Source: Cylindrospermum stagnale PCC 7417 (lineage in GTDB: Bacteria > Cyanobacteriota > Cyanobacteriia > Cyanobacteriales > Nostocaceae). Taken from it: a stretch of 64,000 nucleotides of DNA. Positions 1 through 64,000 of the stretch are shown in pieces. Position 1 is the first letter of the stretch; each line of letters begins with the position of its first letter. The stretch lies in the NCBI RefSeq assembly GCF_000317535.1, contig NC_020050.1:1-64000 (forward strand), read 5' to 3'. A program made the position numbers and the translations under genes. A model generated the notes under the pieces. The model was not told where the DNA came from. It made no database searches and saw only the letters and a program-made list of their open reading frames with translations.

Positions 1-43
1 TTGACTGCCTAAATAATTTATTTCTCAGCTAAGGGGCACGATT

Positions 44-2686
44 ATGCAACCAACCAATCCCGAGCAATTTACCGAAAAAGCCTGGGAAGCCCTTGTTCGT
101 ACTCCCGAAATTGCCAAGCAGTTTCAGCATCAGCAGATTGAGAGCGAACATTTGATGCTAGCGCTACTGGAACAGGAAGGACTCGCCAGTTCTATTTTCA
201 ACAAAGCTGGGGTGAATGTTCAAAAACTCCACGAGCGCACTATCGACTTCATCAACCGTCAGCCCAAAGTATCGGGGGCTAGCAGTGGTTCGGTATACAT
301 CGGACACAGTTTAGAGAGGCTGCTCGATCGCGCCGAACAATACCGCAAAGAGTTTGGTGATGAATATATTTCTATTGAACATTTAATACTTGCCTTTGCC
401 AAAGACGATCGCTTTGGTAAAGGGTTGTTTCAAGAATTTGGACTGGATGAAAAAAAACTCCGCAACATCATTCAACAGATTCGAGGGAGTCAAAAAGTGA
501 CAGATCAAAACCCGGAAGTTAAATATGAAGCGCTAGAAAAATACGGACGCGATTTAACCCAATTGGCACATGAGGGCATACTCGACCCAGTGATTGGACG
601 AGATGAAGAAATTCGCCGCACGATTCAAATCCTTTCTCGTCGGACTAAAAATAACCCCGTGCTGATTGGTGAACCCGGTGTCGGTAAAACGGCAATTGTA
701 GAAGGATTAGCGCAGCGCATTGTCAGTGGTGATGTCCCGGAATCATTGCGCGTTGGCGTAGCCGGCCGTAGGCATCGCAAACTAATAGCTTTAGACATGG
801 GTGCGTTAATTGCCGGAGCCAAATACCGAGGAGAATTTGAAGAACGCCTGAAAGCTGTCTTAAAAGAAATCCAAGAAGCACAGGGACAAATCGTCTTGTT
901 CATTGACGAAATTCACACTGTAGTTGGTGCGGGTGCAACGCAAGGATCGATGGATGCTAGCAACTTGCTCAAGCCGATGCTTGCTCGCGGCGAACTGCGC
1001 TGTATTGGTGCCACCACGCTAGATGAATATCGCAAGTACATTGAAAAAGATGCGGCTTTGGAACGTCGTTTTCAGCAGGTGTATGTCGATCAGCCCAGTG
1101 TGGGAGATACCATCTCAATTCTGCGCGGTTTGAAAGAGCGCTACGAGTTACACCACGGCGTGAAGATTTCTGATAGTGCGTTAGTAGCGGCAGCTACTCT
1201 GTCTGCCAGATATATTAGCGATCGCTTCCTACCCGACAAAGCTATTGATTTGGTGGATGAAGCTGCGGCTAAACTAAAAATGGAAATTACTTCCAAACCA
1301 GAAGAATTAGACGAAATCGATCGCAAAATTCTGCAACTGGAAATGGAGCGGCTGTCACTGCAAAAAGAAACAGACAGTGCTTCCAGAGAGCGGTTAGAAC
1401 GGCTGGAGAGAGAACTTGCAGAGTTAAAAGAACGGCAAGTTGCTCTCAATGCTCAATGGCAAGCAGAGAAGCAAATCATCGATCGCATTCGCCAAATTAG
1501 ACAAGAGATTGAGCGTGTCAATGTAGAAATTCAGCAAGCCGAACGCGATTACGACCTCAACCGGGCAGCAGAACTGAAATACAGCAAACTCACTGAGCTG
1601 CAACGACAACTAGAAGAAGCCGAAGCGCGACTAACTCAAATCCAGACTAGCGGTAAATTTCTGTTGCGCGAAGAAGTCACCGAAGCTGACATTGCCGAAA
1701 TTATCTCCAAGTGGACGGGTATTCCGGTGAGCAGACTGGTTGAATCGGAAATGCAAAAACTCTTGCATCTGGAAGAAGAGCTACATGAACGTGTGATTGG
1801 TCAGGAGGAAGCTGTAAGAGCTGTTGCCGATGCAATTCAACGTTCCCGTGCTGGGTTGGCAGACCCGAATCGTCCCATTGCCAGCTTTATTTTCTTAGGC
1901 CCAACCGGGGTGGGAAAAACAGAACTGGCAAAAGCTTTAGCGGAATATCTGTTTGATACCGAAGATGCACTGGTGCGGATCGATATGTCCGAATACATGG
2001 AGAAACACGCTGTTGCCCGTCTCATTGGTGCGCCTCCAGGTTACGTGGGCTATGAAGAAGGCGGACAACTCACCGAGGCGATTCGCCGCCGACCTTATTC
2101 TGTAATTCTGTTTGACGAAATTGAGAAAGCTCATCCTGATGTATTCAACGTCCTGCTGCAAATCCTGGATGATGGTCGCCTAACTGATTCTCAGGGACGC
2201 ACAGTAGATTTTAAAAATACGATCGCGATTATGACCAGCAATATTGGTTCAATATACATTTTGGATGTGGCAGGAGACGATAGCAAGTACGAACAAATGC
2301 GCGATCGCGTCATGGAAGCAGTTCGAGAAAGTTTCCGCCCCGAATTCCTCAACCGCATTGATGAAATAATTTTCTTCCATAGCTTGCGGAAGGACGAGTT
2401 GCGCGAAATTGTCAAACTACAAGTGCAGCGTTTAGAGGAGCGACTGCGCGAGCGTAAACTCTTGCTCAAAATCTCCGACGAGGCTCTCAATTGGATTGTT
2501 CAGGTCGGTTATGACCCAGTTTACGGTGCTCGTCCCCTGAAGCGGGCGATTCAGCGAGAACTAGAAACTCCGATTGCCAAAGCGATTCTACGCGGCGAGT
2601 TCCACGAAGGCGACACAATCTACGTCCATGTGGAACACGAACGACTGGTGTTGAAGCGCTTATCACCTGAACTGGTCAATGCTTAG
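44..2686 (+). CDS. clpB: ClpB-type AAA+ disaggregase
   Basis: Hsp100 disaggregase that works with DnaK/DnaJ/GrpE in the cytosol to thread aggregated proteins through a hexameric ring. The 880-residue length fits the family. In order: N-terminal repeat domain (1-150), NBD1 with Walker A GEPGVGKT near 208 and Walker B LFIDEIHT near 284, a charged coiled-coil middle domain (about 413-535), NBD2 with Walker A GPTGVGKT near 619 and Walker B ILFDEIEK near 687, and a C-terminal small domain. The ATG is 43 bases from the window edge, so the promoter is only partly visible. One oddity: residues around 237-245 read VGVAGRRHR where other ClpB proteins go straight from VPxSL to RKLIALDMG; the DNA there is a small dispersed repeat (see 752-778). 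All catalytic motifs are present, so the protein is probably functional. Confidence 0.97.
752..778 (+). repeat. Small dispersed repeat inserted in frame in clpB
   Basis: A stretch of about 27 bases that adds roughly seven to nine codons just before the conserved RKLIALDMG segment of NBD1. Its last 13-14 bases (ccgtaggcatcgca) occur again at 36,173-36,186, inside another broken gene. Very short mobile repeats of 21-27 bp are known in Nostoc genomes; assigning this copy to that class is inference from the shared core and the in-frame insertion. Confidence 0.6.
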
Positions 2687-2791
2687 AGGGGGCAGAGGAG
2701 CACAAGGGAGAGATAACTCTTGGAAAGACTTGGGTTAATCACGTCTCTCTTTCAAGATTTAACCACATATCAAAACATTTTTGGAAAAGCT

Positions 2792-3379
2792 ATGACTTCT
2801 GAAGATTTTAGAGAAACCAGAACAAATTCAGCATTGGCAATTGTCTTAGGTGTTTTGATGATTCTGCTGGGAATTGCAGCGATCGCAGAACCATTTATTG
2901 CCACTATTGCCATCACAATCGTATTCTCCTGGACTTTAATTATTGCTGGCATCGTCCGAATTGTTCATGCATTTCAATCACGTCACAAACGAGGCTTCTG
3001 GACAACACTAGTAGTTGGTATTCTATACGTAATTGGTGGAATTTTGTTGATTAGCAACATCTTTGGTGCTGCGCTCTCTCTCACCTTAGCTTTTGGATTT
3101 ATCATTTTTATTGAGGGTGTATTGGAGGTGATTGCAGCATTTGAAATGCGTCGATATCCAAACTGGGGTTGGGTACTATTTAGCGGTATCATGGCTATTA
3201 TTCTAGGGATTTTTATTCTGTATCAATGGCCTGTCAGCGCAGTTTGGGTATTGGGAGTATTTGTAGGGATTAATTTTTTGTTGACGGGCCTTTGGATGAT
3301 CATGCTTTCATTAGCTTCTCGTAGTCTTCCTGACTATAGGGCAAGAGGTAAGGATTCAGGTGTAATATTGCGGAAGTAA
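2792..3379 (+). CDS. HdeD/DUF308 family membrane protein
   Basis: Small integral membrane protein of the HdeD (DUF308) family, a family linked with acid or general stress in bacteria; its molecular role is not established. The protein shows about six hydrophobic segments, starting with ALAIVLGVLMILLGIAAIAE, and charged loops of the type FQSRHKRG between them, which fits the family. I chose ATG 2792 (195 residues) because homologues begin shortly before the first membrane segment. An in-frame TTG at 2720 has a better Shine-Dalgarno-like sequence (aagggaga) and would add 24 residues, so it remains possible. It lies about 100 bases downstream of clpB on the same strand, so the two may be read together. 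Confidence 0.8.
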   Translation: MTSEDFRETRTNSALAIVLGVLMILLGIAAIAEPFIATIAITIVFSWTLIIAGIVRIVHAFQSRHKRGFWTTLVVGILYVIGGILLISNIFGAALSLTLAFGFIIFIEGVLEVIAAFEMRRYPNWGWVLFSGIMAIILGIFILYQWPVSAVWVLGVFVGINFLLTGLWMIMLSLASRSLPDYRARGKDSGVILRK

Positions 3380-3624
3380 AGAAGGGCGAGACTGATAATT
3401 ATCCCTCATTTGTCACTCTAAGCAGAGGAAAATACAAAATCAGGGCAAGTCAGGAATATCAAAATTGAGGAAGTAAGCCTATAAACAATGGATTGAAGTT
3501 TAGCAAACCCTAATGATAGTTGGGGGATGGGAAAAACTGTAAGCCAAGGTTGAATTAAATTAAATAGGATAAAAGGTTGGATAATTAAACGGAGATTATT
3601 TAAAATATTTTTCCAGCCTTTGTC

Positions 3625-3843
3625 ATCATCCCAAGAAGTGGCTGAGAGCCTTCCGCCAAAGGGCCAGCCGAGTATTTTACTGGCACTGTACGCATTGACC
3701 CCCTGTTCCCAGCAAACGATCCAGTACGCACGTCTGGTGCCAGTGTCACGTTCGAGCCTGGTGGTCGGACAGCATGGCACACCCACCCGTTAGGACAAAC
3801 CTTGATCGTTATGGCAGGTTGCGGCTGGGTGCAGCGATGGGGT
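3625..3843 (+). pseudogene. Cupin-domain protein remnant
   Basis: Not an open reading frame, but the plus strand in the frame of base 3661 reads as a continuous cupin protein: [17 protein letters not shown], then [20 protein letters not shown], then [15 protein letters not shown]. The HxHPxGQ metal-binding segment is typical of RmlC-like cupins related to carboxymuconolactone decarboxylase partners. A TGA at 3643 interrupts the otherwise conserved N-terminus (family Ser-Gln-Pro-Ser, here stop-Glu-Pro-Ser). Homology ends abruptly after the RWG at about 3843, so the second half of the barrel is gone. The minus-strand reading frames over this stretch are shadows. Confidence 0.75.
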
Positions 3844-3962
3844 GCTCTAAGGGAGGATGTGGGAATTCACATGGATTGAGATCCCAAACCATCTGATTAG
3901 TGGAGAGTTAGACATAATTTTACTTGGGCTGATATGCAACCCTCTAATTTAAATCTTATAAA

Positions 3963-3990
3963 AGTGATAGGCAAGATTTTGCCTATCACT
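3963..3990 (-). terminator. Hairpin, likely terminator for the minus-strand gene at 4060-4344
   Basis: Perfect 12-bp inverted repeat (agtgataggcaa / ttgcctatcact) with a 4-base loop. On the minus strand it is followed by ttttataag, a weak T tract, which suits termination of transcription arriving from the gene to its right. Confidence 0.5.
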
Positions 3991-4017
3991 AAATTGTTTA
4001 TAAATTTACCTTGTCTA

Positions 4018-4067
4018 CAAGATAGTTACTCGATGTGCAATTTTTTGCACATCGAGTAACTATCTTG
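4018..4067. repeat. Perfect 23-bp inverted repeat with 4-base loop
   Basis: Bases 4018-4040 are exactly complementary to 4045-4067, with loop tttt. The right arm overlaps the last codons and the TAG stop of the minus-strand gene 4060-4344. There is no T tract next to it, so it is either an RNA stability hairpin or a very small palindromic mobile repeat. Confidence 0.7.
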
Positions 4068-4344
4068 GCGTAGCATCTATCGTTGGGATTCCACATTGCG
4101 AGATGCATAGGCTGACTTGAGATCCAATCGCTAATGCGGCTGAATTAGAAATTGCTCTAGCCAAAATAATATTACCTAGCTTGTCCTGGACTTGATACCT
4201 GCCAGTAGTGGCATCATATCCCAAGATTGTCACATTAGCTTCTTGAGCGCTTTTTTGATCGCGTTGTATTTTTACCTGGGTGGATCGGTATAAAGTTCGA
4301 TTTGTTCCAGCCAGTCTTCGTAAAATTGATAATTCATCCATCAA
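4060..4344 (-). CDS. Conserved small cyanobacterial protein, function unknown
   Basis: 94 residues, starting MMDELSILRRLAGTNRTLYR. The body reads like a small beta domain (VTILGYDATTGRYQVQDKLG) followed by IGSQVSLCISQCGIPTIDAT. I do not recognise a named domain; the style (short beta domain for a value passed through a ring or tail) resembles small phage-associated proteins of cyanobacteria, which is only an impression. There is no signal peptide or membrane segment. Its 3' end runs into a perfect 23-bp hairpin and a second hairpin lies 70 bases further on. The second ATG (4341) is an equally good start. Its 5' side faces the left end of a broken IS66 element about 100 bases away. Confidence 0.6.
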   Translation of the reverse strand: MMDELSILRRLAGTNRTLYRSTQVKIQRDQKSAQEANVTILGYDATTGRYQVQDKLGNIILARAISNSAALAIGSQVSLCISQCGIPTIDATPR

Positions 4345-4443
4345 TCAAATCCATCTATCAAACAACTGCTTTAGGATCGCGTACCCCTCGCTTGAGAGGT
4401 GGTTCATTTCGTCCCTGAAAAAAGATGATTTATTTATTGTTTT

Positions 4444-6108
4444 GTAACCGTTCAGGGGGTAGAAGAGAGATAGCCAAAAATTACCCCCAAAATCTGATAA
4501 ATTAAGTGACATGGAACAGAAGTGCGTCAATCACTGAGAACAGATACCCCCAGAAGATTGGGGAAAGACTCCAGCCAGTGTCAAAAAACTGGTGGAGACA
4601 ATGGCGCAGCAAATAGAGCAACAGTCAAAGAAACTAACGGAAGTCTTGACAGTTCAAGAACAATTATTAGAAAAAATTAATCGGACTTCCGTTAACTCAT
4701 CATCACCACCATCAAGTGACCCACCGGGATTTGGAAAAAAGCTGCAAAAGAAAAAAAGCGGTAAAAAGCGAGGGGGTCAGCCCGGTCACAAAGGAAATAG
4801 CCGGGACTTATACCCAATAGAAGAATGTAGCGAAGTAATAGACCATCATCCAGAAGAATGCAGAAATTGTGGCTCTACCCTGACTGGAGTTGATACAAAC
4901 CCCTATCGTCACCAGATAGTAGAAATACCACCAATCAGTCCCATAGTCATAGAGCATCGTCTACATCAATTGACCTGTAAAGGATGTGGCACAAAGACCC
5001 GTGCAATACTACCAGAAGACGTGAACCCAAGTGGATACGGAGTCAGAGTAGTAGCACTAGTAGCACTTCTGAGTGGAGTGTACCGCAACAGTCAGAGAAT
5101 GGTACAAAGTGCCATGCAAGAAGTGTTTGGAATCTCAATATCATTGGGAACCGTCAACAGACTGCGGCTTGAAGCGAGTCATGCCCTGGCAACCTGTGTA
5201 GATGAAGCCAAACTATATATTCAAAACGCAAACATCGTCGGAGCCGATGAAACCAGCTTTAATCAAGGAAATATAGATGGTAGTAATCCTGAACAGAGAA
5301 AAGCTTGGTTATGGGTTGCAGTCACCTAGTCACATTTTTTGAAATCGCCCTCACCCGTTGCACCCAAGGGGCAAAGAATTTATTGGGTGAAAACTTCAGG
5401 GGGATTTTGAACTCCGACCGTCATGGCGCTTACAACTGGGTAGATTTAGAACGACGGCAATTATGTTGGGCGCATCTGCGACGGGAATTTATCAAAATAT
5501 CGGAACGGACTGGAGTCTCGGCAGAATTGGGAACAATTCTGGTGAAACAACAGGAGAAGTTATTTGAGTTATGGCATCGAGTCCGAGATGGTACGTTATC
5601 TCGTGGTGATTTTGTGGTTTTGGTTCAGGAGATTCGCTCATCCATCAGAGCAACTTTGCACGAAGCTAACGAATACGAGATTACAGGACGGGAAAAAACT
5701 CCCTTAGCAAAAACAGTCCGCACTTGTCGTCAACTGCTCAAAGTTGAGTCGGCGATGTGGTTATTTGTGACAACTTTCGGTGTCGAACCCACTAATAATG
5801 CGGCAGAAAGAGCGATTCGGGAAAGCTGTGATATGGCGACGGACTAGTTTTGGCTCTCAAACTCAGGCTGGTAGTGTTTTTGTGGCTCGGATGTTAACTG
5901 TGGTGACAACCCTCAAGTCCCAACAGCGTCATGTTTTGGAGTTTATGACTCAGGCTGTTATTGCGGCTCGTGGTGGTACACCCCCTCCTTCTTTGATTCC
6001 AAACCCTACTACTTGTGCTGATGATTCTGATTTGTTGAAAGCTGCCTAATTTTATTGCTGGATTTTGGGGGTTGTTTTTCGTCTTCTTTATACCCCCTGA
6101 ACGCTTAC
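4444..6108 (+). mobile_element. IS66-family insertion sequence, degenerate
   Basis: The left end reads gtaaccgttcaggggg and the right end, read inward on the minus strand, gtaagcgttcaggggg; both are followed about 25 bases further in by acccccaaaatc. GTAA-type ends and the transposase identify IS66. Bases just outside (attgtttt on the left, gatttttt on the right) are not an 8-bp target duplication, so the element has probably caused or suffered a deletion or rearrangement. The transposase is broken by two frameshifts. Confidence 0.85.
4511..6049 (+). pseudogene. IS66 family transposase, broken
   Basis: DDE transposase of IS66 type. Recognisable parts in order: N-terminal leucine-rich helix with QQSKKLTEVLTVQEQLLEK, basic GKKRGGQPGHKG linker, zinc-binding CRNCGSTL...CKGCG, first catalytic Asp in GADETSFNQ, second in NSDRHGAYNW, and the C-terminal NNAAERAIR helix that carries the Glu. 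The reading frame changes near 5327 (after WLWVAVT; about one base missing) and again near 5828 (after ERAIR; one extra base). An ATG at 4511 in the same frame is followed by a TGA at 4535, a possible third lesion; otherwise translation could begin at GTG 4592. The protein is not made intact. Confidence 0.85.
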
Positions 6109-6492
6109 GATTTTTTTGAGTTTATTAACAGTTGGTGGCAGGTCAGAAATCTTCCGAATGTCCTACTAGTCCACTATGCTGATTTGATTCAAAATAAACC
6201 TAATTGGGTTGAAAAAATAGCCAAGTTTTTAGATATCAAAGTCGATGCCGAGTGCCAGGAGATGATCTTACATAAATCTTCTCTAGAGTATATGCGAGAG
6301 AATTCCGAAAAATTTGAACCTCGAATATTTCAAAAGCACCAATTCATTTACAAAGGCACCAATGGACGCTGGCAAAATTTATTAACGCAGCAACAGATCA
6401 AGCACTATGATGATATGATTGCTAAAAAATTAGGTACTGCCTGCGCTAACTGGGTAAAACATGGGGGAGCTTTACCTATAGCTTGTGATTGA
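6109..6492 (+). pseudogene. Sulfotransferase, C-terminal half only
   Basis: The reading frame that leaves the right end of the IS66 element reads as the second half of a PAPS-dependent sulfotransferase: WWQVRNLPNVLLVHYADL, then EKIAKFLDIKVDAECQEMI, then the C-terminal KGTNGRWQNLL segment that lines the 3'-phosphate site, ending ACANWVKHGG. The N-terminal half with the PKSGTTW PAPS loop is missing and is not found left of the element, so the IS took its place by deletion rather than simple insertion. It is followed after 90 bases by a second sulfotransferase gene, so the locus once held two. Confidence 0.8.
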
Positions 6493-6581
6493 CTTTGACA
6501 ATCCAGCAAAACTCAATCCGATAAATTTGAACGAATTTCAAAAGCCCAAGAGGCGGCATTCTTTAATAAATAGGATTACTA

Positions 6582-7444
6582 ATGGCAGAATACAAACAGG
6601 TACTGGTTAAGGACGGTAAGAATCCAGAGGGATTAATTTCATTTCCTATCTTCATTACCCAGAGGGAAATTGGTGCACTTAATAGCTTTATAGTTCGCGA
6701 TTGGGATACCTTTATAGTAGCCTATCCTAAATCTGGTACAACATGGATGGAGCAAATTGTTCACCTACTTGCTAACAATGGAGAGCAAGGTGACAAGATA
6801 TTGAGTGAAGCGGTTCCTTGGCTAGAAGGTGCAGCAACTTGTTATGGAGTTTAGATAGACTCATCAGAGATAGTGGAGATCGCCGTTACTTTCACAGTCA
6901 TTTACCTGTGTCTTTAATGCCAATATTTGGCAAAACCAAAGCCAAATATATTTATGTTGCTTGCAATCCAAAGGACAATGCTGTATCCTATTATTATCAT
7001 GCCCGCAGCAAAATGGGATACGAAGGGAATTGGCGTGAATTTATTAAGCTATATATTGAGGGCAAGGTCGGTTATGGCTCAATATTTGATCATGTATTGG
7101 ACTGGTGGAAAGTAAGTCAGGACTCAGATAATGTCATGTTTGTTAAATATGAAGACATGACAAAAAACTTAGCTCAAGTAGTTACAAATGTTGCTAATTT
7201 TATAGATATCCCCTTAACGTCTGATTTACTAGATGCTGTGATTGCGGCAAGTCAATTTTCTGCAATGGCAATTAATCCGAAAGCTAATCTAGATTGGGTT
7301 CCTCAGCGAGAAGGTATTCCTAAACATATGCGTAAGGGTATTGTAGGAGATTGGAAAAACCATTTTTCTTCAGAAGAGAATCTTCTCTTTGATGCTATGT
7401 ATGAATCGAGATTTCTGAAATTGAGTTTGCAATTTGAATTCTAG
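6582..7444 (+). pseudogene. Sulfotransferase with a single-base frameshift
   Basis: Sulfotransferase-1 family enzyme, which would transfer sulfate from PAPS to a hydroxyl of a small molecule. The first frame (6582-6842) contains the 5'-phosphosulfate loop YPKSGTTWMEQ near residue 47 and ends WLEGAATCYGV. The protein then continues in another frame from LDRLIRDSGDRRYFHSHLP to 7444, through SYYYHARSKMG and the C-terminal RKGIVGDWKNHF motif. One T missing from the run at 6850-6853 explains the break. The 3'-phosphate motif reads CNPKDNAVSYY where the family has RNPKD; the Arg that contacts the 3'-phosphate is Cys. Both changes suggest the gene is decaying, although a sequencing error could explain the frameshift alone. 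Confidence 0.82.
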
Positions 7445-7570
7445 TCAATCAAGCGTAAGGATTCAGGTGGCGGGGTATTGTGAGCTTCATTACTTTTTTA
7501 AAGTTTAGATTTTTCCTCTCAATAGCTAATAAACAGCTAGTAATTAATTATATCTCAAGGAGATTATCAA

Positions 7571-8761
7571 ATGTGGATTTGGCATACCGAAACTAAATAT
7601 ATACGATGTATATCACCATTACTAAGCATTGAAGTAGTAAATATTGATGGCAAACTAAAAGTAATAACCTGTGGCACTTTCAAGGAGTCAATATGTTCAA
7701 ATGCTCCTACAACATTAAGTCAATTATTGGTAGCTTTAGACAAATGGTTAGAAGCGCAAAGTCTTACTGCTTCAGGCATTATTGGGTATGAATGCAAGTC
7801 TCTTCTCAATGAGAAACTAGATTGGGTAACAGATTCAAATCTAATTGATCAACAGATTCAAGGTGAATCTGTTGTTTTTGTCATGCAAGCAGGAAACACT
7901 GAGGAAATTTGTGCTAAAAATAGCATTAGTAGTATTGATAGTATTTTAACTAAGGATGAGAAAAATAATTCTCTAATTAATAACCAAACAGTTGTAGAAG
8001 TCAATAAAGTAGTGACTCATGGATTGGAACTTAGGCAAAAACTGGATATTGATCATTTGGTCGTATCAGTACGTTTTCCCGTATATATTAATCCTGACCT
8101 ACTTAATGATTTGGTCAATGGTGTCAAAACTCCTATCCACCAAAAATTTTTGATTAAAAGTGATAACTGGAATCTTATCAGCTGTACACCTGAGCAATTT
8201 ATTTCGATTGCTGACTCAAAACTTCAAGTGCAAATTCTAGCTGGAACTTATCAACAAGGCAAAGATTTCGATAAGACTAGCTTAATAAATGAGCATCTAT
8301 CTGCCCGTAATACTCTTCGCTCTCTTGTAGAAGATGTAGTTGGAAAACTTGAACTGATAGTGGATTGTGACTTACTTGCATTTGACAAAATTACACACTT
8401 CCACTCAGCTTATGAAAAACCTTACCATAGTGATATCTCTATGCTTTCGACTCTGGCACATCTAACACCGAGTCCGGCTACAGGAACACAAGACAAGCAT
8501 ACACAATTTGCTATTCAACAAATAGAAAGTCGCCCTCGCGGTTACTATGGTGGTTGCTTTTTTCTGAGAACTCCTGGTTGTCTAGAAAGCTTAGTTTCTA
8601 TCCGTTCTATTTTCAAGATGGAAAATAGTGAAACTGGTGAGATGATTGTCGGAGCAGGTTTGAAAAAAAGTTCAAGTTTGAGTAGTGAAACAGTAGAAAT
8701 TATCTCAAAAGCTACTAGTACAGCAAAATTACTAAGTGTACAACTAGGAAACTTACAATGA
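7571..8761 (+). CDS. Chorismate-binding enzyme (isochorismate synthase-like)
   Basis: 396-residue member of the chorismate-utilising family (isochorismate, salicylate, anthranilate and aminodeoxychorismate synthases). Visible landmarks: CTPEQFISI (family ASPExL), VQILAGTYQQG (family IAGTR/LAGS), LTPSPATGT (family HPTPAxxG), PRGYYGG and the final VGAGLKKSS near 353, followed by ETVEIISKA. The glutamate/histidine helix between the LAGT motif and the C-terminus is diverged, so the exact reaction cannot be read off. Because an isochorismatase lies two genes downstream, isochorismate (or its 2-amino analogue) is the likeliest product; this is inference from context. A strong ribosome site (aaggagattatcaa) precedes the ATG. 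Its TGA overlaps the ATG of the next gene by four bases, so the two are translationally coupled. Confidence 0.78.
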   Translation: MWIWHTETKYIRCISPLLSIEVVNIDGKLKVITCGTFKESICSNAPTTLSQLLVALDKWLEAQSLTASGIIGYECKSLLNEKLDWVTDSNLIDQQIQGESVVFVMQAGNTEEICAKNSISSIDSILTKDEKNNSLINNQTVVEVNKVVTHGLELRQKLDIDHLVVSVRFPVYINPDLLNDLVNGVKTPIHQKFLIKSDNWNLISCTPEQFISIADSKLQVQILAGTYQQGKDFDKTSLINEHLSARNTLRSLVEDVVGKLELIVDCDLLAFDKITHFHSAYEKPYHSDISMLSTLAHLTPSPATGTQDKHTQFAIQQIESRPRGYYGGCFFLRTPGCLESLVSIRSIFKMENSETGEMIVGAGLKKSSSLSSETVEIISKATSTAKLLSVQLGNLQ

Positions 8762-9756
8762 ACCCATTGCAGAAGACGAGTTTGGGAAGCACAGGTTTAG
8801 AAGTAACCCGTTTGGGGCTAGGATGTACTTCTCTAGGAGGGATGTATGAAGATATATCAGAAGAACAAGCCTTTGAACTGGTACATCGTAGCCTTTCACT
8901 TGGATTAAACCTGTTCGATACAGCACCTTTCTATGGGTCAGGCAAAAGCGAAGAACGGTTGGGTAAGGCCTTAGCGGAAATCCCTCGCGATCAGTTTGTA
9001 CTTGCTACTAAGGTAGGTCGGACTTTGATACCAACTTTGGGTGATGATCGTGGTAAGAAAATTTTCGTCAATCCTCTCCCTTTCCGACCAGTTTTTGACT
9101 TCAGCTATGACGGTGTGATGCGCTCATTCGAGGAAAGCCTCACTCGGCTAAAGAGCGATCGCATTGATATTGTGCATATCCATGATCCTGACGACCATTA
9201 TCAAGAGGCGATTGAGTCAGCGTATCCGGCTTTGGAAAAACTACGCAGCCAAGGCGTTATCCGTGCTATTAGTGTCGGCATGAAACAGTGGCAGATGCTG
9301 GTTAGATTTGCCCATGAAGGAGACTTCGACTGCTTTTTACTAGCTGGTCGTTATACCTTACTTGACCAAAGTGCTATGTCAAAACTCTTCCCTTTATGTA
9401 TAAAAAAGAATATTAGCGTCATTTTGGGCGGTACTTATAATAGCGGTATTTTGGCAACAGGAGTCCAGTCAGGTGCTAAATACGATTACGCAGAGGCTCC
9501 ACCAGAAATTGTAGACCGAGTACGTCGTATAGAAGCTGTTTGCGATCACTACCAAGTTTCCTTAAAGGCAGCAGCCTCACAATTTGCTTTAGCTCACTCA
9601 GCAGTTACCACGATTATACCCGGTGCGGCATCAGTAAAACAGATGAACGAAAACTTTAATTTATTACAACAGAATATTCCTGATGACTTCTGGACAGAGC
9701 TACAGGCTAAAAAGTTGATTAATCAAGATGCGCCGCTACCGAAAGTAACAGAATAG
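8758..9756 (+). CDS. Aldo/keto reductase (aldose 1-dehydrogenase-like)
   Basis: 332-residue NAD(P)-dependent oxidoreductase with a TIM-barrel fold. The catalytic tetrad is visible: Asp and Tyr in FDTAPFYGSG near 53-58, Lys in LATKVGR near 83, His in IVHIHDPD. The sequence pattern after the Lys (long insertion with FDFSYDGVMRSFEESLTRL) is that of the D-threo-aldose 1-dehydrogenase/L-fucose dehydrogenase branch, which oxidises hydroxyls or hemiacetals rather than reducing aldehydes. Its ATG overlaps the stop of the chorismate-binding gene (ATGA), and the isochorismatase starts 69 bases downstream, so it probably acts in the same pathway, for example oxidising or reducing a cyclohexadiene intermediate. 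The substrate cannot be deduced from the sequence. Confidence 0.88.
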   Translation: MNPLQKTSLGSTGLEVTRLGLGCTSLGGMYEDISEEQAFELVHRSLSLGLNLFDTAPFYGSGKSEERLGKALAEIPRDQFVLATKVGRTLIPTLGDDRGKKIFVNPLPFRPVFDFSYDGVMRSFEESLTRLKSDRIDIVHIHDPDDHYQEAIESAYPALEKLRSQGVIRAISVGMKQWQMLVRFAHEGDFDCFLLAGRYTLLDQSAMSKLFPLCIKKNISVILGGTYNSGILATGVQSGAKYDYAEAPPEIVDRVRRIEAVCDHYQVSLKAAASQFALAHSAVTTIIPGAASVKQMNENFNLLQQNIPDDFWTELQAKKLINQDAPLPKVTE

Positions 9757-9825
9757 CTCAAAGTTACCTCAATAAATCAAGTATCTTTGCTGAAGATAAT
9801 AAATGATGAAATTTGGCGAAATAAA

Positions 9826-10485
9826 ATGAATAAACTTAGCGCAGGTTGCCATCCCTATCAGTTACCGGGAATCGAATGTCTGCAATATAACCGAGTTCAG
9901 TGGTCAGTTCTACCTCATAGAGCAGCACTGTTAATTCATGATATGCAAAAGTACTATTTAAAACCTCTTATGGGTGGAGATGAAAGGCCAGGCAGACATT
10001 TAATTGAGAACATCAAGGCAGTTCGAGAAGTTTGTATTGCAGCGAATATACCTATTATCTACAGTGTTGCTAGTCCCTGTGAGCATATTGAGCAACGTGG
10101 TTTGCTGTACGACTTTTGGGGCGGTGGGATGAGCAACATTCCAGATCATGTGGAAATTGTGGATGAAGTGAAGCCAGACAATAATCGTGATTACATGATC
10201 ATCAAACACAAATATAGTGCTTTCTACAAAAGCAATTTGGCAGATACTTTAAAGACTTTAAAAATAGACCAGTTAATTATCACAGGTGTTTATAGTCATA
10301 TTGGCTGTACGGCTACTGCACTCGATGCTTTGATGAGAGATATACAAGTTTTCTTTGTTGGAGATGCAGTTGCAGATTTTTCACTGGATTTTCATATGGC
10401 TTCGATTGCTACTGTAGGTAATTGCTGTGGACAGATTTTCTTAACTCAGATGCTCAAGGAAACTCTTTTGCCACTGGGCATATAG
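9826..10485 (+). CDS. Isochorismatase (EntB/PhzD-type hydrolase)
   Basis: 219-residue isochorismatase-superfamily enzyme that removes the pyruvate enol ether from isochorismate (EntB) or 2-amino-2-deoxyisochorismate (PhzD). Diagnostic features of this subgroup: RAALLIHDMQKYYL with the catalytic Asp, RGLLYDFWGGG, the KHKYSAFYKS lysine segment, and ITGVYSHIGCTATALDALM, where a Gly stands in place of the Cys nucleophile of nicotinamidases. There is no aryl-carrier domain, so it is PhzD-like in architecture. I chose ATG 9826; a TTG at 9787 would add 13 unlikely residues. The TAG stop is the first three bases of a MITE (10,483-10,584), so the natural C-terminus may have been slightly longer. Confidence 0.9.
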   Translation: MNKLSAGCHPYQLPGIECLQYNRVQWSVLPHRAALLIHDMQKYYLKPLMGGDERPGRHLIENIKAVREVCIAANIPIIYSVASPCEHIEQRGLLYDFWGGGMSNIPDHVEIVDEVKPDNNRDYMIIKHKYSAFYKSNLADTLKTLKIDQLIITGVYSHIGCTATALDALMRDIQVFFVGDAVADFSLDFHMASIATVGNCCGQIFLTQMLKETLLPLGI

Positions 10486-10584
10486 CGGTATGCACTTGGA
10501 TGAGATACATCATAGTCCCCTCATCGCTTGCGGGGAGGGGATTGGGGGTGGGGTTTTTGTATCTCACTCAACCGAGAACCGCTA
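10483..10584. mobile_element. MITE, IS630-related (copy A)
   Basis: 102-bp palindromic element flanked by TA on both sides (10,481-82 and 10,585-86). Each end reads tagcgg, then about 13 bases, then gagatac (left tagcggtatgcacttggatg; right, read inward, tagcggttctcggttgagtg). The spacing is the same as in the IS630-type element at 50,610 and the MITEs at 22,366 and 53,792. It supplies the stop codon of the isochorismatase gene. The middle contains a G/C-rich run (cccctcatcgcttgcgggga) that can fold and may act as a terminator. Confidence 0.7.
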
Positions 10585-10605
10585 TAAGTAGGTAAACATA
10601 ATTAA

Positions 10606-11910
10606 TTACACAAGTTTATGTTCTGCACTTATCTGCTTGCCTCTTTCGGTTACTCCCTCTTTTAAGCCTGTATCCGACTCCAATGCTTTGACTATGCTCT
10701 GAATGCGCTTTTGCGATCGCTCGCTGCGTTCCTGGTTTTGGCTTTTTGGTTTTTCAAATGGGATTACGTTGTCTATCTCAGGGGATTTTTTTACTTCTCT
10801 ACCACCAGCTAGGGCTAGGGCATAGGTGTTGGCAAATGTTCCTAAGGGACGTTTTGGATAACTGGCGTAGGGGGTATACCATTGGTGGCGTGTTGTGCAT
10901 TCTACCCAATCTCTAACTCTTGCTTCGATTTCATGTTGGTGGCGGCAATTTTTTGTGCAGCCAGGGGCGTTAATGGCGGTGGAGAGGCAAAATTCGACTA
11001 ATTTCTCACCCTCTAAGTCTAAAAAGACGATTCCGTAGCCCACGAAGATTTGTAAGAGGGTGTTTGTTTGTTCTCGTCCCGTCCAACCGCTGGCGATTAT
11101 TTCTTCCCAGTTGGTACGCCACTGTGCAACGTCAGCAGACTCTTGCTTGCGATATCTCTCCCGTGTAATTTGTTTTTTGGCTTTTTTCGCTATCCGTTTT
11201 AGTTTGGTTAAATCTTGCCGACTGGCCGCGCGATCGCAATAGTCGAGAAAGACGGAAACCGAGTCACTAATAGGTTGTAAGTCGTTATCCAGTAAAAATG
11301 ACCCGCTACCCGGTTGCATGGGGCAGCGGATGGCTTTATAGTTGGTTATTTGTTTTTCACTGTAGGCTTTGGTGTAGGGGAAGATTTCTAGGTGCCCTTG
11401 CCGCAGGACAAAGCCTGCATTTCTTAAGGTAATCTCTAGAGCGCAGGCTAGGGTAAAGGTAGGCAGGGGGGATGCAAAGGTTAGGATCAGGTGATAGCCG
11501 CCACTAAAGCTGGACTGGAGGATGATGATATCGACTATGCCGATGTCCTCTAGCGCCCCTTTGATACGATTTATAGATTCAAGGTTGTGGTAGTCACCGA
11601 AGAAGTCTAAATCGATTGTGGCGTAACGGGTTGTGTTGTCAAAGCGGAGACCTACTAGTTTCGACTTGTCTTGGTGCAGTTTCCACAGTTGGGAGGGATG
11701 GAGGTAATGGTCGATGGTGCGCCATGCTGGTTTTCCACCTTGTGCTTGATTGGGGGCAACTATCGCCCCAAATGGATGCCAAAAGCGCTCTACATAGCGT
11801 TTACCCACGGATTCTGCGGGCAGGTGAGGTTTGATTTTCTTTTTTAAAGGCTGTGAAAGGCTTAATTGGGGCTTGTTCTCGACATCTGCCCCTAAATTTT
11901 CTTGGAACAT
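10606..11910 (-). CDS. Primase-like replication protein (plasmid/mobile type)
   Basis: 434 residues. The N-terminal half carries features of archaeo-eukaryotic-type primases found in plasmid and transposon replication proteins: TRYATIDLDFFGDYHN near 95-110 (the DxD metal site) and SSFSGGYHLILTFASPLP about 30 residues later (family SGGxGYH). The middle has TGREQTNTLLQIFVGYGIVF, and the C-terminal third contains Cys/His residues (CTKNCRHQHE) and a charged tail. Function as a replication initiator/primase is inferred from these motifs. It ends about 20 bases from the MITE at 10,483 and is divergent from a repeat-rich stretch that may hold an origin. No helicase domain is present. Confidence 0.55.
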   Translation of the reverse strand: MFQENLGADVENKPQLSLSQPLKKKIKPHLPAESVGKRYVERFWHPFGAIVAPNQAQGGKPAWRTIDHYLHPSQLWKLHQDKSKLVGLRFDNTTRYATIDLDFFGDYHNLESINRIKGALEDIGIVDIIILQSSFSGGYHLILTFASPLPTFTLACALEITLRNAGFVLRQGHLEIFPYTKAYSEKQITNYKAIRCPMQPGSGSFLLDNDLQPISDSVSVFLDYCDRAASRQDLTKLKRIAKKAKKQITRERYRKQESADVAQWRTNWEEIIASGWTGREQTNTLLQIFVGYGIVFLDLEGEKLVEFCLSTAINAPGCTKNCRHQHEIEARVRDWVECTTRHQWYTPYASYPKRPLGTFANTYALALAGGREVKKSPEIDNVIPFEKPKSQNQERSERSQKRIQSIVKALESDTGLKEGVTERGKQISAEHKLV

Positions 11911-12006
11911 GAGTGACTGTCCTGATAATTTTTGTGCATCAGGTAGCCTTGCTGTTAGTCAAAATGTGTTAGCCTAAATTTGAAATTTTTTTTTGATTCA
12001 ATCAAT

Positions 12007-12142
12007 CAATCAAGCGTTGGTTATTCGCTTGTTGGAGGCGACTGGTAATCGTCTCATGGTTAAAAGCAAACAGAGATTTATACTTGTTTAGGCTTAGACA
12101 TACGTAGGCTTAGACTAGCATTTAGTCCAAAGCGCTTGATTG
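12007..12142. repeat. Palindromic intergenic element with short direct repeats
   Basis: The 330 bases between the primase-like gene and 12,240 hold no convincing gene. Bases 12,007-12,016 (caatcaagcg) are complementary to 12,133-12,142. Inside lie caagcg/cgcttg (12,011-12,031) and two direct copies of taggcttagac at 12,089 and 12,105, 16 bases apart. The motif caagcgttgg recurs near 18,172. It could be a decayed MITE or an origin-type region for the neighbouring replication gene. Confidence 0.4.
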
Positions 12143-12240
12143 ACCAACAACAATGCGGCTACCCAACTTTTTTTTGGGTTCTATTAGGTAAAGTTAAATT
12201 CTGGGATAAATTCTCTGCTAGAGAGACTGCCCACAGCTAC

Positions 12241-12348
12241 CTATGCAGCACGAATATTATCCTTATTTCTATTTGTAGATACTTCCATTGCTTTCATTTG
12301 GGTTTTATAATCCTCCCAAGTTTTTTCAAACACGTCAGACTCATACAT
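12241..12348 (-). CDS. Possible very small protein (35 residues)
   Basis: Short minus-strand frame starting MYESDVFEKTWEDYKTQ and ending RNKDNIRAA. It has an unusually good Shine-Dalgarno sequence (gaggaggt) about 11 bases before the ATG, and the amino acids look coding (amphipathic, charged). The frame stays open upstream to LPNLTDKEEVLLR, so it may instead be the 3' end of a truncated gene. No family recognised. Confidence 0.25.
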   Translation of the reverse strand: MYESDVFEKTWEDYKTQMKAMEVSTNRNKDNIRAA

Positions 12349-12490
12349 TCGCAACAAGACCTCCTCTTTATCAGTCAAATTGGGAAGTTGTGACTTGAAT
12401 GAAAAAATGGGCTTTTAGCTCACATTATGCTTCACAAAGCAGATGTCCATTTTATGCTTCAAAAAAGCAGTCAAAGTAAAAACCTAACTT

Positions 12491-12537
12491 CCATGTAATA
12501 CACGGAAAAACTGTTAACCTAACGGTGTATTACTTGG
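12491..12537. promoter_or_regulatory. Pair of inverted 15-bp sites before a decayed gene
   Basis: ccatgtaatacacgg (12,491-12,505) and its near reverse complement cggtgtattacttgg (12,523-12,537) face each other just upstream of the ATG at 12,546. Two more copies of the same 15-mer lie inside the gene at 12,718-12,732 and 12,751-12,765. The first pair is placed where an operator would be. Confidence 0.45.
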
Positions 12538-12545
12538 AAAGGGTT

Positions 12546-12957
12546 ATGTTGAAACGGGATATTCAAGGGAAATTTGCCCTGAAAAATGATGATTACCGTC
12601 AAGTACGCTCTTTGAGACTAACAGATGACACCTGGAAAGCATTGGGGCATTGCTGCTGAATGCTATTGATTAACAAGAGCAGATTATTTAGAAGAAATAG
12701 TAAAAAGCGACAATCTACCAAGTAATACATGGAAAGAAGACGACACTTTTCCGTATATTACACGGGGAGAGGAAAATCAAGATCAACAACCTGACATCGC
12801 TGAAGAGCATACACCGACACTGCTGAACATGGTAGAACTTGAAGCTTTACGTGACCAAGTATTACAGGAACTAAAATTAGGTAAACAAGCCCCTGGATAC
12901 AAAACAACCCAAAAAGCTCTGAATCAATTCATCACTCTATTGAGCAAAAGATTGTAA
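12546..12957 (+). pseudogene. PSNTW-repeat type cyanobacterial protein, broken
   Basis: The plus strand encodes MLKRDIQGKFALKNDDYR, then SLRLTDDTWKALG, where one extra G shifts the frame (near 12,649). In the corrected frame it continues IAAECY, a TGA, then LTRADYLEEIVKSDNLPSNT, a second TRGE repeat unit, and ends APGYKTTQKALNQFITLLSK. The N-terminus resembles small cyanobacterial ribbon-helix-helix-like or accessory proteins of mobile elements (SLRLTDxTWxxLG...LTRADYLE). A frameshift plus an internal stop make it a pseudogene. Two of the four copies of the 15-bp near-palindrome in this region encode its PSNTW-type repeat units. Confidence 0.6.
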
Positions 12958-12966
12958 ATTTTGTCC

Positions 12967-13234
12967 CTACTCCCCAACCTTATCTCGTTGTGGCTTGCGT
13001 TGTCCGACACTCCTACGCCCATTTTTCTTGGGAACTGCTTCAACATTGTCAGGCTCAGTTGTGAAAGACATTACAAAAGCCTCAGAACTTTGTTTATCTT
13101 GTGGCATTTCCTCCGAGACTACGGCAGATTCCTTCTTAGAGCGAGTTTGCCTCTTCTTGGGCTGGATTTGCACTTCTGCTGTCTCCGTAACAGAACTGGG
13201 TGTATTTTGTGTCGTTTCCGTGACCCATATCAAA
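12967..13234 (-). pseudogene. 3' gene remnant fused out of frame to tnsAB
   Basis: Downstream of the point where TnsB homology stops, the other minus-strand frame reads on as VTETTQNTPSSVTETAEVQI, PKKRQTRSKKESA and ends GRRSVGQRKPQRDKVGE at 12,967. It looks like the charged C-terminal tail of a protein. It is either the displaced tail of the transposase itself or the end of a second gene brought next to it by a deletion. Confidence 0.4.
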
Positions 13235-15526
13235 GGGGTCATAACGCACGGGAACTTTGGTTTTTTCAACAGATGGATTGCGAAAAGCATCGTTCCAGTA
13301 ATAAAGATAATTGACTTTAATTCCTTGTCCCGGCTGGACTAAAGCCGTTCCTTTGGTTGTACTGGGGCGTGTGGACATGAGGAAGTCTTCGTTGTAGGCG
13401 ATGTGCCGGTGTTCTCGTTCCCCCGCTATCAGCAACCCGTCGGTATAAACTTGTAATGGTGTTGCCCCCAGGGAATCGTGCTCGCTTGCGTCGTAAATGG
13501 TGTAGGCCCACTCGGTGAGGTAGGTATACAAATCTGCCAATGTCCACACAGCTTGTTGTTTGGGGTCAACGGATGGAGTCAGCTGTCGTGGCTGTTTACT
13601 TGCTTGGGTGTTACCTAAGAGGTTGTATACAAACTCGGTATTTGTTGTGCCGAATAATCGTTCTATGACTGAACCAAAACGCGGTTTGCCTCCAGGTCTG
13701 GTTTTTTTGATGCAGTGGTAGCGTGCTAGTAGGGTGTCAAAGTAGAGGCTATGAAATTCTTTGCCTCCGTCTACGACTACGGCTTGGGGAAAACGACCAA
13801 ATCGCTGGATACAAGAACGTAGTGCCATCATACAAGACCTGTAACTGGGTGGGTCAAAGGTGAGATAAAGGGCGAGGATACGACGGGAATAGGCATCAAT
13901 GAGTAATGTCAGCCAAGGTCGTCCTAAGTTCCGTCCTGTGGCTTGTGAGCGTAGTTCGATGTCGAGTTGGGTGTGGTCAATGTGGGCGATGGCAAAGGGT
14001 CTGTCTCCGTGTCGGGGTGTGGTTTTGGCTAGTTCTAAGATTGTTGGTTCTGTTGGGTATGCGGCTTTTGCTCCCTGACGTTTTTTGGTTTGTTCGTGGA
14101 TTGGTCGCTGTTTGATGCGGTGATAAAAGGTACGAGAACTCAGGGGTTGTATATTTAATTCGTTGCAAGCTTTGACGTATAACCTATATACCGAAGCTGC
14201 TGGTGCTTGCCTTGGTGTCTCAAAGTGCTCGGTAATAAATTTATCGAGTAGTTCCCTTGATTGGTTTGGTGCTTTGGTTTGACGATTTCCTCGCCGCTTT
14301 GTACGTGGTAGTAAACCAACGTAACCGCAACCATACTTGGTTTCGGCTTCTCGAAACTGTTTTACCCATCTTTTCAAGGTACTGGCAGGAATATCTTTGT
14401 AGATATCTGCGTGGTGCTGAATATAGGCTTGTACTAGATGAAATCGGTGATTTGCTTGGCTGAGGTCGGCTGGAGAGGCTGCATCCATGAGTGCCTGCAC
14501 TGCATTATTGATGGATGCTTGTTTTTCAGAGTTTTGAATTTTGATGTTGCCGCTTTCCAATAGTTGCAGGAAATATGCTGTTGGTAGTTGGATGGGTTGT
14601 CCAATTTCTGGTAGGAGTGTGGTGGTGGTTTCGCCTTTGTTTACTAATGTCCAGGGCTTGGAGTCCCATAGCAGGACTGTGTTTGGTAGGAGTGCTGTGG
14701 GTAGGGGTATTGGTTGATGATGCTGTGAAGTTATGGCTAGATGTGTGTAGGCTTGATGGGTTTGTTGGTCTAGATATAGCTGTACTCGCCAGTGTTCTAC
14801 TAGGGGCGCTGCATACAGGTCTACGTAGAGTTGCTCTGTGGCTATCATGGCGTAGATGTCGTTGGCTCTGATTCCGGGGCTTGAGGCCAGTGTGGCGGTT
14901 ATGGTGATTCCGGGGTTGGCTTGGACTGCGGTGAGTATTTGTTCTGTGATGGTGTGGGGGATGTTGATGTTGAATGGAAGGTAGTCTTCTAGGAAGATGA
15001 GGTTTTGGGTGAAGATGGGATGCAGTTCGCTATCGGTGCGGATGTAGTATTTGAGTCCATAGGAAGAGGCATGGGCTGTTCCCGGTGGGCTGTGCCATTT
15101 ACCGTCGGCAGTTTTTTGGTAGCGTCCGGGGTATTTTTCGGCTAGTCGTTTGAGTTCGGTTTCAGTTTTCCATTCTTCCCAGGCTGCACCATCAGTTCTC
15201 AACACGAAGAAGTCTGGGGTATGGTAGTGACCTATTTTGCGTCCTGTTTTGTTTTGGTACTGGATGAGGAAGGAGGGTGGCTGGTCGTAAAACTCTAATA
15301 CCTCTGGGTCGTGTTCCATTTGGTAGATTGCCCACAGTTCTACGGTGTGGCTTTCAAAGGAGATGGTTTGACCCATTTTCCGGCTGGGGTAAACTCCGCT
15401 GACGTTTTTGGCGCGTCCTTGTACACGGCGTGAGGGTGGGGCTGACCTGATTGTGGCAATTAGGTCTAGGCAAGATGCCGTTAGTTGCTGTTGGGAACAC
15501 CATTGGTCAAATTCAGAGGAGTTCAT
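13136..15526 (-). CDS. TnsA-TnsB fusion transposase (Tn7-like)
   Basis: 796 residues combining the two Tn7 strand-cutting functions. The N-terminal part is a TnsA-type endonuclease: Glu in FESHTVELWAIYQ, DPEVLEFYDQPPS, Asp in GHYHTPDFFVL and Lys in AAWEEWKTE. The C-terminal part is a TnsB/TniA-type DDE integrase: first Asp in IAHIDHTQLDIEL, second in VVVDGGKEFHS, Glu in FGSVIERLFGT. After VRYDPFDMG the family continues into a conserved barrel, but here the sequence becomes unrelated and stops 30 residues later, so the C-terminus is probably truncated by a deletion or frameshift. No tnsC, tnsD or tniQ lies next to it and no cas genes are present, so it is an orphan. Fused TnsAB proteins are known in cyanobacterial Tn7-like elements, including type I-B CRISPR-associated transposons. 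Confidence 0.82.
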   Translation of the reverse strand: MNSSEFDQWCSQQQLTASCLDLIATIRSAPPSRRVQGRAKNVSGVYPSRKMGQTISFESHTVELWAIYQMEHDPEVLEFYDQPPSFLIQYQNKTGRKIGHYHTPDFFVLRTDGAAWEEWKTETELKRLAEKYPGRYQKTADGKWHSPPGTAHASSYGLKYYIRTDSELHPIFTQNLIFLEDYLPFNINIPHTITEQILTAVQANPGITITATLASSPGIRANDIYAMIATEQLYVDLYAAPLVEHWRVQLYLDQQTHQAYTHLAITSQHHQPIPLPTALLPNTVLLWDSKPWTLVNKGETTTTLLPEIGQPIQLPTAYFLQLLESGNIKIQNSEKQASINNAVQALMDAASPADLSQANHRFHLVQAYIQHHADIYKDIPASTLKRWVKQFREAETKYGCGYVGLLPRTKRRGNRQTKAPNQSRELLDKFITEHFETPRQAPAASVYRLYVKACNELNIQPLSSRTFYHRIKQRPIHEQTKKRQGAKAAYPTEPTILELAKTTPRHGDRPFAIAHIDHTQLDIELRSQATGRNLGRPWLTLLIDAYSRRILALYLTFDPPSYRSCMMALRSCIQRFGRFPQAVVVDGGKEFHSLYFDTLLARYHCIKKTRPGGKPRFGSVIERLFGTTNTEFVYNLLGNTQASKQPRQLTPSVDPKQQAVWTLADLYTYLTEWAYTIYDASEHDSLGATPLQVYTDGLLIAGEREHRHIAYNEDFLMSTRPSTTKGTALVQPGQGIKVNYLYYWNDAFRNPSVEKTKVPVRYDPFDMGHGNDTKYTQFCYGDSRSANPAQEEANSL

Positions 15527-15770
15527 GGAACTAGAAGATGATAGGTGTGTGTTTGGGCTTCATTTTTTCTTGACTCCCCCCAGAACCCTATATCTAGAGA
15601 CAGTTTTGGAGTTTCACTACACAAGTCTATATTACTGATTACGGGGGGAGTGAAGCAGATATTGGTGATTTTGAATCATATTTTGGGACAAAAGTTGATT
15701 TTTGTGCTGCTAAAAGCTGGCTGTTTGCTTGGGGTTTTGTCCTTTAGGGTTTTTTCAACTCATGTTCATA

Positions 15771-15901
15771 TTATGGTGCAGAAAATCAACTCTGGCTCAT
15801 TATTTGATGCAAAGTTTTATTTCACTTTTTCCCGTAAGGCTTATTTTGCCGTTACTTATGGCTCATTTTATGGTTCACATTTTAGCCCAAGTTATGGTTC
15901 A
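15771..15901 (+). repeat. Four direct repeats TTATGGYKCA upstream of tnsAB
   Basis: Copies at 15,771 (ttatggtgca), 15,856 (ttatggctca), 15,868 and 15,892 (both ttatggttca). The last three are spaced 12 and 24 bases apart, that is, in phase. The stretch 15,527-16,005 has no supported gene. Two related copies (ttatgcttca) lie beyond the other end of the transposase at 12,425 and 12,452. They may be protein-binding sites of the element, but the copies at the two ends point the same way, unlike Tn7 ends. Confidence 0.45.
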
Positions 15902-16005
15902 AGTCATAGAAGTTTCAACAACTCCGCTAAAGACACCTGAACTGGGAAAACATCACTAAACTTTTGCATTAAGCAAAATATTCTCCTCCTCTGTGACGCA
16001 GATGG

Positions 16006-16467
16006 TTACGAAAGCAACTCTGCATCAATCTGTCGCGGACGTAGATTCACAATTTCAAGGCTCATATTCACTAAATTTCTCAATCCAAACACAACAAATT
16101 CATTAGTTATATTAATAACTCGTCCCACAATTTCCAACTCTGGCCGCAGTCTCTTCTTGAATTGATATACTTGGTCAAGCTGGAAACGCCGAAACGGTTT
16201 GCGTTCGCCACTACGTATCCAAGCAATACCATCGGCTATACTATTTATCTCACCTGCCTCAATCAGGTCTATCACCTGGTAACAGATATCTTGATTGCAA
16301 ACAAACTTGTACGCTGCATCAATACTCCGGTTAAATTCCATCTCCAGTGCAACAACTGCCTTAAATTTTTTCAGTTCTCGTAATTGAGAAATTAAATCAA
16401 ATACTTTCTTACCCTTGTGATAACTGCCAACACTTAAATTTAGATTTGCTGAGACCTCCTGAATCAC
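16006..16467 (-). CDS. ParB-like protein, C-terminal part
   Basis: 153 residues that look like the second half of the ParB-domain protein encoded immediately upstream: VIQEVSANLNLSVGSYHKGK is the helix-turn-helix that normally follows the ParB nuclease domain, and the remainder ends PRQIDAELLS. Its GTG start overlaps the upstream TGA (GTGA). Either the two are a coupled pair or, more likely, one ancestral gene split by loss of one G at about 16,466. DNA binding or partition-like activity is inferred from the family. Confidence 0.6.
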   Translation of the reverse strand: MIQEVSANLNLSVGSYHKGKKVFDLISQLRELKKFKAVVALEMEFNRSIDAAYKFVCNQDICYQVIDLIEAGEINSIADGIAWIRSGERKPFRRFQLDQVYQFKKRLRPELEIVGRVINITNEFVVFGLRNLVNMSLEIVNLRPRQIDAELLS

Positions 16468-16949
16468 TCGCTTACCTTTACTAATTGAGACTTACTTTCA
16501 TTTAGCGAATGATTCAAATTTGAATCATTCGATTGATTCAAACGACGAGCGTTCTCCCTTTGTCTTTCTTTCGCCTGGGGACGAAGTACCCTCTCCCAGT
16601 ACTGCCCCTCGTTAAATTTTTGGTAATGAGTCTTCCCACCTTCCCCGTGGAGATTAAAGTCAAGCACTAGTTTCAAATCTTCTTCAGGCGAACCAGACTC
16701 GACAAATTCCACTTTCACAGCGGAAATTAAGAGCTTGCGAGCTATCTGCAATCGACACTTACCTGCCAAGACGACATTTACACCAGTACGCGCAGATACT
16801 TTCAAGGATTCAAGAATCCCTTTTTCTGAGATACTTTTTTCCAAAGCCGGACGATCCTCATTCTCACCATATATTTCTATCAGCTTCGGATGAACAACCA
16901 ACTCCGCAGGAGAAATATATACAATTGCCGGATTATGCACCTGAGACAT
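16464..16949 (-). CDS. ParB N-terminal domain protein
   Basis: 161 residues from MSQVHNPAIVYISPAELVVH. The ParB/Srx fold is visible: a PAELVVHP strand, EDRPALEKSISEKGILESL, VVLAGKCRLQIARKLLISAV (family GxxRxxAA) and EEDLKLVLDFNLH. The C-terminal QRENARRLNQSNDSNLNHS is the linker that leads to the DNA-binding domain, which lies in the next frame (16,006-16,467). Such proteins are common on cyanobacterial plasmids and mobile islands and bind or nick DNA. An in-frame start six codons upstream (16,967) is possible. Confidence 0.7.
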   Translation of the reverse strand: MSQVHNPAIVYISPAELVVHPKLIEIYGENEDRPALEKSISEKGILESLKVSARTGVNVVLAGKCRLQIARKLLISAVKVEFVESGSPEEDLKLVLDFNLHGEGGKTHYQKFNEGQYWERVLRPQAKERQRENARRLNQSNDSNLNHSLNESKSQLVKVSE

Positions 16950-17047
16950 ATTTATACTCCGGGTCACAAAGTGTCACTCAAAAGATAAATCCAATCTTGA
17001 AAAGCCTAAGCAGGAAACAGAAAAATCTTAAGCAGCAAGATTTGTAG

Positions 17048-17071
17048 CACTTTCACTCATCGCTGAAAGTG
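17048..17071. repeat. Hairpin in intergenic region
   Basis: cactttca and tgaaagtg form an 8-bp stem with an 8-base loop, 100 bases upstream of the ParB-like gene. The 523-base gap 16,950-17,472 also holds three related copies of aatctt..aag near 16,995, 17,026 and 17,091, and a G.U-containing stem near 17,350-17,374 (aagccctg / cagggttt). No gene is supported there. Confidence 0.4.
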
Positions 17072-17472
17072 ACAATTAAAAAAAGTACTTAAATCTTGTA
17101 AGTAGCAAAATATTACCTACCAGAAAAACTATTGAAGAGAATTTTTTAGGTGGAAAAGTATTATTCCCAATCCATTGAAAACCAATACGACTTACTAAAG
17201 AGAGATTTAACCCACTGGTATTTGGGAAAAAAACATCTAAAGAAAGGTTTGTAAAACTGGGTAAACTCATGATATGATGGCTCTAGATGATTAAGTTGAC
17301 AAAACAAAGTTCCGTTCTGTTTTAGTAACATGTGGGCCTGTTTTTTCCTCAAAGCCCTGCTACTAACAGGGTTTTGAGTGAATATTTAGGAAAAATAAAC
17401 GCTACAAAATAAAGTATATCAGGTTTCGTTCCATTTGGCAAAATTATACAGTAGAGAGGGGTAAATTTTTAG

Positions 17473-17925
17473 ATGCCTCACCTTCAGATATTAAATTCTA
17501 TTGAAAAACAAGCACTAGAGCACCTAGCCGCAACCAGCAGCGATGAAGTTAGCAAAAGAGCGAAAATTCTGCTGGGACTAGACGAAGGTAAAAAATACTT
17601 AGCCATAGCAGAAGAGATTGGTGTAACTGAAAAATCAATAGCAAAGTGGAAGAAAAGATGGACATCAAGTACCATCTCATCAGAAACCCAGGAGTCGGCG
17701 ATCGCCAAGGCTAACGAGGTATTAGGTGTAAACGTAGGCAGACCTAAAAAGTGCAAAAGTACAGAGGCGAGCAAAATCGTTGAAATCAGCGAATGGAGCA
17801 AGAACCGAAAACCCAGTCGTTCAAAGCACCATTACCATATGCAGGTAGCTGAAGAAGCAAAGAGCAGGGGGCTGCCAGCACTATCGCCAAGAAGTATAGG
17901 TCGGATCTTGGAAGCGCAACCCTAA
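17473..17925 (+). CDS. Helix-turn-helix protein (IS630-type N-terminal domain)
   Basis: 150 residues. The first part EKQALEHLAATSSDEVSKRA, AKILLGLDEGK, YLAIAEEIGVTEKSIAKWKK is the paired helix-turn-helix that begins IS630-like transposases and their orphan derivatives. The second half contains GRPKKCKSTEASKIVEISEW and ends with LPALSPRSIGRILEAQP, again like the second helix-turn-helix region of such proteins. There is no DDE catalytic domain, so it is a stand-alone DNA-binding protein, either a repurposed regulator or a truncated transposase. A hairpin terminator lies 170 bases downstream. Confidence 0.6.
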   Translation: MPHLQILNSIEKQALEHLAATSSDEVSKRAKILLGLDEGKKYLAIAEEIGVTEKSIAKWKKRWTSSTISSETQESAIAKANEVLGVNVGRPKKCKSTEASKIVEISEWSKNRKPSRSKHHYHMQVAEEAKSRGLPALSPRSIGRILEAQP

Positions 17926-18094
17926 TAGCATCAAGCTTAATCAAGCTAACGGGCAATCCTATCTATTCAAAACGCCAGAATAACAACCAACTCACCGAAA
18001 CTGTCAAGTTAAAAGGTTTGCCCGAATTGTTGCCAACAACAATTGGTCGCCGCCTATAAGCAAAAGAGCATTAAGAAAAATTGATAATTCCCTT

Positions 18095-18129
18095 AAACCA
18101 TTCCAACCACTGGGATGGTTTAATTTTTG
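18095..18129 (+). terminator. Intrinsic terminator-like hairpin
   Basis: aaaccattcc and gggatggttt pair with one bulge and are followed by aattttt. It lies between the helix-turn-helix gene and the recombinase. The rest of 17,926-18,338 holds no supported gene; near 18,172 is a copy of caagcgttgg, shared with 12,011. Confidence 0.5.
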
Positions 18130-18338
18130 CCTTGCTCATAATTCAGTCAGAATACATAACGTAGTATAGTCAAGCGTTGGGTAACAAGCGAATAGCACTA
18201 ATACCACAGCAGTATATTTAGCAACATTCCAATTGTGAACGTCTAATGGAAGATTTATCGCGCCAAAGTGAGTGCGGTCGGGCAAATTGAGAGAGAATAG
18301 TTTTGATATCGAAAAGTTCCGTTTTCGCGCTTAATGCT

Positions 18339-19385
18339 ATGTCCGATACTCCATATCCCCAAGAGCGTGCATCCCCAAAAGCAAACGATGACACTCCTAT
18401 TGCTCATGCGGTAGAGTCATTAAAAAAATCTCTTTCAGCCCCAATTGAGCGGTATTTTGCGGCAACTCCTGATGAGCAGGATGTCATTGCTTTGATGCTT
18501 GCCAATATTCGCGCACCCAGCACCCGGCGCGAATACCAAAAAGATTTGCGAAAGTTTTTCGTGGCTATGACTGGTATTGAGCCGAATTCTGACAGCGTGT
18601 TGGAGTTTCTGCACCTGACCGAGAAGCGGGCGGTGGCGGTGGTGTTGAAATATAAGGCCAAGCTACTGGCACAGGGGTTGAAGGAAGCAACAGTCAACCG
18701 TCGCCTCAGCAGCATTAAATCGTTGGTGAAGTTTGCCCGCAAGTTGGGTGTGTGCAGCTATACGCTAGAAGATGTAGAGTTGGAAAAGGTAAAAGCGTAT
18801 CGAGATACCTCTGGGGTGGATGCCCAAACCATCGACAGTGTAGTCCAGTTAATTGAGCGCTCAACAGTTCATGGGAAACGAGATTATGCGCTGTTGCGGC
18901 TGTTGTGGGAAAATTTACTGCGACGCAATGAGGTGAGTCAATTAAATATTAAAGACTTCGACCCACACTCTGACAGGTTGCGGATTTTGGGAAAAGGGCA
19001 AGGTACGAATGATGAATGGGTAAAACTGTCAGTAGCAACAGTTAATGCTATCTGTGATTGGTTGCAAGTCCGGGGGAATATTACCGCCTCCTCACCCCTA
19101 TTTATCGCCCTTGATAACCGCAGCAAAGGGCATCGTCTCACTGGGGACGGCATCCGCAAAATTGTTGTCAATTATTTTGATGCAGCTGGTGTGAAAAAGT
19201 TAATGTCACCGCACCGCATCCGCCATAGTGGGATTACAACTCTTTTAGAAGCAACCCAAGGGGATGTGCGAAAGACGCAAAAAGTCAGCCGTCATGCCAA
19301 GCTGGATGTGCTTCTCCAGTACGACGATAACCGTAAACAAGGTCAGTTAGAGATGACTTATTTGTTGGCAGATATGATTGACTAG
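18339..19385 (+). CDS. Tyrosine recombinase (integrase)
   Basis: 348 residues from MSDTPYPQERASP. The N-terminal SAM-like core-binding domain includes APSTRREYQKDLRKFF and ATVNRRLSSIKSLVKFA. The catalytic domain shows the first Arg in ENLLRRNEVSQL, the HxxR box in MSPHRIRHSGIT and the downstream VSRHAKLDVLLQYDD, where the Tyr nucleophile lies. It resembles cyanobacterial XerC-like integrases of mobile islands. I chose the ATG; a TTG at 18,303 would add 12 residues. It sits directly upstream of the AAA/PIN pair, so it may have carried that module in. Confidence 0.88.
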   Translation: MSDTPYPQERASPKANDDTPIAHAVESLKKSLSAPIERYFAATPDEQDVIALMLANIRAPSTRREYQKDLRKFFVAMTGIEPNSDSVLEFLHLTEKRAVAVVLKYKAKLLAQGLKEATVNRRLSSIKSLVKFARKLGVCSYTLEDVELEKVKAYRDTSGVDAQTIDSVVQLIERSTVHGKRDYALLRLLWENLLRRNEVSQLNIKDFDPHSDRLRILGKGQGTNDEWVKLSVATVNAICDWLQVRGNITASSPLFIALDNRSKGHRLTGDGIRKIVVNYFDAAGVKKLMSPHRIRHSGITTLLEATQGDVRKTQKVSRHAKLDVLLQYDDNRKQGQLEMTYLLADMID

Positions 19386-19491
19386 GTGGATGCCTAAGCC
19401 AGGAAGTCACCCCCTGACTCGGCTACAAACAAAAGCCGCCCGTTGAGCGAAGCCGAAACGCAATATCGTGCATTCAGAGGAGAATTATGAC

Positions 19492-20814
19492 ATGAACGCC
19501 ATGCTGACAGAATTTACCCTCGCCAACTTCAAAAGTTATCGTACAAGCCGCTTACCCCTTGGATCTTTGACCGTGCTAATAGGAGCCAATGCCGCAGGTA
19601 AAAGTAACGCGCTTGAAGGTTTGCGCTTTCTGTCATGGCTGGCACAAGGACAAAAACTCTCCAGCATTCAATATGCTGTGAATAGTGCCGAGCGGCTTGT
19701 ACGTGGTCGAGTAAATGACTTGTGCCATCGGGGAGAATCAAGTTTTACCATCGGTTGCCGTTTGGACTTAACAGAGTGGAACCAACTCGATATAACCCTG
19801 AATGTGCGTGATGGAGAATTGCATATCAGTAGTGAGCGAATCGTTGACTCGACAAATTCAGTCCCCCTATATGAGCTAAATCAGCCTTCTGAAGGAATAA
19901 ATACTGATGTTGGTGTCGCCTATAACAACTTTGCCAGGGGACAAAACAAACCACGAATAACGTGTAGCGATCAGATGGCTATCTTTGTGCAATTAGACAG
20001 CCCTGCTCGTTTTGATGCCAAATATGACAATTCCCAAAAGATAATTCCTGAGACAGTCCGCGAATATCAACGAGTCTTACAGAATATCCTGTTCCTAGAT
20101 CCTGTTCCCGCCAAAATGCGCGAGTACAGTTTCAAATCTGATAAGCGATTACAAGAAGATGGTACTAATCTTTCCAGTGTTCTGTTTCGCTTATGGGAGA
20201 ACCAAGCCGAAAATCAACAGGCAATTCTCAACTTTATTCAGAGTTTACCAGAACAGGCTATAGATGGGCTAGATTTCCTTTTGGGTCCACGGGATGAAGT
20301 CATGGTGAGACTAGCGGAGACTTTTGGCAATAACCGTCGCTATTGTGAAGCCGCGTTGTTATCAGATGGCACATTGAGAGTGTTGGCGATCACCGCAGCT
20401 ATGCTATCGGCTACGGAAGGTAGTTTAGTAGTTATCGAGGAAATCGACAACGGCGTTCATCCCAACCGCGCCAAGCATCTACTCGCCAGCATCCGAGATA
20501 TTGCCGAACGGCGTAAATTACGAGTGCTGCTTTCCACCCACAACCCAGCCCTAATGGATGCCTTACCCGACGCAGCCCTAGGTGATGTAGTCTTTTGTTT
20601 TCGAGATCCAGAGGAAGGGAATCAAGGCAATAGCCGCCTTGTCAGGCTTGGGGATATGTACGATTTCCCCAGTCTGATATCACAAGGACTACTGGGACAA
20701 CTGGTAACTGCTGGGGTAGTGGATAGGTTCGTTAAGTCGCCGCACACACCTGAAGACAAAAAACAGAAAGCTATGGCATGGCTGTCTCGTTTGCAGGAGT
20801 ACGGCAATGAGTAG
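19492..20814 (+). CDS. AAA family ATPase (RecF/OLD-like, AAA_21)
   Basis: About 440 residues, an ABC-type ATPase without membrane segments. FTLANFKSYRTSRLPLGSL is the typical start of RecF/OLD-like proteins, Walker A is GANAAGKSNALEG near 30, the signature region ALLSDGTLRVLAITAAML, and Walker B VVIEEIDNGVHPNR is followed by LLSTHNPALMD. The ATG at 19,492 has aggag nine bases upstream. It overlaps the next gene, a PIN-domain nuclease, by eight bases, so they form one unit. This pairing (SMC-like ATPase sensor plus nuclease) is a common layout of anti-phage systems, but I do not recognise this combination as a named system. Confidence 0.85.
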   Translation: MNAMLTEFTLANFKSYRTSRLPLGSLTVLIGANAAGKSNALEGLRFLSWLAQGQKLSSIQYAVNSAERLVRGRVNDLCHRGESSFTIGCRLDLTEWNQLDITLNVRDGELHISSERIVDSTNSVPLYELNQPSEGINTDVGVAYNNFARGQNKPRITCSDQMAIFVQLDSPARFDAKYDNSQKIIPETVREYQRVLQNILFLDPVPAKMREYSFKSDKRLQEDGTNLSSVLFRLWENQAENQQAILNFIQSLPEQAIDGLDFLLGPRDEVMVRLAETFGNNRRYCEAALLSDGTLRVLAITAAMLSATEGSLVVIEEIDNGVHPNRAKHLLASIRDIAERRKLRVLLSTHNPALMDALPDAALGDVVFCFRDPEEGNQGNSRLVRLGDMYDFPSLISQGLLGQLVTAGVVDRFVKSPHTPEDKKQKAMAWLSRLQEYGNE

Positions 20815-21289
20815 TATTTGCCTGATTGATACCAGCATATTCGTGGAAATACTCGACGTTCCCAAATATAATCAGCATAGAGCATCAGTTCTCGAAGATT
20901 TTAAGACCTATGTTCAATCTGGCTGTACTTTTCTGTTACCTATGGCGACCATTCTCGAAACAGGCAACCACATTGCCCAAAACGGGGACGGCACAATGCG
21001 AAGGAAAACAGCCCTACGTTTTGTTGAACAAGTTAAAGCTGCATTCAACGGAGAAGCCCCCTGGCAGCCTACTGCATTTCCAGACACAACAGAGATATTG
21101 CTATGGATTGATCAGTTTCCGGATCTGGCAGGCAAAAACAAAGCTCCTGATAAGCAAGAAGGAACAAGTTTCGGTGATCTCAGCATCATTGAAGAATTTA
21201 ATAAATTGTGCAAACGCTTCCCCATGAGTGAAGTGTTTATCTGGTCATTAGACAGGGATTTACAGAGCTATCACCGAACGCCAACATGA
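20807..21289 (+). CDS. PIN-like domain nuclease, partner of the ATPase
   Basis: 160 residues with the four acidic positions of PIN ribonucleases: Asp in ICLIDTSIFVEIL, Glu in ATILETGNHIAQ, Asp in TSFGDLSIIEEFN and Asp in FIWSLDRDLQSYH. Starts inside the last codons of the ATPase gene (ATGAGTAG overlap). No antitoxin-like gene is next to it, so the ATPase is the likely controller. A helicase/restriction-type reading frame starts five bases downstream, as if the three genes belonged together. Confidence 0.75.
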   Translation: MSSICLIDTSIFVEILDVPKYNQHRASVLEDFKTYVQSGCTFLLPMATILETGNHIAQNGDGTMRRKTALRFVEQVKAAFNGEAPWQPTAFPDTTEILLWIDQFPDLAGKNKAPDKQEGTSFGDLSIIEEFNKLCKRFPMSEVFIWSLDRDLQSYHRTPT

Positions 21290-21293
21290 ATAT

Positions 21294-21536
21294 ATGAGCC
21301 AGTTTACCTTCCTCCAGTCCGAATTTCCCGCAATTTACGAATCTGCCCACAAAGCATTTAAAACAGCCTATCGAGATCCGAACAGTCAGCTAGATTATTT
21401 GAGCCAAGCGATCGCATCATCAATTGCAGTAAAAACGCCGCTTCGTTGGAAGAACGACCAGAACTATAGGAAGCTACTCGTTCAGGAGTTTTCCGAAAAG
21501 CAGATAAAGCAATTTCATAAATCTCATCCCAACTGA
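21294..21536 (+). pseudogene. 5' end of a DUF4145/HsdR-type helicase gene, truncated
   Basis: MSQFTFLQSEFPAIYESAHK followed by AFKTAYRDP matches the start of the DUF4145 domain found at the N-terminus of type I restriction HsdR-like helicases (usual form FLQxEWPxVxExAxKAExxxxxDPRTA). After RDP (about 21,380) the homology ends and the frame is only a shadow of the gene on the other strand. About 29 codons of the original gene are left. It suggests that the ATPase/PIN pair once sat upstream of an hsdR gene. Confidence 0.6.
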
Positions 21537-21957
21537 TGCGTTCATAATGAGACTTACCTTGACGTAAAATTACTGGAAAACTCAACCTGCCAAGACCGTC
21601 TGCTTCCAGGGATGTGAGTTTTTGGAGTTCGTTAATACTGTGTTGTTCAAAGAAGTGGCTAGGGACTGGGGGTTTAATTTCAGCGGAGATAGCTTCAACA
21701 CTTTTCATACACCGCTGGAGTTTTTCCCCTTCTTCATTAGTAAAACCACCTTTTTGTCCACCAGTTCCCCAGGCACATGACAAGCAAGCACTTTTATGAA
21801 GTAAAGTTTTCCAGAGTTTTGGTCCTTCTGGCGACAATGTATGATTTGCCCAGTACTTAATAATAGGTAAACCGCCCCCAAATTCCGGCATATTCTCGTT
21901 TGTCTCTTCTAACAGAGGTAAGGAATGGATATTATGCAAGTTATCTTTATCCATCAT
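21369..21957 (-). pseudogene. FdhF/YdeP-type molybdopterin oxidoreductase, N-terminal fragment
   Basis: About 196 residues of a protein that is normally about 750 long. Recognisable parts: PEFGGGLPIIKYWANHTLSP, the CLSCAWGTGGQK site (family CPGCAW), LTSLEADGLGRLSFPVILRQ, SYSSGRSSNEAAFLLQLMMR and GSNNLADCSDL. After that the family continues with a cofactor-binding CH.P segment, but here the frame stops within six residues at the junction near 21,375. The molybdopterin-binding body is absent, so no activity is expected. Confidence 0.82.
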
Positions 21958-22261
21958 GTAGCTTACTTACACCTCTTAGTTACGCCTAAACTATGTTGCT
22001 TGCAATCAGTGTCAGTAGATGACAAACTTTCGAGAATGAATGTAAAAACAAGGGTTTTAGCCGTTCTATAAAACCTACTCAAAACTACCCAGGTCTAAAC
22101 AAAGCTAAACAATAGGCGTTTTAGTGTTTACTTTCTGATTCACAGTAGTCTAGTTATAGGCGTGGCAGGCTGTACCGGAAGCTTAGGGTTTGGGGAAGTC
22201 TTGACAAAACTGGACTTATTCGATCTCAAACTATGGTCTTTAATGGGAATCATAGCCTTAC

Positions 22262-22362
22262 TATAGCAATCGTAAATCATTCGCGAGAAACAAAATCGCT
22301 CCCATGGGAAATGCGTACTTTTAATCACCGTATTTTCTCACGTTTCAATATCGGATTGCTAT
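22262..22362. mobile_element. MITE with tatagcaatc ends
   Basis: About 100-bp palindromic element. The left end is tatagcaatcgtaaatcatt and the right end, read inward, tatagcaatccgatattgaa, each followed by a (c/t)gagaaa box. It directly abuts the IS630-type MITE at 22,366. The rest of 21,958-22,477 holds no supported gene. Confidence 0.6.
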
Positions 22363-22365
22363 ATA

Positions 22366-22456
22366 CAGCACTTTGCGCGACTAACTGACACAGATTTTAT
22401 CTTATTTTCCAGTTGATGTCCTCAACTCTTGTACCTAACCGTTACGCAAAGTGCTG
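22366..22456. mobile_element. MITE, IS630-related (copy B)
   Basis: 91 bp flanked by TA. The ends are cagcactttgcg on both sides; the right end continues inward to taggtaca at the same distance (27 bases) as in the IS630 element at 50,610, whose left end begins cagcacttgcg. It is exactly as long as the MITE at 53,792-53,882. Confidence 0.7.
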
Positions 22457-22477
22457 TATTATTTATGTTCTTTTTGT

Positions 22478-22885
22478 TCATGCTGTTTTTGCTGCTAAGA
22501 AGTCTGCACTTCTAGATATTACATCTAAAATATCTGCTGGTTCGAGCAGAGTAATTTGCGCTAAGACTTCCTCTTTAATCTCCTCAACAGGACGATTTTT
22601 AAAATTTTGGGCATAATTCAATGGGCTATTTTCCCAACCTTGACGGTAGGTAGATAAAGATATATAACCATCCAAGTACTGTTGCAGCGATTCACTATCA
22701 CCCCCACTCAGTTTTGCCAGACGCAAGAAATTTTTAGAGTCAGCTTCAGGAATGACTTTCGCTTTTAACCATCTGTATACAGTTGTAGAATCTACACCAA
22801 TTTTTTCAGCTAACCTTTTTTGAGTCCAGCCTTCTTGTAATAACTGTTCAATCAACTGAGCTAATTGTTTTTGGCGTTCCTGCAT
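22478..22885 (-). CDS. Helix-turn-helix regulator
   Basis: 135 residues from MQERQKQLAQLIEQLL. A helix-turn-helix is clear at 15-40: GWTQKRLAEKIGVDSTTVYRW. The rest is helical (GGDSESLQQYLDGYISLSTY, RPVEEIKEEVLAQITLLEP), a dimerisation-type tail often seen in cyanobacterial XRE-like regulators. A TTG three codons upstream (22,894) is a possible alternative start. It lies about 90 bases downstream of two small genes on the same strand, which it may control. The right end of the MITE lies 22 bases beyond its stop. Confidence 0.72.
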   Translation of the reverse strand: MQERQKQLAQLIEQLLQEGWTQKRLAEKIGVDSTTVYRWLKAKVIPEADSKNFLRLAKLSGGDSESLQQYLDGYISLSTYRQGWENSPLNYAQNFKNRPVEEIKEEVLAQITLLEPADILDVISRSADFLAAKTA

Positions 22886-22976
22886 AGTAGACAACCTGGT
22901 TCTACCAGTTAGAAAAGTTACCTTTGACTTATGAGTAATTTAAAAAATTACTTGTTATTATATTGTTAGTTAATTA

Positions 22977-23288
22977 CTATGCTAATGATTCAGACAGTAA
23001 ACCGGACATATCTAACACTCTTTGAGATAAAGCACTCGACTGTTCTGCAATTTTTCTACGTTCTTTATCATTAGACAAAATATTATCAAAAGTCAATTTC
23101 CATCTTGCTAGTTTAACTTGAATGTTAACTAGTTCTTCGGCATATTCCGGTTCAATTTCTGCGGCAGTCCACTCAATAAACCATAGAGTTTCATCTGTCA
23201 CACTTTCAACAGCCTCTTTATAAGCAGTATTACAAAATGTTCTAATACGCGCTAAGTTGGAAGCTATATGTCCTAAGCGAGTTGGCAT
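22977..23288 (-). CDS. Small cyanobacterial helical protein, unknown
   Basis: 103 residues starting MPTRLGHIASNLARIRTFCN. The middle ETLWFIEWTAAEIEPEYAEE and the end LSQRVLDMSGLLSESLA look like a conserved all-helical small protein; I do not know a function. It has no membrane segment or signal. Its start overlaps the end of the upstream DUF5674-like gene by 16 bases, so both are likely co-translated. Confidence 0.6.
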   Translation of the reverse strand: MPTRLGHIASNLARIRTFCNTAYKEAVESVTDETLWFIEWTAAEIEPEYAEELVNIQVKLARWKLTFDNILSNDKERRKIAEQSSALSQRVLDMSGLLSESLA

Positions 23289-23455
23289 TTCGTCACATTG
23301 AAACCGGATTTTTTTGCATCTAAATTCTGGTTCATATCCACTCCAGCCAAAATACCTTTTTCAATGTCTACTGCAACTTTAATGTAAATTTTCAAAGTTT
23401 GCAGCATTGACTCAACTTGTTCTTGAGTTGCACGCTCCCTGAGAATAAGTATCAA
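23273..23455 (-). CDS. DUF5674-like small protein, short form
   Basis: 60 residues. The first 40 (MILILRERATQEQVESMLQT, then LKIYIKVAVDIEKGILAG) match the start of the DUF5674 family, small proteins of unknown role. In the family this is followed by a GGGxLHADCE segment; here the sequence changes to VDMNQNLDAKKSGFN and stops, so the C-terminus has been lost or replaced. It overlaps the next gene by 16 bases. Confidence 0.5.
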   Translation of the reverse strand: MILILRERATQEQVESMLQTLKIYIKVAVDIEKGILAGVDMNQNLDAKKSGFNVTKCQLA

Positions 23456-23583
23456 ATATTATCTCCTACCTCCATAAATGTATAATAAATCACACATTTG
23501 CTGAATTATCCGGGTTTAGCAATTACTTACATGATTATTGCATTGTATCAAAACTTTACGGTGCAGCTAAAGTTGTTCACTGC

Positions 23584-23735
23584 GCTGACTATTCCCTAAC
23601 ACCCCAGCCCCTTCGGAGTTGTCTTTGGCAATGATTTGGCAGACTTCGCCCAACTGGTAAGTATTCGGTACTTGAGTTCGCTCCATTATATCTTTCACGA
23701 TGTTCCATAGTGCAGATATCAAGTTGAACAATTTG
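23584..23735 (-). other. Orphan reading frame beside the Tn7-like element
   Basis: The gap 23,456-23,866 contains a minus-strand frame without a clear start that reads ALWNIVKDIMERTQVPNTYQ, then LGEVCQIIAKDNSEGAGVLG and stops. The composition looks coding, so it may be the 3' piece of a gene cut by an earlier insertion. No family recognised. Confidence 0.25.
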
Positions 23736-23866
23736 GGGCTGGTTTTTGGCTCAACCGACCAATATTTTCAGCACGGGAGCACCACCGACACCTAGCTTCA
23801 AGGGTTTTGAGCCAGAGAAATTGTTAGACATTTTTATTGATCGTTCAACTGTATTGTTTGTCTAGG

Positions 23867-24036
23867 TGTAGAGGAATAATAAAGTTCAACAATTTCAGGA
23901 GATACAACCCTTAAGTTTTGGTTATCCATCACAGATGCCAGAAAAATAAAGTTGAACAATAACTGTCCTCGGTTGAGTTCAGTTTACCAATGTAGAAGAG
24001 TGCAGGTCGAGAAAGTTGAATAAAAAAGTTCAACAA
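23867..24036. repeat. Left end of the Tn7-like element with TnsB-type sites
   Basis: Three sites share the core AATAAAGTTSAACAA: 23,878-23,892 at the very end, 23,945-23,959, and 24,022-24,036 (aaaaaagttcaacaa). Wide spacing is typical of Tn7 left ends. A further aagttgaacaat lies outside the element at 23,721-23,732. Confidence 0.8.
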
Positions 24037-24048
24037 TATAGGGTCTGA

Positions 24049-25386
24049 TTAACTGGAGTCTGTTCCTACACTATCATTCAAAGACTTCCACAAAGCTTCT
24101 AGCTTACGCAACATATTCATCGGACTATTGCCATAATTGAAACTAAGGCTGTACGCAGCTTGCTGAAAATTTCGTCTATCAACAACATTTAATTCCAAAT
24201 ACTTTTGTTCCCATAATTGACCAAACGTCACGATTCTTTCAAATCGAAACTTATCAACTTTAGTCAAATTCACGCCACTCTTACTATATTTAAAACCGCA
24301 ATCACATTCAAAAGTCCCTAGAGGATTTTTTATACAAGAATAGGTCGAATCGATATCATTGTTTAAAAGCATCACTAACTTCGTAACCACAGAATGGAGA
24401 TAGTGTTTGCAAGCAGGATTTAGACAAAGCCAAGGACCCTTACCAAAAGGCTTATATTTAGATTTCCGAGCAAAAAATGTTGAAGGCGAATTCCTCAAAA
24501 ATCTAATCATCAGCAAATGCATCACCGGGTCAAAAACTTCCAGATGCAATCGGAAAATGTTAAATAAATTTATGTTATTGTAGCTGACATTTATACCAAG
24601 AGCCTCAAGAAATTCACTCCCATAAAAAGACAAAAACTTCTGTCGTAAACCTTGCTCATATACCTGACGGTCTAGAGTCGCTAAATTCCTCTTAATCAAT
24701 AAAATTATATATTGGATATGGAACCAATCTAATTCCTTAGAAGGAAGCGATTTGAAATCACAGGTCATTAACCATTCAATATCAGATGCAATTAGGCGTA
24801 ACAACTCCTTAGTGGACTCATTGTAATTTCTGGTTACATTTGGTATGGGACAGTTCTCCAAACTAGCAATACCAACTTGATACCACTTATTACTCCAGAT
24901 AGGTACAATGCTGTCGCTTAAGACAACATCATGAATTGTGCAGATAAGAACACCAGGCGTTTGGTGAAGTCGATGCCAATATGCTTCGCCAAATGTATGC
25001 AAGTTTTCAAAAAGACATTTTGGACAAAACCTAAAATATTTTGGCAGATGAACCAAGCTGGCAATTCCCCGATAAATATGTGTCCCCAATTCTCCTTTCA
25101 TGTACTTCAAAATAGCTGACCTTCTGTCAGGCATAAAGACTGCATACATGGGATACAGTGTATGTTTTTGGATGAGACTTTCCACTGTATGTGGAGAGAG
25201 CAGTGGGAGATTTTTAATTAAAGAAGCCAAGTTGTAGGGTAAGTCAGCCCTAACTATAATGTTTCGGGAATTGAACAATTCTTGCAACGTTTCATCAGGC
25301 TTTATATTACCACTTCTGGCGTGATAACGTGCAAACACACTATATAAAATCTCATCTGGGTAAGGTGTGGGAAAAAAACTAAGCAT
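24049..25386 (-). CDS. tnsD: TnsD/TniQ target-selection protein
   Basis: 445 residues. The start FFPTPYPDEILYSVFARYHA is the TniQ domain, and the zinc ribbon follows: RFCPKCLFENLHTFGE, AYWHRLHQTPGVLICTIHD. A second set of cysteines near 330-370 (PWLCLNPACKHYL, GTFECDCGFKY) marks the C-terminal TnsD extension that reads the attachment site. In Tn7 TnsD binds a fixed chromosomal site and recruits TnsC. The length and presence of the C-terminal domain indicate a true TnsD rather than a short CRISPR-type TniQ. It starts four bases after tnsC stops. What site it recognises cannot be told from the window. Confidence 0.88.
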   Translation of the reverse strand: MLSFFPTPYPDEILYSVFARYHARSGNIKPDETLQELFNSRNIIVRADLPYNLASLIKNLPLLSPHTVESLIQKHTLYPMYAVFMPDRRSAILKYMKGELGTHIYRGIASLVHLPKYFRFCPKCLFENLHTFGEAYWHRLHQTPGVLICTIHDVVLSDSIVPIWSNKWYQVGIASLENCPIPNVTRNYNESTKELLRLIASDIEWLMTCDFKSLPSKELDWFHIQYIILLIKRNLATLDRQVYEQGLRQKFLSFYGSEFLEALGINVSYNNINLFNIFRLHLEVFDPVMHLLMIRFLRNSPSTFFARKSKYKPFGKGPWLCLNPACKHYLHSVVTKLVMLLNNDIDSTYSCIKNPLGTFECDCGFKYSKSGVNLTKVDKFRFERIVTFGQLWEQKYLELNVVDRRNFQQAAYSLSFNYGNSPMNMLRKLEALWKSLNDSVGTDSS

Positions 25387-25389
25387 ATA

Positions 25390-27066
25390 CTACCCACTAA
25401 TAAAAAAGTCTTTGAGTGGGTCTTTAATAATCCCCAAAGCCTTTAATTCCTCACAAGCTGGAGTTTGATCTTTCTTGGCATTTTCAACAATAACTCGGAT
25501 ATCATTCTCCTGATATTTCGGTTGAAGTTTTGTTTTTTGTTCCCGATGCTTCCCTTTCTCCGTTGAAATATTTCCACATTGCAAAGCTAGTTTATAAGCC
25601 TCTTTAATTAACAGTTTTTTATCTGCATCTTCCCCATGAGAAGCAACAATTTTTTCGGCACAACTCTTGGCAGTAGTAGGCGGAACATCTAAGTTAATCA
25701 GTTCAATAATCACATGGCGTAGCGTTGCTGATATGTTCCCCATCCTTTGTGATGAGCGTGCTAATCTTCTCACTTCTTCTAAATCTCTTTCATCAAGAGA
25801 ATCCAAGCACTTATTGCGGTATAAATTTGTATCCAAGGGGGCAATATCTTTGTATTTCATCATCCACTTTTCATCCCCAGACCTAATAGCATCTAACATT
25901 GGTTTAACTAGATGCAGCCCGTCAGCAGCACAAGCGTGAATCAAGTCAACAGTGATTAATTCGCTCCCTAAAGCAATAGCTCTCCATTGCACCATTTTAT
26001 AGAGTTTAATGACGATATCAATAATCCCTTGGCTTTCATAATATAGAGCCGAGGTAATATTTGCAGTTAAGGGGATATATTGTTTTGTCCACTGAAACTC
26101 CCACATCCCTTCGATAAAAAAGCTCCATTCATGATTGTTTTCCATCCTGTCCCAAATTACTCCTCCTTCTCCCACACCTCTTCTAGCATTTCTAAAATTA
26201 CCTTGAAGAATTGGGAAAGCTTCATTTGTACCAACGCGAATTACTGGAACTCCAATAATATTGTCCATTTTCACCAAAAAATTCAACATTTCGGAGCTAT
26301 TTCTTCTGGCTGCCGCTAAATTTTGCATTTCATCGATAACTAAAACTCCTAAATGTTGGGTGTGTGCAATTTGGGCAACTTGAGCCAGCATATAATCTTC
26401 AGAGTTGCGTTTTACCCCAAATTTTTGGAAGTTATTAGTGCCGAGTAATTTGTCAACGGCTCTGAAGAAGTCGATACACAAACCCTTCAAAGAACCTGCA
26501 TGGGGACAGTCAACTTTCAACCAAACAATTTGGTAAACACTATGAGCCGGATGGACAATCACCTGGGGATATAAAGAGAGGATATTTAGGAGATTGGTTG
26601 TCTTACCTATTCCGGACGGATCAATGATTGTTAACCCAGATGCCGAGGTGGGAACATCTACATACTCCTCTAAGTTAAAGCCTCCCCCAGAAAGCACCGC
26701 CTGATAAATTTGACCGCTACGCAGTGCATATTCTGGTTGCAAAGGATTTCGCCTCAGATAACCTTGCATAATTAATACGCAAACTACCTGTTGTAAATCG
26801 ACGGTTTTATTCAGTGGGTCAAAATATCTCGATAGTCGCTCAATACAATGAAATCTGTACTGAGGCTCTAGTTCTCTTTCTGAAGATTTGCACGCAGGAA
26901 CTCGTGTCACATACTCAACAAATTTCTCTCTAGAAAGGATAGGAGGAAGAGAGCGAATTATTGGATTTGTATTATATTCAGGCAACTTATGGTCTCTGTA
27001 TTTAGCAACAGCAGCCCATTCACCTTTGGGAATTCTCACCCATTCCCACTCATTCTCTATGTTCAT
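25390..27066 (-). CDS. tnsC: TnsC AAA+ ATPase
   Basis: 558-residue AAA+ regulator that links the target selector to the transposase. Walker A is IDPSGIGKTTNLLNILS and Walker B GVLVIDEMQNLAAARRNS, followed by the sensor segment IIGVPVIRVGTNEAFPIL. The N-terminus (RIPKGEWAAVAKYRDH, RFHCIERLSRYF) matches the TnsC N-terminal extension that contacts TnsD, and the C-terminal tail (KTKLQPKYQENDIRVIVENA) is the part that contacts TnsA/TnsB. It overlaps the end of tnsB by 17 bases, which implies coupled translation. Confidence 0.9.
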   Translation of the reverse strand: MNIENEWEWVRIPKGEWAAVAKYRDHKLPEYNTNPIIRSLPPILSREKFVEYVTRVPACKSSERELEPQYRFHCIERLSRYFDPLNKTVDLQQVVCVLIMQGYLRRNPLQPEYALRSGQIYQAVLSGGGFNLEEYVDVPTSASGLTIIDPSGIGKTTNLLNILSLYPQVIVHPAHSVYQIVWLKVDCPHAGSLKGLCIDFFRAVDKLLGTNNFQKFGVKRNSEDYMLAQVAQIAHTQHLGVLVIDEMQNLAAARRNSSEMLNFLVKMDNIIGVPVIRVGTNEAFPILQGNFRNARRGVGEGGVIWDRMENNHEWSFFIEGMWEFQWTKQYIPLTANITSALYYESQGIIDIVIKLYKMVQWRAIALGSELITVDLIHACAADGLHLVKPMLDAIRSGDEKWMMKYKDIAPLDTNLYRNKCLDSLDERDLEEVRRLARSSQRMGNISATLRHVIIELINLDVPPTTAKSCAEKIVASHGEDADKKLLIKEAYKLALQCGNISTEKGKHREQKTKLQPKYQENDIRVIVENAKKDQTPACEELKALGIIKDPLKDFFISG

Positions 27067-29278
27067 TAAAACGCTCCTGGCGCTTCTTTTTCAGAAGCTC
27101 CAAATGATCAGGTTGTAATGATTTATTTTCTTTTGAGTCGGAATTTTTGTTCGGCACAACTGTTTCAGATATAGGAGTTTCTGTCTTAGCTAACTCGAAC
27201 CCCTCGTAGTTGCGTCGTTTAGCCTTCTCGGAGGCTCTGTTTTCCCTAATCCCCGCAACTTTTTGGGTATCGCTTACCCTATTATCAACCGTTACAGAAG
27301 CTAAATTATTAGCTCTGTTGACGACACTTTCAATGTCAGCAATTAAGTCAACACCAGCTTGAATTTCATTGCTTTGACTTTTCTGATAAAGCCACTTTTC
27401 ATAAGCCAGCAAATATTCAATATCATGTATATTTTTATGAGAAAAACGTTCTTCTGGATCTAAAAGAAAGCACTTCTCAAAATCTCTACCATCAGGAGAG
27501 CGGACATAAATAAAATTTGGTTGGCGATAGTCGTAAGAAATATCTAATAATTTCTCGGACTTAGAGAGCAAATTACTTCTAGCTTTCTCAAACCAGAACT
27601 CTTTTAATGCCTTATCACAACTGTAGTACATTCCCTTAAATTTGATGCCACGAGCGGTGATGGTCGCTTTATTACTTGGCATCAAATTTAGCTTGACGAT
27701 ATCTTCAGGAAAAGTCCTGAGTCTACCAGAACGATTTTCTATCCCCCACTTCCATAATTCTATGGGTATGGGATTTACATTATCAGTAATCATCATTTCT
27801 TCCCTATTATAGCTGGCCAGGTAGTGATGATTATTGTGATAGCGAATTAAGTGGATAATAATTTCAGTAAACTGGTCTATGTCAACCCTGCTATCAAGAC
27901 GATAGTCTCGCCCCCCTCTTTGTCTAAAATCTGTGTCTATATAACCAGGTAAAAATGGTTTGACATGACCATGAATGGTACGGAAGTACCTCTCTACTAA
28001 ACCCTTCCAATCAGCACGGTAAGGTGCAGCATTTTCAATCCGGACATTGAGATTCGGGATTAATGTCTCTACTGCCATTCCTGCAAGTTCGCCCCGGTCG
28101 CCCAAAATTGCATCTGGCAGATGGTGGCAAGGCCATTCTGTAGAGGAAATATTAATGCCATATTCCTGACAAAACTGTATTTTATCTGTGGCTGCATTGG
28201 CTAGAGCCATCATTGCTCCTGTCCAAGAAAGTCCCTCTAAACCAACATAAACCCCCACAATCATTCGGCTGAAAACATCAATGATTACATAAATTACTGG
28301 TCTGCCAATAATCCAGTTAGAATTGTACTTGGAAACCAAATATACATCGGCAATTGTGGCATCAATTTGGTATCTAGAACCGGGACCAATGGTTTCCATC
28401 TTAGATGTTCCTAAAATTGCTCTATGCCCCAAAGCAAATCTTTTCGCTCCCTTTCGTTCTGTAATGCTTTTTTTGATATCTGATAGTTCGACTTCATACC
28501 AATATTTCAATTGAGTGAATGTCGGCCGAAGTTCTGGGGGAATTAATAGGGATTTTTTTACCCCATTTTCGTCGTAACGAATCTCTGATGAATAATATTC
28601 CCTAATCATTAATTTATAAGTAGTCCTCAAAGAATTCTGTTTGTTATTGTTGTAAAATTTAGCTATGGATATTCTAAAAATTTTCAGATCATCGTCTGTC
28701 ACATTAATCCCAACACCAATTTCTGGTGTCTGGGCATATTTTCTTGGTCTTCCTCGTTTCTTTTCTCCATATCCCTTTGGCTTTCCGAGACCTCCGCAAT
28801 TTGAATAGTCAGGTAAAAGCGCATTTTGATTTTTCCCTCTCTGCCAGAATCTTCTTAAATATTCATAAACTGTTTTTTCGACTAATTTAGTTTCACTTTT
28901 CCCCTGGTTATATTGTTCAACAACCCGCTTGATGAGAGAACCGCGTGACGAGCGATAGTATATATCCGGTTCTTGTTCAACCAGAGATGAAATTATTGAC
29001 CAAGCCTTTTCTCTATAATCATTTTGGATCTTGGTTAAATCTTCATTACTCAAATGCCTTGCCCAAAGGTCTTGTTTGAGCTTTAATGCTTGTCCCGTAT
29101 GAATTGCAACTCTTATATCTGAAACTTTTTTAGGTTCGGGAAATCCTTTGGGTGCATTTATGTCAAACACAAAGGCAATGTTATAACCAGAATCAATCCA
29201 CAGAACCCTCTCAATTAAGTTGGGAGGGTCTGAGTTTATCCATTCTATGAGGTCGTTGACAAATAAATTGTTATTCAT
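27050..29278 (-). CDS. tnsB: TnsB DDE transposase
   Basis: 742-residue retroviral-integrase-type transposase that binds the repeats at both ends and joins the 3' ends to the target. The catalytic triad is visible: Asp in GSRYQIDATIADVYLV, Asp in DAILGDRGELAG and Glu in WKGLVERYFRTIHG. Upstream are two helix-turn-helix domains (SLIKRVVEQYNQGKSETKLV; RRFWQRGKNQNALLPDYSN); downstream is a Mu-type beta barrel (ITARGIKFKGMYYSCDKAL) and a charged tail ending LLKKKRQERFNEHRE, which in Tn7 contacts TnsC. Its length fits Tn7 TnsB (about 700). Confidence 0.9.
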   Translation of the reverse strand: MNNNLFVNDLIEWINSDPPNLIERVLWIDSGYNIAFVFDINAPKGFPEPKKVSDIRVAIHTGQALKLKQDLWARHLSNEDLTKIQNDYREKAWSIISSLVEQEPDIYYRSSRGSLIKRVVEQYNQGKSETKLVEKTVYEYLRRFWQRGKNQNALLPDYSNCGGLGKPKGYGEKKRGRPRKYAQTPEIGVGINVTDDDLKIFRISIAKFYNNNKQNSLRTTYKLMIREYYSSEIRYDENGVKKSLLIPPELRPTFTQLKYWYEVELSDIKKSITERKGAKRFALGHRAILGTSKMETIGPGSRYQIDATIADVYLVSKYNSNWIIGRPVIYVIIDVFSRMIVGVYVGLEGLSWTGAMMALANAATDKIQFCQEYGINISSTEWPCHHLPDAILGDRGELAGMAVETLIPNLNVRIENAAPYRADWKGLVERYFRTIHGHVKPFLPGYIDTDFRQRGGRDYRLDSRVDIDQFTEIIIHLIRYHNNHHYLASYNREEMMITDNVNPIPIELWKWGIENRSGRLRTFPEDIVKLNLMPSNKATITARGIKFKGMYYSCDKALKEFWFEKARSNLLSKSEKLLDISYDYRQPNFIYVRSPDGRDFEKCFLLDPEERFSHKNIHDIEYLLAYEKWLYQKSQSNEIQAGVDLIADIESVVNRANNLASVTVDNRVSDTQKVAGIRENRASEKAKRRNYEGFELAKTETPISETVVPNKNSDSKENKSLQPDHLELLKKKRQERFNEHRE

Positions 29279-29300
29279 TTCAATTTTGAAGGCTGCCTGA

Positions 29301-29438
29301 TTATTTAATAATAATTTTTTGAATTGCTTGAGATGAAGGACAGCTAGATATTTTGGTTGATTCCATATCCATTAATATTTCTTTGGTGGCAAGCAGATGC
29401 TTAAAAAGCATTAGTGATGTCCCGGCTTCTATATTCAT
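29301..29438 (-). CDS. Possible small protein between tnsA and tnsB
   Basis: 45-residue minus-strand frame, MNIEAGTSLMLFKHLLATKE, then ILMDMESTKISSCPSSQAIQ, in the 200-base gap between tnsA and tnsB. A GTG at 29,462 would extend it by eight residues (VTTALDRE). No strong ribosome site. It could be a genuine accessory peptide or a chance frame. Confidence 0.3.
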   Translation of the reverse strand: MNIEAGTSLMLFKHLLATKEILMDMESTKISSCPSSQAIQKIIIK

Positions 29439-29478
29439 TTCTCTGTCTAAAGCTGTTGTCACTTTGTTGATAGTGGCA

Positions 29479-30123
29479 CTACTTTTTTTGGAGCCGAGAC
29501 TTTAAAATACTTGAGAGCGAACGTAGTTCCTCAACTGCCATTTCGGTAGTCGCCTCTAATGAGTAGGAAGAATGAATCCACTCGATATTCAGAGCTAAAA
29601 GCCTGGGGATTTCTTTTTCCGTTACAATTCCCCAGTCAATATTTTGGTCAGCATAATAGCGTCTTTCTAACTCAAATTTCTCAGCTACTGATTTTTTTTC
29701 CAAATCTGAAGATGGCTTGACTGTTCGAGCAATTTGAACTGACTTACCCAATTCATTGATTGTTAGCATGAAGTCAGTAGTTAAAACGTAGGGTGTACCG
29801 CTAACTGGGTCAGTGGGGTATTTCATTCCCATGTCACTAGCGATACTTGTACATAAGTCCAGGTCGAGCAGGGGGAATTGCTCCCTGATATCTACGACAA
29901 TATCTGACCACTCGAACAAGTAAAATAGCCGCCGCTCGTGGTCTGATAAGAAATGATGCACTCGATTGGTCTTCCAACCAGGGCGTATTGCGGATCTGCC
30001 CATTGACGGGAAGTCAGAGACGGTGATCCAAGGCTTGTAGTTCTCCCCACTACCTTGACCGCGACCTTCTTTGATGTAGCGTTCAAACTTGGCCTCGGTC
30101 CACTCCTGCCTACCTCTCGCCAT
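29479..30123 (-). CDS. tnsA: TnsA endonuclease
   Basis: 214 residues from MARGRQEWTEAKFERYIKEG. TnsA cuts the 5' strands so that the element moves by cut-and-paste. The restriction-endonuclease fold shows Glu in FLSDHERRLFYLFEWSD, LDIREQFPLLD-like VDIREQFPLLDLDLC, Asp in YVLTTDFMLTINE and the basic VQIARTVKPSSDL carrying the Lys. The C-terminal part WGIVTEKEIPRLLALNIEWI is the TnsC-contact domain. I chose the ATG at 30,123; a start at 30,159 would add 12 residues. Its promoter region overlaps the TnsB-binding repeats of the right end, which suggests self-regulation by TnsB. Confidence 0.9.
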   Translation of the reverse strand: MARGRQEWTEAKFERYIKEGRGQGSGENYKPWITVSDFPSMGRSAIRPGWKTNRVHHFLSDHERRLFYLFEWSDIVVDIREQFPLLDLDLCTSIASDMGMKYPTDPVSGTPYVLTTDFMLTINELGKSVQIARTVKPSSDLEKKSVAEKFELERRYYADQNIDWGIVTEKEIPRLLALNIEWIHSSYSLEATTEMAVEELRSLSSILKSRLQKK

Positions 30124-30168
30124 AAAGCTTGCCTTTCTGGATCTGCCCAGATCATGCACATCCAGAAA

Positions 30169-30234
30169 TTGTAGAACTTTTTTATTTATTGTTGGACTTT
30201 TTTATTTATTGTTGAACTTTATTATTCTTCTACA
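30169..30234. repeat. Right end of the Tn7-like element with TnsB-type sites
   Basis: Three closely packed sites, about 20 bases apart: ttgtagaactttttt (30,169), ttgttggactttttt (30,189) and ttgttgaactttatt (30,209), ending in tctaca at 30,234. Close packing on the tnsA side mirrors Tn7's right end. Confidence 0.82.
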
Positions 30235-30359
30235 CTAGGGAATCGAGATTTTAATCGGAGATGTAGTCGGACAAAAGATAATTGTTACTTATTTTGTATA
30301 GTCGTGGTAGAATATGTTTGAGCCTACTCCAAAACATGGATTTTGACCGAGAAGATTCA

Positions 30360-30600
30360 AGGCGGCTAAAGCCGCAGCCGCATTCCTCCCCATGTCTGAC
30401 CGCTCGTGTTCGGTGATGGGCACTCAGACCACACCCTGGTGATGGTTTGGGAAGGTTGCCCAGTACGAAGAAAAAATGAAGCGGCGCTCCGCGCAGTGCC
30501 GAACGCGAACAGCGTCTCGTAGAGCACAGAAGGCGATGACGCGGAGCGATCGCTTTTAGCGATCGCATCTGGAGGAGGTGATGGCACAGAGCACCCACCT
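30360..30600. repeat. GC-rich block of dispersed repeats
   Basis: The stretch 30,240-30,639 holds no supported gene. It contains ggcggctaaagccgcagccg, gcggcgctccgcgc, a cgcgaacagcgtctcgtaga tract and two HIP1 octamers bracketing ttta (gcgatcgcttttagcgatcgc). These are typical of repeat clusters in Nostoc intergenic DNA. Reading frames through it are artefacts of the repeats. Confidence 0.5.
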
Positions 30601-30639
30601 GACCACAAACGCGGGAACGATTAGATTTGAGGAAATCTT

Positions 30640-31296
30640 ATGACTGCACAGCACCGTCTGCCCATTCTCAAACCGAATGAGACTTACACATTCCGCAAAT
30701 ACTTTGATTTAAGATTTGCTCCAGCCGATATTTTGCAGGAGTTGGGAGCAAGTTTAACCAAAGCAAAAATTAATTTACCAGTTAATACCAATAAAATTCC
30801 GCGGCTTGTAGATTTGCAGGGGCGTTTAGAAGAAGCAATCAGGCGCGTCAGTCTCACAAGTGAAGCTGCACGACGAGAAGTATTGATTGCTCCCATCTTA
30901 TTAGAAGTTGCACACATCACTGAATCAATGATTAATATTGAATATCCCATTGAGGTTAACCAATTTCTGCGTGGCGATTTGGACTATTACCTGCAATCTC
31001 AGCATGGAGTATTAGTTGTAGAAGCAAAACAAGCCGACCTGACGCGAGGGTTTACACAGCTGGCAGTCGAATTAATTGCCCTTGATCAATGGATCGAATC
31101 AGATGAACCAGTATTGTATGGCGCAGTGACAACAGGTGATATTTGGCATTTTGGTAGTTTTCAACGTCAAAATAGGTTGGTAAGTCAAGACTTAATGTTG
31201 TATCGAGTACCGACTGATTTAGAAGCATTAATGCAGATTCTGGTCGGAATTCTCAGTGAAACCAATAATAATTCAACTGCTGTTGAAAGTGCTTAA
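30640..31296 (+). CDS. PD-(D/E)XK nuclease-like protein
   Basis: 218 residues. Residues around 105-130 read FLRGDLDYYLQSQHGVLVVE then AKQADLTRGF, the Asp...(hydrophobic)-Glu-x-Lys pattern of PD-(D/E)XK nucleases, with a following helix QLAVELIALDQ. The N-terminal half is helical (LVDLQGRLEEAIRRVSLTSE). Nuclease activity is inferred from this pattern only. A nucleotidyltransferase gene follows 32 bases later on the same strand, so they may act as a pair. Similar proteins in cyanobacteria are annotated as hypothetical. Confidence 0.6.
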   Translation: MTAQHRLPILKPNETYTFRKYFDLRFAPADILQELGASLTKAKINLPVNTNKIPRLVDLQGRLEEAIRRVSLTSEAARREVLIAPILLEVAHITESMINIEYPIEVNQFLRGDLDYYLQSQHGVLVVEAKQADLTRGFTQLAVELIALDQWIESDEPVLYGAVTTGDIWHFGSFQRQNRLVSQDLMLYRVPTDLEALMQILVGILSETNNNSTAVESA

Positions 31297-31328
31297 ACAA
31301 ATCGCATAATAAAAATCGTTTCTTTAAC

Positions 31329-32231
31329 ATGATTGAAAAAATCAGCCTGATTAATTCAGAGACTAAAAAAGTCCCATCTTTATCAAGAATTACCAAACCG
31401 AATTATCACCCGCAAGCAACTGATACAGCCATAGAGGTGGATATTTATCTGTTTGCTAGATTGCGACAGCTATCACTAAAGCAACGCATAGAAATGTTTA
31501 TTGCCCATGATTCTGGGGTAAAAAAACTTTGCCTAGCAGGAATTAAATCTCGACATCGTAATGTTCCTGTAGAGAAAATTCGTTGTATATTTGCTCATGC
31601 TGTCCTCGGAGAAAAACTTGCTCCTGATTTTCAACCAAAAGGTATTAATGAACGTATGTGGGTTCAAGATTCAATTACGCTCGCAGGCGAACTTCACCAA
31701 CTTTTTGAGTCAATAAATATCTCTTACTACGTTAGTGGAGGTATAGCCAGTTCTATTCATGGTGAACCTCGCTCGACTCGTGATTTGGATTTGGTGATTG
31801 AAGTCCAGCCTGAGCAAATTGATTTGTTGGTAAGGACACTAGAAACTGCTGGATATTATTGTCCAACAGGTGCGGTAGAATCTTTAAAACGAAAGCAAGA
31901 ACAAATGCTCAACATCACGCATACTGAAACTATCGCCAATGCTGACCTGTATATCAGTGATACTTCATCTTATGCAGTATCGCAGATGTCTCGACGGATG
32001 TTAATTGATATAGATGGAATAGCTTCATTTTGGGTGGCTTCACCTGAGGATATAATTTTGCAGAAGTTGCGATGGGGAAAGGGAAGTAAATCAGAAAAAC
32101 AGTGGCGTGATGTTCTGGGGATACTCAAGTTGCAAGCAGAAAATTTGGATTATGGTTATCTAGCAGATTGGGCCGAAAGTTTAGATTTAGTTGATCCTCT
32201 GAGTGAAATATTAACTCAAGCTAAGATATGA
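31329..32231 (+). CDS. Nucleotidyltransferase-fold protein
   Basis: 300 residues. YYVSGGIASSIHGEPRSTRD continuing LDLVIEV is the catalytic loop of the polymerase-beta-like nucleotidyltransferases (GGxxS...DxD), and the later SPEDIILQKLRWGK matches the C-terminal helix of AbiEii/DUF6036-type enzymes. The first 100 residues (FARLRQLSLKQRIEMFIAHD, AGIKSRHRNVPVEKIRC) form an extra helical domain. Members of this group transfer nucleotides to RNA, tRNA or partner proteins in toxin-antitoxin and phage-defence systems. The substrate is unknown here. It lies in one unit with the nuclease-like gene. Confidence 0.7.
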   Translation: MIEKISLINSETKKVPSLSRITKPNYHPQATDTAIEVDIYLFARLRQLSLKQRIEMFIAHDSGVKKLCLAGIKSRHRNVPVEKIRCIFAHAVLGEKLAPDFQPKGINERMWVQDSITLAGELHQLFESINISYYVSGGIASSIHGEPRSTRDLDLVIEVQPEQIDLLVRTLETAGYYCPTGAVESLKRKQEQMLNITHTETIANADLYISDTSSYAVSQMSRRMLIDIDGIASFWVASPEDIILQKLRWGKGSKSEKQWRDVLGILKLQAENLDYGYLADWAESLDLVDPLSEILTQAKI

Positions 32232-32390
32232 AAGGTTGTGTAAACAGAATCAAAAATTTCTTAATACTAATACTTGATGTAGATTGACATGATCTGAGAA
32301 ATGAAAATCCTATGTTGCCAGGAATTAAGGAATCATGAACTAAGCATTTCACATAAAATTGGTATAACGGTATAAGTAGGTAGACAGAGG

Positions 32391-32412
32391 AAAACAAAAT
32401 ATATTTTGTTTT
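32391..32412. repeat. Perfect 22-bp palindrome
   Basis: aaaacaaaata / tattttgtttt, with no loop, in the 390-base gap between the nucleotidyltransferase and the recombinase. Flanking taagtaggtagac (32,373) and its rough complement near 32,497 suggest a decayed MITE of about 130 bp. The sequence ataagtaggta also borders the MITE at 10,584. Confidence 0.45.
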
Positions 32413-32621
32413 GTAAAATGGCTAAAACGCAACCAGAATAACGCATCAAAGCAACTTTATATATCGTTTCATATTTTGGTTATGTCACGTTCATCTACTT
32501 AGCTGATGCATACAAAATTTAAAAGGATACCAATTTTAAAAATGGTTATGACAGATGGAGCGCCCAAAAACTTATCCAGCAACTTTTGCAAAATCCAAAA
32601 CGGTATGAGGTAAATTTATCA

Positions 32622-33656
32622 ATGGTTTATAGTGATAGTTCTGCTCCTTTACCACCCATTAAACTCATTCCCCTTGATGACGAAACTGCAAATATTACTA
32701 ATATACAGTGCAGAGGAATTAATAGAAAGATAAAAACCACTGCACCAACGGACATAAGGTGGGTAAAGGTACAGGAATTTTTACGCAGTAATAACTTTGC
32801 ACTCAACAGCCGCAAGTTATATGAACGGGAACTAAAACGGTTTTTAGGTTGGACAGAACTGCACTATCATGAGTTGCGCTCCCGGCATCTGGCACAATAC
32901 AAAGAATATCTAATGACTGAAGCCTATATAGAGGGAGATAAACCTCTTTCCAAAAGTAGTATCAATGCGGGGTTGGCGGCAATTAAAAGTTTCTTTAAAT
33001 GGTTTATTATCACCTATCCAGAGATTATTGCTACCAATCCCACACTGGGGATAAAGCTGGAAAAAGTACCCGTGCCGCCAGCACAGAGTTTAACTGAGAA
33101 AGAAATGCAACAGGTATGGGTAGCTTTGGAGTTTTTGGGAGAAACAAAGCAGCGAGATATTGTACTCATTCACATTCTCAATCATGGACTCCGTGCTGGG
33201 GAAGTGGTTAATTTAAATGTTGGTTCGTTTGATGGCAAGTTGCTGTTTTTACCTGATACGAAAACTAATGAACCACGTCTAGTTCCGTTACGTTCATATA
33301 GTCGGGAAGTAATTGCTGAGTATCTGCAATTTCGTGAGGAGCAGGGTGAGGTATTGACTAGCCTTAGTCCATTGCTAATTTCACACCATCATTCACACAA
33401 GGGGAAACGGTTAAGTTATCACGGTATTTATTTTGCAGTAGAGAAAATAGGAGAAATTGCCGGGATTGATAATTTACATCCCCATGCTTTTCGTCATACT
33501 TATGCTACTGATTTATTGTTATTAGGTGTTGACCCTAGTCATGCACGTAAGTTGACGGGACATCAAAGTGAGAAAGCTTTCCGGCGGTATACTCTGCGTA
33601 GTGAACAAGAAGCTGCTATCTCGGCTTATTATCGTGCTATTGGTGAAGAAGTATAA
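32622..33656 (+). CDS. Tyrosine recombinase (XerC/D-like)
   Basis: 344 residues from MVYSDSSAPLPP. The core-binding domain includes NFALNSRKLYERELKRFLGW and KSSINAGLAAIKSFFKWF. Catalytic residues: Arg in LNHGLRAGEVVNL, the HxxR box in HPHAFRHTYATDLL, and GHQSEKAFRRY with the Tyr in TLRSEQEAAISAYYR or nearby. An upstream TTG (32,586) would add 12 residues. It is unrelated in detail to the recombinase at 18,339. Together with the genes that follow it looks like the integration and regulation end of a mobile island. Confidence 0.88.
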   Translation: MVYSDSSAPLPPIKLIPLDDETANITNIQCRGINRKIKTTAPTDIRWVKVQEFLRSNNFALNSRKLYERELKRFLGWTELHYHELRSRHLAQYKEYLMTEAYIEGDKPLSKSSINAGLAAIKSFFKWFIITYPEIIATNPTLGIKLEKVPVPPAQSLTEKEMQQVWVALEFLGETKQRDIVLIHILNHGLRAGEVVNLNVGSFDGKLLFLPDTKTNEPRLVPLRSYSREVIAEYLQFREEQGEVLTSLSPLLISHHHSHKGKRLSYHGIYFAVEKIGEIAGIDNLHPHAFRHTYATDLLLLGVDPSHARKLTGHQSEKAFRRYTLRSEQEAAISAYYRAIGEEV

Positions 33657-33765
33657 ATAGTATAACAATTATAAATCATTTGTGTATGGGAGAATGGCTG
33701 AAAAACTTATAAATATTAGTCAACATTTTAGTTGGCATATTGAGCAATTGAATATAGGTGTATAA

Positions 33766-34236
33766 ATGCCAAGACCACTTAATCCAAAATGTCAGTTATG
33801 CTCTAAATTTTCAACAACACAAGCAAAAGTTTTACATGGTTCAGAAGGTGATGGTTGTTGGAATCCTCATGTATGTCATAATCGCCGTTCTTTTTATCGC
33901 CAGCGTATAAAGCAGGATGCAGATGTTGAAACAGTGAATGTGGAACCACCTGCGACATATTTTGCAGTGCTTTACTTATATAAGGAACCGGGAGATAAAC
34001 CGTTACATGCTTTGGGTGCCCAATTATGGCATGGACAAAAACCTATTTGTCGTCTTGAACCAATCCATTGCTTTGGGTTAACAGCAGGTAAAATTAAAAC
34101 CTATACTGAGCAGGTGTTGCAAGCTTTTTCTCGGCAATATGAAATTCCGTTGTCTCAATATAAGGAGATGTTCGAGGTTAGCCCCATCCACTGTCCAGTG
34201 CGTCCTTGCCCATTGCATCCGGAGTTATCAAGATGA
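33766..34236 (+). CDS. Cys-rich cyanobacterial protein, unknown
   Basis: 156 residues. It opens with a zinc-ribbon-like set of cysteines (NPKCQLCSKFSTTQ, GDGCWNPHVCHNRRSFYRQR) and closes with another (SPIHCPVRPCPLHPELSR). The middle, LYKEPGDKPLHALGAQLWHG, looks like a beta domain. I do not recognise a function; it recurs in cyanobacterial mobile islands as far as I can judge by style. Its TGA overlaps the next gene's ATG (ATGA), so the pair is translationally coupled. Confidence 0.6.
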   Translation: MPRPLNPKCQLCSKFSTTQAKVLHGSEGDGCWNPHVCHNRRSFYRQRIKQDADVETVNVEPPATYFAVLYLYKEPGDKPLHALGAQLWHGQKPICRLEPIHCFGLTAGKIKTYTEQVLQAFSRQYEIPLSQYKEMFEVSPIHCPVRPCPLHPELSR

Positions 34237-34928
34237 GTGCATATCGACAACTCACTATCTGGGATGTACTTGATGAGCTTTCAGAATCTCCACCCACTTC
34301 ATCATTGAATGCTGTGTGGGAGTGTTTGGATGCAGAACTCTGGGAGTTGCCTGTGGAAGCACAGTTGTCAACTGCGGGTGCGGCGTTTAGTCAAATTGCC
34401 CAAATTCTTAGAGAACGGGCGAATATGCTGTTGCAAGATGTGAGCGACAGTCGAAATCTTGATGGGCCTATTGTCAGTACTGATATGTTTGCTGGGTTGG
34501 TGCGAACTACAATGCAGCTGGATTTAGATGATTTGATAGAAATTGAAGTGCCGCAAATATTTAAGGCACATGGTACACATCAATTTTCTCATATTAGCAG
34601 TAAGGGTGATTCTGTGGCAGCACCTGTTGAAAAGGGTCAGGTGTTGGCAATGCTGGAACAAATCACCTGTGTGGAAGATGTGCATGAATTGGCGGGTGAT
34701 GAAGATGTAGAAGGATGGCAAAGGGCGATCGCTAATTATTTAACTCGGACTCCCGGTGAGATTTCTTTAACTAGGTTACAATCTGTGTTGCAAATGCCAT
34801 TAGTGGAGGTGTGGTTGGGATTGTTACTGGGTGGTTTTACTTTGGAGCAGCGTGGCGATTTTTATGAAAGTCAGGATGTATGGATTATTGCTGGCAGGGA
34901 AAAAGGAAAAAATCCAAATTTTTTCTAG
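34233..34928 (+). CDS. Cyanobacterial hypothetical protein coupled to the Cys-rich gene
   Basis: 231 residues from MSAYRQLTIWDVLDELSESP. Mainly helical: LSTAGAAFSQIAQILRERAN, then DDLIEIEVPQIF, and a C-terminal winged-helix-like part LTRTPGEISLTRLQSVLQM followed by VEVWLGLLLGGFTLEQRGDF. No catalytic motif is seen. The ATG overlaps the upstream stop, with ggag eight bases before it. It lies just before a duplicated operator and a ribbon-helix-helix regulator, so it may be part of the same accessory operon. Confidence 0.6.
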   Translation: MSAYRQLTIWDVLDELSESPPTSSLNAVWECLDAELWELPVEAQLSTAGAAFSQIAQILRERANMLLQDVSDSRNLDGPIVSTDMFAGLVRTTMQLDLDDLIEIEVPQIFKAHGTHQFSHISSKGDSVAAPVEKGQVLAMLEQITCVEDVHELAGDEDVEGWQRAIANYLTRTPGEISLTRLQSVLQMPLVEVWLGLLLGGFTLEQRGDFYESQDVWIIAGREKGKNPNFF

Positions 34929-35066
34929 TGACGCTCCCTTACCGCCCTTATTTGTCTATACTTTAGTGTATAAGATGGTGTAGACATGGTGATTTCTTCT
35001 AGTGGCGCTTCCCTTACCGTCCTTATTTGTCTATACTTAAGTGCATAAGATGGTGTAGACATAGTG
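34921..35066 (+). promoter_or_regulatory. Duplicated operator/promoter before the RHH gene
   Basis: Two direct copies of about 70 bases (34,921-34,991 and 34,995-35,066), about 90% alike. Each holds a dyad, tgtctatac...gtgtagaca, with an inner atac/gtat pair, and each ends just at a gtg. The second copy runs straight into the GTG start of the ribbon-helix-helix gene. The layout suggests binding of that protein to its own promoter. Confidence 0.65.
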
Positions 35067-35675
35067 AAAAAAGTTGAACGCGAATCAATAAATTTTAAAC
35101 TGCCTAAGCCTTTGGTCGAAGCCCTCAGGGCTAAAGCCAGAGAACTTGAAACCACAGCCACGGATTTAGTTATTCGGGGGCTACACCATGTTCTGAGTTT
35201 GACTGCTGAAGATACAGACAATGGTATAGATACTAATGTAGAAACTCGTCTACAGGAACTGGAAACTCAACTTATCCTAGTCGCTTCTCGTATTGAGGGG
35301 CGTGTAGACAACGGTGGAGACGATGACTTAAAACAAAGATTTTTACAGTTTGAGCAAAAGACTGAAGCGATAGCGAAGCGCTCCGAAGAAATCGCTTTGA
35401 GATTGGCACAAATTGAAGGGGCAATCTCTTTACTATCCCAGCGCTCGTCAACTCCTCAGAAAAGGCAATCGTACCAATATCACCCACCGCAGCTTGAACT
35501 ACAAGCTTATACGGGGGAAAATCTGGCTAAAAGATTGGGTATCGATGCGGCAACTTTGAAACGGGAGCTTCATAATCAGAGTTCTAAGGATTTTGAAAGG
35601 TGGTGCAGGTCGAAAGATCCTGGTTCTGTCGGGTGGCGGTTTGGTGACGATGGACTCTTCCACCCCATCAAATGA
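35064..35675 (+). CDS. Ribbon-helix-helix (CopG-like) regulator
   Basis: 203 residues. The N-terminus INFKLPKPLVEALRAKAREL followed by TTATDLVIRGLHHVL is a ribbon-helix-helix domain. The middle is a coiled coil (LQELETQLILVASRIEG; LKQRFLQFEQKTEAIAKR), and the C-terminal part has LAKRLGIDAATLKRELHNQS followed by RWCRSKDPGSVGWRF, a small second DNA-binding module. The size and build resemble regulators from cyanobacterial plasmids. The GTG start is set by the second copy of the upstream repeat. Autoregulation is inferred from the duplicated dyad. Confidence 0.75.
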   Translation: MKKVERESINFKLPKPLVEALRAKARELETTATDLVIRGLHHVLSLTAEDTDNGIDTNVETRLQELETQLILVASRIEGRVDNGGDDDLKQRFLQFEQKTEAIAKRSEEIALRLAQIEGAISLLSQRSSTPQKRQSYQYHPPQLELQAYTGENLAKRLGIDAATLKRELHNQSSKDFERWCRSKDPGSVGWRFGDDGLFHPIK

Positions 35676-35697
35676 TGGTTATGGCTGCAAAAAGATG

Positions 35698-35960
35698 TTA
35701 TCTTAGCATAAAGGGAGCGGTAGAACCTGATTTATTTCCAATAACGACTATGATTACATACAATGTTCTTGCGTGAATGTTTACACTTTCATATAGCAAT
35801 AGCCACCTGTTGCGGAAGTGGTTAAGTGTCGCTTCGTTGTCTAGACGCTGTAATTTCCTGTTTTGATAAGATCCTTTGGTGAATTCTTCCGTAATCATTA
35901 AATTTAGTTTTGAAGTAGCATCTATTCCTTGCCAATCTGGTAGGATTTAACACATCCATC
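35698..35960. other. Intergenic region without a supported gene
   Basis: 300 bases between the RHH gene and the CHAT fragment. A tatagcaata motif at 35,793 resembles the end of the MITE at 22,262 but has no partner. A minus-strand frame (MITEEFTKGSYQNRKLQRLD) looks faintly like a transposase tail but is too short to assign. Confidence 0.3.
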
Positions 35961-35975
35961 AAGCAAGAGTGGGAG

Positions 35976-36243
35976 ATGCTTAAAGGACAAGCTACTGAGT
36001 CACAAAAAATCTTAATTTTAGCAGCCATCCCCCACGGTTTGCGCTTGGATAAAGAAATTAGGGAAGTTGAGGAATGTATCCGACGTGCCGTAAGACGGGA
36101 TATGTTTGAGGTTGAGATTAGGACTGCTATTAGACCCCAGGATATTCGTAGGGCGATCGCGCAGAGATCCCACCGTAGGCATCGCAGAAGAGAAACCCCA
36201 AGTTGTTCATTTTTGCGGACATGGCTTGGAAGAAGACTATTAA
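35976..36243 (+). pseudogene. CHAT-type protease domain, N-terminal fragment with repeat insertion
   Basis: MLKGQATESQKILILAAIPH followed by GLRLDKEIREVEECIRRAVR and IRTAIRPQDIRRAIA is the start of the cyanobacterial CHAT (caspase-like) family, usually fused to NTPase or WD40 parts. At 36,161-36,185 a 25-bp repeat has been inserted. In the shifted frame the family sequence continues EEKPQVVHFCGHGLEEDY with the catalytic-type His in FCGHG, then a stop at 36,243. So the gene is broken twice: by the repeat and by truncation just upstream of the polyketide synthase. Confidence 0.7.
36161..36185 (+). repeat. Small dispersed repeat, frameshifting copy
   Basis: 25 bases (gcagagatcc, then caccgtaggcatcgc) between RRAIA and EEKPQ codons of the CHAT gene. 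Removing them restores the HIP1-containing sequence agggcgatcgcagaagag and the reading frame. Shares ccgtaggcatcgca with the copy in clpB. Confidence 0.65.
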
Positions 36244-36260
36244 ATTAAAGATGAATAGTA

Positions 36261-39200
36261 ATGATTAACAACTTTTCTCTTAATATAAAAAAAATTGAGG
36301 CGGCATTGTTAAGTGAGCCATCAGTAAATGACTGTGTTGTAGTTGTGCGAGAAACAGTAAAATCAACCGAAGAATTAGTTGCCTATATTGTTTCTTCTAA
36401 ACCACTTCTTTCACAGCAACTAGATTCATATTTAAAAAATATTATTCCCGCTTCCGAGATTCCAAATGCTTTTGTTTTTATTTCTTCTTTACCACTGACA
36501 CCTGAAGGTTTAGTAGATCAAATAGTCTTGGAAAAGTTAGTATTTATTAATACAAAATTAAAGCAAAAATGGGAAAAGAAGTTACAAGAAAACTTATCTG
36601 TTGAAGAAGTAGCAGTAATAACAAAACAAACAACGGAATTTATCCAGCCTTTTCCTCTACCGAAATTACTGACTAATCAAGAATCAAATACATCATCCCA
36701 TATAATCTCTAAACAATTAGTCTCTGAATCAGAAGAGGTAGTTACCAAATCAAAAGAAACAAAAACTTCAAAATTAGCTATTAGCAACGGAGGGCATTTA
36801 ACTATACCTGAAGAAAGTCCCAAAACGCTTATTGATGCTTTGCTGCAAACAGCTACCAAACACCCTAACAAAGGAATGGTCTATATTCAATCAAATAATG
36901 CTGAAATTTTTCAAAGCTATGCTTCTTTACTTTTGGATGCTAAACGTATTTTAACTGGTTTACATAGCATAGGTTTAAAACCTAAACAGAAAGTAATTTT
37001 ACAGATAAAAGATTTGCAATTTTATTTTCCTGCTTTTTGGGCTTGCTTGCTAGGTGGTATCATTCCAGTAACTGTTGCAATAGCACCAACTTATGATAAC
37101 AGAAATAATGTAGTTGATAAGTTATTTAATATTTGGAAATTTTTAGAATGTCCACCAATTCTAGCTTCAGAGGCTCTGGTAGAATCTATTAGTAATTCAA
37201 AAAACTTGTTACCAATCTCAGATATAAAAATTTTTTCTATTGAAACCTTAATTAACAATCCAACAACACAAGCAATTTATCAAAGTCAACCTGATGACAT
37301 AGCTTTCTTACAATTAACTTCGGGCAGTACTGGAATTCCCAAATGTGTTCAACAAAGTCATGAAAATATTATAAGTCACATTCATGCTTCACAACAATTT
37401 AATGGATATGAATCAGAGAATATTACCCTTAATTGGTTACCTGTAGATCATGTAGTTCCGCTCCTAACCTATCATCTCAAAGATGTTTACTTAGGTTGTC
37501 AACAAATTGAAGTATCAACGAATTTTATTTTAGGAAATCCATTGAAATGGCTAGATTTAATAGAACAGTATCAAGTAACTCATAGTTGGTCTCCTAATTT
37601 TGGGTTTAAGTTAGTAAGTAATGAATTAAAGAAAGTAAAGCAAAAGACGTGGGATCTTTTTTGTCTTAAATTTTTAATGAATGCGGGTGAACAGGTTACT
37701 TTTCCAGTAGTAGATGAATTTTTAGATTTAGTGGCTCCCTTTAAAGTTTCTTCTCAAGTAATGCAGCCTGCTTTTGGTATGGCTGAAGTATGTACTTGTA
37801 TGACATATCAAAATAATTTTACTGAGGAAACAGGAATCTACTACTTTAAGAAATCTTCTTTGAATAGTATCCTTGAAATAGCCAACAAAAATGAAAAAGA
37901 TGTCTTTAGTTTTATTGACTTAGGTCCAGCAGTTCCTGGAGTCCAGATTCGGATTGTAGACAATAATAATCAACTTGTTTTTGAAAAGGTAATTGGTCGT
38001 TTACAAATTAAAGGTACTGTTGTGATGCCTGGATATTTGTCTAATGTAGAAGCAAATGAAGAATCATTTGTAGGAGAAGGATGGTTTAATACAGGAGATT
38101 TAGGATTTATTTTCAATGGACATCTTATTGTTGCCGGACGAGAAAAAGAGCAAATTATTATCAATGGTGCTAACTACTATTGTTATGAAATTGAAGAACT
38201 AATCAATGGAATAAATGGTATAGTTACCACTTATGTAGCTGTATGTGGAATTCAAAATTTAGAAACAGGAACAGAAGATATAGCAATTTTCTACACCCCT
38301 ATAATTTCAGGAATCAAGGAAAATATTGAATTAATTAAAAATATAAGAAGTCAATTAACATCATGCATTGGAATTAACCCTAGATATATTATTCCCATTC
38401 AAAAATCGAAATTTCCTAAGACAACAAGTGGTAAGATCCAAAGAACACAGCTACAAAAACAATTTGTAGCTGGTGATTTTCAAGAAGTTTTACAAGAAAT
38501 TGATATTTACTTAAACCAAGATAAAGGTATTCCCGATTGGTTTTATCAAAAAATATGGCGACGGAAGGAAATATTACACAGTTTTCCGGAAATTTCTGCT
38601 GGTTTTTATTTGTTATTTCTCGATTCATCGGGATTAGGTGAATCTCTAGGGGCAAAACTCAATCAACCTTGGATAGGAGTTGAAATGGGAACGAGTTTTG
38701 CCAAACTGTCTGCCAATCGTTATTGTATTAACCCTCAAAATCCAGCAGATTATCAACAACTACTAGATTCTCTTTCTCAAGAGATGAAGCATATTAGCCA
38801 GATTTTACATTTGTGGACTTATAAGGAGTATGTTGAAGAAGTATCAAGTTTAGAAATGTTGGAAAAGGCTCAAGTATCAGGAGTTTGGAGTCTCTTGTTT
38901 TTGGTTCAGGCTTTAGCAAAAACTCACAATAAAGTTAACAAAATTCAATTAATGGTTGTATCTACTCAATCTCAGGGAATTGATGCCAAAGATTTAATTG
39001 CTTATGAGAACACTCCTCTTCTTGGGCTATTAAAAACAATTCCTCATGAAATTCCTTGGTTGTCTTGTCGCCATGTAGATTTACAAATAGATTTACAATC
39101 AACACCTGTTAATATCAATAGGGAGTTAGTCTTGCGAGAGCTTAAAGCGGTTACAAAAGAACCAGAGATAACTTATCGTCAAGAAACACGCTGGATTCCT

Positions 39201-40610
39201 CGCCTCAAAAAAATTGATGTCACTCAGAATTTTCCAGAAAAAATTCCTTTCCGACAAGGGGGAATGTATGTAATTACTGGAGGCTTAGGAGGTATAGGCA
39301 AGAAACTCGCTACATATTTATTGAAAAATTTCCAAGCAAGGCTGTTGTTATTAGGAAGAACTTCTCTACCACCTCAAAATGAATGGGCATCTTATTTAGT
39401 CCAAAATGATAAAATAGCAGAACGTATTCAAAGTTTTCAAACATTGAAACAGTTAGGAGGAGAGATTTGCTATGAGACATTAGATGTGTGCGATTTGCAT
39501 AATTTAGATCAGGTAGTTCAGAAAGCACAGTCTCTTTGGCAATGTAGTTTAGACGGAGTGATTCATCTGGCAGGTATTTTTCAAGAGCGGTTACTTATAG
39601 AAGAAACTCAAGAAACCTTTGCACAAGTTATGTACCCTAAAGTATTAGGTACTTGGTCTTTATACCAATTAATTAAAAATAAACCAGATGCACTTTTTAT
39701 AACATCATCATCTGTTAACGGTTTTTTTGGCGGAGCAATGGTGGGAGCTTATGCTGCTGCTAATCGCTTTCAAGAGCACTTTTCCCATAATCAAATTTCC
39801 CGAAATATTAAACAAAGCTATTGCTTTAATTGGAGTCAATGGGATGAAGTGGGAATAAGTCGTGGTTATTCAATGAAAATATTATCTCGTAATCGTGGTT
39901 ACTTATCAATTAGCGATCAACAAGGTTTAGAATCATTTCTTATTGGGTTATGTTATTCTTCTTTTCCTCTTTGGATTGGATTATCGGGCAAGAATCCATA
40001 TATTCGAGGATATCTCGAAAGCAAACCAGAAAATGTTGAACAGTTAGTAGCCTATGTTGTCAATAAAATTTCTCTGGACGAACCAAAGGGTTTTCTATCT
40101 AACCAAAATCCTGAAAAACATTTGTCAGAATTGGTTTTATCAGATTGCTTTGGCACACTTAGCACCATAAGTTCTGTTGTAGAACTTAAAGAAATGCCGC
40201 TAACAGCAACAGGAGTGATTGATTACCAGAGTTTGGTGGCTAGGATTAATGGTTTCTCTTCTAAGTCTGGAAAATTAATCCAACCCAACAATGAAATGGA
40301 AAATCAAATTGCACAAATTTGGAAGAATATTTTAGGGTTTTCTGAAATTAGTATCCATGATAGTATTTTTGCTATTGGTGGTAGTTCATTAAAAATGATC
40401 CAAATTCACCACCAACTCGAAGATTCTTTAGGACAAAAATTCTCCATAACAGAAATGTTTCAATATCCTACTATACATACTCTAGCTAAACATTTGGCTC
40501 AATTCTCTATTGTATTAAATAATTCTCAACAAAATAATGAATTAGACAAAATACGTGACCGTCGTTTAGCTTCTAATTTAAAACAAAGACAGAGAAGAAA
40601 AGTGGAATAA
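36261..40610 (+). CDS. PKS loading protein: acyl ligase - KR - ACP
   Basis: 1,449-residue starter protein. Order: a stray adenylation C-terminal-like segment (10-95, IEAALLSEPSVNDCVVVVRE); a full acyl-AMP ligase (about 190-730) with LTSGSTGIPKCVQQSHEN, MNAGEQVTF, TGDLGFIFNGHLIVAGREKE and the Lys in TTSGKIQRTQL; a ketoreductase (about 870-1,200) with ITGGLGGIGKKLATYL and Tyr in VGAYAAANRFQEH; and an acyl carrier protein with the attachment Ser in GGSSLKMIQIHH near 1,374. It should activate a free carboxylic acid, hold it on the ACP and reduce a keto group on it. Ligase-KR-ACP order is known for alpha-keto acid loading, and ligase-reductase-ACP for chorismate-derived starters (FK506/rapamycin). 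The extension protein starts within about 15-90 bases downstream, so they form one operon. Confidence 0.9.
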   Translation: MINNFSLNIKKIEAALLSEPSVNDCVVVVRETVKSTEELVAYIVSSKPLLSQQLDSYLKNIIPASEIPNAFVFISSLPLTPEGLVDQIVLEKLVFINTKLKQKWEKKLQENLSVEEVAVITKQTTEFIQPFPLPKLLTNQESNTSSHIISKQLVSESEEVVTKSKETKTSKLAISNGGHLTIPEESPKTLIDALLQTATKHPNKGMVYIQSNNAEIFQSYASLLLDAKRILTGLHSIGLKPKQKVILQIKDLQFYFPAFWACLLGGIIPVTVAIAPTYDNRNNVVDKLFNIWKFLECPPILASEALVESISNSKNLLPISDIKIFSIETLINNPTTQAIYQSQPDDIAFLQLTSGSTGIPKCVQQSHENIISHIHASQQFNGYESENITLNWLPVDHVVPLLTYHLKDVYLGCQQIEVSTNFILGNPLKWLDLIEQYQVTHSWSPNFGFKLVSNELKKVKQKTWDLFCLKFLMNAGEQVTFPVVDEFLDLVAPFKVSSQVMQPAFGMAEVCTCMTYQNNFTEETGIYYFKKSSLNSILEIANKNEKDVFSFIDLGPAVPGVQIRIVDNNNQLVFEKVIGRLQIKGTVVMPGYLSNVEANEESFVGEGWFNTGDLGFIFNGHLIVAGREKEQIIINGANYYCYEIEELINGINGIVTTYVAVCGIQNLETGTEDIAIFYTPIISGIKENIELIKNIRSQLTSCIGINPRYIIPIQKSKFPKTTSGKIQRTQLQKQFVAGDFQEVLQEIDIYLNQDKGIPDWFYQKIWRRKEILHSFPEISAGFYLLFLDSSGLGESLGAKLNQPWIGVEMGTSFAKLSANRYCINPQNPADYQQLLDSLSQEMKHISQILHLWTYKEYVEEVSSLEMLEKAQVSGVWSLLFLVQALAKTHNKVNKIQLMVVSTQSQGIDAKDLIAYENTPLLGLLKTIPHEIPWLSCRHVDLQIDLQSTPVNINRELVLRELKAVTKEPEITYRQETRWIPRLKKIDVTQNFPEKIPFRQGGMYVITGGLGGIGKKLATYLLKNFQARLLLLGRTSLPPQNEWASYLVQNDKIAERIQSFQTLKQLGGEICYETLDVCDLHNLDQVVQKAQSLWQCSLDGVIHLAGIFQERLLIEETQETFAQVMYPKVLGTWSLYQLIKNKPDALFITSSSVNGFFGGAMVGAYAAANRFQEHFSHNQISRNIKQSYCFNWSQWDEVGISRGYSMKILSRNRGYLSISDQQGLESFLIGLCYSSFPLWIGLSGKNPYIRGYLESKPENVEQLVAYVVNKISLDEPKGFLSNQNPEKHLSELVLSDCFGTLSTISSVVELKEMPLTATGVIDYQSLVARINGFSSKSGKLIQPNNEMENQIAQIWKNILGFSEISIHDSIFAIGGSSLKMIQIHHQLEDSLGQKFSITEMFQYPTIHTLAKHLAQFSIVLNNSQQNNELDKIRDRRLASNLKQRQRRKVE

Positions 40611-40624
40611 AAATCAATTTATTG

Positions 40625-43600
40625 ATGTGTGCCATCAATAAAATATCTAACTCAGATCACTCCAATTTACAAAGAACAATCATAAAGAAAAAAAACATGA
40701 ATGTTTTTACACAAAATGATTTAGGTAACGGTCTAGAAATCGCTATTATTGGTACATCTTGTCGTTTTCCCGGTGCCCAAAATCCTGATGAATTTTGGCA
40801 AAATCTCAAAAACGGTGTCGAATCAATTACTTGGTTTTCTGAATCAGACTTGAAATCAGAAGGTGTAGAGCCAAATTTATTTAATCATCCTAACTATGTT
40901 AAAGCAAATGGAATCCTTTCAGATATAGAGAAGTTTGATGCTGACTTCTTCGGTTTTAGTCCTAGAGAAGCAGCTATTATGGACCCGCAACATCGTTTGT
41001 TTTTAGAATGTGCTTGGGAATGCTTGGAACAAGCAGGTTATAATCCTAAAAACCATCAGGAATCAGTTGGAGTTTTTGCTGGAGCGGGAATGAATCTGTA
41101 TGCTGGTGTAGGGATGACCAGTTACTTTCTTCATAATCTTTATCCTAACCGTGATAATTTGACTCCTTGGGATGGGTTTCAAATTATGATTGCCAATGGT
41201 GTAGAATTTTTGCCAACTCGGATTTCCCATCTATTAAATCTAAAAGGGCCCAGTGTCAATGTGCAAACTGCCTGTTCTACTTCATTAGTAGCAGTACATT
41301 TAGCTTGTCAGAGTTTGCTAAATGGTGAATGTGATATGGCTTTAGCAGGGGCAGTTGCTATCCATCAACCTCAAAAGATAGGCTACCTCTATCAAGAAGG
41401 AATGATTTTATCTACTGATGGTCATTGTCGAGCCTTTGATAAAAAAGCCCAAGGAACTATAGGTGGTAATGGGGTGGGTGTTGTTGTTCTTAAACGATTA
41501 GCTGATGCGATCGCTGATAGAGATTGCATTCAAGCAGTAATCAAAGGTTCAGCCATTAATAACGACGGGGCAACAAAAGTCAGCTACACAGCTCCTAGCG
41601 TCAGTGGTCAGGCAACTGTAATTGCCATGGCACAAGCGGTAGCAGATATTTCTCCAGAAACAATTAGCTATGTAGAAGCTCACGGAACTGGAACTTTTTT
41701 AGGAGATCCTATTGAAATTGCAGCTCTTACTCAAGCATTTCGCCGAAAAACTGAAAAAAAAGGGTTTTGTGCTATCGGTTCAGTGAAAACTAATATTGGA
41801 CATTTAGACACAGCAGCAGGAATGGCAGGATTAATTAAAACTGTGTTAGCACTGAAATATAAAGAAATTCCTGCTACTATAAACTTCGAGAATCCCAATC
41901 CCCAAATTGATTTTTATAATAGCCCTTTCTACGTTAACACTCAATTGTCTCCATGGAAAACTAATGATCTGCCTCGAAGAGCAGGAGTAAGTTCATTAGG
42001 AGTTGGAGGAACTAATGCTCACATTATTCTTGAAGAAACTCCACTTCTAGAAAATAATGATAACCAAGTTGAGCGTTCTTTACATCTACTAGCTCTTTCA
42101 GCAAAAAGTGAGAAAGCACTAAAAGAACTAGTGCAGCGTTACATCACTTTTTGCACTACTGAGAAAGAAATTTCTTTAGGAGATATTTGTTTTACTGCTA
42201 ATGTGGGAAGAGAACATTTTAATCATCGTCTAGCAATAGTTACAGATTCTACTAGCGAGCTTCAGAAAAATTTAACAGAGTTTATAGCAGGCATAGCATC
42301 ACCCGTATTGTTCAATGGATCTGTGACAAGTAAGCAGGAGAAAGCGATCGCTTTTTTATTCACTGGTCAAGGTTCTCAATACATTAATATGGGGCGTGAG
42401 CTTTATGAAACACAGCCAACATTTCGTAGATATCTTGATCAATGTGCTGATATCTTGCGTCCTTATCTAGAAAGACCCTTATTAGAAGTTATATATCCCC
42501 AAACAACTTTAGACAATCTTAGTTTGCTCAATGAAACTGCATATACTCAACCCGCTTTATTTGCTATTGAATATGCCCTTTATCAATTATGGAAATTTTG
42601 GGGAATAGAACCCAAATTTGTCATGGGTCACAGCGTTGGTGAATATGTCGCAGCATGTGTAGCAGAAGTCTTCAGTTTAGAAGATGGACTTAAATTGATT
42701 GCCCAAAGAGGAAGATTAATGCAAGCATTACCTGCTAATGGAAAGATGCTAGTAATATTTGCTGGTGAAACACAAGTTAACACTATACTTCAATTACATT
42801 CAAATAATATTTCTATTGCAGCAATTAATGGGCCAGAGAATACGATAATTTCTGGAGAGAAAGAAGCGATTGAGCTAATAAAAACAGATTTAGAAAATTT
42901 AGGAATCAAAACGCAAGAACTTAAGGTTTCTCATGCTTTTCATTCTCATTTGATGGACTCTATACTAGCAGATTTTGAACAAATTGCTAGTGAAGTAACG
43001 TACTACCCACCTTCGATTCCTCTTGTTTCCAATGTTACAGGGGAGCTAATGAGTAGTGATATTGCTAGTTCCAGATATTGGACACGACATATTCGAGAAA
43101 CTGTCAGATTTGAGAGTAGTATTAAAGTATTAGAGCAGCTAAACTGTGAGATTTTTCTAGAAATTGGCCCGAAACCAACTTTATTGTCCATGGGAACTAA
43201 TTGTTTACCTGGAAATACAAAAACTTGGCTTTTTAGCTTACGTCAAACTGAGTCATGTTGGCGGTCAATGCTCTCAAGCTTAAGTCATTTATATCTTCAT
43301 GGAGTTTCTGTCAATTGGAAGGGATTTGACCAAGATTACAGGAGATATCGGGTAATTTTGCCAACTTATCCTTTCCAAAGGAAACGATATTGGATTGATG
43401 CTCCTACTCAAGAATTAGCTACAGTCAAACAAAGTGCTGTCCTTAAATTTTTAAATCAAGGGAATATTAACCAGTTAGCTAATATGCTAACCTCAACTGG
43501 AGATTTTTCTTCAGAACAGCAACAAATATTGCCTAAACTATTAGAAACTTTAGTTCAAAAATATCAAGAAGAGCAAGAATATACTAACAGAAAAGTTGTT

Positions 43601-46600
43601 GTTGATTACTATAATTCTATGGCCAGTCAAGGTACTTGGTTAAATTATGAAAATGTGACAGTTCAATATGATGAAACTTTTCTAACCTTTGCTCCTTTTG
43701 CGGAAATTATACCAGGATTTTCTTGGGTTAAACTGGTTTCTGACCCCAAAAAACATAACCAGTATCTGTCTATTGTTTTCAATGGTCAAAAGGAATTACG
43801 GGAAGTTCTCTTTGCTAAAGTTGATTTTCAAGCTTGTGAAAAAGTGTTAGATTTTGGATGCGGCTACGGGTCAGATTTGATATCTTTGGCAAAACAGTTC
43901 CCACATCTTCAACATCTCTGCGGTTACACTATTTCCAATGAACAAGCGAAGGTAGGGCAAAATAAGATTTTGGCTAGCGGTTTGCAAGAGCGAATCACAA
44001 TTTATAATCGGGATAGTGCCCAAGATGAATTCCCAGAACAATACGATTTAATTTTTGCTTTTGAAGTTCTACACCATATCAAACGCAAGGATTTATTATT
44101 TTCTAATGTCAATAGACATCTTAATGACAAAGGGTTATTGGTCTTAGCAGACTTTATCTCCAATCAAGGTTTTGCTATTGAACATGAAGAAACATCATCC
44201 TATTTTATTAACAAATCTGAATGGTTGGAAAAGCTTAACCAAAATCAGCTTAAAGTAATTGAGGCTATAGATGTAAGCCAGGAAATGGCAAACTTCCTGT
44301 ATGACCCTGACTTTGAAGAAAATTTAGCTCAGAAAAGTATTGCTGGAAATCAAGATATTCAATCAGCATTTACTTCCTACCATCAGTTAGGGAATTTGAT
44401 GCGTAAGAAAATGGCTATTTATATCCTACTTACGGCTCAAAAAGATACAGAATTATCATCAGAAGAACTCTCTAGCTGGAATCTAGAAAAACTTAATTCT
44501 TTAGTAGCTTACTCTGAAAAAGCTCCCCAGCAATGGCTTTATCAAATTGACTGGCAACCTCAACCCCTTATAGAAGTAAAACAGCAAAAATCCCAGCTAG
44601 AATCAGGAATATGGCTGATTTTTGCTGATATTGGGGGAGTAGGTCAAAGATTAGCACAACAACTGCTCCAACAAGGTGAAGATTGTATTCTTATCTATCC
44701 TGGAGAAACCTATCAAACTAAAGAGATTGGACAATGGGAAATTGTGCCAAGTGATTCAGAAAACTATAAACGATTGCTTAAAGATATTTCAAAGATTGGA
44801 TTGTCTTTTAAAGGAATAGTCCATTTATGGAATTTAGACACTTTTGAAGTTGAGCCGTTAACTTTATCCAGTTTACAAGATACTCAAACACTTAACTGTG
44901 GTAGTGTACTTTTTCTCGTACAAGCCTTGGTGAAAGAAGAAAATTTACACGTAGACCGTTTATGGTTAGTGACAAAAGCTGCTCAAAAAGTACAAGATTT
45001 ATCAACTCCTTTGCAGATACAACAATCTCCATTATGGGGATTAGGAGGAGCAATCTCTCGTGAACATCCTGAACTACATTCAGTTTGTTTAGATATTGAG
45101 CCTCATGAGAATTTTAATGAAGTGCAAGTACTACTAAAAGAGATACTCTCGTTCAGTCAAGAAGACCAGATTGTCTATCATCAAGACACTCGATATGTTG
45201 CAAGACTGGTTCGACATCCTTACCCTAGTGTCCACCAGCCTCAAATCCACAAAAATAGTAGCTATTTAATTACTGGTGGACTAGGGTCTCTTGGACTCCA
45301 GATAGCTCAGTGGTTGGTAGAACAAGGGTCTCGCTATTTAATCTTGACTGGACGCAATCAACCTTCCATATCTGCACAAAAAATTATCAGTGAACTTGAA
45401 CAGTCAGAAGTCAAAATTTTAGTTATTCAGGCGGATATTTCTTCACCTAAATCGGTTGAGGATATGTTGAAAACGATTAAGACTGCTCTGCCTCCTCTAC
45501 GTGGAGTAATTCATGCCGCAGGAGTCTTAGATGATGGTGTACTTATGGAGCAAAATTGGGAGCGTTTTCTTGATGTTATGACTCCTAAAGTTGCTGGAGC
45601 TTGGAATTTACACCATTTAACTCAAGACTTACCATTAGATTTCTTTGTGCTTTTCTCTTCTGCTGTTTCCTTACTTGGTGCTCCTGGACAAGGAAACTAC
45701 GCTGCTGGTAATGCTTTTATGGACTTCTTAGCTCATTACCGTCAAACCTTAGGCTTACCAGCCTTGAGCATTAATTGGGGCCCCTGGAGTGAAACAGGGA
45801 TGGCAGCTCAAACCAATTTTTCCGCTCTAAAACTAGGAATGATTCCTCCACAACAAGGCTTAAAAATTTTAGGAGATTTATTAGGACAAAATTTTACTCA
45901 AGTTGGTGTATTACCTGTAAATTGGGCTGAATTCTTAAAACAATTTCCTGCTGACAATGAGCCGCTTCGCTTTGAAAAATTCATCAAGGAACAACGGCAA
46001 GCACAATTAGAACAAGCACAACAATTGCCAAATCAGCCTTTTGATTTATTAGGCCAACTACAAAATACCTCTGAAGAACAGCGCCTAGAATTATTAATCG
46101 AATACATTAATCATCAAGTCAATAAAGTACTTGGAATTTCAAAAGAGCAGCCTCTAGAACAGCACGAAAAATTTCAGAACTTAGGGATTGACTCCCTAAT
46201 GGCACTTCAGTTAAGAAATTTTCTGGAAATTGCTCTTAATATCTCTTTACCTTCAACTTTGATAGTGAAATATCCTACTATCAATCAGTTATCTACATAC
46301 TTATGTCAAACTTTGTTTAGTGATAAGAAACAACTCAAGGTTATTGAAGATACTCATCAATTAAAGTCTGAGCAAAATCCTTGGATTACTTCTCTACAAG
46401 CTAATCCAGACGCTGAGATACGTTTGTTCTGTTTCCCGTATGCAGGTGGTGGCATTTCTATGTTTCGCCCCTGGTCAGTAGAGCTACCTCAAAAAATTGA
46501 AGTTTGTCCCATTCAATTACCAGGAAGAGATGAACGTTTACATGAAAAACCATTTAGAGATTTTTCAAAATTAGTTGATGTGCTAGTTCAAGGTTTAAAG

Positions 46601-47143
46601 CCGGAATTAAAAATGCCATTTGCTTTCTTTGGTCATAGCATGGGAGCTTTACTAGCTTTTGAAGTTGCTCGCCTATTACAAAAAGGTTATCAAATAACTC
46701 CTGTTCATTTATTCATTTCTGCTTGTCCAGCCCCTCATTTGTCAGAGTCTTTGCTATCTCTTCCCAACCCTACAGCTTCTGATGAAGAAATAATAGCGCA
46801 ATTACACCGTTTCAATTCAATGCCAGAGTCGATTGTACAAAAAACGAACTTAATACTTGATGTATTACCAACTTTCCGAGCTGACCTTGAAGTTTTTAAA
46901 AGCTATAATTATTCGACTATAGAATCATTAGATTGCCCAATCACTGTTTTTGGAGGTAAGCAAGATACTTTAGTATGCTATGAGCATTTAATCCCTTGGC
47001 AAACTCAAACTAGGAGTTCATTTGACATAAAAATGTTTACAGGGAATCATTTCTTCTTACAAAGTCAGCGCTCAATGCTTTTACAGTCTATCGCAGAGTT
47101 AATGATCAACCACATTAGCAGCGGGAGCAACGCGATTTGGTGA
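40625..47143 (+). CDS. Type I PKS: KS-AT-cMT-KR-ACP-TE
   Basis: About 2,170 residues, one extension module with release. KS from about 38, Cys in VQTACSTSLVAVH near 218 and His in VEAHGTGTFLGDP. AT with GHSVGEYVAACVAE near 669 and HAFHSH near 774, the malonyl-CoA type. C-methyltransferase with VLDFGCGYGSDLISLAKQ near 1,075. KR with TGGLGSLGLQIAQW near 1,550 and Tyr in GNYAAGNAFMDF. ACP Ser in LGIDSLMALQLRN near 1,855. Thioesterase with CFPYAGGGISMFRPW near 1,936 and GHSMGALLAFE near 2,004, of the GrsT/type II fold but fused. Predicted step: add malonate, methylate the alpha carbon, reduce to a hydroxyl and release. ATG 40,625 follows the loader by 14 bases; ATG 40,697 is an alternative. Confidence 0.93.
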   Translation: MCAINKISNSDHSNLQRTIIKKKNMNVFTQNDLGNGLEIAIIGTSCRFPGAQNPDEFWQNLKNGVESITWFSESDLKSEGVEPNLFNHPNYVKANGILSDIEKFDADFFGFSPREAAIMDPQHRLFLECAWECLEQAGYNPKNHQESVGVFAGAGMNLYAGVGMTSYFLHNLYPNRDNLTPWDGFQIMIANGVEFLPTRISHLLNLKGPSVNVQTACSTSLVAVHLACQSLLNGECDMALAGAVAIHQPQKIGYLYQEGMILSTDGHCRAFDKKAQGTIGGNGVGVVVLKRLADAIADRDCIQAVIKGSAINNDGATKVSYTAPSVSGQATVIAMAQAVADISPETISYVEAHGTGTFLGDPIEIAALTQAFRRKTEKKGFCAIGSVKTNIGHLDTAAGMAGLIKTVLALKYKEIPATINFENPNPQIDFYNSPFYVNTQLSPWKTNDLPRRAGVSSLGVGGTNAHIILEETPLLENNDNQVERSLHLLALSAKSEKALKELVQRYITFCTTEKEISLGDICFTANVGREHFNHRLAIVTDSTSELQKNLTEFIAGIASPVLFNGSVTSKQEKAIAFLFTGQGSQYINMGRELYETQPTFRRYLDQCADILRPYLERPLLEVIYPQTTLDNLSLLNETAYTQPALFAIEYALYQLWKFWGIEPKFVMGHSVGEYVAACVAEVFSLEDGLKLIAQRGRLMQALPANGKMLVIFAGETQVNTILQLHSNNISIAAINGPENTIISGEKEAIELIKTDLENLGIKTQELKVSHAFHSHLMDSILADFEQIASEVTYYPPSIPLVSNVTGELMSSDIASSRYWTRHIRETVRFESSIKVLEQLNCEIFLEIGPKPTLLSMGTNCLPGNTKTWLFSLRQTESCWRSMLSSLSHLYLHGVSVNWKGFDQDYRRYRVILPTYPFQRKRYWIDAPTQELATVKQSAVLKFLNQGNINQLANMLTSTGDFSSEQQQILPKLLETLVQKYQEEQEYTNRKVVVDYYNSMASQGTWLNYENVTVQYDETFLTFAPFAEIIPGFSWVKLVSDPKKHNQYLSIVFNGQKELREVLFAKVDFQACEKVLDFGCGYGSDLISLAKQFPHLQHLCGYTISNEQAKVGQNKILASGLQERITIYNRDSAQDEFPEQYDLIFAFEVLHHIKRKDLLFSNVNRHLNDKGLLVLADFISNQGFAIEHEETSSYFINKSEWLEKLNQNQLKVIEAIDVSQEMANFLYDPDFEENLAQKSIAGNQDIQSAFTSYHQLGNLMRKKMAIYILLTAQKDTELSSEELSSWNLEKLNSLVAYSEKAPQQWLYQIDWQPQPLIEVKQQKSQLESGIWLIFADIGGVGQRLAQQLLQQGEDCILIYPGETYQTKEIGQWEIVPSDSENYKRLLKDISKIGLSFKGIVHLWNLDTFEVEPLTLSSLQDTQTLNCGSVLFLVQALVKEENLHVDRLWLVTKAAQKVQDLSTPLQIQQSPLWGLGGAISREHPELHSVCLDIEPHENFNEVQVLLKEILSFSQEDQIVYHQDTRYVARLVRHPYPSVHQPQIHKNSSYLITGGLGSLGLQIAQWLVEQGSRYLILTGRNQPSISAQKIISELEQSEVKILVIQADISSPKSVEDMLKTIKTALPPLRGVIHAAGVLDDGVLMEQNWERFLDVMTPKVAGAWNLHHLTQDLPLDFFVLFSSAVSLLGAPGQGNYAAGNAFMDFLAHYRQTLGLPALSINWGPWSETGMAAQTNFSALKLGMIPPQQGLKILGDLLGQNFTQVGVLPVNWAEFLKQFPADNEPLRFEKFIKEQRQAQLEQAQQLPNQPFDLLGQLQNTSEEQRLELLIEYINHQVNKVLGISKEQPLEQHEKFQNLGIDSLMALQLRNFLEIALNISLPSTLIVKYPTINQLSTYLCQTLFSDKKQLKVIEDTHQLKSEQNPWITSLQANPDAEIRLFCFPYAGGGISMFRPWSVELPQKIEVCPIQLPGRDERLHEKPFRDFSKLVDVLVQGLKPELKMPFAFFGHSMGALLAFEVARLLQKGYQITPVHLFISACPAPHLSESLLSLPNPTASDEEIIAQLHRFNSMPESIVQKTNLILDVLPTFRADLEVFKSYNYSTIESLDCPITVFGGKQDTLVCYEHLIPWQTQTRSSFDIKMFTGNHFFLQSQRSMLLQSIAELMINHISSGSNAIW

Positions 47144-47206
47144 AATCGGGGTTTAATTCTCAATTACACTCTTACATTCTCAATAAACCTGGGTTTTTTA
47201 GTTGCG

Positions 47207-47457
47207 ATGGCTCCGCCCGCCGCAGGCATCCGGTTTGGGTTTACCAGGAGTCTGCTCTTGATTCTGGTAGGTGGGATAGTTGGGTTTGTGCTGATGGAAA
47301 TCGGTGGGGTTATTTCTATGGATTCATCATCTGGCCGGACGATCGTCAAACTAGTCCACCTCCAGCAGGGGCAATCGGAGCGGCAACTGGTAGGGCAATC
47401 ATGATGTTGATTTTGATGGTTTTATTTGGGTGGATTGGGTCAGGACTCGGCGCTTAG
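47207..47457 (+). pseudogene. Possible small membrane protein, frame broken
   Basis: One frame gives GFTRSLLLILVGGIVGFVLM (membrane segment) up to about 47,340, and another continues PPPAGAIGAATGRAIMMLIL and ends FGWIGSGLGA at 47,457. Together they look like a two-segment membrane protein with a frameshift near 47,345. Weak evidence; the upstream ggctccgcccgccgcaggca is a dispersed-repeat sequence. Confidence 0.3.
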
Positions 47458-47555
47458 TGGGTTATGAGCCATTGGTTAGATTAGTGGGCTATGGGTAGTA
47501 GCCACCGAGATTAGCGGTTGACAGTACTCATATCAGGGTAACGCTCCCCTGTGAG

Positions 47556-47743
47556 TAATCAGATGAGATGAGATCCCATCTTCGGGTTCAACTTAGCGGG
47601 AAGATGCGGGAAGTGCTGGTATGATGCGGGATTCAGCACTTGGACAAGCTGGAACCGAGTTCAAGTTTTAATCAGATGAAATGGGATCGGCTTATTGAGA
47701 ATTATATTTAAATTATTGAGAATAATCAGATGAAATGGGATCG
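47556..47743 (+). repeat. Three direct repeats taatcagatgaaatgggatcg
   Basis: Copies near 47,556 (with two changes), 47,669 and 47,723, in the 300-base gap 47,458-47,757, which has no supported gene. The last two copies are 54 bases apart and each is preceded or followed by ttattgagaat. Confidence 0.45.
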
Positions 47744-47757
47744 CAGATTTGTTATTG

Positions 47758-48147
47758 CTAATTATTATCAAGTATATTTTGGTTGAAGTTGAAACGGACT
47801 ACGCACAATTCCTCGTCTAAGGGAAAGTTGAGCATTTGTATAAATTCTATTTTTGATTCCCATAGATTACCTTCGTGGTACACGTCTTCTTCGGGCATGT
47901 CTTCTAATTGCTCAAGGTAAGGGCGATGAGTTAATGTGATGGTTCCCATCTGTATTGCGCCTGGAACGAATGTGCAGTTAGTCCATGCTTGATGCTGTTT
48001 TTTACCTTTGTCGTAAGCTGAGGTTATTATTTGATATGTTTTTAAACTCCAATTTCTGCGTGTGACGGTTTTTATTCCTGAAATTAAAGGATCAGGTATT
48101 TGTTTCTTCTTTGCTAGATTGATGGTCATCGAGAAGGAGAGGTTCAT
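47758..48147 (-). CDS. ASCH-like small protein
   Basis: 129 residues. LISGIKTVTRRNWSLKTY near 22-40 is the RNA-binding-type loop of ASCH domains (family I..G.KT.E.R), and GTITLTHRPYLEQLEDMPEE, DVYHEGNLWESKIEF matches the middle helix where such proteins have an (M/L)PxEDxxxEG segment. ASCH proteins bind RNA or act on modified nucleosides; the exact role is unknown. It is the last gene of a minus-strand series that starts at 50,275, five bases after the previous gene stops. Confidence 0.6.
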   Translation of the reverse strand: MNLSFSMTINLAKKKQIPDPLISGIKTVTRRNWSLKTYQIITSAYDKGKKQHQAWTNCTFVPGAIQMGTITLTHRPYLEQLEDMPEEDVYHEGNLWESKIEFIQMLNFPLDEELCVVRFNFNQNILDNN

Positions 48148-48152
48148 TTTGG

Positions 48153-48374
48153 TTAAAGTACTAATTTCAGCAAGGCGGATGGCAGTCTTACTGGATCGTT
48201 GAATCGGTTATAAGTTCGGTTCGCATGCACGGGATGCTCTAAAGCTGTAATTCTAGGAAGGTCAAATTGTACGTCGCAAAATGTACCAGAGTTATGCATC
48301 CATACAATCCAACCTATTGATTCACCTAAAAATGTCTCTGCACTGATATGTTGAACTTTGTCACCAACGTTCAT
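48153..48374 (-). CDS. Small unknown protein (73 residues)
   Basis: Starts MNVGDKVQHISAETFLGESI with a beta-rich GWIVWMHNSGTFCDVQFDLP; probably a small barrel. The ATG overlaps the stop of the upstream zinc-finger gene (ATGA), which fixes the start. A longer in-frame extension on the minus strand overlaps that gene completely and is not real. No family recognised. Confidence 0.55.
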   Translation of the reverse strand: MNVGDKVQHISAETFLGESIGWIVWMHNSGTFCDVQFDLPRITALEHPVHANRTYNRFNDPVRLPSALLKLVL

Positions 48375-48592
48375 ACAACTGTGGATTGTGCAACGGCAAC
48401 GATCGCCTTTTCCATGATTTCTAAATATTTGGCGCTGGGGCATTTGTCTATTTCTTGCCCTGGTCGGTAGTAGCGCCAAATGGCTTGTTGTAGAATCTTT
48501 GGCACCATTTCCCAGTGTGTGGGACACATCAGATGTTTTGGGGGGATGTTGCAGTCACACCCTACTGCATGGCATTTATGAGTCATATACAT
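48371..48592 (-). CDS. Small Cys/His protein of phage type
   Basis: 73 residues. HKCHAVGCDCNIPPKHLMCP followed by THWEMVPKILQQAIWRYYRP is a pattern seen in many small phage proteins (C..C..PP..LMC..HW..VP...Q..IW..YR.GQ). Probably zinc-binding; role unknown. Four-base overlap with the downstream gene indicates coupled translation. Confidence 0.65.
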   Translation of the reverse strand: MYMTHKCHAVGCDCNIPPKHLMCPTHWEMVPKILQQAIWRYYRPGQEIDKCPSAKYLEIMEKAIVAVAQSTVV

Positions 48593-48595
48593 CTA

Positions 48596-49543
48596 TCAAG
48601 GAAACTGTTTTAACAAGTCGTCACCAGGAATGACTGTGGTGTAGAAGATGTAATTGTTATTGGCTAGATAACGACGGTCTTGTTTGATAATTTTTACGAA
48701 TTCACGATGGCCTTTTCTTGTACGACCTACTAGGCAACCGGCACTGGCATCCTTAATGTCATGTGTTGGTATGTCGTATCCCCAATGTTGGTTGACTCCG
48801 AAAAGTCCGGTATCTAGTTTGTCACCTGTGCGTTTGAAGTCTTTGTTGAAATCGCGATGAACTGTAATTGGTGCAACTTGTATTAGCGCTTCATGTCTAT
48901 CTGCATTTCCATGCATACCAATTGCCCAGGATTTATATTGCCCAAACTTAATTCGGGCGGCTCCTGATGAATTCATTGGATTGATGGTGTAATAATTACC
49001 TGGCTCAGTCGTGGCCTGCCAGTGATTTACTATTTTGGGAATGCCATCTACTACTTCAATAACAATCCTTAAGTCGTTAAATTCGTTGGGTGCATCGTTA
49101 TTAAGTGTCCAGTCTTCGTTCATTCCCTCTATATAGACAATGTTGTATTCCTTAGGCTCGCTGAAAACTAAATAGTTCTGTGCCAGCATATATTTCAGAA
49201 TTTTGCTGGCGATATCATCGCCTAACTTCAGATTTGTCCATGCTATTTGTTTAGCTTCGATCAGGGCTTTGGCTGTGCCCGCTCCTAAAAAGTTATTTTC
49301 TCCAGTTTTGGACTGTTCTTGGAATCTTTTAAGCGCTGCCATAGAAATTGGACCGAATTTACCATCGGCGGGAGGTTCTAAAAACCCTAAGTTAATTAAC
49401 AGAGACTGAACCTGTACAGCTAGCTCTACGTCTTGACCGATGGCGTCAAATCCCCATTTTTCTTTGGTTTCTAAAAAATTTTGAAGTTTCATGGTTTCAG
49501 TTTTGTTCTTGGTTAAGGTTAATTGACTTTTTGGGAGAGGCAA
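48596..49543 (-). CDS. Peptidoglycan-binding endolysin-like protein
   Basis: 315 residues. A PG_binding_1 domain lies at about 35-110 (VELAVQVQSLLINLGFLEPP then ADGKFGPISMAALKRFQEQ). The remainder looks like a cell-wall hydrolase domain of phage type: RIVIEVVDGIPKIVNHWQAT, TVHRDFNKDFKRTGDKL, GVNQHWGYDIPTHDIKDASA then GCLVGR, where the His/Asp/Cys residues could form the active site. A TTG start at 49,543 has a near-perfect aggagg seven bases upstream; the ATG at 49,492 (MKLQNFLETKEKW) has none, so I kept the TTG. A small membrane protein precedes it, as in phage lysis cassettes. Confidence 0.75.
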   Translation of the reverse strand: MPLPKSQLTLTKNKTETMKLQNFLETKEKWGFDAIGQDVELAVQVQSLLINLGFLEPPADGKFGPISMAALKRFQEQSKTGENNFLGAGTAKALIEAKQIAWTNLKLGDDIASKILKYMLAQNYLVFSEPKEYNIVYIEGMNEDWTLNNDAPNEFNDLRIVIEVVDGIPKIVNHWQATTEPGNYYTINPMNSSGAARIKFGQYKSWAIGMHGNADRHEALIQVAPITVHRDFNKDFKRTGDKLDTGLFGVNQHWGYDIPTHDIKDASAGCLVGRTRKGHREFVKIIKQDRRYLANNNYIFYTTVIPGDDLLKQFP

Positions 49544-49567
49544 AATCTTGCCTCCTGATGAGCTGTT

Positions 49568-49783
49568 TTAAAGTTTGTCTGGATTCTCTTGTTCGCTAGA
49601 TATGTGTTTGAGGATTTCGTCTTGTGCTTTGGCTTCGCCGTGCATTATTGCTGTGCTTGTAAGAAATAGGATTAATGGGCATCTAATCCAAGGATTGTGT
49701 AGTAAGTTCCAAGGGTTGACTAGCGCAGTTACTATCAGGGCTATTCCTGCTAGCTGAATGGTTGAGTAGAGATGTTTAGCCAT
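49568..49783 (-). CDS. Small membrane protein, holin-like
   Basis: 71 residues with two hydrophobic stretches (LAGIALIVTALVNPW and CPLILFLTSTAIMHG) and a charged tail (EILKHISSEQENPDKL). This size and layout, immediately upstream of an endolysin-like gene, fit a holin; the sequence alone does not prove it. Confidence 0.5.
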   Translation of the reverse strand: MAKHLYSTIQLAGIALIVTALVNPWNLLHNPWIRCPLILFLTSTAIMHGEAKAQDEILKHISSEQENPDKL

Positions 49784-49826
49784 GTAATGTGATGCCAGTA
49801 TAATTGTCTTGTCTTTTTAAGGTTAA

Positions 49827-49856
49827 AAAGGGCACATTAATTAAAATGTGCCCTTT
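49827..49856 (-). terminator. Intrinsic terminator, minus strand
   Basis: Perfect 12-bp stem (aaagggcacatt / aatgtgcccttt) with a 6-base loop. On the minus strand the stem runs into ctttttaa. It ends the gene at 49,889-50,275 and separates it from the lysis-type genes. Confidence 0.75.
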
Positions 49857-49888
49857 GCTCGTTCAGTCAGGTCAGGCTTTTGAGTCGG

Positions 49889-50275
49889 TTACGCAGCTTC
49901 TTCTAGTTCGTCGATTGGGCTGGTGCAATCGGGTTTGAGTAAGCTAGATTCAATTGGAATTAAGTTGTCACCGCTAACTATAAAATCCTTGGTGATACCG
50001 TTTTCATCCAATGGACGAATATAGATAGTTGTTGTTTCTTCTTCGCTGCCAGCAGCTTGTTGTATGCGAATAGAAAAGCTTGTTACGCCTGGGTTTTCCT
50101 GAAGATAATTTTGTAATTCCTGTGGAATGGCATCTAATTTCATGGTATGAACTGCTTCAGTTCCATGAATTTTGATAAATTCATCTACGCTGTGGGCTTG
50201 TACGTGGACTTCAAAATCAATTTCGGTAGGGTCTTGAGTCAGAAACTGCTCTAATGTTTTTGGTAGCTGTGTCAT
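49889..50275 (-). CDS. Hypothetical protein (128 residues), nitrile hydratase-like leader style
   Basis: Starts MTQLPKTLEQFLTQDPTEID and ends CTSPIDELEEAA. The acidic, helical front and the short Cys/Ser end are reminiscent of a precursor peptide with a leader, but a middle beta region (TSFSIRIQQAAGSEEETTTI) argues for an ordinary small protein. I do not recognise a family. It is a single gene with its own terminator downstream. No peptide-modifying enzyme is nearby, so a RiPP role is not supported. Confidence 0.5.
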   Translation of the reverse strand: MTQLPKTLEQFLTQDPTEIDFEVHVQAHSVDEFIKIHGTEAVHTMKLDAIPQELQNYLQENPGVTSFSIRIQQAAGSEEETTTIYIRPLDENGITKDFIVSGDNLIPIESSLLKPDCTSPIDELEEAA

Positions 50276-50609
50276 AGCGCCTATTATGAAGTGATGTCTG
50301 AAGGCATTAATAAAATGGCTCCCTCAAAAAAGAGAAGCCACCTTTTTATGGCTAATTCCATCATTAACATAGTCTCTATTGATCTAGATGTAAAGCTGAT
50401 TTTTATTAGATATTCCAGGCATTTTGTAGCATTTTTCATTGAGAATGGTGGCTGAACAGATGCTGGTTTGGTAAAGTGGACTTTAATCTTGTCTGTTGTT
50501 GGTGGTAATAGATTATTTTTGAGTCTCTATGACTAATAAAGAAGCAATTGAAAATGATTTGATGTGCCGCTTATGTTCAGTTGCTGTGGTTGCACATGAG
50601 TTGCTGATA
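50276..50609. other. Intergenic region without a supported gene
   Basis: 334 bases. Contains a short inverted repeat (ccctcaaaaaagagaagccacc) and A/T-rich promoter-like DNA upstream of the minus-strand gene. The end, tgctgatacagcac, is the left boundary of the IS630-type element. Confidence 0.4.
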
Positions 50610-51624
50610 CAGCACTTGCGTCTGTTATGAGGTACACTAAATTAAAATATAAATACCTTTAAATGAAGTCATACTCTGTCGAGTTTCGAGAAAAAATAGT
50701 TGCAGCACATCTTCAAAAAAACATCTCAATCAGGAAAGTAGCTAACATATTTTCCGTCTCAAAGAGTTTAGTGCAAAAGCTTGTAAAGCAACAAAAACTT
50801 GAAGGAAATTTACAACCAAAGCCGCGAGGGAAACCACAATTTAGTCATTTAACAAATGCGGAAGTAGAGTTAAGGGAATTAGTTGAAGCACATCCAGATG
50901 CAACATTGATAGAGTTATGTGAATTCTTGGCAGACAAGACTGGTAATTGGGTGGGTCGAAGTGCAATGTGTCGGGCCTTACAGAAATTAGGATTAAATCG
51001 TAAAAAAAAACAAAGCGGAGTACCCAAGCCGGGACTCTTAGAGTCTTAAATTTAAGATTAGATTATTGGGAAAAGGTCAAACATATAGAGCCAGAAAATT
51101 TAGTATTTTTGGACGAAACTGGCGTTCTACTTGGGTTAACGAGGACTCATGCCCGTTCACAAATGGGAACAAGAGCTTACTCTCTTAACCCCTTCTATAG
51201 AGGTTCAAAAGTTACAGTAATTGGAGCAATTAGTATTAACAAAGTAGTTGCATTAATGACAATGAATAATTCAATGGATGGCAGGGCATTTGAATTATTT
51301 GTTGAGAAGTTTTTAGTGCCAAATTTATGGTCAGGAGCAGTAGTAGTCATGGATAATTTATCCGCACATAAACTAGATTCAATTGTGCTAATGATTGAAG
51401 CTGTAGGCGCGAAAGTTATTTGTTTATCCTCATACTCTCCCGATTTTAATCCAATTGAATTATGGTGGTCACAACTTAAATCTTTTCTACGCCGTTTCGC
51501 TCCAACTACAACGGAAATGGTTGATAAACTAATCTCAGTTGCACTCGACTTAATAAATCCTCAACAATTAAGAAACTGGTTTGCTAGTTGCTGCTACTGT
51601 ACCTCATAATAGCCGGAAACGCTG
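50610..51624 (+). mobile_element. IS630-type insertion sequence
   Basis: 1,015 bp flanked by TA. The ends share cagc(a/g)(c/t)tt.cg..ct, then tatgaggtaca 16 bases in: left cagcacttgcgtctgttatg, right (inward) cagcgtttccggctattatg. TA target and the DDE transposase fit IS630/Tc1. Three MITEs in this window have the same end design. Confidence 0.85.
50663..51609 (+). CDS. IS630-type transposase made by -1 frameshift
   Basis: Two overlapping frames. The first (50,663-51,049) carries helix-turn-helix domains: YSVEFREKIVAAHLQKNISI, RKVANIFSVSKSLVQKLVKQ. A run of nine A (51,002-51,010) follows, and a -1 slip joins it to KTKRSTQAGTLRVLNL and the catalytic frame. The DDE residues are Asp in VFLDETGVLLG, Asp in VVMDNLSAHK and Glu in SPDFNPIELWWSQLK. 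Slippage on a poly-A run is known in some IS630 members, so this element may be functional rather than broken. Confidence 0.78.
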
Positions 51625-51692
51625 TATCAAAAACAGCAACAGTTAGTTTCACATCACAATGCGAATTACTGTGATGAAACAAATTGCCAGGT

Positions 51693-52009
51693 CATGAGCA
51701 AACAACTTGTTCGACTACCGAAAGTTGGTAAAACAGAAAAACTTAAACGTCAAACGTCAATCACCTAACTCTCGCAAATATTCCGAGGTCAGGACTAGGG
51801 AGCATTTGTTACCGGAAAAAGTTGAGGCGATGCGGTCAGCTATCAAAAAATCTAAGTGTCGCCACGCTCATCGAGACTCGACCCTAATTTTGTTGATCTA
51901 CCGTCATGGATTGCGAGTGGCAGAGGCAGCATCTTTACGATGGGAGCAAATAGACTGGAATGGTGGCACAATTTATGTGAAGCGAGTCCAAAAGGGGACG
52001 CTATCGTGA
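51693..52009 (+). pseudogene. Tyrosine recombinase, N-terminal fragment with 7-bp duplication
   Basis: Reads MSKQLVRLPKVGKTEKLKRQ from ATG 51,693, then shifts frame and continues SPNSRKYSEVRTREHLLPEK and the catalytic-domain start LILLIYRHGLRVAEAASLRW. The shift is explained exactly by a tandem copy of aaacgtc (aaacgtcaaacgtcaa). The homology stops at YVKRVQKGT (about 51,998), where IS110-like sequence begins, so the His-x-x-Arg and Tyr part is gone. Confidence 0.8.
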
Positions 52010-52094
52010 ACGCACAGTTAATAATCTCCAAAAAAGAGCGCAGCAATTAGGTTTTGTGCTTATTCCTCAGCCCTCAGAAAATCTGGTTTCTTAG
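51999..52094 (+). pseudogene. IS110-type transposase, C-terminal scrap
   Basis: In the frame of base 51,999 the DNA reads RYRERTVNNLQKRAQQLGFV then LIPQPSENLVS and stops. This matches the C-terminus of IS110-family transposases (compare LKNLRQKAQALGLELIPI at the end of the copy at 52,359). A former IS110 element therefore truncated the recombinase. Confidence 0.6.
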
Positions 52095-52343
52095 AAGCAA
52101 CTGCACAGGCGGCACTGCCACCCGCTATGAATGAAAGAAACTATTTTGAGGCGACTAATGAACGGGTACATTAGAATTATCCTGACAGTTAAAACCGAAC
52201 CCACAATAGTGTGTTGAGCCTGATTAGGAGAATGGTTCTGGGGCTTTATGGCTATGACATTGGTGAAGGACAAAGTTTCCTATCCCGTTTGAAAGATTAT
52301 CTATGAGTACATCCCCAGGTCAGGACATATCCATAATAACCAT
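52095..52343 (+). other. Non-coding 5' region of the IS110 element
   Basis: No supported gene. In IS110-group elements the non-coding DNA before the transposase gene encodes a structured guide (bridge) RNA. This stretch contains several short complementary segments, but I cannot fold it reliably by eye. Confidence 0.3.
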
Positions 52344-52358
52344 ATGAGAGTTGCAGCC

Positions 52359-53754
52359 ATGAAATTGCCACTCGTTCAAGGGAATAACCAGCCTGTCCCT
52401 GTAGAAAAAGTATCATCCACTTTAGAAGAAATTAACCAGAACGCAGCAGGAATAGACCTTGGTAGTGGAGAACATTGGGTTTGTGTCCCCACTGATAGGG
52501 CAGATAAAAATGTTCGCCGATTCGGATGTTTTACTCCTGATTTAATTGCAATGGCCGATTGGTTAATGGAATGCCGCGTAGATACAGTGGCAATGGAAGC
52601 CACAGGAGTTTATTGGATTCCAGTGTTTCAGATTTTAGAAGCCAAGGGTTTTGAGGTCAAATTAGTTAATGCTCATCACGTGAAAACAGTCCCTGGGCGC
52701 AAAACAGATGTGTTAGACTGCCAGTGGTTACAAAAGTTACACACCTATGGATTACTGTCTAGTTCTTTTCGTCCGGAAGACCAAGTTTGTGTTCTACGCA
52801 GTTATATCCGTCAACGAGACACTTTAATCAAAAGTGCTAGTGCCCATGTACAACGGATGCAAAAAGCACTCATCCAGATGAATTTACATCTCCACAAAGT
52901 CATCAGCGATGTGACTGGTTTGACTGGAATGAAGATTATCAAAGCAATCGTTGCTGGCGAACAAGACCCACAAGTTTTAGCATCCCTCAAAGACCCACAC
53001 ATCAAAAGTAGCACAGCAGATATTGCTGCATCTTTAACTGGTGATTACCGCCGTGAACATTTATTTGTTCTCCAGCAAGAATTGACCTTGTATGAGGTTT
53101 ACCAACAACAGATTACTGCTGTTGACGCACAAATCGAAAAATGTTTAGCATCTTTTGAACCTAAGACTTTAGATGAACCGCCAATAAAGGGAAGAAAACG
53201 CCGGAAAAAACCGACTGCAAATCACCCAAATTTTGATTTACATAAGTATCTCTATCGGATGGCAGGAGTTAGATTTTATACTCATTGATGGTCTTGATGC
53301 TTTAACTGTTCAGACCATTTTATCTGAGGTGGGATTAAACCCAAAACGCTTTCCTACAGTTAAGCACTTCACATCTTGGTTGGGTTTATGTCCTGGTCAA
53401 AAGGTCACTGGCGGTAAGGTTAAAAGCTCTCAAACTCGTACTGTTGTCAATCGCGCTGCCAACGCTTTTCGCATGGCGGCTTTTTCCCTGACTCACAGTC
53501 GTTCTGCTTTGGGTGCATTTTATCGCCGCTTACGTTCTCGCTTGGGGGCACCCAAAGCAATAACTGCTACTGCACACAAATTGGCTCGTTTGTTCTACCG
53601 ACTCTGGACAAAGAAGGGAGAATATTCTGATCCTGGTATGGACTATTATGAGCAAAAATACCAGGAACTGATTCTCAAAAACCTCCGACAAAAAGCTCAG
53701 GCTCTTGGTTTGGAACTTATTCCTATTTCTCTCCCCACCGAATGTGTTTCTTGA
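52359..53754 (+). pseudogene. IS110-family transposase, frameshifted
   Basis: DEDD-type transposase. The N-terminal RuvC-like domain shows AAGIDLGSGEHWVCVP, VAMEATGVYWIPVF and VNAHHVKTVPGRKTDVLDCQ with the catalytic acids. The coiled-coil middle follows (SAHVQRMQKALIQMNL), and the C-terminal Tnp2 domain starts GLDALTVQTILSEVG and carries the serine region (FTSWLGLCPGQKVTGGKVKS). One extra base near 53,268 (after YRMAGV) shifts the frame, so the whole enzyme is not made. The start could be ATG 52,344 or 52,359. About 250 bases of non-coding DNA precede it, the place where IS110-group elements encode their bridge RNA. Confidence 0.82.
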
Positions 53755-53791
53755 AAGAGGGATATTATTGAGCTTTTCGACAATTCCTATA

Positions 53792-53882
53792 TAGCGTTTC
53801 CTATGCTAGTGAGGTACATCCAGACTTTGCTAGTTAAAGCTTTTAGGTTCAAAGATGTACCTCACCAGACCGGGAAACGCTA
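53792..53882. mobile_element. MITE, IS630-related (copy C)
   Basis: 91 bp flanked by TA. Ends are tagcgtttcc on both sides, then nine bases, then gaggtacatc; the right end of the IS630 element (inward cagcgtttcc, nine bases, gaggtaca) matches in both sequence and spacing. The short reading frame across it is an artefact. Confidence 0.78.
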
Positions 53883-54222
53883 TATCATCAATTATTCCGG
53901 CTACTATTCCCAAGTGATCCAAGTTTTTAATCTTAACCTCTTCTTGTTGGCCATTCATATTTTTTGTGCAATTTTATTTGTTCAAGGTTAATTGACACTC
54001 ATTTTCTCACTATAGCGTAATTTTTCATGAATCGTTGCAATACCCCAATTACACCTAAAGAAATAATATGTCTGAGCTAAAAGTACAACTTTTGGCTGAA
54101 GAAGAAATTTAACTGTTGAAACAATATAGTAGCAAACAGATTTAATAAGTTACTTCTAGGCTCGACTTTATCCATTTTTGAGAATATGAGAGGATGTTTT
54201 AAAAGTCGAAACCAGTCAAAAA
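53883..54222. other. Intergenic region with a decayed gene start
   Basis: Between the MITE and the IS5 fragment. At 54,069 a short frame reads MSELKVQLLAEEEI, stop, LLKQYSSKQI, probably the first 25 codons of a lost gene. The sequence gaggatgttttaaaagtcg near 54,191 looks like an IS5-type terminal repeat. Confidence 0.35.
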
Positions 54223-54429
54223 TTATGTCGGTCGTCTGACCATGATATGAATCACAGCAATATAGATAAATGTTTCGGAGGTTTTGGGTAGTCTTTCATA
54301 ATTTTTGCTTAAACGCCGACAGCAATTAAGCCATCCAAAAGTGCGCTCAACTACCCAACGCTTTGGCAAGAGGACGAAACCTTTCTTCTCCAAGGGTCGG
54401 AGAACGATTTCAACAATCCACCGAAACAT
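54223..54429 (-). pseudogene. IS5-family transposase, C-terminal fragment
   Basis: 68 residues: [20 protein letters not shown] followed by [20 protein letters not shown]. This is the C-terminal signature of IS5/IS1031-type transposases, with the catalytic Glu in VERTFGWL. The rest of the element is missing on the right, where the fatty-acyl-AMP ligase gene begins. Confidence 0.82.
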
Positions 54430-54540
54430 AAGTCAAGTCTTACACTCATAGCTAAACCCAGAATTGCGAAGAACTTTGAAGTGACAAAGATATAGCAATA
54501 GTTATTGGTGAATGAAACAAGTTTGTGTAATAGAACTCAC

Positions 54541-56397
54541 ATGATTATTAATGTAGATCATTCCCCGCACAGTCTGCCTAAAGTTGCTACTTTAATAGCT
54601 ATTCTTCGGTATAGAGCATTACACCAACCAGACTTTAGAGGCTATACATTTTTGGAAAACGGAGAAAAAGAATCAGACTGTCTGACTTATCAACAATTAG
54701 ATAAAAAGGCACGGGCGATCGCAGCCCAATTACAGTCCTTTTTAGCTCCTAGTGAACGGGCTTTACTGCTTTACCAGCCTGGGTTGGAGTTCATTTCTGC
54801 GTTCTTCGGATGTTTATATGCTGGGGTTGTGGCTGTTCCTGCTTATCCACCCCGACAGAATCAGTCATTATCTAGATTGCAAGCGATTGTGTCAGATGCC
54901 CAAGTGTCACTGACGCTGACCACTCAATCTCTTTTAGCTAATATAGAGAAGCGGTTGGCTAAGAATCCGGAATTAGGCGCTGTGCAATGGGTAGCTACCG
55001 ATAACCTCAACAGCGACTTGGCGTCAAACTGGCAAGAACCGACTTTGTGCGAGAGTGACCTGGCTTTTCTCCAATACACTTCAGGTTCTACTGGAACACC
55101 GAAAGGGGTAATGGTGAGTCATGGTAATCTGTTGCACAATCAGCGAATGATTGAAAAGGCTTTTGGGCATACAAAAGAAACTATTTTTGTAGGTTGGTTG
55201 CCCTTATTCCATGACATGGGACTGATTGGGAATGTGCTGCAACCATTGTATTTAGGTATATCATGCATTCTCATATCGCCAGTAGCATTTCTACAGAAGC
55301 CTTTGCGCTGGCTGCAAACAATTTCCCGCTACAAAGCGACGACTAGTGGTGGACCCAATTTTGCTTATGACTTATGTGTTCGCAAAATTACTCCTGAACA
55401 GCGCTCTACTCTTGATTTGAGCAGATGGGAAGTGGCTTTCAATGGATCTGAACCTGTCCGTGCAGAGACATTGGCAGAATTTACAACCACTTTTGCATCT
55501 TGTGGTTTTCGTGACGAAGCGTTTTACCCTTGCTACGGGATGGCTGAGACAACCTTATTTGTTTCTGGGGGTTTGAAAACAGCTTTGCCAACAGTACTCT
55601 GTGTTGATGGAACAGCTCTTGAACAAAATCGGGTTGTAGCAGTTAGTAATGAGTATAAAGATGGCCGGAAAATTATTGGCTGTGGTCATACTTGGTTAGA
55701 GCAGAAAATTGTGATCGTTGATCCCAATTCTTTAACCTTGCGTCGTGCTGACCAAGTAGGAGAAATTTGGGTTCATGGTTCTTCTGTTGCTGGTGGCTAT
55801 TGGAATCGACCCGATCTGACCCAACAAACTTTTAACGCACAACTACAAGATACTGATACTGAATCAAAACCATTTTTACGCACTGGAGATTTAGGATTTT
55901 TGCACGATGGTGAATTATTCATTACAGGGCGACTTAAAGATGTAATAATTATCCGAGGAAGAAATTATTATCCTCAGGATATTGAACTAACAGTAGAGAA
56001 GAGTCATCCAGCACTGCGACCTAGTTGTGGATCTGTTTTTACGATTGAGGTAAATGGAATTGAACAGCTGGTTGTTGTTCAAGAGTTAGAACGGAGTTAT
56101 TTACGAAAATTAGACACCAGTGAGGTGCTGAGAAATATTTGCCAAGCGATAACAGCAGAATATTCTCTACAGATTTATAGCATCTTACTGATTAAGACTG
56201 CAAGTATCCCTAAAACTTCTAGTGGTAAGATTCAACGTCAAGACTGTCGATCTAAATTTCTAGTTGGAGATTTGGATGTTGTCAGTGAATGGAGTGAAAA
56301 TCCTCGGCATCAAGTCAAATTTATGAATTTGCAGTCTGATATCGAATTAACTTTGAACCAATTATCATCTGTCAGCAGTGAGAAAAGTAAGTTTTAA
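54541..56397 (+). CDS. Fatty-acyl-AMP ligase (FAAL)
   Basis: 618 residues. FAALs activate free fatty acids as acyl-adenylates and pass them to an acyl carrier protein. Marks of the subfamily: AGVVAVPAYPPRQNQSL near 100, LQYTSGSTGTPKGVMVSHGN near 180, FVGWLPLFHDMGLIG near 220, YPCYGMAETTLFVSGG, RTGDLGFLHDGELFITGRLK and the C-terminal Lys in TSSGKIQRQDC. I chose ATG 54,541; a TTG at 54,505 would add 12 residues. The next genes are its ACP and a dimetal halogenase-like enzyme on the same strand. This FAAL-ACP-CylC order is that of CylA-B-C in cylindrocyclophane. The IS5 fragment lies about 110 bases upstream, so the native promoter may be altered. Confidence 0.93.
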   Translation: MIINVDHSPHSLPKVATLIAILRYRALHQPDFRGYTFLENGEKESDCLTYQQLDKKARAIAAQLQSFLAPSERALLLYQPGLEFISAFFGCLYAGVVAVPAYPPRQNQSLSRLQAIVSDAQVSLTLTTQSLLANIEKRLAKNPELGAVQWVATDNLNSDLASNWQEPTLCESDLAFLQYTSGSTGTPKGVMVSHGNLLHNQRMIEKAFGHTKETIFVGWLPLFHDMGLIGNVLQPLYLGISCILISPVAFLQKPLRWLQTISRYKATTSGGPNFAYDLCVRKITPEQRSTLDLSRWEVAFNGSEPVRAETLAEFTTTFASCGFRDEAFYPCYGMAETTLFVSGGLKTALPTVLCVDGTALEQNRVVAVSNEYKDGRKIIGCGHTWLEQKIVIVDPNSLTLRRADQVGEIWVHGSSVAGGYWNRPDLTQQTFNAQLQDTDTESKPFLRTGDLGFLHDGELFITGRLKDVIIIRGRNYYPQDIELTVEKSHPALRPSCGSVFTIEVNGIEQLVVVQELERSYLRKLDTSEVLRNICQAITAEYSLQIYSILLIKTASIPKTSSGKIQRQDCRSKFLVGDLDVVSEWSENPRHQVKFMNLQSDIELTLNQLSSVSSEKSKF

Positions 56398-56503
56398 AAA
56401 GTAAGTTTTAATTAGTTTAGCAATCGCTAAACTAATTAAGTATTTCTAAAAAAACGTCAAAACGAAGGACATACTTGTTAGTAAAATAAACGGAGATGAA
56501 AAA

Positions 56504-56839
56504 ATGGTTGAATTTTTGAATTTTCAAATGAGTAACTCTGATTTAGAGACTAATAATGCCTATCACGTGGAAGCCTCACCTGAAAAGCTTAAGACTACAG
56601 CAGAAATTCAAGCGTGGTTAGTGTCCTACCTAACAAATGTATTAAAAATTAATCCAAATGAGATTGATGTTACACTTCCCTTTGACTGCTACAACATGGA
56701 TTCTGCGTCTGCCATTGGATTGAGTGGAGAGATAGAGGAATGGCTTGAATGCGAATTTGAACCAACTTTGCTGTACGATTATCCAACTATTGAAGCTTTA
56801 ACAAAGTATTTAGCTAACAGCTTATCTATTAAGCAGTAA
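56504..56839 (+). CDS. Stand-alone acyl carrier protein
   Basis: 111 residues. After an unstructured 35-residue lead-in the ACP helix bundle starts with TTAEIQAWLVSYLTNVLKIN, and the phosphopantetheine Ser is in YNMDSASAIGLSGEIEEW near 69, followed by YDYPTIEALTKYLANS. It holds the fatty acyl chain made available by the FAAL so that the next enzyme can act on it. A good ribosome site (ggagatgaaaaa) precedes the ATG. It lies about 105 bases after the FAAL. Confidence 0.92.
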   Translation: MVEFLNFQMSNSDLETNNAYHVEASPEKLKTTAEIQAWLVSYLTNVLKINPNEIDVTLPFDCYNMDSASAIGLSGEIEEWLECEFEPTLLYDYPTIEALTKYLANSLSIKQ

Positions 56840-56890
56840 GTTTTTGATAAAAACCGAAATAAAAATTAAGTATTTGATAAGGTGAAAACA

Positions 56891-58261
56891 ATGCAAAATG
56901 TCAACAGCGATCCAAACACAAGTATACCAAATCCCAAATTTACTGTAGAAAAGGAAATCAAACGTATTAAAATTGTTGAAAATAACTACCAGAATAACCT
57001 GAATTCTGACTACACTGAGAAAATTAAGGAGCTAGACCACAATTTCAAATATGAAGAACAAAGTAAATATTATTGGAATCCTCCTGAACTTTCACTTCTT
57101 TACGGAACACCCTTTTATGAAGTTGCTTCTTCATCTCAAAAAATAGCACTTAATCATCAATTTTGGATGTCAAACTATAGCCTTACCGCTTATAGTGAAA
57201 TGGAAACAATTGACTATAACCTAATAACAGCAGATTGTTTCTCTGCTTTAGGCGGTAATTATAAAATTCTTGCTGAACAGCTTGAGCATGAAGCGGCTCA
57301 AGAACGTATTCATATTCATGCTTTTTTCAAAGTTAATTTCCAAACTTTGAAAAATTTGTTAGGCAAGCAAGCTTTTACTAATATTTTGCTGGAAAACAAG
57401 CCTGCCAACAATAGTCAAATAAATTTGCAAATTGCAAATTTTCAGTATCATAGTCTACGCTTTTTATCGACCCTAATTTCCTATAAAAGAAAACATTATG
57501 TCTCTCCTTATTTTAAAAAAATAGAAGCCAAAAATAAATTATCTGTAACGACTACTAATGGTTTTTTCCATGGATACGGAATGCTTCCTTCTTTTTTTAT
57601 CCGATTCTTTGCATCTAGTTGGGGCAGTTCACCCTTCTTAGCTAGCCAATATTATACGTTACGTTATCTTGCTAATATGCTTTTGAAGAATCAAGAACAT
57701 ACTATATATTTATATTTCAAAAAACTTCAGAAGCAAGGCGAGTATGTTCCAGTACCAACTGCTATCTCCCACTACCACTTTTTAGATGAATCTTTCCATA
57801 CAACGACATCTTTATTCCTAGCTCGAGATTTACATAAGAACTTCCCAGCGCCAACTGCTTACGAAAAATTTCTGGTTAATTGGGCAGTTTATGTCATTCA
57901 AAAGACTAACCTTAGCCATATATCGGGAGTAATCAAGAATCGCTTTTTTGGAGATGATTTATCGGGTATGTTCTATATTTATAAGGTGTTTAGGAGCTCT
58001 TTATTTAATCTGTCTCACGAAGAAGCCGTTCAATGGGTTGAGAAATGTTTCTGTCAAGAACACGAAGGTTTTCATCAGTCAGTTAAATGCCACCAGCGTC
58101 TTCATTTAGAAATACGTAAACTTTGTGAGAATCTCGACTATCTATGGCCAATTAACCGCGAAATGCGTCTCATGGCTTCAGGAGGAACGGTTGGCAGAGC
58201 TATTAGAAATAATATCAAGACATTCAAACAGTTCTCTAAGTTAGTTGCTTCAGCTGAGTGA
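56891..58261 (+). CDS. CylC-like dimetal-carboxylate halogenase/oxygenase
   Basis: 456 residues with no cofactor-binding loop of flavin halogenases. It has the spaced carboxylate/histidine pairs of AurF-like diiron enzymes: LEHEAAQERIHIHAFF, FLDESFHTTTSL and QEHEGFHQSVKCH, on long helices. Its size, style and position right after FAAL and ACP match CylC, the cylindrocyclophane enzyme that chlorinates an unactivated carbon of an ACP-bound decanoyl chain. Relatives occur in several cyanobacterial lipopeptide clusters; some may oxygenate or desaturate instead. ATG 56,891 follows aaggtgaaaaca; a GTG three codons earlier is possible. Whether it chlorinates cannot be decided from sequence alone. 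Confidence 0.82.
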   Translation: MQNVNSDPNTSIPNPKFTVEKEIKRIKIVENNYQNNLNSDYTEKIKELDHNFKYEEQSKYYWNPPELSLLYGTPFYEVASSSQKIALNHQFWMSNYSLTAYSEMETIDYNLITADCFSALGGNYKILAEQLEHEAAQERIHIHAFFKVNFQTLKNLLGKQAFTNILLENKPANNSQINLQIANFQYHSLRFLSTLISYKRKHYVSPYFKKIEAKNKLSVTTTNGFFHGYGMLPSFFIRFFASSWGSSPFLASQYYTLRYLANMLLKNQEHTIYLYFKKLQKQGEYVPVPTAISHYHFLDESFHTTTSLFLARDLHKNFPAPTAYEKFLVNWAVYVIQKTNLSHISGVIKNRFFGDDLSGMFYIYKVFRSSLFNLSHEEAVQWVEKCFCQEHEGFHQSVKCHQRLHLEIRKLCENLDYLWPINREMRLMASGGTVGRAIRNNIKTFKQFSKLVASAE

Positions 58262-58358
58262 TAGAATCACCAATCAGTGGGATAGCATCTTTGCAGTCCG
58301 TAGAAATATACTTAGCCTTTGAAGCAGTTGCAGGTACGTAAATTATCGTAGGTCTGAA

Positions 58359-61300
58359 ATGGAAGCTATAGCGATTATAGGCATTGGCTGTCGTTTTCCG
58401 GGTGCTAACCACCCAGAAGCCTTCTGGCATCTACTAAGAAACGGTGTGGACGCCATTACTGAGGTGCCATCAGAGCGATGGGATATTGATACCTTATACG
58501 ATCCAAAACCGGTTACACCGGGAAAAATGAATACCCGCTTTGGCAGTTTTCTAGAGCAGGTAGATCTGTTTGCTCCTAGATTCTTTAGGATTTCCCCCCG
58601 TGAGGCAGAGCGAATGGATCCGCAGCAAAGGCTAATTTTAGAGGTAGCCTGGGAAGCTTTAGAAAATGCTGGACTAGCACCAGACAAACTAGCTCAGAGC
58701 CAGACGGGGGTTTTCATGGGCATCAGCAGCTATGACTATGGCGTTTTGCAAGTCAAGGATTTAGAAAGTATAAATGCTTATAGTGGCACGGGAAACGCTT
58801 TTAGTATTGCTGCCAATCGTCTGTCGTACTTGCTGGATCTGCATGGACCAAGTGTGACAATAGATACTGCTTGCTCTTCTTCATTGGTTTCACTACATTA
58901 CGCTTGTCAGAGTTTGCAGATTGGAGAGTCTGAGCTTTGCTTGGTTGGAGGTGTGAACCTGATTTTATCTCCAAGTCTAAATATTGTTTTCTCGCAGGCA
59001 GGTATGATGTCAGCAGATGGGCGTTGTAAAACTTTTGACGCTAATGCTGATGGTTATGTCAGAGGCGAAGGCTGTGGTGTACTTGTCCTCAAACGTCTTT
59101 GGGAAGCTCAAAGAGATCAAGACAATATTCTGGCAATTATCAAAGGTTCAGCAGTTAACCAAGATGGTCTTACCAATGGACTTACAGCTCCTAATGGTCT
59201 TTCTCAACAAAGAGTTATCCGTCAAGCCTTAAAAAATGCTGGAGTAACACCAGCGCAGATTAGTTATGTTGAAACCCACGGCACTGGTACCCCTTTGGGA
59301 GATCCCATTGAGATTAGAGCTCTAAAAGCTGTGCTAATGGAGGGTCGTTCTTTAGAGCAGCCTTGTTATATTGGTTCAGTTAAAACTAATATTGGTCATT
59401 TAGAAGCTGCTGCGGGAATTGCTGGACTGATCAAGGCGGTACTTTCACTACAACATAAAGAGATTACACCGCACTTGCACTTGCAGCAACTGAATCCATA
59501 TATTTCTTTTGAAGGAACTCCGTTTTCGATTCCAACTAAACGCCAACCTTGGATTGCTGGTACAGAAAAACGTTTAGCAGGGGTAAGCTCCTTTGGCTTT
59601 GGTGGTACCAATTGCCATGTGATTCTTGAAGAAGCGCCTGCTGTGACTTTCTCCCCTAACGATCTTGAACGCAAAATGCACCTGTTGACACTTTCGACAA
59701 AAAGTGAGGACGCGCTACAGGAATTGGCACAGAGTTATGTAGATTTTGTCAGGTTTCATCCTAAAGCATCACTGGCAGACATTTGCTTCACTGCTAATGT
59801 CGGGCGATCGCACTTCAACCACCGCTTGGCAATTGTCACTGAATCTACTACACAGTTGATCGAGCAACTAACTGCTTTTACTACTGGCAAACAAGCATCT
59901 GGAGTTATTAATAGAACTGTAGAGATTGCGAATCGCCCTAAGATAGTATTTCTCTTCACAGGGCAAGGCTCTCAGTATCATGCGATGGGACGCAAGCTCT
60001 ATGAAACTCAACCCACTTTCAGGAAAATATTGCAGCAATGCGATCAACTCCTGAAACCCTATTTAGACCAGTCATTGCTTGAAATACTGTACGGTACGAC
60101 TGAGACAGCTCATTTGTTAAATGAAACTGCCTATACCCAACCAGCTCTGTTTGCTCTAGAATATGCTCTTGCTGAATTGTGGCGTTCTTGGGGAATTGTA
60201 CCAGATGCTGTCATAGGTCACAGTGTAGGTGAGTATGTTGCTGCATGTGTAGCTGGGGTATTCAGTCTGGAAGATGGACTTATGCTCGTTGCAGAACGCG
60301 GTCGGTTAATGCAGTCTTTGCCACATAATGGTGAAATGGCTGTGGTCTTTGCCGAACAAGAGAAAGTAGTTAACATTCTTACTCAGTATGAAAAAGAGCC
60401 GTCAGGAGTATCAAGGGAAATTAGTATATCCATTTCTGCTGTTAACGGACCAAACAACATCGTTATTTCGGGTTTAAAAGAATACGTGCAGTCGGCTGTT
60501 GAGCAGTTTCAGTCCCAAGGGATTACCGTAAAGCCTTTGCAAGTTTCTCATGCTTTCCACTCACCACTGATGGAGCCGATTCTTGATAAATTTGAGTCTA
60601 AAGCAGCAACAGTAAACTTTCAAGCCCCACAAATTGCTTTAATTTCTAACCTGACAGGTGAAATTTTTAAGTCAGGAGAAATCCCAGATGCAAGTTATTG
60701 GCGTCGCCACCTGAGAGAACCAGTGCAATTTGCGGCGGGAATGAACGCCCTAGCAGAACAAGGTAATAAAGTATTTCTCGAAATTGGTCCTCGCCCTACT
60801 TTATCAGGTATGGGTAAACGATGCTTACCGAAGGTAAAAAGTATTTGGCTACCTTCATTACAGTATGGGCAAGATGATTGGCAGGTTTTATTGAACAGCT
60901 TGGGGATATTAGACACTCAAGGAGTAGAAGTCAATTGGGTGGGATATGACCGCGACTACCAACAACATAAAATTTCTTTGCCCACTTATCCTTTTCAGCG
61001 TAAACGTTATTGGTTTGAGTCGGACGAAGAGAGAAACATCAATTTTATGGATTTGAAAAACTCAGATACACAACTAGTGAAACCACAGCTTAATACTGTG
61101 CAAAAAAGCATATATAAAGATAAAATAATATCAAAATTATGTACTCTTGTAGCTGGTTTACTCCAAACAGACTCGTCAGAAATTAATGTCTATATGCCTT
61201 TTTTAGAAATGGGTGCAGATTCAATAGTTCTGATTGAAGCTGTTAGAACTATTGAAAATACCTTTGGAATCAAGGTGACTATTCGCCAGATGTTTGAAGA

Positions 61301-64000
61301 GTTAAAAAATATTGACAGTCTTGCAAGTTATATAGATAAAAATCAGCCCAAAGTTGCGATCAAGGAAAAATCAACAGAGCCTGAAATTATCGCTCAAAAT
61401 CAGCCCAACCAAACTATTCAGGAAAATGCCCTAGAACCTGAAATTGCAATTGGCACATTACCTCAACTCTCACAACCAGCTCCTCCGACTGTAGCTGAGA
61501 AGTCTACATCTGTGCTTGAGAGCAGGTTAGTAAATAAAACATCAGTAGTTGAAACAGGACTTGAGCGAATTATGGCTCAACAACTACAACTTACGTCTCA
61601 AGTCATATCTCAACAATTGCAGTTATTACAAAACAATCGTGTTGTATCATCAACAAATGAGTCACAAGTAAGATTCATCACAACCCCAAAGCCAGCAAGT
61701 CCAGCAAACAATGCGGTTAAAGGAACAGGAACTCAAGAACCTTTAAATTTGGAAAGAATCACAGCGAAAGGAGCGGAAGGGCTAAATTCTAAACAACAGC
61801 AACATCTAAAAGCATTGGTTGCACGTTATACCAAGCGCACACAAGGGTCAAAACGAGCAAAGCAATCTTATCACCATGTTCTAGCTGACAGCAGAGCTTC
61901 GGCTGGATTTCGTCCTTCCATCAAGGAAATGGTTTACCCTATTGTTTGCGATCGCTCTCAAGGCTCTAAGTTTTGGGACGTGGATGGTAACGAGTATGTA
62001 GACATCACAATGGGGTTTGGTGTGCATCTGTTTGGTCACAATCCGCCCTTTGTCATAGAAGCTTTACAGGAGCAGATAAAACTTGGTACACAATTAGGTC
62101 CCCAATCCAGTCTAGCGGGCGAAGTGGCAAAGTTGTTGTGCGAACTGACTGGTCTAGAACGCGTCACCTTTTGTCAGTCAGGTACAGAAGCCGTAATGAC
62201 ATCACTGCGTTTAGCACGAACGGCAACAGGACGCACGAAGATTGTCCTATTTTCAGGTTCTTATCATGGGCATTTTGATGGGGTTTTAGCTAGAGCACAA
62301 GCATCAGATGACAAGCAGGTTTCTGTCCCGATGGCTCCTGGTATATCGCCACACATAGTTGAAGATGTTGTGGTACTCGATTATGGCGATCCTAGTGCAT
62401 TAGAGTATATTGAAGCTCATGCTCATGAATTAGCTGCGGTTTTAGTTGAACCCGTACAGAGTCGGCGACCCGATTTACAACCCAAAGAGTTCTTGCAGCA
62501 CTTGAGGCAAGTCACCGCAAAAGCAGGTACAGCCTTGATTTTCGATGAAATCATCACTGGCTTTCGCATTCATCCAGGCGGCGCACAGGCACACTTTGGT
62601 GTGAAAGCAGACTTGGCAACTTACGGTAAAATTTCTGGTGGAGGTCTGCCGTTTGCAGCAGTAGCTGGTAAGGCTACTTTGATGAATGGCATTGATGGTG
62701 GGCAATGGAACTATGGTGATGATTCGTATCCTGATGCAGAAAGGACATTTTTTGCAGGTACTTTTAACAAATATTCTCTGGCTTTGGCGACCGCAAGAGC
62801 GGTACTTAAGCATCTTAAAAACCAGGGAGCAAGTCTTCAAGAGCAATTAAATCAACGCACAGCACAGTTAACAAAGACACTCAATGCCTTCTTTGAACAA
62901 GAGCGTGTGCCTATTCAAGTGGTTTATTTTGGCTCGCTGTTCCGCTTTAGCTTTAAGAAGAACTTAGATTTGTTTTTCTACCACTTAATTGAGAAAGGTA
63001 TCTACGTTTGGGAAGGGCGCACCTGTTTTCTGTCCACAGCGCATACAGATGCTGATATTCAGTATGTGATTCAGGCTGTGAAAGAGAGCATAGTCGAGAT
63101 GCAAGCAGGAGGTTTTTTACCTAAACGCTCACCCAACTTGAATGGATCTGCAAGCAATTCGCCGAATTCATTCTTAACTAAGAGTTCTACTCCTGAAGCT
63201 GCTATTTTTCCACAAACGACTACAATGGCTGCTGGGGGTATCGTAGAACCTGTAAATGTTCCTCAAACATTCACATCATTAACAACAGTCCCTGATTCTG
63301 ATGAAGTAGTATCTGATGCTGCAATTACAGTCTCCTTAACAGAAGCACAAAAACAACTCTGGGTTTTAGCGCAAATTTCAGAAGAAGCATCGAGTGCTCA
63401 TAACGTCTCTATAAATCTGCAATTACGTGGTTCGTTGAATTTAACAGTACTACATCAAGCAGTACAGAAAGTTGTAGAGCGTCACGAGGGTTTGCGAACG
63501 ACTATCGATAGCCAAGGGGATTTTCAGCAGATATTGCCATTCTTGAAAGTTGATATTCCTTGCATTAACTTCTCAAATGTTGATAGTTGTGAGCGTGAGT
63601 CTAAAGTCGCTGATTGGTTTAAACAAGAAAGCCTAAAACCTTTTGACCTAACTCAAGCACCTCTGTTCCGTTGTTATGTTCTTAAATTAGAAGAACAGCT
63701 ACATCTACTAGTTATGACAGCTCATCACATTGTCGTCGATGGCTGGTCAATAAACGTTATTCTGCAAGAATTAGGTGCATTGTATTCACAACAGTGTCAA
63801 GGTGAAGTTGATCAACTCAAGCCACCGATGCAATTTAGAGAATACATTAATTGGCAGGAGCAGCAAAGTCAAACTGAGGGAATGGCAGCCCATGAATCCT
63901 ACTGGTTGGAAAAATTTACTAGTTCGACTCCTGTTTTAAACCTGCCAACAGATCGTCCTCGTCCTCCAATAAAAACCTATAGAGGTAGTAGGCAAACGCT
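58359..64000 (+). CDS. Hybrid PKS/NRPS: KS-AT-ACP-aminotransferase-C (partial)
   Basis: Open to the window end (1,880 codons seen, no stop). KS: Cys in TIDTACSSSLVSLH near 172, His in VETHGTGTPLGDP. AT: GHSVGEYVAACVAGV near 618 and VSHAFHSPLMEP near 730, malonyl-CoA type. ACP: Ser in MGADSIVLIEAV near 951. Long linker, then a PLP class III aminotransferase (about 1,180-1,580) with QSGTEAVMTSLRLART, SGSYHGHFDGVLA, LIFDEIITGFR and the PLP Lys in TYGKISGGGLPF near 1,423. Condensation domain from about 1,657 with TAHHIVVDGWSINV near 1,789. There is no KR, so the beta-keto group is left for transamination: the classical route to a beta-amino fatty acid (mycosubtilin, microginin, puwainaphycin). 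The C domain should join it to an amino acid encoded beyond the window. Start ATG with weak ribosome site. Confidence 0.93.
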   Translation, partial: MEAIAIIGIGCRFPGANHPEAFWHLLRNGVDAITEVPSERWDIDTLYDPKPVTPGKMNTRFGSFLEQVDLFAPRFFRISPREAERMDPQQRLILEVAWEALENAGLAPDKLAQSQTGVFMGISSYDYGVLQVKDLESINAYSGTGNAFSIAANRLSYLLDLHGPSVTIDTACSSSLVSLHYACQSLQIGESELCLVGGVNLILSPSLNIVFSQAGMMSADGRCKTFDANADGYVRGEGCGVLVLKRLWEAQRDQDNILAIIKGSAVNQDGLTNGLTAPNGLSQQRVIRQALKNAGVTPAQISYVETHGTGTPLGDPIEIRALKAVLMEGRSLEQPCYIGSVKTNIGHLEAAAGIAGLIKAVLSLQHKEITPHLHLQQLNPYISFEGTPFSIPTKRQPWIAGTEKRLAGVSSFGFGGTNCHVILEEAPAVTFSPNDLERKMHLLTLSTKSEDALQELAQSYVDFVRFHPKASLADICFTANVGRSHFNHRLAIVTESTTQLIEQLTAFTTGKQASGVINRTVEIANRPKIVFLFTGQGSQYHAMGRKLYETQPTFRKILQQCDQLLKPYLDQSLLEILYGTTETAHLLNETAYTQPALFALEYALAELWRSWGIVPDAVIGHSVGEYVAACVAGVFSLEDGLMLVAERGRLMQSLPHNGEMAVVFAEQEKVVNILTQYEKEPSGVSREISISISAVNGPNNIVISGLKEYVQSAVEQFQSQGITVKPLQVSHAFHSPLMEPILDKFESKAATVNFQAPQIALISNLTGEIFKSGEIPDASYWRRHLREPVQFAAGMNALAEQGNKVFLEIGPRPTLSGMGKRCLPKVKSIWLPSLQYGQDDWQVLLNSLGILDTQGVEVNWVGYDRDYQQHKISLPTYPFQRKRYWFESDEERNINFMDLKNSDTQLVKPQLNTVQKSIYKDKIISKLCTLVAGLLQTDSSEINVYMPFLEMGADSIVLIEAVRTIENTFGIKVTIRQMFEELKNIDSLASYIDKNQPKVAIKEKSTEPEIIAQNQPNQTIQENALEPEIAIGTLPQLSQPAPPTVAEKSTSVLESRLVNKTSVVETGLERIMAQQLQLTSQVISQQLQLLQNNRVVSSTNESQVRFITTPKPASPANNAVKGTGTQEPLNLERITAKGAEGLNSKQQQHLKALVARYTKRTQGSKRAKQSYHHVLADSRASAGFRPSIKEMVYPIVCDRSQGSKFWDVDGNEYVDITMGFGVHLFGHNPPFVIEALQEQIKLGTQLGPQSSLAGEVAKLLCELTGLERVTFCQSGTEAVMTSLRLARTATGRTKIVLFSGSYHGHFDGVLARAQASDDKQVSVPMAPGISPHIVEDVVVLDYGDPSALEYIEAHAHELAAVLVEPVQSRRPDLQPKEFLQHLRQVTAKAGTALIFDEIITGFRIHPGGAQAHFGVKADLATYGKISGGGLPFAAVAGKATLMNGIDGGQWNYGDDSYPDAERTFFAGTFNKYSLALATARAVLKHLKNQGASLQEQLNQRTAQLTKTLNAFFEQERVPIQVVYFGSLFRFSFKKNLDLFFYHLIEKGIYVWEGRTCFLSTAHTDADIQYVIQAVKESIVEMQAGGFLPKRSPNLNGSASNSPNSFLTKSSTPEAAIFPQTTTMAAGGIVEPVNVPQTFTSLTTVPDSDEVVSDAAITVSLTEAQKQLWVLAQISEEASSAHNVSINLQLRGSLNLTVLHQAVQKVVERHEGLRTTIDSQGDFQQILPFLKVDIPCINFSNVDSCERESKVADWFKQESLKPFDLTQAPLFRCYVLKLEEQLHLLVMTAHHIVVDGWSINVILQELGALYSQQCQGEVDQLKPPMQFREYINWQEQQSQTEGMAAHESYWLEKFTSSTPVLNLPTDRPRPPIKTYRGSRQT

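Follow-up and report, generated by a model that had tools for sequence, protein, structure and literature searches.

Organization of the locus

The window, meaning the whole stretch of 64,000 nucleotides analysed, corresponds to bases 1-64,000 of contig C4 (431,821 bases) in a genome of 7.61 Mb made up of four contigs. From 54541 to 64000, the ORF list and motif reading gave co-directional ORFs with intact motifs for a FAAL (fatty acyl-AMP ligase), an ACP, a CylC-like dimetal enzyme and a KS-AT-ACP-AMT-C protein. The initial annotation had described this four-gene row, and each ORF was indeed found where it had been placed, with its domains and motifs. The row opens a line of about 46 kb (contig 54.5-100.6 kb) that appears to be a hybrid PKS-NRPS lipopeptide cluster, flanked on both sides by ORFs that were judged by eye to be transposase-like. 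The cluster is syntenic, from the FAAL gene through a stand-alone AT gene and over 46 kb, in Brasilonema sp. CT11 and Brasilonema angustatum HA4187-MV1, and from its closeness to these two loci the window's strain was taken to be Brasilonema-like.

The FAAL gene (54541..56397, + strand) is counted from its first ATG, the ORF opening at 54505 with TTG. Its product matches the Pfam AMP-binding family (5.3e-66), and FAAL models score high yet stay under their cut-offs. The best solved relative is 7r7g (1.9e-197), and the top solved matches at E ≤ 1e-40 (7r7g/e/f, 3kxw, FadD23, FadD32 and FadD28) are FAALs, not CoA ligases; we take 7r7g/e/f, whose entries are named polyketide synthase, to be FAALs. 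The stand-alone ACP gene follows (56504..56839, + strand; PP-binding, 7.5e-13). Identities to CT11 and HA4187-MV1 are 93% and 86% for the FAAL, and 97% and 99% for the ACP.

Downstream of the CylC-like gene, PKS/NRPS gene 1 (contig 58359-66569, + strand) encodes 2736 aa with the domain order KS-AT-ACP-AMT-C-A-PCP. The domains, all on the + strand, are a ketosynthase (58359..59483, DTACSSS), a malonyl-type acyltransferase (59946..60926, GHSVGE and HAFH), an acyl carrier protein domain (61134..61334, GADSI), a class-III aminotransferase (AMT; 61935..63011, Pfam 4.1e-57, YGKISGGG) and a condensation domain with HHIVVDG, which runs up to the window end (63327..64000). The gene then continues with A and PCP domains to 66569, so that the A-PCP expected past position 64,000 is present. 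A Pfam scan of the full 2736 aa gave no match to KR, DH or ER, in agreement with the earlier statement that this PKS has no ketoreductase. Gene 1 thus has the make-up of a beta-amino acyl module (KS-AT-ACP, class-III AMT, C and no KR), an order that is repeated in locus L086.

The best solved relative of the AMT is that of mycosubtilin synthase A (6kfm, 3.2e-162), a likeness to the iturin family that does not extend to gene organization: there, FAAL, PKS, AMT and NRPS are in one gene, whereas here FAAL and ACP are separate and the CylC-like gene lies in between. The puwainaphycin (puw) cluster is closer in this respect, with a separate FAAL and ACP, a PKS-AMT-NRPS hybrid gene and a beta-amino acyl starter, as described in passages of PMC4219810, which report that no halogenase was found in C. 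alatosporum; CylC homologues are reported from puwainaphycin/minutissamide clusters in passages of PMC8406957. However, a monooxygenase lies between the AMT and NRPS parts of PuwE, and PuwB is a PKS that reduces and methylates; neither was seen here.

The window also contains a separate PKS (36261-47143), composed of an A-KR-ACP gene and then KS-AT-CMT-KR-ACP-TE. Between the two PKS clusters lie ORFs that look transposase-like and recombinase-like by eye (50663-53754). Assigning this PKS to the lipopeptide line is unsupported, given its own TE at the end and the transposase-like ORFs in between. It resembles hapalosin-type lines. Passages of the CT11 paper mention a cluster 60% similar to that of hapalosin (PMC7503407).

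The CylC-like enzyme is a predicted halogenase

The gene at 56882..58261 (+ strand) encodes a 459-aa protein predicted to be a CylC-like dimetal-carboxylate halogenase. Against Pfam AurF it scored 24.7 bits, below the cut-off of 29.6, and no NCBIfam model matched it. Searching the PDB with a profile of the CylC family returned nothing up to E = 1, and Foldseek alone gave no match at E ≤ 0.001. The predicted fold is that of a ferritin-like diiron protein near AurF, the Foldseek list containing AurF, CmlI, R2 and, lower down, stearoyl-ACP desaturase.

The nine residues that are essential in the halogenase NocO are all kept (E106, Q140, E141, H144, E272, H299, D302, E303 and H306), E106 and E272 being assigned by spacing. 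E106 (57197..57199, + strand), which is E in 91/91 aligned rows, is taken as the first of the nine; it was placed by comparing its spacing to QExxH with that of AurF E101. E272 (57695..57697, + strand) was matched to NocO E252 by its equal spacing to HxxDExxH. Both the QExxH motif (Q140, E141, H144; 57299..57313, + strand), which is named in PMC12101540, and the HxxDExxH motif (H299, D302, E303, H306; 57776..57799, + strand) are identical in 91/91 rows. All nine residues are kept in 85 of the 91 rows; position 272 is Q in the six distant (Rieske-type) rows that we picked (6/6) and E in the others (85/85). As a separator of all CylC homologues the nine-residue signature was rejected: eight of the nine are common to the six distant rows, and only E272 differs.

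At E ≤ 1e-10, 54 of the 388 genomes searched in the class contain relatives of the enzyme. At E ≤ 1e-100 the gene was present in one of three genomes of the genus, the window's own, in a count that leaves CT11 and HA4187-MV1 outside. A contig scan gave 302 pattern matches and 165 relatives, and the best 80 of the 165, representing 79 loci, were kept. The resulting tree is a quick one of 91 rows with SH-aLRT support only; it includes six distant homologues picked from the class-wide search and is built without AurF-type, desaturase or N-oxygenase rows. The window's enzyme groups with those of HA4187-MV1 and CT11 (100%). The next level is a 12-row clade (99%) to which Pelatocladus, Fischerella, Coleofasciculus, Symploca, Moorena SIO3H5 and others belong, and a wider clade of 21 rows (97%) also contains one member of the tandem pair found in Moorena bouillonii PNG. 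It thus lies with FAAL/ACP-linked members, and the six distant rows split off with 100% support. Rieske genes adjoin two of two inspected distant rows (the own C2 copy and G073). We know of no tested member of the 12-row clade, and a literature search found no paper linking Brasilonema with CylC.

The M. bouillonii PNG locus (L055) is, as we assume from strain and gene order, the columbamide cluster. It has FAAL, ACP, CylC-like and PKS genes as here; unlike here, it has two halogenases, and no AMT is present in the stretch examined. Among the best 80 of 165, the nearest CylC relatives beyond Brasilonema are those of Pelatocladus and Fischerella PCC 9431 (L042, L043), where a FAAL and two KS-AT genes were seen with no AMT within the 10-kb flank. 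The window's own genome holds a second FAAL-ACP-CylC-PKS cluster (L139, C2:2206001-2226000); after it come KS-like, HMG-CoA synthase-like and enoyl-CoA hydratase genes, an arrangement known from beta-branching cassettes. Distant CylC homologues are found in the same genome at about 2.307 Mb of C2 (L133, L141), and also in L134-L138 and L142.

Chlorination of unactivated carbons is the reaction of dimetal halogenases, of which few have been tested. An oxygenase or desaturase that leaves the tail oxidised and unchlorinated, through hydroxylation, desaturation or N-oxidation, would be compatible with a fold common to AurF, CmlI, R2 and, lower in the list, stearoyl-ACP desaturase; moreover, most CylC homologues are untested, and passages of PMC8406957 describe Rieske-containing clusters without a known product. 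We nevertheless regard this function as unlikely: Q140 replaces the AurF Asp while all nine NocO residues are present, and the tested enzymes CylC and NocO chlorinate, a hydroxylated product being undetected with NocO. Grouping with desaturases or oxygenases, which the initial annotation had named as the outcome that would speak against a halogenase, was not observed in our tree (itself without desaturase and N-oxygenase rows), where the enzyme falls inside the FAAL/ACP-linked CylC clade.

The opening of the line has the gene order of microginin

We considered whether the combination FAAL-ACP-CylC-AMT was new and rejected this, as the microginin cluster begins with these very genes and has its domains in the same order there. 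Passages of PMC12250027 describe micA as FAAL, micB as ACP, micC as dimetal halogenase and micD as KS-AT-ACP-AMT. In Microcystis aeruginosa LEGE 91341 the FAAL, ACP and dimetal halogenase genes are likewise followed by a gene for KS-AT-ACP-AMT-C-A-PCP, whose product has 2734 aa compared with 2736 here.

Within the stretch around CylC, FAAL, ACP, CylC and an AMT more than 50% identical were found together in 10 of the 79 loci (from the best 80 of 165 relatives): two from Brasilonema, three from Microcystis including LEGE 91341, and one each from Desmonostoc, Scytonematopsis, Hydrococcus, Chroococcidiopsidaceae and Trichormus. Three of the AMT proteins were scanned with Pfam; that of LEGE 91341 has the domain order of gene 1, that of Scytonematopsis has this order plus a further C domain, and that of Trichormus has an additional luciferase-like monooxygenase. 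In Chroococcidiopsidaceae, L081 and L129, taken from their equal length as one contig of 39,496 bases, carry FAAL-ACP-CylC-KS-AT-AMT-C-A on one strand, and NRPS, MFS and CmlA-like genes on the opposite one.

The similarity to microginin is not accompanied by a grouping of the enzymes in the trees. The Microcystis (microginin) halogenases lie outside the window's clade, in another CylC clade, and the LEGE 91341 enzyme is 43-44% identical to that of the window; the CylC tree therefore gives no support for a microginin orthologue. A KS tree, also quick and with SH-aLRT only, was made from the KS rows of 65 of the 79 loci plus the window (the longest KS row, L118, being an AMT row). It contains an 8-row clade (90%) with Microcystis, into which seven of the eight remaining AMT loci fall; the Brasilonema and window KS are outside it, with no settled deeper position. 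With AMTs beyond the flank scored as absent, the AMT state changes at least four times on the KS tree and at least five times on the CylC tree. Because Brasilonema stands apart from microginin in both trees, more than one origin is probable for the combination of halogenase with beta-amination, within the limits of short flanks and quick trees.

Microginins also bear on the fate of the chlorine. It could be cryptic, added and later removed or displaced to give a lipopeptide without chlorine, just as the alkyl chloride made by CylC is consumed by CylK in cylindrocyclophane (PMC12101540). This seems quite unlikely here, since the cluster proteins scanned are explained by other families, in a general scan by domain family rather than for CylK by name, and since chlorine can be retained in microginins, whose cluster has this opening too; passages on the LEGE 91341 work describe mono-, di- and non-chlorinated forms (PMC12250027).

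The remainder of the line and its terminal module

Beyond gene 1 the contig encodes a KS-AT-KR-ACP protein (66562-71244), a broken TubC_N-C (71412-72527), A-PCP-C-A-PCP (72865-78066), a CmlA-like diiron beta-hydroxylase (78172-79773; PF18456, 3.6e-97), C-A-PCP-C-A-PCP (79834-86436) and the terminal module KS-AT-KR-ACP-TE (86487-91691). These are followed by MFS (91666-93009) and MbtH (93086-93322) genes, a 3-hydroxyacyl-CoA dehydrogenase (93573-94427, the 3HCDH domain being scanned in the CT11 orthologue), a small ACP (94480-94731, PP-binding), an acyl-CoA dehydrogenase (from 94773, ACAD domain), an FkbH-type protein (95970-97043; TIGR01686, 279.5 bits for a cut-off of 146.65), AT-ACP (97136-99031) and a stand-alone AT (99350-100615), after which transposase-like ORFs were recognized by eye.

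This remainder is more unusual than the opening and is what is new in the line, the opening combination being already known. In the description of mic given by PMC12250027, only NRPS modules, a TE and a methyltransferase come after micD, and there is no mention of the two further PKS modules, the CmlA-like hydroxylase, the FkbH/I/J/K-type genes or the separate ATs that are present here. A CmlA-like hydroxylase (KasD) also accompanies the PKS-NRPS line of kasumigamide (kas), likewise in M. aeruginosa NIES-87, according to passages of PMC5061366; that line, however, starts with A-KR-PCP, and the passage with its gene table lists no FAAL, halogenase or AMT.

The AT of the terminal module keeps GYSTGE and has lost its mid-domain, including HxxH, in all three strains. 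FkbH-type, ACP, acyl-CoA dehydrogenase and 3-hydroxyacyl-CoA dehydrogenase genes define a hydroxymalonyl/methoxymalonyl-ACP system, and all four are present. The hydroxymalonyl-ACP system of zwittermicin is built from the same four kinds of gene, a small ACP among them. ZmaD and ZmaE of this system are named in passages of PMC4207774. No O-methyltransferase of the FkbG type was found among the scanned cluster proteins, and for this reason hydroxymalonyl would be favoured over methoxymalonyl.

In 3/3 strains the stand-alone AT carries HAPH and reads MCL at the RXR site, where the other ATs have TVK, NYR/NCR or ACR. Passages of PMC4207774 propose that hydrophobic residues at this site characterize ATs accepting ACP-tethered units, and describe the hydroxymalonyl-ACP-specific ZmaA-AT with GAAH and with MCM at the RXR site, hydrophobic like the MCL here. 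In contrast, ZmaA-AT and ZmaF carry GYSxG (the same passages), ZmaA-AT combining GYSFG with GAAH, whereas the stand-alone AT combines HAPH with GHSLG, in all three strains. The AT-ACP protein has GYSIS, yet ACR and HAFH. Discrete ATs for ACP-tethered units are known in OzmC and ZmaF (passages of PMC6164871); unlike these, the separate AT here would serve a module with a truncated AT of its own. We interpret the arrangement as loading in trans, in which the stand-alone AT supplies the terminal module from hydroxymalonyl-ACP. Literature searches found no paper on a hydroxymalonyl acyltransferase in a cyanobacterial cluster, as judged by title, and none joining a beta-amino fatty acid with methoxymalonyl.

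A-domain movement and a broken module 3

Proteins of the cluster are 82-99% identical to those of CT11 and HA4187-MV1, with the exception of the module-3 NRPS (65%). In the window's strain, the A domain of module 1 shares 90% identity with that of the strain's own last NRPS and only 62-63% with module-1 A of the relatives; the A domain of module 3 matches the relatives' module-1 A at 90% identity. From A-domain codes read from the alignment, with a mapping that we assume, module 1 is predicted to select Gly in this strain and Ser in the two relatives. The CT11 paper reports 36 predicted clusters, the present one being without description in the passages concerned (PMC7503407).

The module-3 gene is a single ORF of 2241 aa in both relatives. 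In the window's strain (L008) its C domain is interrupted by frame changes and stops (contig about 72,517-72,888), and Pfam covers profile positions 3-292 of 456. The break coincides with the switch point of the A-domain identity pattern between strains, and is likely a recombination scar. An assembly error at this point is possible, although a real break is likelier than poor assembly because the cluster's remaining large ORFs are open. A 278-aa ORF located between the NRPS and CmlA-like genes in both relatives, of PhyH type in CT11 where it was scanned, is missing in the window's strain.

With module-3 C broken and A domains moved, the product of the window's strain is doubtful, and with the C domain broken the full product may not form. 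The cluster may even be a decaying remnant in this strain, only the relatives making the compound; the broken C domain, the missing ORF and the flanking transposase-like ORFs (by eye) all fit this, and we give it a substantial chance, somewhat short of even. It is compatible, for the relatives, with the pathway proposed below. The open state of the other large ORFs and the possible assembly error weigh against decay, and since the broken stretch coincides with the A-domain exchange, an altered product is possible instead.

Proposed pathway

As a whole, the line is best explained, and quite probably so, by a chlorinating FAAL-ACP-CylC start, beta-amination, a PKS-NRPS line and trans-loaded hydroxymalonyl. 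Every chemical step, chlorination included, we infer from sequence. The FAAL would adenylate a fatty acid and load it onto the ACP, where the CylC-like diiron enzyme would chlorinate the acyl chain at an unactivated carbon. KS-AT would add one malonate, the AMT would aminate the beta-keto group, and C-A-PCP would join the beta-amino acyl chain to an amino acid. This order of steps, already put forward in the initial annotation, fits the sequence evidence. A malonate/KR extension, further NRPS modules and the CmlA-like beta-hydroxylase would come next, and the terminal KS-(dead AT)-KR-ACP-TE module would close the line, with hydroxymalonyl-ACP made by the FkbH/I/J/K-type genes and loaded in trans by the stand-alone AT. 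The TE would finally release the product.

More tentatively, and with somewhat less than an even chance that all its parts hold together, the line may define a new type of lipopeptide with a chlorinated beta-amino acyl tail, a peptide and a terminal alpha-hydroxy (or alpha-methoxy) polyketide unit. The last module of a cis-AT line would there be patched by a separate AT delivering hydroxymalonyl-ACP, a role suggested by the module's own dead AT, and halogenase and beta-amination would have been paired independently of microginin.

The position of the CylC-like enzyme near a beta-amination module gives a clear guess for its substrate, the acyl chain on the ACP encoded at 56504-56839, and a product class to seek. 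If it is true beyond the six picked rows, E272 or Gln at this position may mark FAAL/PKS-linked and Rieske-linked CylC homologues, respectively. With a discrete AT next to a module whose own AT is dead, the delivery of ACP-linked extenders in trans can be put to the test here, and A domains that have moved from module to module among closely related strains illustrate how lipopeptides come to differ in sequence.
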